NCBI GenBank assembly: GCA_947623455.1
Contig: OX392532.1
Coordinates: forward strand, 50,657,058 to 50,721,057
DNA: 64,000 nucleotides
DNA from: Mimachlamys varia
Taxonomy: Eukaryota > Mollusca > Bivalvia > Pectinida > Pectinidae
Reading direction: 5' to 3'
The translations under genes and the position numbers were made by a program. A model generated the notes under the pieces. The model worked only from the letters and a program-made list of their open reading frames with translations, had not been told where the DNA came from and made no database searches. Shown one piece after another: positions 1-64,000 of the stretch (positions are counted from its first letter, which is position 1; every line of letters starts with the position of its first letter).

Positions 1-404
1 CATCTAAATCGGCATTCATGTAAGTGTACTAGTTTGGTATTGAGTGGTGTGTTTGGAGTGTTGGAGTTCAGTTCCTGTCGTTCCGAAAAAATTCCACCAA
101 CCCAGTAAAACTGGTAACAATAAATTTGTTCCAAACGTTCTTCCAATCGATCGTGAGCTAAACCAAAACATGATAAATGTGATTTTGGTTATTTTCAGTA
201 AACAAATCCATACCCCAACTAGCATATCATGATCATAGTTCAGTTTATGCAAGTTTTGTAGTGGGTAGCTAACAACTGGAAATATATCCAACAACCCTCG
301 CACATTTAAAAGGTGTTAGTGCGCTCCGCCATTAGAGCATGGTGCCACAAAATCAAAAGTACCACAGTATTTAGGCAAATACTGTGGTACTGTATGTCGG
401 TTTA
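1..404. other. Left edge, no gene recognised
   Basis: This should be NBN intron (the FHA exons lie further left). Short open frames on both strands show no family I recognise. The stretch 357-395 contains a small inverted repeat around acagtatttaggcaaatact. Confidence 0.4.
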
Positions 405-665
405 GCACCTTGATTGAATGTTTGAGCTAGGTAAAGGACTGATGTACCATGGGTACGTCGTACCACGGTATACCACCTTGATTGAATGTTTGAGCTAGCT
501 AAAGGACTAATGTACCATGGTACGTACCACGGTATACCACCTTGATTGAATGTTTGAGCTAGGTAAAGGACTGATGTACCATGGTAGGTACCACAGTATA
601 CCACCTTGATTGAATGTTAGAGCTAGCTAAAGGACTGATGTACCACGGGCACGTACCATCACAAC
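405..665 (+). repeat. 63-69 bp tandem repeat, 4 copies
   Basis: The segment ccttgattgaatgttt recurs at about 408, 477, 540 and 604, followed each time by gagctag(g/c)taaaggact and a gtaccatgg-type palindrome. Some copies contain CTAG|GTAAAG, so this may be another splice-donor array whose parent exon is outside the window; that cannot be checked here. Confidence 0.8.
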
Positions 666-1444
666 TTTATACCACCCACCCCTATCCTCCATCTTTAATT
701 CTACTCATACCACCTTTAATTTCAGAGCGAATAAAACTGTGACAGAATCAAATTCCGAAATGCTCGATTGCAATTTGGCAAAATCACACCGTTAGAATTA
801 CCGAACATTAGCTTCCGAACATTAGCTCCCCCATAAAATCATTGTTTTATTGTCACAGTGGCTATTTATAATACCTGCACATCGATTGTCGTTTACATAT
901 ATTTCTTCAGGGGTTCCTCTTTTTTTTTCTACAAAAAGTATGAGTCTGTATATATAACACTTTCAAAGATCTCCACGCAGCAATAGAAATATGGAGGAGG
1001 GGTTAAATGGGAATCACCCCAAAGGCCTATCCGTTCATCTCAGATTAAAGTTTTAGGCCAAGTTTCTTTAGAGGCTTCAATAATAGCATTCAATATTTGT
1101 TCTACAGTACTAATTTTTTCAATGTGAATTCTTACAAGGTTAAACATATATATTTATGGAGTTAAATTTCGAACACTTTTTGGGTAAAATTCAAGTTCTT
1201 TCCTATTTTAGACTGTTAGATATTTTCTCTATAATCTCGGTAAAGGTTTTGGGATAAGTTCTTTAAAAGCTTGCCAAGCGTTTTATAATTTGTATTATAT
1301 AATGCTGATTTCAGCAATGACATCAACTTATGGGGTTCAACATCCACATGTATTATGCATTATTCTATGATCCCATTTGATTTATTTTCCGTTTGTTAGA
1401 GTACAAAATGTTTCTTCATTATTCTTTTCTTGTATTTGTACTAG
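666..1444. other. Intronic sequence, no feature
   Basis: AT-rich intron before the first NBN exon in the window. A pyrimidine tract ending ttgtactag leads into the exon. No repeat or open frame of note. Confidence 0.4.
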
Positions 1445-1604
1445 AGCTGTATATGAACCATTGGTTGTGTCTACTTCCTGTCTGAGTCCAACCCTGAAGA
1501 AACAGGTTCGCCAGACTGTGTTACGCTTGGGCGGCCACATCGTGGCGGAGTGGTCACGACACTGCACACTACTGGTCATGACTTCAATCAGCGTAACAAT
1601 CAAG
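1445..1604 (+). CDS. NBN: NBN exon a: start of BRCT1
   Basis: After the acceptor ttgtactag, one base completes the previous codon, then reading gives AVYEPLVVSTSCLSPTLKKQ and so on to SVTIK before gtaatg. The YEPLV start and the W-S-R-H-C core are the conserved BRCT1 marks of nibrin. It ends in phase 0. An alternative acceptor two bases downstream (ctagag) would break the phase. Confidence 0.93.
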
Positions 1605-4600
1605 GTAATGTATATTATGTTCAATGGAGTAGATTTTGTTTTACGGTTCTTTCATTAAATAAAAGAACTGATTGAAACAATGTTTTGATTAACTTTGATG
1701 AACTAGCCAGATTTTCAAAATTTGAAAATTGTCGAAGTTTTGATTTTTGGGTAAAACTTATCTTAAATTTTTTAGAGTATACAATGAAGTTATTATTCTG
1801 AAATGGTTTGTTGTATATAGACCTCTTTTAAGGTGCTTCATGAAAATTGTATTTGGAAAATGATATAGTTCTGTACTCATGATCAGAGATTCAATCAATC
1901 TCCCTTTTAATGTTTAGTAAATCTATGTATCAGAGCTATACTCTTTAATAGTAAGAGACAATGGAAATGGAATCCGTTTTTAGGACAATTTGTATAATGA
2001 CAAGCAGTCATCAGTAATTCATACCTTTCATACATTTCTCGTTATATCGCCAAAATGTCTCTCCTGATTTAATAGGTCGTGTGTGCTATTGTTTCCATGA
2101 TATTAATTGTCTCCCCTGATTTAATAGGTAGTGTGAGGTATGGTTTCCATGATATTAATTGTCTCCCCTGATTTAATAGGTAGTGTGTGCTATGGTTTCC
2201 ATGATATTAATTGTCTCCCCTGATTTAATAGGTACATTGTAGTGTGTGCTAGGTTTCCATGATATTAATTGTCTCCCCTGATTTAATAGGTAGTGTGTGC
2301 TATAGTTTCCCTGATATCAATTGTCTCCCCTGATTTAATAGGTAGTGTGTGCTATGGTTTCCATGATATTAATTGTCTCCCCTGATTTAATACATTTGTA
2401 GGTAGTGTGTGCTAGGTTTCCATGATATTAATTGTCTCCCCTGATTTAATAGGTAGTGTGTGCTATGGTTTCCATGATATTAATTGTCTCCCCTGATTTA
2501 ATAGGTAGTGTGTGCTATGGTTTCCATGATATTAATTGTCTCCCCTGATTCAATAGGTACATTGTAGTGTGTGCTATGGTTTCCATGATATTAATTGTCT
2601 CCCCTGATTTAATAGGTAGTGTGTGCTATGGTTTCCATGATATTAATTGTCTCCCCTGATTTAATAGGTACATTGTAGTGTGTGCTATGGTTTCCATGAT
2701 ATTAATTGTCTTCCCTGATTTAATAGGTAGTGTGTGCTATGGTTTCCATGATATTAATTGTCTCCCCTGATTTAATAGGTACATTGTAGTGTGTGCTATG
2801 GTTTCCATGATATCAATTGTCTCCCCTGATTTAATAGGTAGTGTGTGCTATGGTTTCCATGATATTAATTGTCTCCCCTGATTTAATAGGTACATTGTAG
2901 TGTGTGCTATGGTTTCCATGATATCAATTGTCTCCCCTGATTTAATAGGTAGTGTGTGCTATGGTTTCCATGATATTAATTGTCTCCCCTGATTTAATAG
3001 TTAGTGTGTGCTATGGTTTCCCTGATATTAATTGTCTCCCCTGATTTAATACATTTGTAGGTAGTGTGTGCTATGGTTTCCATGATATTAATTGTGTCCC
3101 CTGATTTAATACATTTGTAGGTAGTGTGTGCTATGGTTTCCATGATATCAATTGTGTCCCCTGATTTAATACATTTGTAGGTAGTGTGTGCTAGGTTTCC
3201 ATGATATTAATTGTCTCCCCTGATTTAATAGGTAGTGTGTGCTATGGTTTCCCTGAAGTCGATTGTCTCCCCTGATTTAATAGGTAGTGTGTGCTATGGT
3301 TTCCATGATATTAATTGTCTCCCCTGATTTAATACATTTGTAGGTAGTGTGTGCTATGGTTTCCATGATATCAATTGTGTCCCCTGATTTAATACATTTG
3401 TAGGTAGTGTGTGCTAGGTTTCCATGATATTAATTGTCTCCCCTGATTTAATAGGTAGTGTGTGCTATGGTTTCCCTGAAGTTGATTGTCTCCCCTGATT
3501 TAATAGGTAGTGTGTGCTATGGTTTCAATGATATCAATTGCCTCCCCTGATTTAATAGGTCGTGTGTGCTATGGTTTCCATGATATTAATTGTCTCCCCT
3601 GATTTAATAGGTAGTGTGTGCTATGGTTTCCATGATATCAATTGTCTCCCCTGATTTAACAGGTCGTGTGTGCTATGGTTTCCCTGAGATCAATTGTCCC
3701 CCCTGATTTAACAGGTTGTGTGTGCTATGGTTTCCCTGAAGTCGATTGTCTCCCCTGACTATCTGGATGCCTATCTGCAATCCCTCGAGGCTGGCAAAGA
3801 ACAACCAGATGCTGAGAGGTAAATTTTGTAAATGTAAATTGTCAAGAAAATATATATATATCCGGCCTTCCCTGTACTTCCTGTGAAGCAGGGAACTTGA
3901 TTAAAGTATGGCAAGAACTACTTTTCAGGCTAAGTTAGTTGTCAAAAGACTTATGTTATATGTGTTGCCTGCCATATATATAATACGTAATATACACATT
4001 TTCATAGTACACAATTTGAAATTATACAGACCAGTTTAACTTTACTTCTAAATTCATAAATTAAAGGGGTTTTATGCACTTGACCCTTCGGCTTCTAGTA
4101 CTACAATAGTTTAGAAATTTTGGCCCCTTACATCACTCAGAAGAGTCCTAGGAGGATGAAACAGTTGTATGATGCAGTTTAATTCATTTTTTCGACCTAC
4201 TGTATCTATAACTCAATTTAAAAGGTGCAGCATACCCAGTATGTGTTTGTTACTTACCAATCTTTTATAACTTTTTATAAATTTTGTGAGACAGATCTTG
4301 GGTCTAATTTTTGCTTTATATCTACTTGTAAATTATGTTGGTTGCCATATCTACATATGTAACTGTAATGTTGTTCATGTTGGTTACCATGGTAACTTGA
4401 TATTTGTTGTCTTGGTTGCCATGGCTACCTAGAGAATGTTTATTTTGGTTGCTATGGGTACCTGTAGAATTATCTTGTTGTTGGTTACCATAATTTTAAC
4501 TTCATATTTGTTTGTCTTGGTTGCCATGGCTACCTAGAGAATTGTTTATGTTGGTTGCTATGGGTACCTGTATGATTGTTGCTGTTATTAGTTACCATTA

Positions 4601-7600
4601 TATTAACTTCACATTTGTTTGTCCTGGTTGCCATAGCTACCTGCCCACTGTATCAGAGTCCCAGGTAGATCCCACCGAAGTCAGTTTCACCAACAATCCT
4701 CAACGCAAGAAAATCTTCCAGGGGAAGACTTTTATATTTCTCCAGCAAAAACAGGTATAGTTTGGTGAATGACAAATTATCTCTCTGTAACAAGATATGA
4801 TATGATGTTTGACTCGGAAAAGAAATTAAAATATTCTGTATGAAATTATCAAAACAAAATTATTGCAGTTACCGTAATTTCTCGCGTATAGTGCGCATTT
4901 TTTTAGGGAAAATCAAAAGTGTCAAGAAGGGGGTGCGCACTATACGCAAAAACAAGCAAAAATCGTTCATTTTTCGGAGATTTTCAGAATGACCTGAAAT
5001 ATCCTTGCGGTAGTTAACAGTTGATATTTTGTTAAATAACTCCTGATTTGCATTATCTCAAAAGCCATACAATACGATAGGATCTGATAAATAAACTTGA
5101 GGAAAGTAGCCTGAACTTTCAGGTCGAGATTGTATCGACGCTACATCATCACAAGGCATATGGTGAAATATACCGAAGAATTAGATCGTTGTTAGCACTC
5201 TGATGTTAAAAATGCTGTTCTTGTGTAAAATAATTCTGGACAATTCAATCCTGACGGTAGAAATGTGTCAATAACGACTTGGAAGTTCGCCGGTTTGTGT
5301 ATTGCAAAGAGTGAAGGTCGCGTAATATTAATACCCGACAGTAACAAACAGAGTCGCAAACAAGCGAGTTGAACTGGTAACAATAACAGTTTGGAAAATA
5401 AACATTTAGGGACTCAAAACAGTCCAATACATCTCCATATTTTCTTTTCAAAGAAAAAAAGCTGAAATCACAAAGGATTTGTGTTTTTATGTCAAACAAA
5501 TTTGGCTGTATGCGGTCTTCGTCGGACCTGATTGAGTGACTGCTTTTAGTACACCCGTCAACCCAGTACACTGCCGACTTTATCGATGTCTAGACACACA
5601 GAGACTCCCAAATTGTTTATTTTATAGAAAACCTGGAAGATTAAGTCTTATGTAAGATTTAATTGAATAATTTATGAATGATAATATCGTGAAAACATCT
5701 TTTATTTTAATTATCTGTATTGGGCCTGTGCCTTCCCTGGTGTCAACAGATCTTCACCGTAACTCGTCAATCAATGTCAAGTCTAATTAACGAAGCATTG
5801 TGTTATGTTTTCAAAGTTTCCTATTCAAAGGTGTTTGTTTATATAACCTTTAATGGTGACTTACCTGATTGGTTCTATCATTCCGGCTTGACGTTTTTTT
5901 TTTTTCAAAAAAAGTTTGTTTCGATAACTTTTTTTTCCAAGATTTTTTTTTTCATTTTTGGACCCCAAAAAGTACCTGCGCACTACACGCGAGTGCGCAC
6001 TATACGCTAGAAATTACGGTATTAAATCTACATCAATACCCCACTTTCTCGATCCCGATTAACTTTAATATCCTTTATTTTTCGAACAGTATGTTTGGTC
6101 CCGACCGAGTTCGTACATATTCATTCAACCTTGGATCAACTAAATACCATGAACATTTTTTTTGTATTCCTCTAACTATTGATGATTAGGGCCCCACAAG
6201 TTCGAGTAAGTGGGGTTTAACTATATATCCTGTTAATAAGATCATATCCAGTCAGTAAAATGTGATATCTATTGACATACAGTGTACCCTCGTTATACCG
6301 CCACCTTTCGTCCACAGCAATTATGGCAGTATATCGAGGGTGATGATAGTATCGAATCATAAAAATTATAACCATGAATTAAATTGCATAATAGATTGCA
6401 TTTCCAACATTTTAATAAAAAACTAGCTTAGTATTATGTTGTCATATAGATCTACATTGGCACAAATTTATATCTGAAAATAGTTATTGATTTTCTTTTG
6501 CTGCATGCCATTCCAAATGGAGTGGCGGATAGCGGTATGCGTGTATGGCAAACTTAACAAGGGAATTATATAGGAGAGAAATCCGTTCTTGAGGTTTAGG
6601 TGGCAGTATGCAAGGGTGGCGGTAGATTCGGGTGACGAAAGGTCAAGGGCACACTGTATATTTGACATATTTGCTAGATTCCAAAAATTGTGCAAATATT
6701 CAGGTGAAAGATACAGGCCTTCTGGACCACTTGTTTAGTTTCAGAAGATGAGCCTGGCGGTAGAACTTGGGGGCGGGGTCCCACTTCTGATGGAGACCCG
6801 TCCCCAGGGGCGGGGTGAGGAGGCTGTCCTGACACAGAAGGAAACTGTGGTCATGAACTGTGGTCCTGAGGCTGGGGCTACAAACGAGTGGAGAGAATGG
6901 TACAGATATGCGGAGAAAACCCTCACCAGGTATAATCTATAAGGTTGTCTGTTTACTGGTCCTGGTACAGATACAGAGAGAAAACCCTGACTAGGTATAA
7001 TCTATAAGGTTGTCTGTTTACTGGTCCTGGTACAGATGCAGAGAGAAAACCCTGACTAGGTATAATCTATAAGGTTGTCTGTTTACTGGTCCTGGTACAG
7101 ATACAGAGAGAAAACCCTGACTAGGTGTAATCTATAAGGTTGTCTGTTTACTGGTCCTGGTACAGATACAGAGAGAAAACCCTGACTAGGTATAATCTGT
7201 AAGGTTGTCTGTTTACTGGTCCTGGTACAGATACGAGGAGAAAACCCTGACTAGGTATAATCTATAAGGTTGTCTGTTTACTGGTCCTGGTACAGATACA
7301 GAGAGAAAACCCTGACTAGGTATAATCTATAGGGTTGTCTGTTTACTGGTCCTGGTACAGATACAGAGAGAAAACCCTGACTAGGTATAATCTATAAGGT
7401 TGTCTGTTTACTGGTCCTGGTACAGATACAGAGAGAAAACCCTGACTAGGTATAATCTATAGGGTTGTCTGTTTACTGGTCCTGGTACAGATACGAGGAG
7501 AAAACCCTGACTAGGTATAATCTATAAGGTTGTCTGTTTACTGGTTCTGGTACAGATACGAGGAGAAAACCCTGACTAGGTATAATCTATAAGGTTGTGT

Positions 7601-10600
7601 ATTTACTGGTCCTGGTACGGATACGGGGAGAAAACCCTGACTAGGTATAATCTATAAGGTAGCTTTTTACTGGTCCTGGTACAGATACAGAGAGAAAACC
7701 CTGCCCAGGTATAATCTATATGGTTGTCTGTTTACTGGTCCTGGTACAGATACGGGGAGAAAACCCTGACTATGTATAATCTATAAGGTTATCTGTTTAC
7801 TGTTCCTGGAACAGATACAGAGAGAAAACCCTGACTATGTATAATCTATAAGGTTGTCTGTTTACTGGTCCTGGTACAGATACAGAGAGAAAACCCTGAC
7901 TAGGTATAATCTATAAGGTTGTCTGTTTACTGGTCCTGGTACAGATATGTGGAGAAAACCCTGACTAGGTATAATCTATAAGGTTGTCTGTTTACTGGTC
8001 CTGGTACAGATACAGAGAGAAAACCCTGACTAGGTATAATCTATAGGGTTGTCTGTTTACTGGTACAGATACGGGGAGAAAACCCTGACTAGGTATAATC
8101 TATAAGGTTGTCTATTTACTGGTCCTGGTACAGATACAGGGAGAAAACCCTCACTAGGTATAATCTATAAGGTTGTCTGTTTACTGGTCCTGGTACAGAT
8201 ACCGGGAGAAAACCCTGACTAGGTATAATCTATAAGGTTGTCTGTTTACTGGTACAGATACGGGGAGAAAACCCTCACTAGGTATAATCTATAAGGTTGT
8301 CTATTTACTGGTCCTGGTACAGATACACAGAGAAAACCCTGACTAGGTATAATGTATAAGGTTGTCTGTTTACTGGTCCTGGTACAGATACAGGGAGAAA
8401 ACCCTGACTAGGTATAATCTATAAGGTTGTCTGTTTACTGGTCCTGGTACAGATACGGAGAGAAAACCCTGACTAGGTATAATCTATAAGGTTGTCTGTT
8501 TACTGGTCCTGGTACAGATACACAGAGAAAACCCTGACTAGGTATAATCTATGAGGTTGTCTTTTTACTGGTCCTGGTACAGATACCGGGAGAAAACCCT
8601 GACTAGGTATAATCTATAAGGTTGTCTGTTTACTGGTCCTGGTACAGATACAGGGAGAAAACCCTGACTAGGTATAATCTATAAGGTTGTCTGTTTACTG
8701 GTCCTGGTACAGATACAGAGAGAAAACCCTGACTAGGTATAATCTATAGGGTTGTCTGTTTACTGGTACAGATACGGGGAGAAAACCCTCACTAGGTATA
8801 ATCTATAAGGTTGTCTATTTACTGGTCCTGGTACAGATACACAGAGAAAACCCTGACTAGGTATAATGTATAGGGTTGTCTGTTTACTGGTACAGATACG
8901 GGGAGAAAACCCTCACTAGGTATAATCTATAAGGTTGTCTATTTACTGGTCCTGGTACAGATACACAGAGAAAACCCTGACTAGGTATAATGTATAGGGT
9001 TGTCTGTTTACTGGTCCTGGTACAGATACACAGAGAAAACCCTGACTAGGTATGATATATAAGGTTGTCTGTTTACTGGTCCTGGTACAGATACAGGGAG
9101 AAAACCCTCACTAGGTATAATCTATAGGGTTGTCTGTTTACTGGTCCTGGTACAGATACGGGGAGAAAACCCTGACTAGGTATAAGTTATAGGGTTGTCT
9201 GTTTACTGGTCCTGGTACGGATACGGGGAGAAAACCCTGACTAGGTATAATCTATAAGGTAGCTTTTTACTGGTCCTGGTACAGATACAGAGAGAAAACC
9301 CTGCCCAGGTATAATCTATATGGTTGTCTGTTTACTGGTCCTGGTACAGATACGGGGAGAAAACCCTGACTATGTATAATCTATAAGGTTATCTGTTTAC
9401 TGTTCCTGGAACAGATACAGAGAGAAAACCCTGACTAGGTTTAATCTATAGGGTTGTCTGTTTACTGGTCCTGGTACGGATACGGGGAGAAAACCCTGAC
9501 TAGGTATAATCTATCAGGTTGTCTGTTTACTGGTCCTGGAACAGCTACAGAGAGAAAACCCTGTCTAGGTATAATCTATCAGGTTGTCTGTTTACTGGTC
9601 CCGGTACAGATACAGAGAGAAAACCCTGACTTAAGGTATAATCTATAAGGTTGTCTATTACTGGTCCTGGTACAGATACAGAGAGAAAACCCTGACTAGG
9701 TATAATCTATAAGGTTGTCTGTTTACTGGTCCTGGTACAGATACAGAGAGAAAACCCTGACCAGGTATAATCTATAAGGTTGTCTGTTTACTGGTCCTGG
9801 TACAGATACAGAGAGAAAACCCTGACTAGGTATAATCTATAAGGTTGTCTGTTTACTGGTTCTGTCACAGATACAGAGAGAAAACCCTGACTAGGTATAA
9901 TCTATAAGGTTGTCTGTTTACTGGTTCTGTCACAGATACAGAGAGAAAACCCTGACTAGGTATAATCTATAAAGTTGTCTGTTTACTGGTCCTAGTACAG
10001 ATACGGGGAGAAAACCCTGACTAGGTATAATCTATAAGGTTGTCTGTTTACTGGTGCTGGTACAGATACCGGGAGAAAACCCTGACTAGGTATAATCTAT
10101 AAGGTTGTCTGTTTACTGGTCCTGGTACAGATACGGGGAGAAAACCTTGACTAGGTATAATCTATAAGGTTGTCTGTTTACTGGTCCAGGTACAGATGCG
10201 GAGAGAAAACCCTGACTAGGTATAATCTATAAGGTTGTCTGTTTACTGGTCCCGGTACAGATACGGGAAGAAAACCCTGACTAGGTATAATCTATAAGGT
10301 TGTCTGTTTACTGGTCCTGGTACAGATACAGAGAGAAAACCCTGACTAGGTATAATCTATAAAGGTTGTCTTTTTACTGGTCCTGGTACAGATACAGAGA
10401 GAAAACCCTGACTAGGTATAATCTATAAGGTTGTCTTTTTACTGGTCCTGGTACAGATACCGGAAGAAAACCCTGACTAGGTATAATCTATAAGGTTGTC
10501 TGTTTACTGGTCCTGGTACACATACCGGAAGAAAACCCTGACTAGGTATAATCTATAAGGTTGTCTGTTTACTGGTCCTGGTACAGATACGGGGAGAAAA

Positions 10601-13600
10601 CCCTGACTAGGTATAATCTATAAGGTTGTCTGTGTACTGGTCCTGGTACAGATACAGAGAGAAAACCCTGACTAGGTATAATCTATAAGGTTGTCTGTGT
10701 ACTGGTCCTGGTACAGATACAGAGAGAAAACCCTGACTAGGTATAATCTATAAGGTTGTCTTTTTACTGGTCCTGGTACAGATACAGAGAGAAAACCCTG
10801 ACTAGGTATAATCTATAGGGTTGTCTGTTAACTGGTCCTGGTACAGATACGGAGAGAAAACCCTGACTAGGTATAATCTATAAGTTGTCTGTTTACTGGT
10901 CCTGGTATAGATACAGAGAGAAAACCCTGACTAGGTATAATCTATAAGGTTGTCTGTTTACTGGGCCTGGTACAGATACCGGGAGAAAACCCTGCTAGGT
11001 ATAATCTATAAGGTTGTCTGTTTACTGGTCCTGGTACAGATACAGAGAGAAAACCCTGACTAGGTATAATCTATAGGGTTGTCTGTTTACTGGTCCAGGT
11101 ACAGATACACAGAGAAAACCCTGACTAGGTATAATCTATAAGGCTGTCTGTTTACTGGTCCTGGTACAGATACGGAGAGAAAACCCTGACTAGGTATAAT
11201 CTAAAAGGCTGTCTGTTTACTGGTCCTGGTACAGATACAGAGAGAAAACCCTGACTAGGTATAATCTATAATGTTGTCTGTTTACTGGTCCTGGTACAGA
11301 TACAGAGAGAAAACCCTGACAAGATATATTCTATAATGTTGTCTGTTTACTGGTCCTGGTACAGATACAGAGAGAAAACCCTGACTAGGTATAATCTATA
11401 AGGTTGTGTGTTTACTGGTCCTGGTACAGATACAGAGAGAAAACCCTGACTAGGTATAATCTATAAAGATGTCTGTTTACTGGTCCTGGTACAGATACAG
11501 AGAGAAAACCCTGACTAGGTATAATCTATGAGGTTGTCTGTTTACTGGTCCTGGTACAGATACGGAGAGAAAACCCTGACTAGGTATAATCTATAAGGTT
11601 GTCTGTTTACTGGTCCTGGTACAGATACGGAGAGAAAACCCTGACTAGGTATAATGTATAAGGTTGTCTGTTTACTGGTCCTGGTACAGATACAGAGAGA
11701 AAACCCTGACTAGGTATAATGTATAAGGTTGTCTGTTTACTGGTCCTGGTACAGATACGGGTAGAAAACCCTGACTAGGTATAATCTATAAGGTTGTCTG
11801 TTTACTGGTCCTGGTACAGATACAGAGAGAAAACCCTGACTAGGTATAATCTATAAGGTTGTCTGTTTACTGGTACAGATACACAGAGAAAACCCTGACT
11901 AGGTATAATCTATAAAGTTGTCTGTTTACTGGTCCTGGTACAGATACAGAGAGAAAACCCTGACTAGGTATAATCTATAAGGTTGTCTGTTTACTGGTCC
12001 CGGTACAGATACACAGAGAAAACCCTGACTAGGTATAATCTATAAGGTTGTCTGTTTACTGGTCCTGGTACAGATACAGAGAGAAAACCCTGACTAGGTA
12101 TAACCTATAAGGTTGTCTGTTTACTGGTCCTGGTACAGATACGGGGAGAAAACCCTGACTAGGTATAATCTATAAGGTTGTCTGTTTACTGGTCCTGGTA
12201 CAGATACAGAGAGAAAACCCTGACTAGGTATAATCTATAAGGTTGTCTGTTTACTGGTTCTGGTACAGATACACAGAGAAAACCCTGACTAGGTATAATC
12301 TATGAGGTTGTCTGTTTACTGGTCCCGGTACAGATACAGAGAGAAAACCCTCACCAGGTATAATCTATAAGGTTGTCTGTTTACTGGTCAAATCACCAAA
12401 ATAGCATAGAGAGTTTCCATCATAGATAATCAATGGTTGTTCCGATACAGTCACTTTTGGTTTCTGCACCTTTGTAGTAAATAACATAGCAAATTTGAAG
12501 CCATGAAGATAATAGGCTATCTGATAGGTTTCGGGTAAACAAACCTAACCAATAGCTGGGCTGATGTCCATTGAAGATTACATGGGAGCTACACTTTACT
12601 TCAAAGCCAGCCAATTTCAAATTTATGTGATAACGAGATCTTTTTGATTTAAATTAAACAACAAACTAGATTTCTTGTCTGATCAATTTGGTGGTCACAC
12701 TCAGCCTTTGATTTTGCTAGGATATTATTCCAGAGGTACAGAGAGTGCAAATAATTATCGAGGATGTAGTAAATTCAATGTATTTCGTTGAATCAAACCT
12801 GCAATGGTTTTAAAATGTATAATTGTAATGTTTTTGCTTCAGACACAAAAGACACATGAGTCAAGATGCAGAGCTAGGATTGGCTGTGTTACACTGTGAT
12901 ACAGAACAGTACTGTAATCCTATTGTAGACTTCGGTAAGTCACAAACCCCTGTGTTGATTTTGGTAAATATAAATTGTGTGTCACAAACCCCTGTGTTGA
13001 TTTTAGTAAATATAAATTGTGTGTCACAAACCCCTGTGTTGATTTTGGTAAATATAAATTGTGTGTCACAAACCCCTGTGTTGATTTTAGTAAATATAAA
13101 TTGTGTGTCACAAACCCCTGTGTTGATTTTAGTAAATATAAATTGTGTGTCACAAACCCCTGTGTTGATTTTGGTAAATATAAATTATATGTCACAAACC
13201 CCTGTGTTGATTTTGGCAAATATAAATTGTATTCCATAAATCCCTTTGTTGATTTTGGTAAATATAAATTGTATTTCATAAATCCCTTTGTTGATTTTAG
13301 TAAATATAAATTGTATTTCACAAACCCCTGTGTTGATTTTAGTTAATATAAATTGTATGTCACAAACCCCTGTGTTGATTTTAGTAAATATAAATTGTCA
13401 GTCACAAACCCCTGTGTTGATTTTGGTAAATATAAATTGTATTTCACAAACCCCTGTGTTGATTTTGGTAAATATAAATTGTATTTCACAAACCCCTGTG
13501 TTGATTTTGGTAAATATAAATTGTATTTCACAAACCCCTGTGTTGATTTTGGTAAATATAAATTGTATTTCATAAATCCCTTTGTTGATTTTAGTAAATA

Positions 13601-16600
13601 TAAATTGTATTTCACAAACCCCTGTGTTGATTTTAGTTAATATAAATTGTATGTCACAAACCCCTGTGTTGATTTTAGTAAATATAAATTGTCAGTCACA
13701 AACCCCTGTGTTGATTTTGGTAAATATAAATTGTATTTCACAAACCCCTGTGTTGATTTTGGTAAATATAAATTGTATTTCACAAACCCCTGTGTTGATT
13801 TTGGTAAATATAAATTGTATTTCACAAACCCCTGTGTTGATTTTGGTAAATATAAATTGTATTTCACAAATCCCTGTGTTGGTTTAGTAAGTATTGTGTC
13901 ACAAACCCCTGTGTTGATTTAAGTTCTATGTCAACATTAAAGGTCTGTGACACTGTTGACAATTTTAGGAATAAAAAGCTTGTGTACAAGATATCTTATG
14001 AATCCCTGCTCACTATGAGTTTATTTTATTACAAAAAAGTTCGGGAAAAAAAAGAGAAAATAAAGAGCTTGTCACACTTCGACAGTAAGACATAAATCCT
14101 TTATATTAAATATATCATTTTCTGTTATAGCCAGTCAGACAATGTCCCGACTTCCAAGTCAGTCCCTGTCCCAGGCCCCTGTGTTTACCCAGACAGAGTA
14201 AGTATAAATATAGTCACATGATTCCAAGCCAGTCCCTGTCCCAGGCCTCTGTGTTCACACAGACGGAGTAAGTATAAATATAGTCACATGATTCCAAGTC
14301 AGTCTCTGTCCCAGGCCCCTGTGTTCACACAGACGGAGTAAGTATAAATATAGTCACATGAGTCCAAGCCAGTCCCTGTCCCAGGCCCCTGTGTTCACAC
14401 AGAGAGTAAGTATAAAGGTAGTCACATGATTCCAAGTCAGTCCCTGTCCCAGGCCCCTGTGTTCACCCAGGGAGTAAGTATAAATATAGTCACATGATTC
14501 CAGGCCAGTCCCTGTCCCAGGCCCCTGTGTTCACCCAGGGAGTAAGTATAAATATAGTCACATGATTCCAGGCCAGTCCTTGTCCCAGGCCCCTGTGTTC
14601 ACACAGACGGAGTAAGTATAAATATAGTCACATGATTCCAAGCCAGTCCCTGTCCCAGGCCCCTGTGTTCACACAGACGGACTAAGTTTAAATATAGTCA
14701 CATGATTCCAAGCCAGTCCCTGTCCCAGGCCCCTGTGTTCACCCAGAGGGAGTAAGTATAAATATAGTCACATGATTCCAAGCCAGTCCCTGTCCCAGGC
14801 CCCTGTGTTCACACAGACGGAGTAAGTATAAATATAGTCACTTGATTCCAAGCCAGTCCTTGTCTCAGGCCCCTGTGTTCACACAGACGGAGTAAGTATA
14901 AATAATATAGTCACATGATTCCAGGCCAGTCCTTGTCCCAGGCCCCTGTGTTCACCCAGAGAGTAAGTATAAATATAATCACATGATTCCAGGCCAGTCC
15001 TTGTCTCAGGCCCCTGTGTTCACACAGAAAGGGTAAGTATAAATATATAGTCACATGATTCCAAGTCAGTTCCCTTTCTCGCTTCCAGTGTTCAACTTCA
15101 TTTGAGATTTAGATTAAGTTCTTCCTTCAACCGTTATAACAAAGATAAAAATAATTTGCATATATCGGAATTGGGCAACAAGAATAAAAGTTTTTCTATA
15201 AAGTATTTCAGTCAAATGAAAATATTCTTCAGAGTGCATTGAATTTCACAGTCAAAATTATCCAGCTTGAAAAAGTTTCAGAATCTTTGCACAATTTTGC
15301 ATCGGCTTACAAGCTGTTTAATATACATATAATGATTAAAACTCCATATCCTTGCAATAGCTTAGGTTGTATGAACACAGCTATGATGATAAATCTCAAC
15401 AGTATTCAAGTATGTGAATAGTCATAAGTGTCAACCTCTGAATCCTCCAACGAGGGAGATCTCCCTCTTTCCATATTTCAAATGAGGGAGAAAGTGTGTG
15501 AAATGTGACTGAAACTGCATTGCTCAATTCGTCTTTCCCTTATTATGTATCAAAATAACTTCACAAAGTATTCAATTGATCCAGACATGGCCATTACACA
15601 TATCCTGCAGTAACTAGGAGACCATTTGACCACAAGATGTAGATTTTGAGTTATTGTGGGTTTGGATTTAAATGAAGGAGATGTTGAGGGAGATTGGTAA
15701 TGGTCAAAATGAGGGAGTCTCCCTCCTAATGAGGGAGGGTTGACAGGTTTGTGAATAGTGCTTATTCAGCAATGGAAATATCAGTATTGAAAAGACATGA
15801 ACACAAAAAGGTTAGATGTTTAAGTGTAACAGCAGTGATCAATCTACAATTATTTTTCATCAGTCCTTTTCAATTGTATTGCCAAAATAATGGGTCCCAC
15901 AATTTTAAATCTAACCATTTCTGAAAATTCAATGGGTCCTTTCATAATTCTTTGAGTACAGTACTAGGAATGCGCACGTAGATTTATCACTGTATCAGTA
16001 ATCCAGCTTAATGACTGTTTTTCAACTAGAACTGAAAACAGGAGAGTGAAACAAGAGAAGACAACTCCGCCACCAACTTCATCAAAGGCTGCCAGTGTAA
16101 AACCGTCTCCTGCACCTGGCGGTGTAAAAGACAGAGAGTCACAAAGAACAAAGGTGCCGTCTCAAGGAGACCAAGACACGGCTACAACCTCTAAAGCCAG
16201 AGGTCAAAGTTCACAAATAGACAAATCACAACATTCCAGTCATAAGCAAAAATCACGATCACCTTCCCCTAGAAAAACCCAGGATAAATCGAACTTGTCA
16301 CCCCTCAGACGGAGCCCAAGGTCAAGGTCACCTGCACCTGCAGATTTAAGGTCAAGGTCACCATCACCAGTTCCTGTTACAAGTAAAACTTCCAGTTTGA
16401 GGTCAAGGCCACCAGCAACTCAAGATTCGAGTTCAACAAGGTTAAGGTCACCAGCACCTCCAGATTCAAGGTCAACAAGGTCAAGGTCACCAGCACCTGT
16501 AGTTTCAATGACAAGGTCACCAGTATCTCCAGTCTCTAAGAAAACAAATTTACAATCATCTCTAGTTCCTGAAATTATGGCCAGTAACTCAGCATCCCAA

Positions 16601-19600
16601 GGAACGAAAAAAGTGGGTAAAGGAAGCCCCAAGACAGCTAAAAACAATAGTTCTGACGTTGTGGTTGTAAAAAAGGAAAATATTGTACAAGACGGAAAAT
16701 CTCGGCCTGGAAAGAGGCAGATAATTGAGGATGATTCAGATGAGGACTACGGGTTTACGAGAAAGTCAAAAAGGAAACGAGGTGGTCAAGATGAGGATGA
16801 TAGTGAGGATGATCCATTTGATTGGTCAAATCGTAAAAGTACTACAGAAACCTCCTCAAAGTCACAAAGAGGTTTCAAAGCAGAAAAAGATGAGGACATT
16901 GTGATCATGGACTCTGACTCTGAACCAGAAAGCCACAGAGGTCAAATGTCAAGGTCTGGTAAAGGTCAAGAGGTCAGAGTTTCTGACTCTGATTCTGATT
17001 CTGGGGTGAAATGGACAAATAAAGGTAAAAATAGGTCACCAAAAGGTCGTAAAGGTCAAATTAAAGACGCAGTGGAGTTAGTGGAGGAATCACAAAAAAT
17101 AGGTCAAAAAAAGAGAAGGTTAGATGATTCATCAGATGAGGAGGATCAAGGTCAAAGGTCATGGAGAAAAATCAAGGACGAACCAGGAACCAGCACAACT
17201 CCAACCTCCTCCAGTGGTCGCCATGGTAACACAAGGGGGGAGGAACAGGACCGGACAAGTAGACAGGAAATAATCACTAAACAGGAGAGGATAACTCTGC
17301 GTAAACCAGTCGTAGATAGAACAACAGGCGAGGAGAGAGTACAGACAGGAACACGCCAACAGGAGGTAAAGTTTAACTTGTGGACGTCGTACACTGTACG
17401 TAGTATTAATGTATTTATCAGTCAGTAATCTTATGTGGAATATAATTAAAATTTGTTTTTAGTGAACAATTTTTTGCGGGAAATGATTCAGTCAAGAAAG
17501 TAGTGTACAGTATGAATGAAAACACCACTTTTGGGAATTTTTTTATGTATTTTCCGAAATCTTTAAAAGTACAAGTTCGAGAAACAATATTAACACAAAA
17601 AAGAAGTTGATTTACAGTACAAAATTAATGTACTTGGATTCCTGTTTGTCATTACTCTGTTATATATCTGATGTATGAAGATATTTTTTCTTCTGAATTG
17701 TAGCGGAGTAGGTCACCAACACCCAATATACCTGGGTTCCTGTCTGCAGTACGGGGACAAAACGAGGTATGGCCACCCAGTAACTAGGATAGGAAGTTTT
17801 CTTCATTAAAGTCATTCTGACAACATTCAATTCCCCCCTACAGGCTAGGGTATACGTAATTATAGAGGATCTTCCACAAGTGCCAATGTAATATGGAATT
17901 TATTAAACATATTCAATGATTTAACATTTCACAATCCTTTAGGAGAGTGACATACCGGTATGAAATTATTTAACAACCGAGTTAAATAATTTCCATATTA
18001 CATTTACATTGAGTGTAAGATTCTATTTATCATATAACTCATATTTACATGAAATTGATCACAACTCTTAAATTTTCTCTTTAAAAGAGATACAAATTCC
18101 TACTTTGACGGTAAGATTTTCACTACTGAGACAATCATATGACGTCATTAAGACATCATTTATTCATGACGTCTATTACACCTGTGTAATACCATATCAA
18201 TGACATAGCCGTATGACATGACCGACTGATCAGTTATGTGATAAATTTCATTTGTAAAATACTAGCTCATATGAAGATTTTGAATTATTTATCTACTGCA
18301 TTCCATAATATTTTTAAAACATACAAAATATTGAAACTTTTTCAAAAGTCCCCAGATACAATTTAGTAATGATGGTTTGGGAATTGCCATTGTACACTCC
18401 TGAAAAGGAATGGAAGAGAAAAGGAAGAAAAATGACAAAAATAGAGGTTTTATGCAGAAGTGATACTTCTGTCAGGATCAGCAGATTAAAGCATTTACCT
18501 CTGAATAATAATAAACTACTTTTATTATAACCTTTAAATTGGAAAAGCTCAAATATGTCTTTATGAGTGAATGAGTGGTCTGTTTCTTCACTCCCTGGAC
18601 ATCAAATCATGGTTGACAAAACCCTGAAAACCTACAGCTCTGCTGAGTTGTCTCTGTTGATCATGTAGTGGAATAAAGCAGGCCAATAAGGGCTGTTCCA
18701 AAATTAACCATGTGAGAGTTCTAGGGGCGGCACTTTTTTCAGAGACCCAACCGGCCACGGTAAATATTAAAAGAGATTTAATGTAACAAACAGTAGATCT
18801 GGGCCAAGTTGTTCAAAAGGTGATTAGCTTAATCATTATTTAACAACATTTTTCAAACTTTAACAATTCTGTCAATATGCAAGGTAACATCTTACAATTT
18901 TGCATTTAAAATGACATATTTGGTATCTGCAAAGTTGTAAATAAATCTGTTCTATGGTTCCGTTTGAAAGTTACAGGAAAATTAAAATTTGCCCTAATCA
19001 CTGATTAAGCTAATCACCTTTGGAACAACTGGGCCCTGAATTTAACACCACCATGATATATTAATACAGGTGCCTCCAACCTCCCTCCCCCCACACAATA
19101 AATAATGGGAAAGCCTTTAGGATGTACTTTGATAAAACTATATGGGGATTGCTGTATTTTGCAGAATGAGAACAATTACCATGGCAACTATATCAAGGAA
19201 GAAGGGGTGCCGACTGACCTTGTTCAGACTGTGTTTGTTGACCTTGTGACCCGACGACCTTCACAACCCCAAAACTCTCCAGAAAGGTCAGGAGGAGATG
19301 TTCCTCCGGGATACGCACGATGGAAGGGCAGCATCGTCAAAAACTTCAAGAAGTTCAAGAAGGTATACATAGAAAGATGACCACCCAATGTAGACAGCAT
19401 GTATTAATACATTGGCACTACTTTTTTCTCACCTACGTCGATAGTCGAGAAAAGCAAGATTTAGGTGTTTTAATTATCCAATTGAATTGAAACTTGGTCT
19501 CATTACTCAAACTATCATATTAATTAAATACCTAACCTCAATTTAAAAGAAATTGTGCTGCAGGTTTTGGTATTTTGGGTCAAAAACATGAGAATTTTGA

Positions 19601-22037
19601 GAATTTGCTTCCACTTTTTATAGTGTTACTGATATCCAATTGAATTGAAATTTGGCATATATTTGCATGTAAAGTTACTGATATCATCATACTGAAATTT
19701 AGAGGAAATTTATTTGCAGGTTCTGCTGTTTTAGGCTAAAAACATGTGAATTTTGAAAATTGACGTTAGCGTCTACTTTTTATAGTATTATTGATATGTT
19801 TAATTGAAACTTGGAAAAGTTACTGATATCATCTTGCTGTATGTATTTTGAAGGGAGACATATTGTATTAGTACTGGTTCTGGTTCTTCTAATAATTCTT
19901 GTCCAGACCACTAAACCGTTGAAGATATCTTGACGAAACTTACAGTATATATGCATCACCTGAAGCAGATGTGCATTGCACTGTCATTATGTCACTGTGA
20001 CCTTGACCTTATGGTCAGAGGTCAAATAAGTGTGATTTTTTCAATAATTCTTGTCCAGGCGATAACTTTTAAACCATTAAAGATATATTGATAACCTTTT
20101 TAGTATACCTGCATCACCAATAGACAATGTGATAACTTTATAGTTTTGTTTTAGGCTGGTGTGGCAGGCCTAGACCGACTTCCCAACATCATCGGAGGGA
20201 GTGATCTCGTTCCACATGCTGCGTCACAGCGCCGCGAACTTGACGAGTGGTTTAAGGAAGCTCAGGAGGTGGGTTATCTACCCTTGTCTGGGTTATCTAC
20301 CCTTGTCTTGGTAGCACCATATGCAGTGAAAAAAACTGCTGAAATTATTCGAAGACTAATTTTGTGTCAGACATGCACGAAAACAAAATGTTGTCAGTAA
20401 AGTATAATTTCATATTTCCACATAATTTTAGTTTTCATGGTATTCCTTCTCACAAATCTTCAGTTTGTTTATGTTGGCAAAGATAAATCACGATCAATGA
20501 ACCAAGAAGTCTTTTCAAAACTATGGTGTTAAATTGATATTTCTTAGATTAAGAAATATATATGGTAGTAGTTTATAGATGATAAACAGTTTATCACATT
20601 GTATTTCCAGGTTTGTCGTTCGAACAATTTCCTCATCGCTCACACATGTATAAAGTCTCGAGTCCAACTGCGGAGGCCTCTCCATTTTATCCATGTGCTC
20701 GTGATGAGAAAATTGTTCTCATGACAAACCCTGAAAATGCAGTGTAATAATCTATATAAGTATCTTTAATGTCACAAAGGTTAAAGGTCAAGGTCACAGG
20801 CACAATAGAAGGCTGGATAAACTATTTTCCCTTGAACTTGCCCCTTCCTTATTAGTAGAAGATTTTAGCATACCCTAGTCCTAATGGCTAAAGTGACAGA
20901 CGCAACAGAAGACTAAAGATGCCACAATCTTGTTTTTTTGGGGGGTGTATGGATATGCTGCCCCTGGCAGCTCTTTCTGGTACTATTTAGAAACGTACGT
21001 ACAAAAATGTATGTTCAAAGTCAATGTTTTTTTTAACAGAAATTTTCAAAATACAGTAACACTCCACTTACTCAAACTCATGGAGACCTGATCAATAGTT
21101 TGAGGAATTTACACTGTATTCGAATAATCTGAATTGGTTGAATATGTAAAAACTTAGTTGGGACCAAATAAATTTTTTGGAGAATGGGGGTTTATCAAGT
21201 AAACCGAGTTCGAATAATTAGTGGGGCTTTACTGTATTTCAAAATGTTGTGAAACAGTGTCCCCAACAAAGGGTTTCCTATATATAAGTGCTATAATAAC
21301 TAGTAACTAAAGGCTCCTTACTTATCTTCTTTTGTAATAAAACCAGCGAGGAAATAATGTCCCTTGTTAAACAAGAAAATAGCTTACCAATACCTGTATG
21401 CAGTACAAAATAATAATAGGGATCTTGACTTTAAATTCCGATCTTCTTCTTTTTTTTTTTATCAATGCAGGCAGAAAGTCAGCAGTCGGAAGCAAATAGA
21501 CGAGCTCAGGAACTCTTTGAGTAAGTTTGTAGTCGGGTTCCGTAATGTGTAAATTTAAGGATTTTATTTTAATGTTGTACGAATTGAAGTGCATGTATTC
21601 TGTTCTCTGTTACAATGTCCTCATCTCCAAGTTGACGGGACCGTGGGAATACTTTTTATTATGAAGGTATTTGAGCTAAGTGAAGTTGAATGTTTAGTGC
21701 AAGTTTGGCAAGGACTAATAAAATACTTCGAATTAAACAAAGTGTTCAAGTAGTTAGAGATAATTAACATGGTTCAACTGTACATTCCAATCTTGTTATC
21801 GCGAACTTGTGTCGCTGGAAGACTGGTCTGACAGTCCCACTCAATCAAGATAAGGAGGTTCCACTGTATGTATTGTGGGTGTCCAATTCCTCATTGTGTT
21901 AATCTGTTAAAATTTGTTAATTAGCTAAAAATAGAATCCACTCAAATAAGAAACCTACAATGTATGTTTAAATTGTATTTTTCCTTTTCTCTTTCAGATG
22001 GGAGCCTCGATCTCATTCTAATAATAGATCTCGCTGA
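1445..22037 (+). CDS. NBN: Nibrin (Nbs1), 12 exons, 5' partial
   Basis: Nibrin is the regulatory subunit of the nuclear Mre11-Rad50-Nbs1 complex that senses double-strand breaks and recruits ATM. Twelve exons (1445-1604, 3715-3818, 4637-4754, 6745-6929, 12843-12934, 14131-14197, 16030-17365, 17704-17766, 19165-19362, 20155-20268, 21471-21520, 21998-22037) join in phase across every GT..AG intron and give 841 residues plus stop. Order seen: BRCT1 (YEPLV, WSRHC, VSPDYLDAYL), linker ending KIFQGKTFIFL, BRCT2 (LGGGVPLL to LGLAVLHCDTEQYCNP), a 445-residue Ser/Pro/Lys/Asp-rich disordered exon, the Mre11-binding motif KNFKKFKK, LPNIIGGSDL, and a C-terminal tail with ELFEWEP resembling the vertebrate ATM-binding end. 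The FHA domain is upstream of position 1. The coding sequence looks intact; the odd part is the introns, which hold minisatellites built from the splice junctions themselves. Confidence 0.95.
2061..3714 (+). repeat. 52-bp minisatellite of a 3' splice site, ~30 copies
   Basis: The unit is 52 bp: ctgatttaatag, then gtagtgtgtgctatgg, then tttccatgatattaattg and tctccc. The final unit continues directly into the exon at 3715, whose acceptor and first bases (taacag|gttgtgtgtgctatgg, tttccctgaag) are the same sequence. I counted 30 copies of the gtgtgctat core before the exon. Some units carry a 6-7 bp insertion (gtacattgtag or acatttgtagg). Copies at about 3250, 3475 and 3690 carry the exon-like cctgaag. 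Nearly every copy keeps TAATAG|GT, a usable acceptor with a short pyrimidine run. Confidence 0.97.
3715..3818 (+). CDS. NBN: NBN exon b: second half of BRCT1
   Basis: The exon reads VVCAMVSLKSIVSPDY then LDAYLQSLEAGKEQPDAE and ends AG|gtaaat in phase 2, matching the nibrin stretch that follows VTIK in the family. The acceptor is tgatttaacag. The first ~45 bases of this exon and the acceptor before it are the source sequence of the 52-bp tandem array immediately upstream. Confidence 0.93.
4066..4252 (+). mobile_element. Dispersed MITE-like repeat, copy 1
   Basis: Begins aaaggggttttatgcac and ends aaaggtgcagcatacc...gtgtttgttac. The order (gttttatgca, gaagagtcctaggaggatga, aacagttgtatgatgcag, aaaggtgcagcat) recurs at 37530-37635 and, inverted, at 39880-40035 and 50778-50975. 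No coding capacity; length suggests a non-autonomous element. Confidence 0.75.
4377..4636 (+). repeat. ~105-bp repeat running into an exon acceptor
   Basis: About 2.5 units; ttggttgccatggctacc occurs at about 4413 and 4518 and, as ctggttgccatagctacc, at about 4623, where it contains the acceptor and first bases of the exon at 4637. Only the last unit has AG at the junction (ccatag); the earlier two read ccatgg. Confidence 0.8.
4637..4754 (+). CDS. NBN: NBN exon c: BRCT1-BRCT2 linker
   Basis: After ccatag, one base completes a Ser codon; then YLPTVSESQVDPTEV, and NPQRKKIFQGKTFIFLQQKQ, then gtatag in phase 0. The R-K-x-I-F-x-G-K-T-F-I-F-L block is among the most conserved pieces of nibrin and opens BRCT2. 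The acceptor lies in the last unit of a short upstream repeat. Confidence 0.93.
4872..6019. mobile_element. 1.15-kb TIR DNA transposon relic
   Basis: Terminal inverted repeats ccgtaatttctcgcgtatag/tgcgca at the left and tgcgcactatacgctagaaa/ttacgg at the right, each flanked by TA. The TA target and the absence of a transposase frame suggest a non-autonomous element of the Tc1/mariner or pogo type (inference). A second inner copy of the end sequence sits at 5978-6008. Confidence 0.8.
6040..6222. mobile_element. Degenerate TIR element
   Basis: The left end accccactttctcgatccc and right end gttcgagtaagtggggttta are imperfect inverted repeats of the kind also seen at 21054-21234. It lies directly beside the element ending at 6019. 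Confidence 0.5.
6280..6656. mobile_element. 377-bp pogo/Tigger-like MITE
   Basis: Left end cagtgtaccctcgttatacc and right end gtcaagggcacactg are inverted repeats flanked by TA on both sides. CAGTG...CCTCGTTATACC is typical of pogo/Tigger termini (from memory). No open frame of note. Confidence 0.7.
6745..6929 (+). CDS. NBN: NBN exon d: BRCT2 core
   Basis: It reads KMSLAVELGGGVPLLMETRP onward to NEWREWYRYAEKTLT and ends AG|gtataa in phase 2. The GGG turn after a hydrophobic strand fits BRCT2. The acceptor gtttagtttcag directly follows a 35-bp relic of an interspersed repeat tail. The last ~34 bases of the exon plus its donor are the seed of the 5.5-kb minisatellite that follows. Confidence 0.93.
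6896..12390 (+). repeat. 65-bp minisatellite of a 5' splice site, ~84 copies
   Basis: The 65-bp unit is tggtacagatacagagagaa, aaccctgactag, gtataatctataaggttgtc, tgtttactggtcc. The first copy is the end of NBN exon d itself (tggtacagatatgcggagaa, aaccctcaccag|gtataa), so each unit carries the last ~34 exon bases plus the donor. Array length over unit length gives about 84 copies. The last copy (12325-12390) has the exon-like ccctcaccag. A block of 226 bp at 7611-7836 is repeated exactly at 9211-9436, showing block duplication inside the array. Confidence 0.97.
12391..12842. other. Intron remainder between array and exon
   Basis: Unique AT-rich sequence with no repeat; the normal part of the intron before the exon at 12843. 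Confidence 0.4.
12843..12934 (+). CDS. NBN: NBN exon e: end of BRCT2
   Basis: Acceptor tttgcttcag; the first base completes an Arg codon, then HKRHMSQDAELGLAVLHC and DTEQYCNPIVDF, ending in phase 1 before gtaagt. It matches the vertebrate stretch with E-I-G-L-A-V and Y-C-(D/N)-P. The exon is 92 bp. Its 3' end and donor seed the 42-bp array that follows. Confidence 0.93.
12935..13925 (+). repeat. 42-bp minisatellite of a 5' splice site, ~23 copies
   Basis: The unit is cacaaacccctgtgttgatt, ttggtaaatataaattgtgt, gt. It starts at the donor of exon e: cctattgtagacttcg|gtaagtcacaaac in the exon-intron junction aligns with cctgtgttgattttg|gtaaat of the unit. A seven-unit block of 294 bp is duplicated (13281-13574 and 13575-13868). 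Because 42 is a multiple of three, open frames run through it in several frames; these are not genes. Confidence 0.95.
14131..14197 (+). CDS. NBN: NBN exon f: small linker exon
   Basis: Acceptor tctgttatag; two bases complete an Ala codon, then SQTMSRLPSQSLSQAPVFTQ-TE, ending ACAGA|gtaagt in phase 2. The sequence is compatible with the post-BRCT2 linker in which vertebrate nibrin has a Ser-Leu-Ser-Gln run. The call rests on exact phase continuity on both sides. The 3' half and donor are repeated twelve times downstream. Confidence 0.85.
14198..15060 (+). repeat. ~70-bp minisatellite of a 5' splice site, 12 copies
   Basis: The unit is gagtaagtataaatatagtc, acatgattccaagccagtcc, ctgtcccaggcccctgtgtt, cacacagacg. 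The second half is the 3' part of NBN exon f (cccaggcccctgtgtttacc, cagacaga) and the first half its donor gtaagt and intron start. I counted 12 copies after the exon by the caggcccctgtgtt core. Nearly all keep a perfect GTAAGT. Confidence 0.96.
15429..15745. mobile_element. MITE-like element with gagggag termini
   Basis: The left end tgtcaacctctgaatcctcc and right end gagggagggttgaca are imperfect inverted repeats; internal gagggagatctccctc and gagggagtctccctc palindromes sit next to each end. About 317 bp, no coding. Confidence 0.6.
16030..17365 (+). CDS. NBN: NBN exon g: long disordered exon
   Basis: A 1336-bp exon opened by the acceptor tttttcaactag and closed before gtaaag in phase 0. 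The first base completes a Glu codon, then TENRRVKQEKTTPPPTSSKA. The product has no globular look. Its first half is full of Ser-Pro and Arg-Ser motifs (RSRSPAP-type, about residues 85-170 of the exon); its second half has acidic serine clusters (DDSDEDYGF, DSDSEPES, DSDSDSG, DDSSDEED) between Lys/Arg patches such as KRKRGG. This is the usual character of the nibrin middle region, which holds phosphorylation sites and nuclear localisation signals. AGGTCA recurs about 19 times in it. Confidence 0.9.
17704..17766 (+). CDS. NBN: NBN exon h: 21-codon exon
   Basis: The acceptor tctgaattgtag and donor gtatgg bound RSRSPTPNIPGFLSAVRGQNE. It is phase 0 on both sides and so could be skipped without a frameshift. 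There is no domain match; inclusion rests on phase, splice signals and composition like the preceding exon. Confidence 0.75.
17860..18260. repeat. Dispersed repeat with inverted arms
   Basis: aatgtaatatggaatttatt at about 17886 is inverted at about 17982 (aataatttccatattacatt). The part 18098-18245 (ctactttgacggtaagattt, cactactgagacaa, gtgtaatacc, agttatgtgataaa) recurs at about 51828-51988. Confidence 0.55.
18800..19036. mobile_element. 237-bp MITE
   Basis: About 35-bp inverted termini: gggccaagttgttcaaaagg then tgattagcttaatca at the left, and tgattaagctaatcaccttt then ggaacaactgggccc at the right. No coding. It sits 128 bp upstream of NBN exon i. Confidence 0.8.
19165..19362 (+). CDS. 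NBN: NBN exon i: Mre11-binding motif
   Basis: From acceptor tattttgcag the exon reads NENNYHGNYIKEEGVPTDLV, then LVTRRPSQPQNSPERSGG, and ends GSIVKNFKKFKK before gtatac, phase 0. KNFKKFKK is identical to the core of the conserved Mre11-interaction motif of animal nibrin. NBN genes of other animals also split just after this motif (from memory). Confidence 0.95.
19429..20110. repeat. Diverged ~160-bp repeats in intron
   Basis: caattgaattgaaacttgg recurs with changes at about 19487, 19637 and 19800, and acttttt-atagt-ttactgata segments recur between them. The following stretch (tcttgtccagg...taaaccgtt...gatatcttga) recurs within 19895-20100. Old interspersed sequence, no genes. Confidence 0.5.
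20155..20268 (+). CDS. NBN: NBN exon j: LPNIIGGSDL segment
   Basis: The acceptor ttttgttttag is followed by AGVAGLDRLPNIIGGSDLVP then HAASQRRELDEWFKEAQE, ending before gtgggt in phase 0. The family motif L-P-x-I-I-G-G-S-D-L and the E-x-W helix are clear. Confidence 0.95.
21054..21234. mobile_element. 181-bp TA-flanked MITE
   Basis: Left end cagtaacactccacttactc and right end attagtggggctttactg are inverted repeats flanked by TA. The form CAGT-aa-cCCCACTtA is shared with the decayed element at 6040-6222. Confidence 0.7.
21471..21520 (+). CDS. NBN: NBN exon k: C-terminal helix
   Basis: A polypyrimidine tract (tcttcttcttttttttttt) and gcag precede AESQQSEANRRAQELF, ending GA|gtaagt in phase 2. 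It leads into the Leu-Phe of the C-terminal motif. Confidence 0.88.
21998..22037 (+). CDS. NBN: NBN exon l: C terminus and stop
   Basis: Acceptor ttctctttcag; the first base completes Glu, then WEPRSHSNNRSR and TGA at 22035-22037. Combined with the preceding exon the end reads ELFEWEPRSHS, comparable with the vertebrate DLFRYNPY tail that binds ATM: an acidic-Leu-Phe, an aromatic and a Pro keep the same spacing. Confidence 0.88.
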
Positions 22038-22190
22038 TGACTGCATACTTGACTGGTCATGTGACTGGTCACTACGCCACGGGGAAAAGACAGCTAATTG
22101 TATTGCATTCAACAATCCTTCTGAATCTTGTGCAGGTTTAAAAACCTAGTTGGCACAAACAATGCTTTCTTCAATTTTTCTGTGAATGAA

Positions 22191-22196
22191 AATAAA
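22191..22196 (+). terminator. NBN poly(A) signal candidate
   Basis: AATAAA lies 154 bases after the NBN stop codon; it is the first canonical hexamer on this strand in the 3' region. Further AATAAA hexamers at about 22480 and 22571 are alternatives. Confidence 0.5.
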
Positions 22197-22197
22197 A

Positions 22198-22984
22198 TGA
22201 GTTTGAATACGAAGTGATCATCTATGTTCAAGGATACTACATAAATTACTGCGACAAATATAATTACCAAGTTACCGAATTCAAAAATTTTCTATAAGTA
22301 CAGAAAATGTTATCCCATCTTAAACAAATAATGTTGTATTTGATACAATATGACATTGTTCAAGCTTTTCTATGCAAGCAGTTTAAATACTTCTAATCAT
22401 TACTTTTTAGAAGTTAATTTGAGAAGATATCAATTCACATAATGTGTTGCATCGATTCATGTATGAATTTGTTCGCAAATAAAACTCAAATTCAAAATGA
22501 CCGCAGATTTACAACAAAATAATTTGTATGTAAATTCAAATTTGTATTGATGTTTGTTTTATCAATTGAAAATAAATTGTTAAATCTTCACATGTCTAAG
22601 TTCTTTGTATCAAGTGAGATCATCACTTCATTTGTTGTAGGCATTGCTTGAAATTAGGTTTTATTCCATGAATTAAAATTAATGGACAATTCTGCAGCTA
22701 CATGTGTATATATATGTATACAGCTGTACGTGTAGTTTGTATAGAAAGTTCCACCATGAAACACTCTGTTTCTTCAAACTTTGAAATTGAGTCCTCTTTA
22801 CCTAAGGATGATCCAGACCCAATAAGTTGCAAATCCACTTCGCCATTCAGAACTAGAGTATAAAGGTTAGCCGTAACATTCATATTTAACATGGAGCCCT
22901 AGCGGGCTTCATTCAATATGGATGTAACAGCTGACCTTTCATAGCACTATGAAAGTTGAAAAAATGACTTTCAATCCCTATATA
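22198..22984. other. NBN 3' flank, no further gene
   Basis: Very AT-rich, with extra AATAAA hexamers at about 22480 and 22571. The open frame on the minus strand at 22698-22892 is not recognised and lacks support. Confidence 0.4.
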
Positions 22985-23510
22985 AAGGAACATGTGTAGA
23001 TGTGCATGCAACATTTCTTTTCTCAAAATTATGGCTGCTTTCGTAACTGGTCACTATAACCAGGGTTTCTGTAGAAAAAGTTTGTCTGGACAACTCTAAA
23101 ACCGCTAATTGGCCAATTTCAATGAAACTTCACACAGATATAAAGGACCATATGTAGATGTGCATGCAACGTTTCCTTTCTCAAAATTATGGTTGCTGTG
23201 GTAACCAGTCACTATAATAAACAGGTTTTCTGTAGAAAAAGTGTGTCCTGACAACTCCTCTTAAACCGCTTGGCCAATTTCAATGAAACTTCACACAGAT
23301 ATAAAGGACCATGTTTAGATGTGCATGCAACTTGTCTTTTCTTAATATTATGGTTGCTATGGTAACCAGTCACTATAAACAGGTTTTCCGATTGAACATT
23401 TTTCCAGACATTTAACTCCTCCTAAACTGTTTATACAATTTCAAAAGAGCTTCACACAAATATAAAGGAAGATATGTAGACTTTGAGATTTACATTTGCA
23501 TGCAAAATTC
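22985..23510. repeat. ~159-bp tandem repeat, 3.3 copies
   Basis: gtagatgtgcatgcaac recurs at about 22996, 23155 and 23314, each followed by a tggttgct-ggtaac-agtcactataa block and a ccaatttcaatgaaacttca block. Probably an expanded interspersed repeat. Confidence 0.75.
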
Positions 23511-23820
23511 ATTGCACTTGTAATAATTCTTAACAAAGTGTCAGTACATGTACTGCAAAACTGTATTTTGCAAACAACATGGAGCAGGGGGGTATTAGTC
23601 AGTCATCGGCTAACAGTTCTTGTTCAATACAGTAAGCTGCAAGCAAAATGTAAATAGAAAACTGAACAAGAGTGCCACATGTGGCACAATATATGTTCAT
23701 CGCCAGAGTAAAAGATGTAACTGTATCACAATGCAAAAATAATAGAAATGTTAAAACTTGAAATGTTCAGTTTCAATGTCGCAAGAAAAGCAGTTTTCAA
23801 CATCTTACTATGAATTTTAA

Positions 23821-24206
23821 AGGCCCAATATACGTAACTTTCGGCAAAACTTGAAGCGAAAATCAAGCATAGTTACTTATTATATTTATAGATTTAGTTA
23901 AGATTAACTGATATCAGCAATATTCAAGATGAAATCTTGCGCGGTTACCGGTACAGCAGCAGTTGAAACACGGTATTTGTAAACACGCGTCCATTTCGAA
24001 CTGTCTTCTACCTACGGCTTTGTTGTTGAAGTGGGCCCCACCTGAGTTATTTTTAATTCTTTGGATTTTTCTGTCAAGAGATTCTTGTTAGTTATCGCTC
24101 AAGTTTACTTCGTTTCAGGCTTATTTTTGCATGGTTATCAACTGGATTTTTTTTCAGAATTTTACGGAGGTACGAAAAATTTACTGAAGTTTCGTATATT
24201 GGGCCT
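23821..24206. mobile_element. TTAA-flanked MITE family, copy 1
   Basis: TTAA, then aggcccaatatacgtaactt at the left and cgtatattgggcct then TTAA at the right. Copies 3 and 4 (41014-41332, 52195-52546) have the same ends, TTAA flanks and internal order. A TTAA target is the habit of piggyBac elements; family placement is inference. Confidence 0.8.
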
Positions 24207-24210
24207 TTAA

Positions 24211-25052
24211 AAGCCCATATATGTAACTTTCAGCAAAACTTGAAGCAAAAATCAAGCCTAATAACTTTTTATTAGCTCACCTGGTCTGAAGGACCGAGGT
24301 GAGCTTATGCCATACCGTGGCGTCCGTCCGTCAACAATTTCTTCAAACGACTTCTCCTCCATAACCACTGATAGGAAATCAACCTAATTTGGCAGGAAGC
24401 ATTCTTGGGTGCCCAGGATTTAAAATTGTACTAATGGTGGGACTGACCCCCTTGGGGGCTGAGGGGCGGGGCCAAAAACGGTTATTTAGCTATATTGGTT
24501 TAAGCGACTTCTTCTCCATAACAACTGCTTAGAAATCAACCTTATTTGGTAGGAAGCATCCGTAGGTGCTCAAGATTCAAAATGTACTAATGGTGGGACT
24601 GACCCCCTAGGGGGCTGAGGGGCGAGCCATAAAGAAAATATTTTATCATGATTACCTAGATTCCAATGATTCCAGGTGAGCGATACAGGCCCTCTGGGCC
24701 TCTTGTTTTCATAGATTTAGTTAAGATTAACTGATACCAGTAAATTTCAAGATGAAATCTTCAATGGTAACTACCAGTACAGCAGCAGCTGAAACTCGGT
24801 ATTTGTAAACACGCGTCCATTTTGAACTGTCCTCTAACTTCGGCTTGTTGATGAAATGGGCCCCCACCTGAATTATTTCCAATTCTTTGGATTTTTTTGT
24901 CAAGAGTTTCTTGTTAGGTTCCACTCATGTTTACTTCGTTTTAGGCTTATTTTTTCATGGTTACCAACTGGATTTTTGGTTTTTTGAATTTTTCGAATTT
25001 TTCAGAATCATGAAAAATTTCCTGAAGTTACGTACATTTGTATAATGGGCAT
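24211..25052. mobile_element. TTAA-flanked MITE family, copy 2, split by an insertion
   Basis: It starts right after the TTAA that ends copy 1 (aagcccatatatgtaacttt) and resumes at about 24706 (catagatttagttaagatta) after a 435-bp insert, ending at tataatgggca then TTAA. Termini are more diverged than in copies 1, 3 and 4. Confidence 0.75.
24271..24705. mobile_element. Interspersed repeat inserted in MITE copy 2
   Basis: It begins agctcacctggtctgaagga with ccgaggtgagcttatgcca, and ends caggtgagcgatacaggccc then tctgggcctcttgttt. It has two internal half-repeats of about 150 bp (gactgaccccc-tgggggctgaggggc twice). This type is common in bivalve genomes (from memory). A relic of its last 35 bases is at 6700-6736. 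Confidence 0.7.
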
Positions 25053-25056
25053 TTAA

Positions 25057-26372
25057 AAGAAATTGTAAGTAAGGGGAAATAACTTTTTCAAATTCAGTCG
25101 AATAGAAGCAATGTTCAGGTAAACACAACTTCATGTCATTGTAAATAAATGAAAATAGTTTGAAAGAAATCAGCAGAAAAACTGAGGAAACTTTCAGACA
25201 AGATTTAGATTGTGAAATTTTTTAAGGGCAGTTACTCTAACAAATATAGTTTAATGTTCAGGAAAACACAACTTCATGTCACAGTGAATAAATATATACA
25301 AAGCTTGAAACCGATCGTTTGAAAACTGGGAGATCTCCAGACAAATGAATGTTACCGACGGACAAACAACATTGTACCATAATTAAATAATACATCCCAT
25401 CAAATTTAACGGGCGTGTAAAAAGTCTTTACCGTAGAGTGACTGCGACTTCAAACTTAATCAAAATCACTTAATTACAAAAACAAGTCGCCACACTATGA
25501 ACACATCATCAGATAATTCTGATCATAAAAGAAATCAACAAAGATCAGCATTTAACTAATAATTTAATATTTTAATTATGATGGTTTTAAAGGCAGTCAA
25601 CTTTTAGTTAGATGATATACAATAATATGAATAAGTTTTAAACATTTCAAAATTTCAGTACAAAATGTTCTTTGTTATTTCAAGTATCAACATCTAAAAG
25701 TGGATTTATTTTAAATCAAAATCATTTGTTTTTTTGTCAAATCGTACTTCCATCACCAAAATAGAGTTTCAAATTTCCAAACTCTCTGTTCTTCGATGAA
25801 TCGAACTTGAAGCCATCACAATGTAAGCCAATCATCATCAGACATTTCACAGTTTTAAAGCACTGAATGTCACCCTTGATTTCCAATATCATACAATCTA
25901 GCTTTGTCCTTCAAATACTACAGTGCAGTGAGGCTGGAATCCTCAACACAATTTCATCCTTTTCTCGTCAGTCTCTTTCATATAAAATCATCATTGTCAA
26001 AGTTAACTTGACACCCCCCCCCCCCCCCCCCCCCCCCCGAAGACTAATTTGAACTCTCCCAATTCAAGGGTTGGAATTGTTCATTATGACATTTCAGGGG
26101 TGAATGAGTGAAATGCACCACCAGAGAGTTATAGATACAACTGTACCAATAAGTCACTTATCAGTATCTCTGTCTTGAGAATCACCACAAGTTCAGTCTC
26201 ATACAATGATTCACAATTATCACACATACGACTCTCAAACAAAGACTGCATTTCAGACCGAAAGAGCATTCTCCTTACAACATTATATGATAGTATCTCT
26301 GAAAACTTCTTGTCTATCATCCATGTAGACCTAACAACAAATCATTCATAAAATAATCGGAAGTGGTGTTTA
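25057..26372. other. Region between NBN and MZT2
   Basis: AT-rich, probably the MZT2 3' UTR in its right part. A ~28-base poly-C tract lies at 26012-26039. The sequence acacaacttcatgtca occurs at about 25126 and 25266 as part of a short diverged direct repeat. No additional gene seen. Confidence 0.4.
25705..25710 (-). terminator. MZT2 poly(A) signal candidate
   Basis: AATAAA on the minus strand about 660 bases past the MZT2 stop. No closer canonical hexamer was seen, so the 3' UTR would include the poly-C tract at 26012. Confidence 0.3.
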
Positions 26373-26619
26373 TCATTTTCTTGGATCAGAACGAGATGAA
26401 ACCCCTGTATGTCCACGGCTTCCCGACCTGACACGATGTGCGGAGTGGTTGGCCCTGCCCTCATCCCGAGACCTCGCTTGGTGATGGGCGGGTGGTTCTG
26501 GGGCAGAATGGTCACCACCTACATTTTGACCTTTTTTACGTCGTTGACCACACATGGACTTCAGCATCTGCAGTACGGCTGTCGGGGCCACGTTCATCTT
26601 CAGTAGGTCAAGGACAATT
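26373..26619 (-). CDS. MZT2: MZT2 last coding exon
   Basis: After acceptor actgtttcag one base completes Lys, then IVLDLLKMNVAPTAVLQMLK and SMCGQRRKKGQN, followed by a His/Arg/Ser-rich tail ending SRSDPRK and TGA (26375-26373). Confidence 0.9.
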
Positions 26620-27731
26620 CTGAAACAGTTAATGACAACATGTAACTTTAAAAGGCCTCAACAAAGCAGTAATGCGTACAGTAACTGTAGATACTTGAGA
26701 GATAAACTCTGACTTCCAATATGCTCCGCTTTATAAAAATGTCAGGTTTAGTTGGTGTAGCACAGAAACGCTAAATCCTGATATTGATTAGCCATGTTGT
26801 TGTAAAAGCCAATATTTTCGCTTAGTCAGCTTTCAAACTGTTTGTGGCACAGAAATGTTTGCGCTGCCAGTCGTGCTGATTTCTACTGTGTACCTATAAT
26901 ACTTTTATGCATTGTAGAGTTGGAGTGGTACGTGTTAAATATGTTCGCATGTGGATATATACATGTAATTGCAGATTAAAAATGAAAGTGAAATAAGTGA
27001 AAATTTCAACACTGCAAACAATTATTTCACTTTTACTTAAAGGGAGACAACTCTTGCTTACAAAAAGATCCAATAATACTTGTACATTGTAAGACTATGA
27101 GAAACAGAAGAAGACAAAATTTAGGGGAAGGAAACATACTGAGGGACTTCTGATCCCCTATTTCAAATACTATTGTTTAAACGGGGACCAGAAGTAATAG
27201 TGAGGATTACCATCAGTATCATTATTATGATCTATCACCCATCAATATATCCATAAATAATATTCAAGAATGAAATGTTATGAAAACATCAATTTCAGTA
27301 GATAGTGTAATGTAGACTAGGTGATTGTAATCCTGGATATAGAGGATGTCTATCTTCTAGGCCTTAAGAAAAAGGACTGGAAACTGTATAAACTCGGAAG
27401 AAATAACTGGAATTACATGTTTAATGTACATGTGGATGTGTTTTAATTACTATTTGTTCTCCAAAGAGATAAATAGATATATTTTTTATTGAAATAGATG
27501 TTTCATAACATTGCATTTATTATTTTATATCCATGATTACCTTATGCTGTACATGTACTACGTACTTAAAAACAGCTGGATCTATGACGACTCCTGCAAG
27601 GTCCGCCAGTTCGTACAGCTCTTGTTCCTCCGGCGACAACACATTTTTACTCAGCAGGGTAAAATGCATTGTGTTTTGGGTCCGAAGTGACATGGCCAAA
27701 TTCTCTTGTACTTTTAAGTTTAGTCCATCCA
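26373..27731 (-). CDS. MZT2: Mitotic-spindle organizing protein 2, 5' uncertain
   Basis: MZT2 is a small protein of the gamma-tubulin ring complex that acts in microtubule nucleation at centrosomes and spindles. Two exons are visible on the minus strand: 27566-27731 and 26373-26619. Joined in phase 2 across a gtacgt..cag intron they read LLSKNVLSPEEQELYELADL, AGVVIDPAVFKIVLDLLKMN, VAPTAVLQMLKSMCGQRRKK and a hydrophilic tail to TGA. The human paralogue has the same K-V-L-S-x-E-E-x-E-L-Y-E-L-A, G-I-D-P-x-V-F-K and L-L-K-x-N-V-A-P-x-A-V-x-Q-M-L-K-S-M-C blocks. The 5' exon begins after a good acceptor (tgtgtttcag), so an upstream first exon is likely; if not, the Met 14 codons in, before SLRTQNTMHF, would start it. 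The gene converges with NBN. Confidence 0.88.
27566..27731 (-). CDS. MZT2: MZT2 exon, N-terminal conserved part
   Basis: It runs from acceptor tgtttcag, with two bases completing an unseen codon, through DGLNLKVQENLAMSLRTQ and NVLSPEEQELYELADLAG to PAVF, ending AA|gtacgt in phase 2. Confidence 0.85.
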
Positions 27732-30204
27732 CTGAAACACAGTTACAACATAAAATAACGTGATATATAATTTAAATTTCATACATGTAGTATGGAATTT
27801 TCACAACTTTATAAGCAGCGCTACCTAGAATTTGAATTAAGATAGCCACAGTGGTGGCAATGTTAGAATGGTGATATAGAAACGGGTATTAAACCCTGTC
27901 AACACTGTAGACTGCAATGGACTCGCCCAAATCGATGCTTGGAAAGGTTTACTGAAGTTATATGGGTTTAAAAGTTATTCCACATTTTTTCCACACTTGC
28001 ATAATTAAACCGGGGACCCGTTCACGATAGTTAATCAACGGTGAGCGTGGTCAGTAGTTGGATGGGTGACCGCCTGTACATTACAATACTTTTGGCATGA
28101 TATATAACGTGACGCTACCACAATTGGTACGCTACCCCATTTGGTACACGGTCACAAAATGATTGGGAAAAAGCTTGAAAATGATATTTGAACATTTTCC
28201 TTTGACAGTATAACAAAATAGATATTTGTCAGCATTACTACCAAATATTTTTATTTTCTGGATCAATTTACAATTACACGATAACATCAAAGTTATCATA
28301 TCAGAAACACAGTAAAAACGCTGTGCGTCGACGACATTTTGGCGAATTTTGAAGGTGGTAATTTTAAGCAAGTTTAAATGTAGATTTTTGGTCCTTATAA
28401 CCGAAAAATATCAAAGTGGATATGTAAAACTGTAGTTATGGTATTTAAAAAGGCAGAATATTTTGTTGCAATAGGTACATTCATTAATTGAAATAAAAAC
28501 AGATTCCATGACCTGTGATACGGTGTACCAATTGGGGTACTGGTCACGGCTGAAAAACGGACAAAATCTCCTGCGAAATATAAATGAACAAGGATAATTC
28601 TAACCCTTAAAAACTTTGGGAGAATTTGAGGGATTTTATGGGATCAGCGAAATATCTGTGAGATTTTATGTATAAAGTATTATAATTTTGAAATTTCAAT
28701 GAGATTTTCGGGAAGAGTTAGGTAAAAATCCGCAAATATCGCCCCAAAGTGATCCCTGATGAATCGTGGTCGTTTCGCGCTAAACAGCTAAAACTCGTTG
28801 GCCAAGGTTTTTTCGCCCTGTACATCAAGTCCCTGGATCACATACTGTAATTAATGAGTATATAGCATACAGGTTCTGTATGATTACCTTATGTACAACA
28901 GTGTCACAAGCTAGCACCACACACGATGTACGACAACGAACACTAGTCTACAATATTATAAGCCCACTCACAAAACCTCTCATCGTTTTTCCTGTCGGCC
29001 ACAAGCCGCTTCCGCTATTGATAATAAAATCATTGTCAGACAGAAAATGTGTTTAACCCGAAGTTGAGGTAAGTGCATGTTATCAGTATAAAAATATCTT
29101 ATACATAAAAAAACACACAGTACGGATCAAAAGAAATATCTTTTATGCGAAAGCCGTTTGTCACTGATAATTTATAATATTATAAGCGGTTACCAGGGAA
29201 GGCATAGTGTCAGGATTCAGGAAACCGGACTAAATTTAAAGCGTGCGTTTTGTACTCTTAAAAGTCACATCCATCTGAGCCGTTTTCGTTTTAGCGGTCG
29301 GACCATATTTGTTTGTTTATTAAATAAAGTCGGACCTAGTAATCTGATGCTGCTTCCAGACGAGCCTTAAAAAAGAGAAAGGCTTGCAAGGCTTGCATAA
29401 CCATTTCAGTTGTGCCAGGATTAAACGATTTCAAACGGCCAAATGTGACAGAAATCTACAGGTCTGTTGTTTGTAGAATTTTTTCAAGTGGAAATTCAAA
29501 TGAGATGGTTATTCAAATCGTCCTGCGTCCGTTTTCTTTGGTCCGTCCGTCCGTCTTGGAAATATTCTTGTGATCACTTTTTCTTGAAAAGTACTCGAAC
29601 CTTCTCAAATTTCATTTGACGTTCCCATAAGTACCCAGTTGAGAATTGTCTAGATTTTGAGCTGTGCCGAAAGACAATATGACCGACATGCGGCCATTTC
29701 GGATTTTAACAGTAATTATAACAAAAGTGCAGTTTGAAATTGACCGTCGAAAAAAAAACAACCAACACAGTTGTAACTTTAACCTACCTTTTAATTAAAA
29801 TGCTTTCTTGACAAGATATATCCTTCCATTAACTCAAACAGTTATCATAATACTTTATGACATACAATGTAGCTCTAGACTTTGCTGTTCCTTAAAGAGT
29901 TGGAGTTTAGAAACCTCCAAGACATATGAGAGATGTCTTTATCACATAACTGACCCGTTCAGGCATGTCATAAGTATGGTATTACACACGTGTATTTGTT
30001 TTGATACGAGGCTGAATTTGTGGAAAGGCTTATCAGTACAGGTTACACAAACATTGCCAAATCTCTTCATTTCATTTTAAGATATATCGACTATAAATAA
30101 CAAGAAGTTTGCTGACCTAGTCAATCGTATATATACCCTTCTGAATTTGAAATAAAGGATACAAAATAATCTTCTACATCAGCTGCCTGCCTCGATCTTT
30201 CTTT
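27732..30204. other. Upstream of MZT2, no gene assigned
   Basis: The MZT2 first exon may lie here, but no candidate is convincing. 28114-28540 carries ttggtac(g/a)-type inverted motifs around an AT-rich core (gctaccccatttggtacacg and gtgtaccaattggggtactg), possibly a decayed foldback element. 29530-29690 is a repeat-like stretch with gtccgtccgtccgtct. Confidence 0.35.
28038..28078 (+). repeat. 5S rRNA-like fragment
   Basis: gtggtcagtagttggatggg then tgaccgcctg resembles the 3' internal-control half of animal 5S rRNA (GGTTAGTACTTGGATGGG-type followed by GACCGCCTGG). The remainder of a 5S gene is missing, so it is a pseudogene piece or a relic of a 5S-derived SINE. Confidence 0.55.
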
Positions 30205-30730
30205 AAACTATGACCAACATGAATATTTTACCCCTGATTAAGTTATGCGATAAACGTGGCGATTTCAATTTTCCGATCATGAAGTTCCCCTTCCTTGATG
30301 GTAATATCCATGCTTCCTCAAGCTATGGTGTTTACATGTCGCAGTTGATTTGCCATTCTAGGGTTTGCTCTAAATATCGTGATTTTCGTGATCGATGTCG
30401 GCTGCTGACAAGCAAATTTACAATTTACGGCACAAGGACTCGAGAGATGCAGGTTGATCAAGACTGTGAGCAAGTGTTATGGTCGCCACCTTGGTTTAAA
30501 TGAGAGAAAAATATATCCTTGTATGAAATGAAGGTTGACGTTTTTGAATATTCTTATAAGTGTGCCTACTTGTTGAAATTGATGTGATGACACTTATTCT
30601 TTAGGAACACCAATACTCTTGTACTATGTCAAGGGCTTCAGTGTAAATCCCTGGATTAATCGATTTTGAGTTTGGAAAAAATGTTTTTGTTGATGCTTCG
30701 GTATTCTCTGATTTTTTAGGTCAGTATAAA
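30205..30730 (+). mobile_element. Non-LTR-like retroelement, 5'-truncated copy 1
   Basis: The frame at 30210-30503 reads KRGDFNFPIMKFPFLDGNIH, ASSSYGVYMSQLICHSRVCS, KYRDFRDRCRLLTSKF. This resembles the region after the reverse transcriptase in retroelement proteins abundant in molluscs (from memory: FPFLxxNIPxxPAYGVYxSQLIRYARAC). The downstream tail (gtgatgacactta..., ggaacacc, taatcgattttgagtt, gatgcttcggtattctctga) is shared with the other copies. The fragment has no start or catalytic domain and is dead. Confidence 0.6.
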
Positions 30731-31076
30731 TTGATCTCTATGGCGCTGGTTTTGCATTGTTTTGGTTTGTGTCTGTTTATAAGTTTATTATTTGCAACGT
30801 TTTAAAAATATTTCAGAAAGAAAGAAAATGAATCATTTAAAAGCGAGAACAATGCTGATTTGTTACTCTCCCAAAACGTAGTATAGTACGACATTTTTAC
30901 ATGCGCCTAAATAGTACAGCAGCGTCATTCCACGATTTTGTGCAGGAATGGTACGTTTTCATAATGTTAATTTTTCTTCAGTATCGCTGGCTTTTTTAGC
31001 ACAATGTTTTGAGTTCTTGTATGACATATTGACCCTTACAACCTACATACATGTAAAAGCTGCAACTTTGATAGTT

Positions 31077-31562
31077 AGAGTAAAACCTGTCTATTAAGAC
31101 CACCTTAGGGACCACACCGAAATGGTCTTATAATATCGGGGAGGTCTGAATACCAAGGGTGACCATGCAGACAGATTTCTCTGAAATCCACTTTTTGACA
31201 TGTTTCCATGGTCCATTATCTAATATATACTACACACACAGTAATTGTAATTGATTAGCCAATTTGACAACAAAATACAGCTTACTGATCTGACACTTGA
31301 CAGGTGTACACAGTAGAATACAAAACAGGTGACTTTGTGTTTGGTCAGTGGTGTGAGTATTGAGATGAATCTTAGTGCAAAAGTGGTATTTGGGATTTTT
31401 CAAAACTGGTCTTCATAGTGAGGTGGTCTTGATAGTGAACTTAATAGTGAAGCTTTAAATACAAAGATATATAGAAGATTTTTTCGGGACTGGAATGAAG
31501 TGGTCTTGATAGCGAGGTGGTCTTAATTCGTAGGTGCTCTTTAAGCGAGGTTTCACTGTATT
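31077..31562. mobile_element. TIR element, pogo-like
   Basis: The left end agagtaaaacctgtctatta and right end taagcgaggtttcactgta are imperfect inverted repeats. Internal ggtggtcttgatag-type repeats flank both ends. About 485 bp, non-coding. Confidence 0.6.
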
Positions 31563-31924
31563 TCTTTAATTGCTAAAATGGCATCCGTGCGACTCGAGAA
31601 AAAAAACTGCGTTGTTCTTAAGGACTGTTTCATCAGATTGTTTATATTGCTGCATTAGTTTAAAAACCAACGCTTTTACCTAAGTTGTCATTTCTCTGGG
31701 GGGAAACCTCAGAGACTTTCTTTTTATTAATATGGTTTTGCCTTTTGTTAAAACGTTTTAATCATTTTCAATTTTTTTTCTGTATTTTTCTTTACCATTC
31801 TGTTAAAATACTTTATCTATTCCTTTACTCATTCGCAGTTATACAGGGTGAAAGACTTATGTGTTAACCACAATGAGTCATGCTTAACACTGATGCGAGT
31901 TTTCGCTTTGAGGGCGTGCCATTT

Positions 31925-32320
31925 TACTGAATCTGACCTAGATATACAAGGCGGGAGTCGTCGATGAGGCAGAAGACATCTATATCAAGTATATCCGTGT
32001 AAATCTTTCCTTTGATTGTTTTTTGCCCATAGATTAATCTAGTTGGATTATGGTGTGTCCTCTTTGTCTCATTGAGAAACATTTTGTATCTTTAAGTGAT
32101 ATGAAGTATGCTTACTTTGATGTGACAAAGATTTACATGGCGGGTGTCGTCGATGAAGCAGAGGACGCTTGCTCTTCCGGAACACATGGTCTTATTCTTT
32201 TGTACTTTTACAAAAGTCTCCATGTGAATCTTTCCTTTGTTCATATTTTGTCACTGGTTTAATCGATTTCGAGTTCGGATTATGATTTTGTTAATGCTTC
32301 GGTATTCTCTTATTTATTTT
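31925..32320 (+). mobile_element. Retroelement tail, two partial copies in tandem
   Basis: gcgggagtcgtcgatgaggc at about 31952 and gcgggtgtcgtcgatgaagc at about 32139, each followed by the gtaaatctttcctttg tail; the second also has tttaatcgatttcgagttcg and gttaatgcttcggtattctc. Same family as 30205-30730. Confidence 0.65.
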
Positions 32321-32322
32321 TA

Positions 32323-32625
32323 TACTTACGGATAATGTATAACTACATGTAGTCGATTGTTTTTATCATGACACTTTTATACTTAAGGATAACTGTATAA
32401 CTACATATAGCCGATTGCTTTTATCATGGCACTTTTATACTTAAGGATAACTGTATAACTACATATAGCCGATTGTTTTTATCATGACACTTTTATACTT
32501 AAGGATAACTGTATAACTACATATAGCCGATTGTTTTTATCCTAACACTTTTATACTTAAGGATAACTGTATAACGAGTCGATGGTTTTTATCCTAACAC
32601 TTTTATACTAATGGATGGATACTAA
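32323..32625 (+). repeat. ~59-bp tandem repeat, 5 copies
   Basis: The unit is cacttttatacttaaggata, actgtataactacatatagc, cgattgtttttatcatga. It directly follows a retroelement tail, so it may have grown from its 3' end. Confidence 0.85.
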
Positions 32626-33094
32626 CACTAACGCCGCGACCTCGTACATAAATTGTAATATTTCGATAAAAAGACCAAATACAAAATAAAAATATCAAAT
32701 TATTTAAACATGTCGATTATTATGTGAAAATTAATGAACTATACAATCGTGATGGTCACAGTATTGAAAGCTCTTCTGAGGTATGGCAAACTACATATGA
32801 TCAACACTTGACTCATTATTTTTCAATTATCGCAGGCAGTACTCATCAAACTTGATGATAATAAAAATATCCAAATATATTTATATTGCCAATTCGATCA
32901 TTCATAAATAGTACAATTCTTTTAAATACATGATTTAGTTCACAATTGAAGGGTGTTTACGTACCTCCTCCCGTTTCAACAGTATTTCAAACAATTTTGA
33001 TTTCCGACTTTTCAGTCCTAGTATAACCAACGAGTCCTGGAATGTTGAAAGGACGCCGTGTAATCTATTTTTGGAATACCTGAATCTATAATAG

Positions 33095-33320
33095 TATTTG
33101 CGATCGGGTGTTGCAGTGGATAGCGCACTTGCCTTTCACCAATACGGCCGGGGTTCGATTCCCCGACCGGACGTAAAAAGGTATGGGGTCACCTGCCCGA
33201 CCACGTGGGTTTTCTCCGGGTACTCCGGTTTTCTTCAACAATAAGACCCTCGCGCGACATCCGGGTCAACAAGAATGATTAATATAAGTTCGAGAACTTG
33301 TTTCATAATTGTTGTAAAAT
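33095..33320 (+). mobile_element. tRNA-derived SINE
   Basis: A box-A-like gcagtggatagcgc at about 33113 and a perfect box B ggttcgattcc at 33152-33162 form a tRNA-like head. A conserved SINE body follows (cacgtgggttttctccgggt, actccggtttt). That central block recalls the shared core of invertebrate SINE superfamilies such as MetaSINE (from memory). It is not a functional tRNA. Confidence 0.75.
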
Positions 33321-34027
33321 CAATATTGATATTTATATAATAGCATTATAAGACGCATTTACCTCAGAGTGTTATGTCCATCCTTCGTAGATACACGTGA
33401 AAACAAAATGAACAATAAATGGTGTTTTTGACTTTTTTAATTCCGTGTGATGTACAAAATTCTATATAATATGACACTGATATATTCCATTGATATATAT
33501 TGGTTTGTAACAACATCCATCACATACCTGCTATATATATATATTTATATATATAAGGGACATCGAAGTCACTAGTACAACAGACATACTACGTATTTCA
33601 ATCCGACAATCATAGGCGAAATCATTCGCATTTAATATTTTATTATTAATGTATTTTAAAATTTCTTACCAAACAAATATAATCTTGATTGATTACAAGT
33701 TTACAAATGTATTTTTTTAAATAAAAAAGACACTAAAATTGCAGTTATTAAAACATACTTGATATTTTCAATATTTAAGTTGTATATGATTAACAGTCAG
33801 AATGATTTCAATATTAAAGTATGACATTCGGTATTTTTCTTGAACTATTATGAAAAATGATAAGCTATCTTTCTTGTGAAATTTATAAACAATTATAGAA
33901 AAGAATATCAAGATGAGAACTGAACTTTTTGTAAAGGATGACGTCAAAGTGTATTATGATGTCGTGAAATTAATGGGAACACAAAAGAAGGGCTTAAAGC
34001 AAAAAAAAAGATATCCGCGCATCGCTT

Positions 34028-34282
34028 TTGAATTTTGAATTTTTCCTTGTTCGTGAAAAATTCATGAAAATATTGATTAAATGTGAAAGCATTTTAAATA
34101 AAAATATCTGAATTTTGAATTACCAGGGTAAACGATTTTCTTGAGTGCTTTTTATGATTATTATTATTTTTTAATTTCTCCTTTTTCGTGAAAAAATTCA
34201 TGAAAATATTGATTAAATGTGAAAGCATTTAAAATAAAAATATCTGAATTTTGAATTACCAGGGTAAACGATTTTCTTGAGT
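34028..34282. repeat. Direct duplication of ~120 bp
   Basis: cgtgaaaaattcatgaaaat through attttgaattaccagggtaa and acgattttcttgagt occurs at about 34052-34158 and again at about 34186-34281. Confidence 0.85.
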
Positions 34283-36135
34283 TAATTTGTCCAAAGTAGA
34301 ATTGAAACAAAATTCACATCAAATATCTTTATATAAGAATGGAATTAACCATGACGTCATGTTAGGATCATTTTTTATAAGAAAGAAAATTATCTACACA
34401 AACTTTCATAATACTGGACCTGTGGGGATCTCACATAATTCTCATCATAAGAAGTTGAATAATCATTCGCGAAAAATCAATATTACATGAAACAAATGGG
34501 ATTTAAATATAAGGGATAGTGACGATTAACTGAGGTTTTGCTTATCTTTAACGTCATTTTAGTCATAATGACTTCTGTATATTGTTAATTACGTTACTTA
34601 TATCATCTTAATAACACATATTTTTACATTATTAAAAACAATAACCACTTCAATTTTCCTATGATGACGTCAAAGATCACAGTGCACTGGGAACACAGTT
34701 CGAACTTCTACATAACTTTGTTACTAAAGTCACGTCGTAAATTATATCAAGGTGTATATATTTATATAGTTTGATCAGTGCACGTGATACGCACGTGCAC
34801 GTTTTGTTTGTTTTTATCTAATATATATATAATTCAATAATGATTATTGACAATATCCAACCCAGTTTGTATATTACACACACATATGTACATTGATTTG
34901 CAATGTATTTGCAATGTATTTACAATGTTTTACAATACTGTCTATATCACACATTACAACATGAATTACGATCACACATTCTACACCCAGTGTCTATTGC
35001 ACATTAGTTACCGCCCACCACATACGACATATTGGATTTCGTGGACCATTACGCTCGTGTGTTAGTCTCATCGAATTCAGACAGGATAATGTCACATACC
35101 TAACATGTAAAACACATCTCATATTAAGTTTTATTGCTTTGATAACCCTTCAGACGAAATATTAGTCTCACTATGAAAATGCTACATTATAAAATCCGAT
35201 TTCCTTAACGGATAAGATTTTTTTGGGCGAGTATGTTGTATTCTTGTGTGACTTATCAAAGAGGTGAAAAAGAGATACAGCGAACCAAAGTTAATATTTC
35301 ATTAATCGTCCACTTACTTAATTTTGTAGAAAACAATAAGAAATATTTCAAAATCATATCTATATTCATTTATTTCATGACAAAAAAAACCCCCAAACAA
35401 TAAACAATTTAACATTTGATACAATCCTAAGATCAACCGAATGACATTGCTGGTTAAGCATTTTATTAAATTTAGTAAACTGAAACATTAGAACTGTGAG
35501 ATGCATATTTTCTGTCAATGAATTTCGTGATATTAAAAACATTCACATCAAATATTGATTTTTGTAACTTAACCTTTATCTGCTGTATTACATTGCGTGT
35601 TTTATATAATTAAATGATTTTCCGATAATTTATGTCCTTTGTAAGAAAATGTTCTTTATGATTTTTCACCATCATCCTAGTCCATTACATGTTATGTTCT
35701 TAAGGATGCATGCTACCTTACTGTGAAATAATTTCCATCCAAAACAGTTCTATGATCAGATTTACGTTCTTTTTTTAACTTTTATTTAGACTGGTTTGAT
35801 CAATCAATGACTTTTTGATAATAAAAAACGCAAATCGTCAAAGCTAGAATTTGATGAGAAAGATCATTATGAGTTCGGGTTATGGTATTGTTGACGCTTT
35901 AATTGATATTATCTGATTTTTTTCAGGAAATCACAAAATAAAGTGTGTGAGGTAGCATATATCATCAACGTAAGTACTGGATTTGGCAATCATAATCTTC
36001 TGGTCGACATATTTTCGTATTGTCATAAACTATTTCATAAATTGTTTGTTTGCAATTAGATTTAAAAGCAATTTTCATACGTCAACTATTACTCGGCGTC
36101 ACGCACAACGGAGCTGAAAACACAATGATAATGGA

Positions 36136-36300
36136 ATGACGTCACATTATGTAAACATGACATCGTATTATGTAAACATGACATCGTATTATGTAAACAT
36201 GACATCGTAGTATGTAAACATGACGTCGTATTGTGTAAACATGACAACGTATTATGTAAACATGACGTCGTATTATGTAAACATGACGTCGTATTATGTG
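36136..36300. repeat. 21-bp tandem repeat, ~8 copies
   Basis: The unit is tatgtaaacatgacgtcgtat, with variants gacatcgta and gacaacgta. The unit resembles a CRE site (TGACGTCG). Confidence 0.9.
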
Positions 36301-36845
36301 TCTAACATCACAATGATGGATAGTTCACGTCTTATTGTGTTTTGCTGACAAGATGATGCTATGGTTGTTTTCACGTTGCTAATTCATTACGTCAGGTACT
36401 GAAGGGACAACACGATGTTACATAAAATACGTCTCCTTGCAAAGAAATGACGTGACATTGTACATACAGCGTCTGACACAATGATCAATCAATGACGTCA
36501 TCGTTGTTATGACGTCACAAAATTGACTTGACGGTACAATCGTAAAAAACACGACGTCTCACGTTTTGTTCATGATGCAGATCACACCGAGAGGCAAACT
36601 GTTGAATGACGTCACCACATCATACATGGATAATACATTATATACGGCTGATGCTGTATGAGGATTCTAGTCTATTGGTCATTGCATAACTACACAGCTG
36701 CATAGTACTACGGTCACAACACAAATCTATTCGCCTACTGCTACTACAATGTCCGTCCAGTTCGGACGTAGTCTAGTTCTCTCCCTTGTATATATGATAT
36801 ATACCTTGTATCTTGCTGACGTTTTTTTATAAAAACTCGTGTTAT

Positions 36846-36851
36846 TTTATT
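36846..36851 (-). terminator. DAT poly(A) signal candidate
   Basis: AATAAA on the minus strand about 400 bases past the DAT stop; it is the first canonical hexamer downstream. Confidence 0.35.
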
Positions 36852-37248
36852 GGTGTATTTCTCGTCAACTTCTCACAGGTATAAACATGTTCACTTTGTA
36901 TTCACGTCCGCTAGCTCCACTGCAGATATTTATGTTAATATGATTTCTCCCTCCCAGATGCCTCAAATAAGAAGATAGTTATCTTCATTTTAGTACATCC
37001 CCATGAACGAAAGGCTTCAATGTTCTTAGAACGTCGCTTTGTGAAATTCATTAAATGCCTTATAAGGGAAAGATTTATCCTCCTTTTCGTGGACATAAAT
37101 TACAATAAAAATGACGACAAAATTTTATGTAACTTCACATCATGATCATCCACGGGACATAATTCTCAGGCACGGTTTCCACTTCTGTTGATATTACGAC
37201 GCTTCTTGAGGCATGTTTGTGTAACGATGAGAATGTAGCGATCATGAT

Positions 37249-37353
37249 TCATACTCGGTCCCCGATCGCTCCGCCATTGAGTCTGACGTCAGTCCAGTTC
37301 GATGCAGTCTGGCGGTTTCTATCGTTTTTAGGTGTTAACAAAATTTGCATTCT
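37249..37353 (-). CDS. DAT: DAT exon 13: cytosolic tail and stop
   Basis: From acceptor ttctttttcag: [20 protein letters not shown] then [14 protein letters not shown] and TGA (37251-37249). It is 35 codons including the stop. The R-x-x-x-L-x-T-P start after TFAE fits the SLC6 tail, and the phase is exact, but the remainder is poorly conserved in the family, so this is the least certain of the inner calls. Confidence 0.8.
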   Translation of the reverse strand, partial: RMQILLTPKNDRNRQTASNWTDVRLNGGAIGDRV

Positions 37354-40300
37354 CTGAAAAAGAATGATATAATTTCATTAATCATACTACTCATTTTACA
37401 GTTCAAAGTGTATAAAGTGTAATAGGGAAAACAAATCAACCACGAAGTGTTTTTTTGCGAGGGCTGCGGATATGTTTTCTTCCGACGGCTTAAAAATAAA
37501 CAAAACCATAAATTGACCTTGCTCAATATAACGAGTCCCAGAAGGATGAAACAGCTGTATGATGTAGTGTATTTCATTTTTAGCATGCTGCATCTATTCC
37601 GAAATTTAAAAGGTGCAGCATATGTGTGTTACGCCATCTTTCATTCCATGGTAATGTTTGTTAATAAAAAATACATTTTTAGTAAAAAGCATTTGTTTGA
37701 ATCGGACTGATTTTTTTTAATACGGTTTTGTTGGGGGGGGGGGGGGGGGTTAAAAAGGGGGGGGGATAAATACGTAATTTTTTTATTAAGCTACGAAGCT
37801 TTTTAACACGCATATTATGCCAAACAATACACCCCGTGCATATTTTCTTTTTGGTATTGGGAAATAATCTGTTTCTATTAAAAAAGAGACCAGATATTTA
37901 TGACTACCTAAAATGTAGGAGTGCACGAACTGAATGAAATGTCGTTTTCTAAATACAGCCTTGTTATTTCCATTTTGTAATATTTACAGTCTGTTTGGAA
38001 TTGATAGTATATTGCCTATATATTTCTACGAATGCCTACTGAACTTTATTTTCCGATAAAATCAGTGGATCACGCGTCTATTGGCGCAGCGCGCAGTAAT
38101 ACACCCAACAGTGAGGCCGCGTCACTACTTTACAGACTCGATCAATATCCTGCCGCGTAGTATGTGTTAATTTATTTAAGAAATAAATAAGAAGCATTTT
38201 AATGTGGTTTTTTAAATACAATAACAGTAACAAAGACAGTATGGTTTGTTTATATATGAACTTATGTGAAGAAATAACAATAAAAAGATGTAATCTTTTG
38301 GAACTTTTTTGTTTACTTGTTGACTGAAATTTCGCGGGAGTTCGTCACCTCATAAGGCGGCTGTTTCAACAGTCTACCGAAACCAAACGATACTGTTTGA
38401 TTTCATCGCAGTAAGTATCATAATATCTGATTAAAGAAATAATTACACGTGGGAATATAACGTGTGGACAGTAAATATAAGGATTAAAGTTTCTTTCTGG
38501 TGGTTTTATCAAAGGATAAAGTTCAGTAGGATATCGATAGTTGTTTCATGAAACGCTTCGCGTTCCATTCCAACTATCGATATCCTACTGAACTTTATCC
38601 TTTGATAAAACCACCAGAAAGAAACTTTAATCCTTAAATAAATTGTGCTTTATATTATTTAATGGGAATGGCACATACTGTAAAAGTGGAATTATTTGCG
38701 GTGTGGAAATTTTCGCTTGTTTCACTGGCAGTAAATCTCCGCGAATATATCGACACGCGAACATATTCAACAATACTCAAACTCTACAGTGTATAATAGT
38801 GTTATAGGTACACAATGCAAAATAGCAGCACAGACATTTCCACATAGCGAACAGTTTGGAGGCTGATTAAACGAAAAATTCCACTCGCGAAAATATTGGC
38901 TTTTACAGTATTTATTCGATATAGATTGCAGGTTACAGTACTTCTCACATACTTAAAAATCTCATCCTGGAATACATTGTCATATATATGCGGTTTATGA
39001 TAATTCAGGTATTGCATGAAAGATGACATAACACACACATATACTGTACCTTTTAACCCTAGTAATAGATACAGTATGCCAAAACAATTAATTAAAATTA
39101 CGTAACACACACATATACTGTACCTTTTAACTCTAGTAATAGATACAGTATGCCAAAACAATTAATTAAAATTACGTAACACACACATATACTGTACCTT
39201 TTAACTCTAGTAATAGATACAGTATGCCAAAACAATTAATTAAAATTACGTAACACACACATATGCTGTACCTTTTAACCCTAGTAATAGATACAGTATG
39301 CCAAAACAATTAATTAAAATTACGTAACACACACATATACTGTACCTTTTAACTCTAGTAATAGATACAGTATGCCAAAACAATTAATTAAAATTACGTA
39401 ACACACACATATACTGTACCTTTTAACCCTAGTAATAGATACAGTATGCCAAAACAATTAATTAAAATTACGTAACACACACATATACTGTACCTTTTAA
39501 CTCTAGTAATAGATACAGTATGCCAAAACAATTAATTAAAATTACGTAACACACACATATACTGTACCTTTTAACCCTAGTAATAGATACAGTATGCAAA
39601 AAAAATTAATTAAAATTACGTAACACACACATATACTGCACCTTTTAACTCTAGTAATAGATACAGTATGCCAAAAAAATAATTAAAATTACGTAACACA
39701 CACATATACTGCACCTTTTAACTCTAGTAATAGATACAGTATGCAAAAAAAATTAATTAAAATTACGTAACACACACATATACTGCACCTTTTAATTCTA
39801 GTAATAGATACAGTATGTCAAAAAATTATTTTAAAATTACGTAACACACACATATGCTGCACCTCTTAACTCTAGTAATAAATACAATATGCCGAAAAAT
39901 GAATTAAACTGAATCACACAGCTGATTCGTCCTCCTACGACTCTTCAGTGATGCAAGGGGCCAAAAGGTGGGAATCAAAAATTTCTAAACTAATCTCGAA
40001 GTAGAAGTGTCAGATGCGTTAAACCCCTATAATTTATGATTTTAGATTTACGAATTTATGAATTATTCAATATTCATATTTATTCACTGGTAATGGCAAG
40101 AGATGGCACAATGAAAATGTAACATAAATGTAGAATGAGTGTTATCTATTTACCTCTGCGAAGGTACCGGGAGTCGTCAGTAGTCCGAAGATAGCAAACC
40201 CAGGTATACACAAGATAGATGATAGAGCGACACACCAGCCAATCATGTTGGCCGGCCAGGGGTACGTATAGTCCTCATACGTCAAAGGCTGGTACATAAC

Positions 40301-43300
40301 TAGGCCAAAGATCATGATGAACTACAACAAAGGACAGTTAAACATTAGGAATAGAATGAAATGCAGTCACAACATGAAATGTTTATCAGTATGCTTACCC
40401 AAAATGTGTTTGTTATGGTTGAAAATGATACCCCATTCTCACTTCGAGGACGTTACATTTAATGCAACCAAGATTTACATGGTGAATGTCGTCGATGAAG
40501 CAGATACGCCTACTCTTCCGAAATACCTGGTCTTAATCGGTTTTCTATGATTTTTTAAGATGAAGATGTTTTTACCATGTATACACGAGAACTGTATTTC
40601 ATTGAAAACCTGTGACACTTTAAACAATCTTAAACAATCATTCACGTTTTTCATTTAGTTAAATAGTAGCAATTATTCCCAATCGTTGTAGATATGAAGA
40701 ATTATTCTTTGATAATCGATCGCGTTTATTTGTTTGATTATTAGTGCCAACAGAAGTTTGGTTCCATCCTTAGTATTCATTGTGTAGTAAGACAAATACC
40801 TCGTATAAAGTGTTAAATCTTATCACATGACTCTGTGACAAAATCTGTGTTTTGTTTGATATTGCACTTACCAGTAAAAACACCGGAGCTACGTACTTCC
40901 AGCAGATTCTCCAGTAATGACCCGGAGGGAACCCTACCATCAGCCGGATGTCTTCGGAGAAACGGTCAACACCTGCAAATATTTGTAAGTTAACACTATA
41001 ATGCATTTATTAAAGGCCCAATATACGTAACTTTCGGAAAAACTTGAAGCGAAAATCAAGCCTAATAACTTATTTTTTTCATAGATTTAGTTAAGATTAA
41101 CTGATATCAGCAATCTTCCATTTCGAACCGTCTTCTACCTTCGGTTTGTTGTTGAAGTGGGCCCCACCTGAATTATTTTCAATTCTTTGGATTTTTTTGT
41201 CAAGGATTTCTTGTTAGTTACCGCTCAGGTCTACTTCGTTTTAGGCTTATTTTTGCATGGTCATCAACTGGATGTTTTTTCAGAATTTTTCAGAATCACG
41301 AAAATTCCCCTGAAGTAACGTATATTGGGCCTTTAATTATGTTATATTAACCATTACGATCATGATATGGCTTCAGATAGGTTATTGGATATACTTATTA
41401 TTCCACCAGTAGTACAATATATGACTAGTAGATGTTATATGACGTGAACATAGCTGACATGTACACAATAATGTCAGCCACATGCATATGGTGAGTGTCG
41501 ATTTTGAGTTCGGATTGTGTCTTCAATGACGCTTCGGTATTATCTGTTTTTTGTTTTTGTTTTCAAAACAAGAAACAAGATAAACAATATATTGTCATAT
41601 TTATCCAAAAGCATCAGATCTACTATTGTTGTTTATACATAATTCCGTCAAATTAAAATGTCGAATAAGTGCATAATATTATGTGCGAGTTATTAATTTA
41701 AGATATCATTTTGATCAAATGGAACAAATTGTCTTTTTAAGTTTCACAATCTGGCCCCGGTTTCATCAACGTTCCTTAACTTAAGGAAATTCCTTAGCTT
41801 AACAATCTCCATAGGAAAGCATTACAGAATTTAAGGAAAGTTCCTTAACTAAGGATTTTCCCCTTAAATTCTGTAATGCTTTCCTATGGAGATTTTTAAG
41901 TTAAGGAATTTCCTTAAGTTAAGGAACGTTGATGAAACCGGGGCCTGAAAAAGTTTAAACATACTCAGCCTCTTTGCTCACTATTTCTTATATATTTTTT
42001 TACAAATATCATTATAACCTAGACATTTTAAAACGAAATGAAATTAATCTTCTACACGATCTTAAGTACGTAAATCACAAAATCTATTTCTACGTTCAAC
42101 ATCATTGTACCTACTATATTCTATAATCATCTTGTGGGCGGACATCTTAATTTTGAAATTTCTTTTCTAAAATGCATACTTAAAGGTTTGACCGAATAAT
42201 AATACCGTCCAAAATTATATCCATGTTGGTATAGAGTAACCGCGATGAAGTGCGTACAGTGTTTTGTCAAAACCATTATCTCAGTAATATATCACATAGT
42301 CGCTTCTTGATGATAGAGGAAAATGAGCTGATACTTGTTGAAAATAAATAATTTCGTAAATCAAATTTGTTTCTGTCATGTTATGCCGTTTACTGCCACA
42401 GCTACTTACCGTACGCCCATGAAACAACAAGTGTCTCAAAAAACACTGCCCACAGTATGGAATAGCCAGCTGCGAATTTGTCCATCAACTGTACCACGAG
42501 AGCGCCTCCCTGCGGTAATAGGTGGAACGTTTATTACAATTCAAGACATGTGTGTTTGTAAAACAATCACATTTCAGTTAAGCATGAAGAAATAATAATA
42601 ACACAACCCGTTTTCGATTTTTAATGAAATTGTAAAATTTTTAAAAATTGGAATCCATATGCGAGCTGCATTGTACCGACAAATAATGTTTTCTAACGAT
42701 TACATTTTACAAGTACATCTGAGATATAATCATAAACATAAGTCTTTCTATCGTAAAAGTTGCAAAAACATTAAATTGAAAACAAAAGTAGATTTTCCTT
42801 CAATTTCATCTTAGTTGATTAGATTCTGAATATTAGAATAATATGTAAGAACGTCAAACCGACGGAACTTGTATGTAGTGTCGAGCGTAATTATGGGAGG
42901 ATTAATCAACTACAAATTGTTGTTAATAAATGAATAAAGATATTTTAATAAACAGTCAGATTTCGTTTTCACGAAGTCATGAGGAGAGTAAAAAAAATTT
43001 CCGAGTCATCCAAATATTCTTGTTGATAATAAGTATGATGAAGAAATGGAAATTTTAACCAGGACCGGAGAAACGCTTTAAGCTAAACATATGTTTTCGA
43101 GTTATCAGAGTTCGGAATAAAGAATCAACATTTTGTATGACAAAGTATACGTACCTCTGTACAGAACGATAAACCAACTATGAAATAGACGGAAAATAGT
43201 GCTCCCACAAATAGTTCCCTGTGTCTGCGCAGGATCGGAAACTCGTCAGACAAAGCCGTCAATATAGCTTCAGATCCGCCAAACTGAAAGTAGTAAAATT

Positions 43301-46300
43301 CGAAATACTGAAAACATACGGAGACGTATTTTTAATTTTAAAAGAGCTATACTTTACTTCATGTGTATGGTATGTTAGATACCATCCTAGTTATCTATGA
43401 AGTTGGGATACCAAATAATTTATTGTATATTACCAAATATTATACAGTTAAGTTTAATTTTAGAGTGACCAATTTAAACAATTATGGATATTTTTTCTTT
43501 AGTAAACAGAAAAAGAAAACTGTATTTATATAGTAAATGACTGACATTTGTTGAATAACTTAATATATCTATCTCAAAAAAGTTTGTTGAAATGTTATTC
43601 GCAAACATGGGACTTACAAAAATACGGGAAAAGAATACACCAATTTATCGCATCATTTAGAAATCAACATTTGATTTGTAGATATGAAATGCCGTGGTAT
43701 AATAATGTTTAAAATTCTATAACCACTGAAGGGGAATTGCTAGAAATTGAAATCCATTTATTTTTCTACCATCCACACAGTCACAAGAGTTATCGAACTT
43801 CCTACGGCAATATAACGATTCTGACATAAAATTCTCCGTGACAGGTATTAATTGTTACAAACGCTACGCATGGCTTCCGTTTACTGCGGTCCAAACGGCT
43901 GAACCGATTGGACAGGAGTTATTCATTTAAGAAATAAGTTCGGATCTAGTACTTGACAACCCGTGCAAGGCCTGTGTGAATTTTGCAAGTTTGCCAGGAT
44001 TTTTACCAAGAATGTTACAGATGAACCGAATGATCTGCATCAACGTAGAGACACTAAGTTAATCATTTTATCAATTATGAAAAAGGTCACTGATATGAAT
44101 TATTGGTAAAAGACGTTCTCTTCCTAAAACGATAAAATCATATTCAATATGATATCTGAGAACAGATCTATCAAACAATACAGTGTTGCAATCGGGACAT
44201 TTATAATATCAATTCTCCATACTATCAATAGTTTCCATCTTTGTCTCATTGAGAAATATTCTGTATGTTTAAGTGATATGGAGATGGGCATTTTTGAGTA
44301 TGCTCATTTAATTTAGTGTGTTTACTTGTTGTGATTGACACTGATACTCGGTTATCATTTTGAGAATTTGATGTTTACTTGGATGTGACAAAGATTTACA
44401 TTGCGGGTGTCGCCGATGAAGCAGAAGACGCTTACTCTTCCGGAACACCTGGTCTTATTCTCTTGTACTTTTACAAATGTCTCCCTGTAAATCTTTCCTT
44501 TGTTCAGATTTAGCCCCTGGTTTAATCGATTAAGAGTTCGGATTATGATTTAGTTAACGCTTCGGTATTTGCTAATTTAGTATTGCTAACTAGGAATTAC
44601 ACATGAACAACATCAAAACTAGATGTTATTCAAATATAGCCATCTTCAGTCTTCGAGAAAACAAAGACCTCAAGCGAGGATACATTGGGAACGGAACGTC
44701 ACTCTGAGCAAGACAACATGTCGTTGTTTAAAAGCTTCATTTTCACGTGATATGGAGTTCTTATTTAGTAGTTCTTTTAGAAGTTCTTTTGCACGATTAT
44801 AAAATATAAAGTGTAACCCATAAAACAAACTGAATAATCAAATGACTAACGTTTTCCTTATTAATTTTTAGGATGGTAAGCATGGATTTTGAAAAGATTC
44901 ATATAGCACAACCACGAAGTCATTCAACCTGATTTTATCACAGCGAACATTTAGCTTTAGAAAATCCCAGATGAACATGATATAACTATCTAAGATCAAA
45001 AGTTAAAACATATCAAACAATCCTCACACTGATGCGCATTAGAGTTTACAAATGTAATTACCGAACTGTCCAAACCAAGCGTCAGCAACATCAGGAAAAA
45101 TATTATTGCCCAAAATGGTGCCCCTGGTAACGTTGCAATGGCTTCTGGGTAAACCACGAAAACGAGGCCGGGGCCTGAAAAACACGAAATCAACGATACA
45201 AGGTAAAGATAGTTGAGAAAAATATCAAATTCTGCATACGAACTAATGTAGTTTTTACGCGATTACTCATATAAGTCAATCAGGTAACGTGTGTATCTTT
45301 TATTATAAATGGTATGGAAATTATCTTCTTGTATTTTTTTGAAATATTGAATTATGCTAATTTGTATATTAAATGCAACTTTATGATTTGAACTCTTACA
45401 TTTCTACCAGCATTTCTGATCTATCTTATTCATTCTCACATTACAATCAAGACAATGATTCCCCGCCAGGCTGTTATCTGGCAAATACTTCATTTTCTCG
45501 AACTCGTATAGTTCGAAGACCCCTTTCAATTTGAAGTGTTTTGTCAGTCTTAGTATCGAACGTCACACATAACATTCAAATTCCTTCCCATAGAGTTATG
45601 CAACTTTATGTGTAAGGATTCATAACTTTGATTGCAGATTCCTAAAATTAACGGAACCAATTTGTGTTTTTAATATTTGTGATGATAACGATAGTAGGCT
45701 TATCTACAATATTAAAAGAAATATCGTACTGAATATATTTATGCTTGGAATATAATCTAAATGTCAAGATTTTTAAATGACTAAACCTTTGCTTGATTTA
45801 GATAATTGAAATCTCTCTGTATCATAATTTTAATATGTGTTTGGCAATGACGTCAGCGCCGTAATGATGATGTCACATACCGTCTGTTGCTACATCCTCG
45901 ATATCCTGGTTGGTTCGTTGTGCCATGTAACCTAGTATCATGAAAATGACGAACCCAGAGAAGAAACTGGTTAGACAATTCACTGCACTCGTCACTAGGG
46001 CGTCCCTGAAATATAAAGATTGATGACGTCACTCTCGGTAAACTTTTATATTAAAGAAGCTTTTTAATTTAATAGAGACATTCTGTAGCAATTAACAAAC
46101 GTTTTTCAATGTTATTCATAAATCAAATGTAAGACGTAATCGATGATCCATAATTTGAATAATCACTTGAAAGAAAAAAATCACTTCGTGATTGAGAGAA
46201 AAATATGCTATATATATCAATCAAGAAAAAATAACCACTGTAAAAATTCTGGTATTTTCCATCTCAAGAGAGTAAGGAGATGCCCTAAAATTAGACTATT

Positions 46301-49300
46301 TGTCTTGTCGCCAGATCCTGTGCATTTTTATTTATTACTGTAATTTATATGTATTTCCGAAAATGAAAATATTGTTTAAAAAATTATCAGTGAAAACGTT
46401 TATAGAAAACGCCATTGTCACAAAGGTAAATTTTCAGTGTTACTATTAAGATTAAGGAATAATGCATTCCAATTTTAAGATTAGAGAACAGCATAAAAAT
46501 AAATGACACATCGAAACCTCTAAAGAACCCTGAAATCCACCGTATGTAAACATGATTACATCTAGGGTTCATAAAAATGATGTTTTATCAAATAAGCCGA
46601 TTGCATGTTGGTCGAAGTTTAAAGTGTTAGGTGATGTTCTAAGCTAATCTCATGATGTTCAATTTTGCTTGCTGGCAAAAATTTAATTGCCGAAAACAAA
46701 ACGACAGAAGTATTTTTTCTCCTATATTCGTGTAGTAATTCCCCTATCTAAGATGGTTGTAACCGTCTATGCATGCGTTTTCTGGGTCAACGTTATAACT
46801 TAAATGTCGCGAAGCAATAATGCGTTGGAAATAAAACGTTCAGAAGATTTTGTGGATCATGGTTAAAACGGCGCTTTGTTTAACGAACCGGAACTAGGAG
46901 TAAAAGGATTCATTAGTAAATCTTGTTACCATGCTCCGGGGCCGTTTCCGGTTGCATCTAGCCGACATTTTAGAACCGGTGGATTTAAGGCGTAAGATAT
47001 ATGTTTTAATTCTTGTTTAGTATCTATCGACAAGCACTTGTGTACTACAGCGATGTCGATTTAGCATTTGAAGACACTATTAAGACTGGGCCAGATCTAT
47101 TTTACGGATCGTTAAGCAGGGCGTAATGGTCACGTAAAACTAATGGCCTACACTCGATTGATATACTGATTATAAAGATACTGGTGGACAAATCATTGGC
47201 TGTCGAGCTCTCTTTAGTGTGTATTTCTCTATCGCATATTTCTACAGTTCAGCAGTAGTAAATGCGTATGTAATGTAAGTGATACGATTTCTATGTTAAT
47301 GTCAAATACTATTGTTTTGCTTGTCCAATATTATTTAATACTATTTCCGATAAAGAAATTCCGTATCAGGCAATAATCATTTTTCCTGCCTTGGACAGCA
47401 CGAGGACGAGTTTACCTTTTCCTTAACATTGTTCCCGAATTGAAATATCCGAAATAAAATTGTTCCGGAATTGAAATATACGAAATAAAAGGGTAGTCCA
47501 GTCTCTGAAACGTTTTATTTAATTGATTCTAACGATATAGAAGTTATCTTATCCAAGTCGTGTACTTCTTGAGAGGTAGCGTTTTAGACAAACCAAAACA
47601 AATCTTCACATTTCTTTCCACCATACACCTATTATACGCCATTGGCGTTTTTTACGTACATGTTAACTACAGTGTATTTATAGTTTTACTTTTGTTTTTG
47701 TTTCTTTTTTTTGTGCAGATAAAGAATTAGTGAAAATTTCACGGCACATAGTTTCGTCAGTTATATAAATCTGTAAGTAAATAACTATAATGTACAAAAA
47801 CCTTCAAAATCAAAAATGCACATGGTCTTAAAACAAAAGAATGACTAATAAAACAAAATACGTATTAGACAGGTAGACTAAAACCAATATAATTAATGAC
47901 TGAAACGATTAAGCGTAATTGATATGGACTTCTTAAGATCGTGCAGAAAAATCAATAAATATATAATGTGATATTATAAATCGATTACATGTGCGATGAA
48001 GATGGATTATCGCTCATTTACACATTTTTTAAACATTATAAATATATCATTTTTTTAAACCCAACTAACCATACTAACAACATGGTACAGTTGTGGTATC
48101 GCACAACGCACCAAAAACTGCGTGCGTGCATCGTGCATACATCGTGCATACATCGTTCGCCCATGGTGCGCCCAACCGGGCGATCTAAAGATCCTGCGTT
48201 TATGTGTGCGATTAAATCGCACAAACGCACGATTTGGTACAATTGGTCGATACATATTACGGAATGAAAAACATATGGAACCCTCTTGTCCAAAAAACTA
48301 TTTAAATTCGCATCATATTTATTGGGATTATGTCAATTTAACAATATACTGTAAACTGTATTACATTGATCATAAGACAGCCAAATGCGGGTTGAGCTAC
48401 CAGGTATCAGAATATGTAAATAACATGCCGGAGTTTTACCTTTCCCGTGTGCGGCGATACGCTACGGCAGCCATTACCGAGCGACCGTTTTGAAAACAAA
48501 CTTGACTCTTATATAATCAGTTATTTGAAAAACCCTCCCCTCCCCAACACCTTACCTGTGTTTTCACACCTAGGCGAGTGTTGTAAGTGCCCCGGGCCAG
48601 AGATATCTACATATATGTACAGGTACAGTTTATAACTTGGTAAAACCAGAGACGTATACGTCTCTGGTAAAACTGGCCATATTTACTTGAATGAGAACTT
48701 GCATTTCAATATGAGTTGAAAGTTTACATACATGTGTCTATTTGGTTTGTTTCTAAAACTACAGAAAGACTATTATTAATTTTTAGAAATATATAGATAG
48801 AACTATCAGCTAATGTAAATAGTTAAAATATAGAAATATGTTTAAAACAACTAGCGCAAAACCGTATATATTGTTCAACCATTTCTAAATTTATATCAAC
48901 CACGATTGTCATCGCACAATGTTAGTCTATCGTGCGCCCACATATGCGTTAGAAATAATCGCCCAGGATCGCATCGTTCGCACATCGTGCATATACCGTT
49001 CGCCCATCGTGCGCCCACCGCACATCGTGTAACGTTGTGCGATCCCACGACTGTATTATCAAATTATTGCATTGTTTAAGATGAGATAAACTCTCACCCC
49101 GACAGGATGTACGCTATCAGATGGATTAACTTTGTATGCCACGTTCAAACTCGATCGTTCAAAGGTTTTATCACATCTCTAAGTTATCATCTCCATGCGT
49201 GTTTTTTACAGGTGTCCGTTCATTGAACTTGCCTGATTAATAAACTTAACAAAACACAAACGAGGAAATTTGTCTTTACCTGTAGTAGACTTAACAAAAC

Positions 49301-52300
49301 ATAATCAGGGGAAATCTAGCTTTACCTGTAGTAGACTTAACAAAACACAATCAGGACAAATTTGTCTTTACCTGTAGTAGACTTAACAAAACACAATCAG
49401 GACAAATTTGTCTTTACCTGTAGTAGACTTAACAAAACACAATCAGGACAAATCTGTCTTTACCTGTAGTAGACTTAACAAAACACAATCAGAGAAAATC
49501 TGTCCTTACCTGTAGTTGACTTAACAAAACACAATCAGGACAAATCTGTCTTTACCTGTAGTAGACTTAACAAAACACAATCAGGACAAATTTGTCTTTA
49601 CCTGTAGTAGACTTAACAAAACACAATCAGGACAAATCTGTCTTTACCTGTAGTAGACTAAAAAAACACAATCAGGAAAAATCTGTCTTTACCTGTAGTA
49701 GACTAAACAAAACATAACTAGAGGAAATCCGGCCTTACCTGTAGTACTTTAAACAAAACACAATCAGAGGAAACCTTCTTTACCTGTAGTAGACTTAACA
49801 AAACACAATCAGAGGAAACCTTCTTTACCTGTAGTAGACTAAACAAAACATAATGAGAGGAAATCTGTCAACATAATCAGAGAAAATCTGTCCTTACCTG
49901 TAGTAGACTAAACAAAACATAATCAGAGGAAATCTGTCTTTACCTGTAGTAGACTTAACAAAACACAATCAAGGGAAACCTGTCTTTACCTATAGTAGAC
50001 TTAACAAAACATAATCAGGGGAAATTTGTCTTTACCTGTAGTAGACTAAACAAAACACAATCAGGGGAAAGGTTCCTTACCTGTAGTAGACTTAACAAAA
50101 CACAACAAGAGAGAAAATCTGGCCTTACCTGTAGTACACTAAACAAAACACAATCAGAGAAAATCTGTCCTTACCTGTAGTAGACTTAACAAAACATAAT
50201 CAGAGTAAATCTGTCTTTACCTATAGTAGACTTAACAAAACACAACAAGAGAGAAAATCTGGCCTTACCTGTAGTACACTAAACAAAACACAATCAGGGG
50301 AAATTTGTCTTTACCTGTAGTACTTTAAACAAAACACAATCAGAGGAAACCTTCCTTACCTGTAGACGTTGTTGTTGAGTTTGTTGTAACTAGCAAACGC
50401 CAGCAGTACACCAAACCCGGGCCCTAGTGAGAAAAACACCTGTGTAGCCGCATCTACCCACACCTGGAGAAAACGAAAATGTTTACATAAATTGATACCA
50501 AAATATCATGTTCTAGTTATAAAAGCAGCAGGCACTTTGGCAACTAAATATTATCATTACAGGTGCATTAAGAAAACAATTTGTTGGAAAATAAGGAAAT
50601 TGATGCAGAGAAGGTAGCATTTTGATATCACCTTTCCCTCTGATTTTTTAGACAAAATGAAATCAGTCAGTCAGAATGAGTATACTGCACAATTTGCGGG
50701 ATTTGTGCTGAAAAAAATAATCTCATATTTCTAACGTGTTGTACAAAATCTGAGAATATCGAAACGTCTATCAAAAGTGACGTAACACACACATATCCTG
50801 CACCTTTTAAATGTATTAATATATACAGTATGCCGAAAAAATGAATTGAACCGCATCATACAGCTGTTTCGTCCTCCTAGGACTCTTCACTGATGCTAGG
50901 TGCCAAAAGGTGGGAATCCAAAATTTATAAACTAATGTAGAACCAGAAGGAGCAGTTACGTAAAACCCCTTTAAATATGAATTTAGTAGTAAAATTTAAC
51001 TAGTTCTGTATAATTTCAAATCGTGTACTACGATTATCTGTTCTTATTTTCAAAGTGATTTTGAAAATTAGAACAGCTTCATGGTTCTGAAAAACAATAG
51101 CATTTGATTTCTGAATGCGATAAGTAGAAGATACTGAAAGTATATATTATGATCTCCATGTAGCGGTGGTAAATGTTGTTAATCTGTTTTGGAGTTGGTT
51201 AATGGGAGATTTTCTTATTTTTCTTCGAGTATTTGATATAAAAACAGACCAGTTCGAAATCACGTGACCTTGACCTACATAATCTACTTTTTACTATTAT
51301 TTTTCTACGTAAATCTTACAATCTGCCTTCTTTTTTAGCAGGAACTACAAAAATTAAACGTGTTCTTCCCCAACAAATTTTGAATTTTACACCCTCCCCC
51401 ACTTTTAACCCCTGCACAAACTATATTTGCAAATATGGAGTATGCTTCATCTCGCTGTATCATTTGTTTTCAACGAAAAAGCTCAAGAGAAAAGTTGATA
51501 TTTTCATAATGGTGGCCAGTCAAAAGTATCTTAATAGTTTTTGAGCTTATTCAGGTAATTGAAATGAGGAAAAAATACTCTCTCATATTCAGAAATGTAA
51601 GATAGGGATGTTTCACCCTCGGGATTTTCAAACTCTCGGGTAAAATTTTCCTATCTTACACCCCTGGTCATAAAAGAGTCTTATAATATTTCACGAGACT
51701 TCAAATGAGTAACATATTAACATTTTTAACGAGATTAATAAATTCTATACTATAATCACATAACTTATATTCATGAGAAAATACACAAAAACTCTCCGAT
51801 CCAATTCATCAAAGGAAAGGCAAATTTCTACTTTGACGGTACGATTTTCACTACCGAGACAAAAGATATGACGTCACTTATTTATGGCCCCACGATACTG
51901 TTATTACAAATGTGTAATACCTTATTTATAGCATAGCTTTATTGCAAGGCTGAACGGCTAGAACTACCATGTAGTTATGTGATAAAACAATCTTCCGGTC
52001 ACTCACCTCTGAGTTGGCGAGTCTTGCGAAGTCCGGAGTGAGGTAGTATTCTATCCCCTTCCCTGCCCCGGGCAGGGTAGCTCCTCGGATCATTAGGATA
52101 AACAGGACGACGTAGGGGAACAGGGCGGTGAACCACACCACCTGTAGGTAATAGTCGACTTAGTATATCACAGACAGAAAAGTGCACATGTTAAAGGCCC
52201 AATATACGTAACTTCGGGGAAATTTTCGTGATTCTGAAAAATTCTGAACAAAATTCCAGTTGATAACCATGCAAAAATAAGCCTAAAACGAAGTAAACCT

Positions 52301-55300
52301 GAGCGGTAACTAACAAGAAACTCTTGATAAAAAAATCCAAAGAATTAAAAATGATTCAGGAGGGGCCCACTCCAACAACAAACCGAAGGTAGAAGACGGT
52401 TTGAAATGGACGCGTGTGTACAAATAGCGTGTTTCAACTGCTGCTGTACTAAAGAATTCATGTTGAATATCACTGATATCAGCTAATCTTAACTAAATCT
52501 ATAAATAAATCTTCAAGTTTTGCCGAAAGTTACGTATATTGGGCCTTTAATGAATGTAACAATGTATTAACGATCAATTTTGTTTCAGTATTTTAGATGT
52601 TTTAATCGAGTTCTTGGTTTAGGATCTCCTCTTGTGAAAAGTCATAATTTTCTGACGACTAACTTTTTTTCTGATGTACATTTTTTAAAAAGGGGGTTCA
52701 TTGCATAGCAGAAAATGCAAAAAGAAATGCATATGGTAGCGAACTTCCATATTTGTGATTAGATATGCATGCATGTTTGCAGAATTGACCAAAATGGTAT
52801 TTTCGTATTCATTATGGAAGTAAAAAGTCTATGAAATATTATTTTTTTTGCTAAAAAAAAATTAAGTTACCCCTACTCCTTATTTGTTAATGAAAAAATG
52901 CTCTATTTTTATACTTTTTGCAGATCTAATACGTTTAAAAAAATCTGGCAATAAACTGTTATTATCAATTATCACTTATGTTATTTTGCACTACTCTTTA
53001 GTCAAAAATCAAAAAAGCTTCAGCTACACAAAGTATTTTTGTTGAATATTTTTGCCTTATAATAAGCTTAAAGAAGTTGTAGACCAAAACTGAATTTGCT
53101 ATAATGAAAAATGGCGACACACTGACGTTTTTAAATGACCAATCAAGCACAAAAACATGAAATTATGGCCGTTCGTGAAGTGCAAGAAATAAACAGAAAT
53201 ACTAATTTTCGAAATGGCCGCCATAATGGTTATTTTTGCTTTTAATTTCTACTAAAAAGTTCTACAAACAATAGACATATAATCTTTTGATAATACATTG
53301 TTAGATATTGAAAAAATATCTCACGTGAGATTTGAACGTGATTGAAACCTCCAAAGAGCAGATCCTTAAGACAGTCATTCTTCAGTTTAGTTATATATCA
53401 GTTTGTTTCTAATCTACATGCCTTTTAAGGTGGAAAAATATAATTCTATAACACAAGCATGCATCAATTTTCAAATGTGCACCTGTCTCTCTCAAGAGAA
53501 CTTCCCTAAGTACCGCTACCCAATTGTTACGTTGGGTAGCATTGTTTGATATTTCAACAATCATGTATCTAGTAGCATATCATATTAATCATCTCCGAGC
53601 TATATCGATCACTTTCTTTGTCATTGCAAACAGGTGGGCAGACAGACGGGCGGACAAACAGACAGACGTGAGCTGCCATACTGACCTTTCCTGAGGTGGA
53701 TATTCCCTTCCATAGACTGAAGTAACATATGACGTAAACACCGAGCAGACATAGCACGATCTGCCATTGGACTGCTCCGGCCTCGAAGATCCCGTTACTG
53801 CGGTGCAAGCCGAGAAAACTTCGGCTGCAACCGACAAAAATAGCATGTGGATCATTTGCAAATAATTGAAAATATCAACACAAATCTTTTATATACAACT
53901 GTTTATTATTCCACGCATCAAAAAATAGGCAAATGAATTTCACGACTAAAAGGTTTAAGGGCTCAAACACCAGACTGTTACTATACTTTCTGTACGCTTA
54001 ATATTATCAAGCTTCAATAAATCATATCTAAGAATAAAGTTGTACCCCGAGAAAAGATGAAGTGGATATTCAACAATATTTTTTGGGATGTGACAACTCA
54101 ATGGACGCTTGAATGGATTTAAGCCCTGACATCGATCCATCTGACCGAAAGAACCCTATACTGGATCAAAGGACATGTCTTTGCTCTATTGCTAATGGGA
54201 GATATCTATTTTCAGAATAAGCAACATTACTTTTAAAAGTTGGCAGGGATCTTTAAAGGTATCTGATTGTATAAGAAAATCACACAGGGACAGGAAAGTT
54301 ACTGTTTATAAAAAAGTACAGTGGGACAGGGATCATTCAGGAGAGGTTATTGTATATAGAAAAATTACACTACAATGGGACAGGGATCCTTAAGGGGAGG
54401 TTACTGTATATAAGAAAATCACACAGGGACAGGAAAGTTACTGTTTATAAAAAAGTACAGTGGGACAGGGATCATTCAGGAGAGAATATTGTATATAGAA
54501 AAATTACAGTACAATGGGACAGGGATCCTTAAGGGGAGGTTACTGTACAGGGGTACATTCGCGCTACCGGTTGAACCGGCACAGGAGGCACAGAAATAAA
54601 CCACGATAAACGAACGCACTTGGACCGAACCATAGGCAGAGCTAAAAATCCACAGTTTCGGAGCAGAAATCAGTGACATATTAATAATAAAATGCCGTTA
54701 TTTCACACGTCCACCTAATTAATATAACATGTTTTTACATCTTCATCTGGAATGACATTGTTTAGGAAATAAAGAACACAAACTAGCAATAGTCAGCAAT
54801 TTAGTTTCGGCCAGGCTCGTCTAGACCCCTCAAACCACACGTGCCAGATTTTCCACAGGTCAGCCTCGGTTCAAATCTGTTCCTGGTGTTTTCGCTCCAG
54901 GTTCAACTGGTTCAACTAGTTTAACCGGTAGCGCGAATGTACCCTAGATGTATATAGGAAAATAACAGTACAATGGGATATGGATCCTTAAGAGAAAATG
55001 TGTTTATACTCACACAAAGTATTCCTCGGCAGGTGAATATCTTGGTACTTTTGTAGCATTTATTACTGTTTCGTTCAATATTGACCCAACTGTAGACATC
55101 CCAACTGCTAGGGTTGGTGAGGGGGAGGTAAGATCGTCAGTCATATTCAAACTAGAGTTATCGGCCTTTGTTCTATTTTTACCGTCGAAACAGAACTCTG
55201 TATTCCATTCGTTACCGCATGATGCCCACGGGAGCTCACTCGTGAATGATCTGATCAAATAATGAAGGGCCCAAGCAATGATGACGTTATAGAAAAAGTC

Positions 55301-56835
55301 TGTGTAAAATGCTATCAACACTACCGCCCATCCAATGCCTGTAACATAAAAAATAGGATTAAACATTTCTATTTAATAAACGAAACGAAAATTAGCATTC
55401 AGATTCTCCCGTATTAAATCCTGTCCTGTTTTACAATAGCAAAGCGTCATACTTTACATTCAAACTCGGATAACTCAAATTGTTTCGTTCAAATTTCAAA
55501 TTATTCTACAGATCTGTTTTACCATGATAAGTTATTATATTTCAACTGCTACATGTATATGCAATTTCAGAGGAAATTGAGTTCATAGAGCAATGGAAGC
55601 AGTTTGATTAGATTAACCTTTAAGCCTATCCTCTCATTTAAAAAAAGTGTAAAACATGTGTTAGAAACAAACATTTTGGTGATGTCAGGCTGTTCTAAGA
55701 ATACCGTTTGCGCTTACGATACATAGACACTTAAACATCGATATAATTAGGGGATACATATATTCAATAATAATTTACGAATTTAAAAGATGACGTAAGC
55801 GATTCTTCTTTTCCATGAATATTATACAAACGTAAATAGCTTTGAAGAGAATGCTTTGGCATGTTAACCTTAGCACAACATTAAGAAAAGACACATGGTA
55901 GATGGGTTAAACATTAGATAGGAAACACAGGCATTCTTAATTAGAAATGATGTTTGTTGGTGCTCCTTCGTCTGAACCATTGACACAGTTGGTCCCACAC
56001 ACAATACGTTTGATGTCTTACCCTTAAACAGTGGACAGAGTCTTCCCCAACAAGTGATGGCTCCAGATTTGTTGTACTGCCCGAGGGCCAGTTCCATATA
56101 AAACAGCGGTATGCCTCCCATTAACAACATCAATCCATACGGAATCAGAAAGGCACCTGAAATCGCAAAGTGGAAAATGATTCAAACATAGATAGACTTA
56201 TTTGGTAAACCATTGCACCAATAAATAAAAGTTCAGTACATTTACAATACAATACAATACATGTTTTACCAGGATAACATACAAAGTCGGAGACTTGTTT
56301 CCACTGTATAACATAGTTTGTCACAAAAGAAAGGTTCCGCAACATATCAACTCGATATTAATAAGAAGGATATGTGATGTTATTTCTTTAAAGAACTAAG
56401 ACACTTTATAGTATCCACTAATAATTATCTACATGTACTAGCAAATTCATTAACAGGGGGAAAAAACAACGTCAGTGTTAGATAATTTTATTTCGTGATT
56501 TTATCAAAAAGAGCATCTTTATCAGAAATATATTCACAGCTTTCAATTTCAATGAGTCTGTTCGTTTCTCTGCAATACCTTGTCTTCGTCATTTTTTGTT
56601 GTTGCAGACACTGAAATATGATTCCCCTTGATCACGTGACAAAATACACCAATCTGTTTGAGTGTCACACGCTTACCTCCACCATTTTTGTAACATAAAT
56701 ATGGAAACCGCCACACATTGGCTAGATCCACAGCGAACCCGATAACAGAAAGGAGAAAATCCGCCTTCTTGCCCCAAGTTTCTCGCTCCTCTGGATCGTC
56801 AGCCTCCATCCCTGGGGACTTCTCGAGGAGAGTTC
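37249..56835 (-). CDS. DAT: Sodium-dependent dopamine transporter (SLC6), 13 exons
   Basis: A plasma-membrane symporter of the SLC6 family that clears dopamine from the synapse using Na+ and Cl- gradients. Thirteen exons keep phase at every junction and give 611 residues with twelve membrane segments. Diagnostic pieces: TM1 [20 protein letters not shown], whose Asp is the amine-binding residue of monoamine carriers; TM2 [17 protein letters not shown]3 [14 protein letters not shown]; extracellular loop 2 with two Cys and five N-glycosylation sequons; TM4 [16 protein letters not shown]6 [22 protein letters not shown]8 [37 protein letters not shown]; and [11 protein letters not shown]. From memory these match insect DAT more closely than serotonin or GABA carriers. 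The first exon here begins at a probable acceptor, so a further N-terminal exon is likely. Length (DAT about 620) suggests little is missing. Intron repeats include a 23-copy array of a donor junction at 49245-50359. Confidence 0.94.
37530..37635 (+). mobile_element. Dispersed MITE-like repeat, copy 2 (partial)
   Basis: agaaggatgaaacagctgta through aaaggtgcagcatatgtgtg matches the right half of the copy at 4066-4252. Lies in DAT intron 12. A poly-G run of about 20 follows near 37731. Confidence 0.7.
38478..38636. mobile_element. Perfect foldback palindrome
   Basis: Two 66-bp arms (38478-38543 and 38571-38636) are exact inverted repeats by eye around a 27-bp loop. Left arm starts taaggattaaagtttctttc; right arm ends gaaactttaatcctta. 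Transcription of the DAT intron would give a long hairpin. Confidence 0.92.
39025..40035 (-). mobile_element. MITE-like repeat copy 3 with expanded end
   Basis: The right part (about 39880-40035) is the inverted form of the copy at 4066. Its terminal segment, acacacatatactgtacctt, ttaactctagtaatagatac, agtatgccaaaacaattaat, taaaattacgta, is repeated about 11 times (77-bp unit) at 39025-39880. Confidence 0.85.
40154..40321 (-). CDS. DAT: DAT exon 12: TM11 end and TM12
   Basis: From acceptor ctttgttgtag: [56 protein letters not shown], phase 0 before gtaaat. It is 56 codons long. Confidence 0.94.
40370..40545 (+). mobile_element. Retroelement tail copy
   Basis: caaccaagatttacatggtg, aatgtcgtcgatgaagcaga and tacgcctactcttccg match the tail family. 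Lies in DAT intron 11, partly next to exon 12, antisense to the gene. Confidence 0.65.
40872..40972 (-). CDS. DAT: DAT exon 11: TM10-TM11
   Basis: From acceptor aatatttgcag: completes Gly, then [20 protein letters not shown] and [13 protein letters not shown], phase 0 before gtaagt. The block is characteristic of DAT and norepinephrine carriers. Confidence 0.94.
41014..41332. mobile_element. TTAA-flanked MITE family, copy 3
   Basis: 319 bp between two TTAA sites, with ends aggcccaatatacgtaactt and acgtatattgggcct; internal order as in copy 1, lacking part of its centre. In DAT intron 10. Confidence 0.85.
41753..41945. mobile_element. Foldback element
   Basis: Almost the entire 193 bp is one inverted repeat: ggccccggtttcatcaacgt...ttaaggaaattccttagc and its inverse ending aaccggggcc. 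The arms differ by a few bases only. Confidence 0.88.
42410..42509 (-). CDS. DAT: DAT exon 10: TM10
   Basis: From acceptor ttaccgcag: [20 protein letters not shown] then [13 protein letters not shown], phase 1 before gtaagt. The D-x-x-A-A-G-x-S motif is the extracellular gate region. Confidence 0.94.
43155..43283 (-). CDS. DAT: DAT exon 9: TM8 end and TM9
   Basis: From acceptor tactactttcag: [20 protein letters not shown] then [23 protein letters not shown], phase 0 before gtacgt. Confidence 0.94.
44240..44580 (+). mobile_element. Retroelement tail copy
   Basis: ctttgtctcattgagaaata through gcgggtgtcgccgatgaagc, cgcttactcttccggaacac and tttaatcgattaagagttcg to acgcttcggtatttgctaa. In DAT intron 8, antisense to the gene. 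Confidence 0.7.
45062..45174 (-). CDS. DAT: DAT exon 8: TM8 first part
   Basis: From acceptor gtttttcag: [20 protein letters not shown] then [17 protein letters not shown], phase 0 before gtaatt. LGLDSS holds Na+-site residues of the family. Confidence 0.94.
45881..46005 (-). CDS. DAT: DAT exon 7: TM7
   Basis: From acceptor tatatttcag: completes Arg, then [41 protein letters not shown], phase 1 before gtatgt. Confidence 0.94.
46006..48087. other. DAT intron 6, right part
   Basis: AT-rich intron with no recognised gene. Short open frames at 46143-46343 and 46387-46572 lack family support. Confidence 0.4.
48088..49053. mobile_element. 966-bp TA-flanked TIR element
   Basis: Left end cagttgtggtatcgcacaac and right end gttgtgcgatcccacgactg are inverted, flanked by TA. 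Next to each end are clusters of catcgtgc/gttcgcccat/ggtgcgccca repeats, much richer in CpG than the surroundings. No transposase frame. A 24-bp perfect palindrome (ccagagacgtatacgtctctgg core) lies at about 48645-48668. Confidence 0.82.
49245..50359 (-). repeat. 46-bp minisatellite of a DAT 5' splice site, 23 copies
   Basis: Read on the gene's strand the unit is gtctactacag|gtaaagacag, atttgtcctgattgtgtttt, gttaa. The exon at 50360 ends aacgtctacag|gtaaggaagg and runs straight into the array. I counted 23 copies of the ctacag|gtaa junction after the true donor. Nearly every copy keeps a good donor consensus. Confidence 0.95.
50360..50463 (-). CDS. DAT: DAT exon 6: TM6
   Basis: From acceptor tttctccag: [20 protein letters not shown] then [14 protein letters not shown], ending CTACAG|gtaagg in phase 2. 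This is the unwound TM6 segment that contacts substrate. Its last bases and donor are repeated 23 times in the following intron. Confidence 0.95.
50778..50975 (-). mobile_element. Dispersed MITE-like repeat, copy 4
   Basis: acgtaacacacacatatcct through acagctgtttcgtcctccta to acgtaaaacccctttaa is the inverted form of the copy at 4066. In DAT intron 5. Confidence 0.75.
51590..51990. repeat. Second copy of the 17860 repeat, with a hairpin
   Basis: tgtaagatagggatgtttca is inverted at 51648 (ttttcctatcttaca). Then ctactttgacggtacgattt, cactaccgagacaaaa and gttatgtgataaaac match 18098-18245. It ends just before the DAT exon 5 donor at 52006. Confidence 0.6.
52007..52141 (-). CDS. DAT: DAT exon 5: TM5
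   Basis: From acceptor tacctacag: [20 protein letters not shown] then [25 protein letters not shown], phase 0 before gtgagt. It is 45 codons long. Confidence 0.94.
52195..52546. mobile_element. TTAA-flanked MITE family, copy 4
   Basis: 352 bp between TTAA sites, with ends aggcccaatatacgtaactt and tacgtatattgggcct, and with its interior inverted relative to copies 1 and 3. Lies 53 bp upstream of DAT exon 5 in its intron. Confidence 0.85.
52547..53685. other. DAT intron 4
   Basis: AT-rich with no clear repeat, apart from a gacagacgggcggacaaaca simple stretch at 53640-53668 just before the exon 4 donor. Confidence 0.4.
53686..53824 (-). CDS. DAT: DAT exon 4: TM4
   Basis: Acceptor gtcggttgcag; one base completes Val, then [40 protein letters not shown] and ISTSGK, phase 0 before gtcagt. 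Confidence 0.93.
54265..55005. repeat. ~135-bp tandem repeat interrupted by a MITE
   Basis: ataagaaaatcacacaggga, caggaaagttactgtttata and gtgggacagggatcattcag occurs at about 54271 and 54409; a partial third copy (ggaaaataacagtacaatgg) lies at 54957. The MITE at 54549-54945 sits between copies 2 and 3. Confidence 0.85.
54549..54945. mobile_element. MITE inserted in tandem repeat
   Basis: The left end ggggtacattcgcgctaccg and right end ccggtagcgcgaatgtaccc are inverted repeats; internal gttgaaccgg and ccggtt-type palindromes extend them. About 397 bp, non-coding. Confidence 0.82.
55014..55338 (-). CDS. DAT: DAT exon 3: TM3 and extracellular loop 2
   Basis: From acceptor ttttatgttacag: [20 protein letters not shown] then [20 protein letters not shown]. 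Loop 2 follows, with a second Cys nine residues on and N-x-S/T sequons NRT, NSS, NMT, NET and NAT, ending SPAEEYF in phase 2 before gtgagt. The two Cys form the conserved SLC6 loop disulfide. Confidence 0.93.
56022..56156 (-). CDS. DAT: DAT exon 2: TM2
   Basis: From acceptor gatttcag: completes Gly, then [20 protein letters not shown] and [24 protein letters not shown], phase 1 before gtaaga. AITCWGRL is a marker of invertebrate DAT. Confidence 0.94.
56677..56835 (-). CDS. DAT: DAT exon 1 in window: N terminus and TM1
   Basis: The stretch ctctcctctcgttctag looks like a true acceptor, so this exon probably starts at 56835. It reads [20 protein letters not shown], then [20 protein letters not shown] and [12 protein letters not shown], ending in phase 1 before gtaagc. 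An ATG at 56857 opens the same frame through the pyrimidine tract and is the alternative start; the internal Met before EADDP is a third option. Confidence 0.9.
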
Positions 56836-58737
56836 CTAGAACGAGAGGAGAGTACATTACAGAGGTGACGTTATAACGTCATTCGCTTCATTAGCTACTC
56901 CACTTACTGTCAATATATTTATATGTCTTCAGTATACCTTTACTTCAAAATTCATTTGGAACTTGTCTCTTTACATCGCCAGACCTGCCTATAATGTCAG
57001 TATTTGATTTGACGGCAGTTGGCAGTATAATGAGTGTTTTTATTGTTTTGTTTACTGTACATCAATATTTTTCCAACTATTCAATTTTGCTAGTGTGCTA
57101 AAATGCATTTTTTGTTTGACTTCTGATTTATTATAATTGTGTCTTTTTGAAAATTAGCACGACAGAATACATAACGAAGCATGCAGTTTGTACGGTTGAT
57201 ATTTATTCAAATAAAATGACAAATCCACGAAAACTCGATACATTTGGGTTTTTTTTTGTGCATGAACATAATTAATTGATTTATTAAATTCCTTTAATTT
57301 CTAATGTATCCCCTCGGCGCCCCTAGCATTGACTCCAATGGGATTTCCCAAACTCACCCCTTTCACATTATTGATAGTAATGAATAAACACTGAAAACCG
57401 CACATTGCATTAATGCGTTCCGCCATTTTTGTATCGATCAGGAAGTGACGTCACAAGTTTCCGGTTGTGGAACAAACAAGTAAAATGGCCACATTTTATA
57501 TATTAGAATCTAGAGTAATATTTTCCGATCCAGCTAAGAATTGATTAATAGCCCAAAGTATATTGCCACAATCAAAATCAAATGACAATTAAATCAAACG
57601 GTTTCTAAAGAGTTTGTTTACAAAGAATATTTGTGCTGACAGCATTGCGATCACATTCACCGCGGGAGGTTTGTCCAGAATATGTTTTCTCTCAAGCCTA
57701 ATCAACCTAACACGGCTTTAAAGAAAAATTGAAAAGATGACATAATTTAGGAAAGACATTTTTAAATTTACGACTTCGTTCTGCGTATTTAATTCAAACG
57801 TACAAAGACCAAATAGAGTAAGATTTTTAAGTTGAATATATCTTTTTGATTAGGGGAAGAAGTTTTAATAACCTTTACATTAAGCGAACAATACTTTGAA
57901 TCGTGGGACGTTTGTCGGGGATCTGACTCAAAGGATGGTTGTTACGGGCTGCCATGTGTAAAAGTCGGCATCCGAATGTGCAGTAGCTGTTTTGTCAGTC
58001 GGACCTCCCCGATCACGTAACGACCGACATAAGATAACTTATTAAGCATATTGTAATTAATAGGTTGATTCAACTTCAGTTTGTTTATTCAGAATTACCG
58101 CTGATAGATCAGTAAATCACGAGAGTGAAGTGTGTTGTAAATATGTTTCCAATCGAAACCAATTGTTTAAATATTGGAATAATTGGCCGAGCAGAGCTCG
58201 GCGACTGTCATGATTTAAAGTCAAATTAAGGCACTGGAGCAGGTTAAATACCCCAAAATATAAGACAACTGTCCCATCAATGTCATGTGTCTGTTCCGAT
58301 TGTTTTCTGCGGCTATATCTGTGATATCATTTGAAAATATCTCCTGTTTAACATTGACTAACTGTTTGAGAAATTTGAGAGTTTTTCTTTTTCTTTTCTT
58401 GCTAAGAAAAATGCAATTTTAAGTTGTTTGAAACTTTGCTTGTGTAAAAAAAAAAAAACATTTTTGTATACTTTTCCTACATTTTGTAACATTCTAAATA
58501 AACCAAATCGCTACTCAAAAGTATCCAAAATGACAACAATGCAACTATAGCTAGTTAATTAAGTTTCTCAAGAAGACAGGAATGCCACATCAGACTTATA
58601 AGGCGGCAGGTAGGAAAAAGTCTCGCTTCAGATGTTTATCTTACTGCAATGAACATTGATGTAAACTTAGATATAACGTCAATAAGTAAAACGTGTTAAT
58701 GAGGGAGTCAGAAAAAGAAATGAATCGGAGCAGTTAA
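56836..58737. other. 5' flank of DAT
   Basis: A further N-terminal exon or the promoter should lie here or beyond, but none can be called. A TGACGTCAC CRE-like site is at about 57446. No other gene seen. Confidence 0.35.
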
Positions 58738-59234
58738 CGACGGATCTACCATATTCCTACCAGAACGCCGAACAACTTTCCCAATACCATATTCCTACAA
58801 GACCCGTGTATGTACACCTCACTTTGATGTCTCCGTCGTGGTAACATATATGTTAGGGTTATCATTTGTCTTTCGGAATAAATCCGAAAAAAATATCTTT
58901 TAACTAAATGCGCTTATTTGCTCATTGTTGTTATCAAACGAAATATTGCGAATAAGTTTAAAACAGGAAAACAATATCAGAGCATTCCAAAGCGTCAACA
59001 AAACCATAATCCGAACTCAAAAACGATTGATCAAAGGCAAAAGAGAAACAAAAGAAACATGAAGACTCTCGTAAAAGCACAAGATAATCAGACCAGGCGT
59101 TCCGGAATAAAAAAAAGAATACCGAAGCGAAATGAGGGATCAGAGACATCTCAAAATTTTGAAATGGAGGAAATGCAGAGCAATGTCCGTTTTTGCTGTG
59201 TTGAAATTAAGTTTCGCAAAGAAGTGTATTCAGT

Positions 59235-59340
59235 CGTCTTCATGTAAATCCTCTCTTTGTTCAATTTTGCCCCTAATTTATTCGACTTAGTGTTCGGATT
59301 ATGTTTTTGTGGACGCCACGGTGTTCATGATATTTTTAGA
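59235..59340 (+). mobile_element. Retroelement tail, short copy
   Basis: atgtaaatcctctctttgtt, ttgcccctaatttattcgac and gtgttcggattatgtttttg match the end of the tail family. Confidence 0.55.
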
Positions 59341-60639
59341 TAATGACAAGTGATATACTGCCATAATGAACAGTTAAGCATTTCATGAAACTACCACTAT
59401 ATAATGATCATTTTGAAGATAATTTATTTACCAGTAGCAGTTCACTTATAAGCTGAAACAAATAACTGTTTGTCTATTTTCTGTTAATTACATTTTTAAT
59501 ATTACTAAAACCTTCTCGGGAACAAAAAACCACCACCTTTTTACCGCTAGCAAGTGTTAATTTCTTAATTTTCATAATTATGAACATACATATTTATAAT
59601 TTTATCAGTTTTATCAAATGTGATATCGAGGAATGTTTATTAAGGAAATCTATTCATTGCATATGCAATCACTTATGTTATGTTTTTTTAGACTTTTAAT
59701 CGAAGATCAAATGATTTTTCCTAGAAAGGCATGTATTCTTTGCAATAATCATTGCTGAGGTATCCATTCCAATATTAAGATGAAGGCTATGTCAAGATAA
59801 TTTTATTTAAGTCGAATCGAGGATGATCAGTTCGTGGAAAATCTATTTGCCTACGATATTGGGACCACCCCTTTAATACCGTGTCTCGACATTGTGGCGA
59901 CGGTTCAATATCATCCCAGTACAGCAGGACGAGCGCCGAGTAGCCTTCATTACATCGACGTCCAATAACCCGCATGGAAAAACCATATATACTAATGGCT
60001 TGTGTTCTCTGACAACAAAAAGAAATGCTCAGATTTCATTGATTAATTAAAGCAACAAAACAAATTCAACCCGACACCTTTGTCGTCGGTAAAACGATAC
60101 AACTCCAGTTCTATTTGTCTAAATGACTAATTTATTCTCACCGTATTGGTTTTTCAGTGGGGAACCGTCTGGCGATATTGATATCAATACAGCCGTTGTT
60201 GTAAACAGATGATTTACTTTGGGAAACATAGTGTCATTAACATCACTATTATTTCGATGATATTGATAAGCAATTAAGGATGTCAAAGAGTGCGCGGGAG
60301 ACTTGAACGGAATTTGATGTGAACAGGGATGTTTTCAATAAGGTATCCATATTTTGTTCTTGAAGGTTTCAATGTTTTTACATACAGGTAATAACACATT
60401 ATAAAACCAGTTTCTACAGCAGGTTTTTACATTAGTTTCAAAGAATAATTAAATGTTTCATTTGATACTGCACCGATAAATAAAACAGAAGTTCTATTGT
60501 TGATAAGCGCTCAACATCTCAAACTAACTACTGGTTGGATATCTGCAATACAATGTAGAAAGAAAAATGACGAAGTATGGGAGTTGATATATTTAGCTTA
60601 GTTTGAGATTCGAGATCTAAGGGATTCCAAGGGACTCGA

Positions 60640-61030
60640 TTGTAAAGGATTTGAAAAATGCAGGTTGATGAAGACTATGGGCTAATTTTATGGTCGCAAT
60701 CTTGATCTAATCGAGAAATATTCTGTATCTTTGTGTGATATGAAGATGAACGTTTTTGAGTTTGCATGTTAGTGTGCTTACTTGTTGTGATGACAATGAT
60801 GACTCGGTTCTTATTTTTTAAGATTTGCTTACTTGAATGTGACCAAAATTTACATTGCGGGTGTCGTCGATGAAGCAGAAGACGCTTACTCTTCCGGAAC
60901 ACCTGGTCTTATTCTCTTGTGCTTTTACGAGAGTCTCCATGTAAATCTTTCCTTTGTTTCTATTTTGCCCCTGGTTTAATCGATTTTGAGTTCAGATTAT
61001 GGTTTTGTTGACGTTATTCTCTGATTTTTT
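60640..61030 (+). mobile_element. Retroelement tail copy
   Basis: atgcaggttgatgaagacta (as at 30449), gagaaatattctgtatcttt, gcgggtgtcgtcgatgaagc, cgcttactcttccggaacac, ctggtttaatcgattttgag. The most complete tail outside the 30-kb copy. Confidence 0.75.
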
Positions 61031-61094
61031 TTTTTGTTGTAAGTTCAACGTCCTTCAGGATACCACACAGGCGATAGCTCAAACGAGGTATTGG

Positions 61095-61390
61095 GACGTG
61101 GCAAGTGGGACTGGGACGTGGCAAGTGGGACTGGGACGTAGTAAGTGGGACTGGGACGTGGCAAGTGGGACTGGGACGTGGCAAGTGGGACTGGGACGTA
61201 GTAAGTGGGACTGGGACGTAGTAAGTGGGACTGGGACGTAGTGAGTGGGACTGGGACGTGGCAAGTGGGACTGGGACGTAGTAAGTGGGACTGGGACGTA
61301 GTAAGTGGGACTGGGACGTGGCAAGTGGGACTGGGACGTAGTAAGTGGGACTGGGACGTGGCAACTGGGCCTGGGACGTAGTAAGCGATA
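61095..61390 (+). repeat. 20-bp minisatellite, ~15 copies
   Basis: The unit is gggacgt(g/a)g(c/t)aagtgggact. Two alternating forms (gtggcaag and gtagtaag). It follows the retroelement tail at 61030. Open frames on both strands are repeat artefacts. Confidence 0.93.
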
Positions 61391-62412
61391 CACTGTTTTA
61401 CTGCCCCTTTCCACTTTGTGCTCAGGGACTGTAGAAACGTATAGGACCTGCCGCTACCTGATCGTTTGGAAATCAGGAATTTGTGCCTGCGTCTAAAGAT
61501 CAAGAACTTTGACATAATAGCAATAGTATGTATGTTTTTTCCATGCTGATTATCAGATAACACGAAGCCGTAATTTTTTGCTGGGGTTTTAATTTTGTTT
61601 AACGTTGGTAAAATTAATCCTCAGAAATCAAGTCTCATATCGTCCCATTTGTTTTCTTTAAACAATTTTTCTTTTCTTTATTTTTCTCTCTCTTTTGTTT
61701 TGCATAATCTTGCCTCTTTTATTTGTCATATCCTCCACTCTCTCTTGCGTTTTCTTCAAAATATCGAAAGTTGTATGTCTTTGTGCCAGCAATCATTTGG
61801 TATTCATTGTTGTCGTTCTGTTTGTCCTGTTCTACGAATTTCCCTTGGAAATATAACAATCAGTTCCTTTTGCGTTCTCTCTATTGAATCCATTTTGATA
61901 TGTCCTCATTGCTTTGAACTGTAAATATTTTCTTGTTTTCGTTCTTTTTCTTGATCTTGCTTTCTTTTTACGTGGCAATGAATTGATTCAAATGTAAAGC
62001 CATATATGGGTAAACTCATTGCAAAGCTGTATTGCTTGAACTAGAAATAATCCCATCGATTGCCTTTATAGAAGAAATGACTGATTCATGAACGTGTGAA
62101 CATTCACAAATCATTAATGAATTTCAAATTAATCAATATTTTTGTAAAGAGCTGAGATTGCCCCCGGAAGTTGTGTACACCAGACCGGAAGTCTTCGACC
62201 TTCGCTGAACGCGAACAAAGCTAGTTCAATGAGTTCGGTATGTTGGTTGTATGGTTTATCCTTGTTTATAAGTTACAGGAGTGGTGGGCACACCCTAACA
62301 TGTATGTTACCACGACGGAGACATCAAAGGGAGGTGTACATACACGGGCCTTGTAGGAATATGGTAATGGGAAAGTTGTGCGGCGTTCTGGTAGGAATAT
62401 GGTAATAGGAAA

Positions 62413-63080
62413 GGAGACGGGTTCTCTTTTATGTAGCTACAGGTGAAACTGAACGATAACTGGGAATTTTATATTTTACATAGGCAAATGGGTCTCCTGG
62501 GAATAAGGTTAAAATGAACTTAACACTACATGTTTATGTAGAAAATACCATACGTATATAAAATACTATTGGGGGCTCATACTTAGATGGCAACAGATGT
62601 AAATAGGACGCTAAACAAAACCATGAAAACAAACAAAACAAATCCCTAGAAATAAATTAATAATGGAGTAGAAGATGACGTAACACACACATACTGCACA
62701 TAAATGTACAACAAATACGAAATTATAAGAGAGACACAAACTCCTTATTTGGAATATCTTGTTTTATAATTGTAATCAAGTAAATTCAATGACGTTTACA
62801 TTTACATAACCCTGTCGTCATGTCTAGAAAAGAACCAATAGCAGAAGTCGTACAGATGTAACTGGAGGTATCTGATCGTCAGCTGTTAATGTGTAATATT
62901 AGATAAACGTTTACCGCGTGACTACGTTGCTATGGAAACGCCCCATATGTATCATGTGTATTGTAACATGGGTATGACGTCAGTTTGTGTTACGATCGGC
63001 ATGGTTTTTATTTGTTAGATTTGTTTAACGTCCTATAACAATGTCGTTTAAGAAAGTGTATACAAGTGTGATATGTGTAG
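62413..63080. other. Right flank, no gene
   Basis: AT-rich; a fragment gacgtaacacacacatactgca at 62675 is a stub of the MITE-like family of 4066. No gene recognised. Confidence 0.35.
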
Positions 63081-63089
63081 TATGGCGGG

Positions 63090-63412
63090 GACAGGGTATG
63101 TTGGTGTACTTGTGACGAAGACAGGGTATGTTGGTGAACTTGTGACGAAGACAGGGTATGTTGGTGTACTTGTGACAGAGACAGGGTATGTTGGTGTACT
63201 TGTGACGAAGACAGGGTATGTTGGTGTACTTGTGACAGAGACAGGGTATGTTGGTGTACTCTTGACGAAGACAGGGTATGTTGGTGTACTCTTGACGAAG
63301 ACAGGGTATGTTGGTGAACTTGTGACGAAGACAGGGTATGTTGGTGTACTTGTGACAGAGACAGGGTATGTTGGTGTACTTGTGACATAGACAGGGTATG
63401 TTGGTGTATTTG
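63090..63412 (+). repeat. 30-bp minisatellite, ~11 copies
   Basis: The unit is acagggtatgttggtgtact, tgtgacgaag, with gac(g/a)(a/g)ag and g(t/a)act variants. Because 30 is a multiple of three, frames stay open on both strands (GYVGVLVTKT on the plus strand); no start context, splice structure or family supports a gene. Confidence 0.93.
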
Positions 63413-64000
63413 CCTCCTTGTGATATCGCTGATCAAATGACAACTTTTCGGTGATATTTCACTGAAATCGTATGCCGAAGGTACCCAGCGCAGCACCTTG
63501 CCCAGTGACAACGGACGAAACAAATGTTGCGACTGCCCTAAATGCAGAATATATATACGGGGATACAAACTTCCGGTTATCCCAGCAGGGTGCAGAACCG
63601 ACGGTCCTCAAAACCAGGGGGATATTCAACCCTAGGTACTATTGACAGATAAATGCGTCGGGGAAACACATTTAGTCAGAAGTTAAGAGGGGAAAAAAAG
63701 GTGCAACGCCTGAACATCTGATGATTATTTGTTCATTGCATTCTGAAAATCAAAATAAGTGTCAACGAATCAAATGCTCGAGTGTTGTTCCGAGTTCCGA
63801 CAATATCGTTATAGTGCTGACATTGACAATAAGGATTGGTCATTATTAAAATTCTACAAAGATGACGTCATGCTAAAAATGAAAAATATCCTTTTATTTT
63901 TCTTTAATTTAGCAAGGTTATATGACCTGTGACCTGTTACCTGACAACTGCAATTATTTCTAACATTTTATCGACCATTTTTATAAACGTGCACTGTACT
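63413..64000. other. Right edge, no gene
   Basis: Unique AT-rich sequence with one GATGACGTCAT site at about 63860. Nothing further supported. Confidence 0.35.

Follow-up and report, generated by a model that had tools for sequence, protein, structure and literature searches.

Probable splice-junction minisatellites in introns of NBN and SLC6-like genes of the scallop Mimachlamys varia

Tandem arrays lie at splice junctions of the NBN gene and of SLC6-like genes in the scallop Mimachlamys varia, and their sequence makes it highly probable that they are splice-junction minisatellites ('mirages'). Each junction has a distinct unit, and both the donor and the acceptor sides are affected in NBN as well as in the SLC6-like genes. 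A separate origin by duplication across the exon-intron boundary is well supported in NBN for the arrays at a/b, d, and f; so it is for the SLC6-like arrays, whose units are unrelated. Junction arrays are not specific to NBN.

Arrays in the introns of NBN

The window, by which we mean the whole stretch of 64,000 nucleotides that was analysed, belongs to chromosome 6 of the 975-Mb M. varia genome. Twelve exons in it could be joined in a single open frame (841 amino acids plus a stop) with GT-AG at 11/11 introns, and the predicted product, by which we identify the gene as NBN, matches Pfam Nbs1_C and NIBRIN_BRCT_II as well as scallop nibrins. Exon edges were placed by the open frame, GT-AG, and alignment to four scallop nibrins. 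The alignment was gap-free at a/b, b/c, d/e, and e/f. A gap at c/d led us to begin exon d at 6739, which is 6 nt farther upstream. At the f/g edge Mizuhopecten was concordant, whereas 4 residues are missing from the remaining three scallops. The open frame and its homologs would agree with regular splicing of the mRNA. The exons and arrays discussed below are as follows.

3715..3818, + strand: NBN exon b, 104 nt (frame, GT-AG, gap-free against four scallop nibrins)
4637..4754, + strand: NBN exon c, 118 nt (frame, GT-AG, scallop nibrins)
6739..6929, + strand: NBN exon d, 191 nt (frame, GT-AG; start from the nibrin alignment)
12843..12934, + strand: NBN exon e, 92 nt (frame, GT-AG, scallop nibrins)
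14131..14197, + strand: NBN exon f, 67 nt (frame, GT-AG, scallop nibrins)
20155-20268, + strand: NBN exon j (open frame, GT-AG)
2056..3758, + strand: array a/b, 52-bp unit, ~31 copies (TRF)
4371..4642, + strand: array b/c, weak, 33 or 107 bp with 5.8 or 2.4 copies (TRF)
6898..12389, + strand: array d, 65-bp unit, ~85 copies (TRF)
12935..13920, + strand: array e, 42-bp unit, ~24 copies (TRF)
14152..15075, + strand: array f, 70-bp unit, ~13 copies (TRF)
20270..20312, + strand: 2.3 copies of a 19-bp unit, from the exon j donor onward (by eye)

The first bases of exon b are also the final copy of array a/b, and the donor side of exon d is common to array d.

Tandem arrays were located with TRF, which, when run on the window, recovered all the arrays named in the original prediction and gave the same unit lengths of 52, 65, 42, and 70 bp. 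Each authentic junction was then aligned to its tripled unit and compared with 2000 shuffles. The a/b unit contains the acceptor end of the a/b intron and the first ~44 nt of exon b; its junction scored 113, the best shuffle 27, and the acceptor AG was retained in 29/29 copies found. The d unit contains the last ~31 nt of exon d, the donor, and the start of the intron (score 54, best shuffle 28), and the donor GT was retained in 82/83 copies found. The f unit is built likewise from the last ~45 nt of exon f, the donor, and the intron start (score 96, best shuffle 25), with GT in 11/12 copies found. These alignments, far above shuffled scores of at most 28, bear out the prediction that the three units consist of an exon edge plus its splice site, an acceptor at a/b and donors at d and f.

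Array e, for which the same composition had been predicted, has its first base at 12935, precisely where the intron begins. Its unit scored only 15 against the edge of exon e, a similarity equalled by 16% of shuffles, and we rejected it as a junction-derived array. The weaker array foreseen between exons b and c was indeed found by TRF, but its end reaches just ~5-7 nt into exon c and the acceptor AG was present in 0/2 copies found. The idea that the arrays arose by separate tandem duplications across the boundary is well supported for a/b, d, and f, weak for b/c, and unsupported for e. Under uniform seeding in collapsed introns, the probability that all five NBN arrays touch a junction is ~5e-4, a value that was computed with the pattern already known and that counts b/c and e as touching. 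The 19-bp duplication at the donor of exon j is possibly a young case of a junction array.

SLC6-like genes and the frequency of junction arrays

One further junction array of the window lies in an SLC6-like gene, and the SLC6 family was chosen for sampling because of it.

49244..50365, - strand: array in an SLC6-like gene, 46-bp unit, ~24 copies (TRF)

This array crosses the donor of the exon at 50360-50463 and includes ~6 nt of that exon; a 13-nt match between junction and unit was reached by 0.45% of shuffles. Exons outside NBN were called by tblastn and a simple splice-site score. Eleven SLC6-like junction arrays were counted, one of them in the window; 6 affect acceptors and 5 donors. Acceptor and donor cases were read letter by letter, among them an array across a donor with 2.1 copies (C7_8290000:4161-4285). 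The largest junction array has ~133 copies. The candidate at C19_9471191:1697-1831 was rejected because the called donor was wrong, the true donor lying ~85 nt before the array, and the count fell from 12 to 11. Locus L024 was dropped because its array stops ~30 nt short of the acceptor, and C11_48263500:6067 and C7_39386000:4920, which lie 15 nt and 74 nt away from a junction, were left uncounted.

We asked whether such cases could be due to chance, that is, whether minisatellites are so abundant in introns that some abut or enter exons, with nothing special about junctions. Arrays are common, with 39 TRF rows in the 64 kb of the window and 50 filtered arrays in 215 kb, and array e fits this explanation. 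The 8 FHA loci and 13 myosin exon hits examined had no junction array, which likewise fits chance, and these two samples leave the frequency dependent mainly on a single gene family. Against chance, 9/36 arrays spanned a junction in SLC6 regions that had been fetched before their arrays were seen (125 called junctions), compared with 2.47 expected under uniform seeding (P ~3e-4). In the larger set of 50 filtered arrays, which takes in regions picked knowingly, the count was 11/50 compared with 3.2 expected (P ~2e-4). The units, moreover, hold their own exon edge. We consider chance an improbable explanation.

Splice sites inside the copies

Splice dinucleotides were present in 389/399 copies found across 14 arrays, in a search based on similarity to a 22-mer that itself includes the dinucleotide; one further array yielded no copies in this search. 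Twelve arrays were scored for the strength of these sites. In some, many copies equalled or exceeded the authentic site (for example 82/131, 37/56, and 15/17), and in others few did (5/83, 3/12, and 0/3). Use of a distal site would bring in a stop in every compatible frame for 81/101 copies examined. Since many copies are as strong as the authentic site and distal use would mostly lead to stops, it would have to be position that decides which site is spliced.

The abundance of splice dinucleotides could also mean that the copies are functional, retained because they make splicing stronger or adjust it, or serving in some cases as alternative exons, and inspection of array f by eye would allow each copy to be taken as an in-phase exon of 54 nt from AG to GT. 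The dinucleotide, however, is part of the search 22-mer, and the columns beside it are mostly about equally conserved, as judged without a formal test. The spacer in array f measures 16 nt, and by eye a pyrimidine tract is lacking at its acceptor. Together with the stops that distal use would cause, these observations make functional copies very unlikely.

In none of the ten arrays that had enough copies did copy identity change significantly with distance from the exon (rho from -0.52 to 0.52, P from 0.12 to 0.89; copies are few in several of these arrays), and the notion that a conserved exon re-seeds its array is thus unsupported. In array f, 4/4 consensus differences between exon and copies are silent in the coding frame of exon f; this pattern was missing in the other arrays and gives no general rule.

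Junction arrays might alternatively belong to mobile elements, or to introner-like insertions, bearing splice sites. By eye, another array of the window, at 39029-39908, does resemble a piece of a dispersed element, and single copies related to it lie near 50780 and 62680. Every junction array, however, has its own unit, which is partly its own exon. The same unit at many loci was not seen for unit d, the only one used in a genome search (very common words skipped): 42/43 matches in the whole genome fell inside array d, and the unit had no second genomic home beyond a 35-bp match. We regard this origin as highly unlikely. An assembly artefact is the least credible explanation and hardly to be entertained, for although long arrays are error-prone and our argument is drawn from the assembly, copies differ among themselves throughout, like structures occur at many independent loci, and the published assembly has a reported QV of 64.4.

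For splice-junction minisatellites, we infer a first duplication step, a mechanism of expansion, and a choice of the copy to be spliced. A short tandem duplication (units mostly 30-85 bp) would span an exon edge and its splice site and place the extra copies on the intron side, where they would expand and shrink like an ordinary minisatellite. Such arrays would be tolerated because splicing still uses the exon-adjacent copy, probably through exon definition, in which short exons are recognised as units. The intron would then grow and the protein would stay unchanged.

Known relatives and significance

The original prediction did not know the pattern as one described for NBN or for any gene. 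In kind, however, it is a described one: the 'mirages' of lancelet (amphioxus) are, in the available portions of two papers (PMC3087553, PMC3902484), the same kind of structure in a different phylum. Those portions describe mirages in the globins BflGb6 and BflGb9, Adh3, and troponin C, and similar repeats in PGBD5. As in mirages, the scallop unit spans the exon-intron boundary (at a/b, d, f, and the SLC6 cases, marginally at b/c, and not at e), the affected end of the intron may be 5' or 3', with donors and acceptors both represented, and many copies carry AG or GT. The scallop arrays differ in size, with up to ~133 copies compared with 3 and 6 in two haplotypes of BflGb6, and also in that several introns of one gene are affected. 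In those papers lancelet mirages are reported one gene at a time. Normal splicing and instability were put to test in lancelet, whereas the scallop arrays are known from the genomic sequence of one haplotype.

Human variable internal tandem repeats (PMC2812944) are likewise minisatellites that sit at exon-intron boundaries and change the structure of genes. In the available text they belong to genes in segmental duplications, recent primate paralogs, average ~4 units, and form novel introns or exon changes, whereas in the scallop an existing intron grows and the protein is apparently unchanged. Intron gain by tandem genomic duplication, in the accessible parts of PMC4974935 and others, similarly turns a duplication involving splice signals into intron sequence, but creates a new intron, whereas the scallop introns probably pre-existed and grew from the edge. 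The accessible accounts of intronic minisatellites in earthworm metallothionein and abalone TSSK1 describe no junction origin. No junction minisatellites of molluscs were found in the literature searched, mostly without subscription journals, and as far as this literature shows, it is new that such arrays occur in this phylum, that they are apparently so frequent, and that they reach such a size.

The mollusc case, with 9 arrays at 125 sampled SLC6 junctions, suggests that introns of distant animals grow repeatedly by this route. The arrays would supply natural test cases in which the spliceosome chooses one site among dozens that are equally strong, and others for whether tandem duplication is attracted to splice junctions or only tolerated there. 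We propose, tentatively, that junction minisatellites could be one of the major ways in which introns grow throughout scallop genomes, with several per cent of junctions carrying or having carried arrays and with junctions preferred for the start or the retention of duplications. If true, this would provide thousands of natural tests of how one correct site is found among dozens of equals.

The NBN gene and its splice junctions

We searched a genome of 975,302,275 bases in 71 contigs, in which the stretch under study and the arrays in its NBN introns lie as follows (array positions are those of the window).

C6:50657058-50721057, the window
2056-3758 (+), array a/b, in the intron between exons a and b
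4371-4642 (+), array b/c, in the intron between exons b and c
6898-12389 (+), array d, adjoining exon d
12935-13920 (+), array e, adjoining exon e
14152-15075 (+), array f, adjoining exon f

The plus-strand gene in the window is NBN, with 12 exons in one frame (841 amino acids and a stop) and GT-AG at all 11 introns; the window starts inside the gene and the first exons fall outside. The translation matched the Pfam domains Nbs1_C (3.5e-21) and NIBRIN_BRCT_II (2.9e-18), and the Mizuhopecten yessoensis nibrin was the top of 16 relatives, with 77% identity over 100% of the query. The junctions were checked by aligning the protein to the nibrins of four scallops and one abalone. Junctions a/b, b/c, d/e and e/f were free of gaps. 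A 2-residue gap at c/d places the start of exon d at 6739, 6 nt upstream of the first call. At f/g (14197/16030), which adjoins array f, Mizuhopecten agrees with our model and the Ylistrum, Argopecten and Pecten proteins lack 4 residues, suggesting that this junction may have shifted between species.

Two further repeats were seen near these exons. Coding exon g contains a 39-bp repeat (16400-16498, 2.5 copies, 13 codons per unit), where nibrin is shorter or gapped in four other scallops, and directly downstream of NBN (22980-23480) TRF detected a tandem array with a 161-bp unit in 2.5-3 copies.

Tandem arrays at NBN junctions

TRF showed that five NBN intron arrays, a/b, b/c, d, e and f, contact a junction. 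We aligned each authentic junction to the tripled repeat unit and compared the score with those of 2000 shuffled units. The real scores far exceeded the best shuffles for a/b (113 vs 27), d (54 vs 28) and f (96 vs 25), whose units contain about 44, 31 and 45 nt of exon, respectively. Under a stricter stop rule these values were 23, 16 and 45 nt, the lower ones for a/b and d being due to several base differences between exon and array. Array b/c reaches about 5-7 nt into exon c, and the acceptor AG was absent from both copies found (0/2). The unit of array e scored 15 against its own junction, which 16% of the 2000 shuffles matched. The original prediction, that these arrays are built from the exon edge and splice site of the neighbouring exon, is therefore borne out for a/b, d and f, weak for b/c, and right in position only for e.

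In array f, each copy can be read as a stop-free 54-nt AG-to-GT stretch in phase with exon f, and all four differences between the array consensus and the exon are silent in the coding frame. A 19-bp duplication of 2.3 copies begins at the exon j donor.

Because the unit of each array differs, and in the clear cases part of it is the array's own exon, each junction array most likely arose in place. The unit of array d had 43 matches in the genome, 42 of them inside the array and the remaining one only 35 bp long. A tandem duplication spanning a splice junction would leave one junction whole beside the exon while the second copy shifts into the intron, and could therefore be neutral; the array would afterwards evolve as a minisatellite. 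Similarity to the exon along the array showed no significant trend in ten arrays.

Another kind of minisatellite, a 74-bp tandem array, lies at 39029-39908 within an apparent dispersed element (motif GTAACACACACATATACTG...), of which related single copies occur at about 50780-50930 and about 62680. A near-perfect inverted repeat around AAAGTTTCTTTCTGGTGG was seen by eye at 38540-38640.

Survey of SLC6-like genes and other families for junction arrays

On the minus strand, the window carries an SLC6-like gene (PF00209 matches), in which a 46-bp array crosses the donor of the exon at 50360-50463 (-). The unit shares a 13-nt match with its own junction, and 0.45% of shuffles were as good. This array prompted a survey of SLC6, so the choice of family was not random. 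The prior set comprised the 30 best loci and 8 further regions, all taken before their arrays were seen (128.7 kb, 125 called junctions, 36 arrays). With the label "junction array" assigned by hand, case by case, after reading, and a null model that reduced every array to a single unit and drew its position uniformly, 9 of the 36 arrays spanned a junction against 2.47 expected (P ~3e-4). The full set, which includes the window and regions picked knowing of their arrays (25 blocks spanning 215 kb, with 112 exons and 188 junctions), gave 11 of 50 against 3.2 expected (P ~2e-4), or 10 of 44 against 2.9 with the window removed. A cruder permutation that kept array lengths, run on 12 junction arrays of which one was dropped later, gave a mean of 2.4 and a maximum of 7 in 1000. 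An early rough test used 38 loci (8 FHA, 30 SLC6), some of which overlap, and counted one case that was later discarded; it found 6 of 26 arrays at junctions against 1.5 (P 0.005).

The 11 junction arrays lie at six acceptors and five donors. One consists of 18 copies of an acceptor with about 41 nt of exon. Locus L047, an SLC6-like gene, has two separate junction arrays: a 35-bp unit in about 133 copies (1-4654, acceptor and about 25 nt of exon), continuing past the end of the stretch examined, and a 50-bp unit in about 57 copies (6077-8954, donor and about 44 nt of exon). The smallest example is a 59-bp unit of 2.1 copies across a donor. The weakest, C8_7905000:1155-1361, shares about 5 nt with its exon, and the 22-mer search yielded no copies in it.

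Eight FHA loci under the same filter contained one array, which was not at a junction. In two myosin regions, covering 14 kb with 13 exon hits, there were two arrays; measured to the raw edge of the closest exon hit, they lie 88 and 128 nt away. Thus, most of the evidence outside NBN comes from one gene family.

Splice sites within the arrays and relation to known systems

Array copies were located by similarity to a 22-mer containing the splice dinucleotide, which yielded 399 copies in 14 of 15 arrays. The dinucleotide was present in 389 of them, and neighbouring columns were mostly about equally conserved. Splice-site strength was scored in 12 arrays with a self-written generic matrix, and the copies scoring at least as high as the authentic site were many in some arrays (82/131, 37/56, 15/17, 8/10 and 7/8) and few in others (9/29, 5/83, 3/12 and 0/3). 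Use of a distal copy would lead to a stop in every compatible frame for 81 of the 101 copies examined. With equal or stronger copies present and stops resulting from distal use, correct splicing must, judging from the sequence, depend on position. The NBN exons bearing arrays are 67 to 191 nt long, lengths that would suit exon definition, in which the exon is recognised whole.

Lancelet mirages are minisatellites whose repeat unit spans an exon-intron boundary, and the scallop arrays, as seen in the genome sequence, match their structural features. PGBD5 is added to the mirage-type cases, and troponin C is cited, in PMC3902484; in humans, repeats lying at exon-intron boundaries have been described for duplicated genes (PMC2812944). 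No report of junction minisatellites in molluscs was found in the literature searched, most subscription journals lying outside its reach. Taken together, the evidence supports well that the scallop arrays are real and belong to a known kind of structure, in a new phylum. In the M. varia genome, at least one gene family apparently carries junction arrays often, and the new aspect would be this scale.
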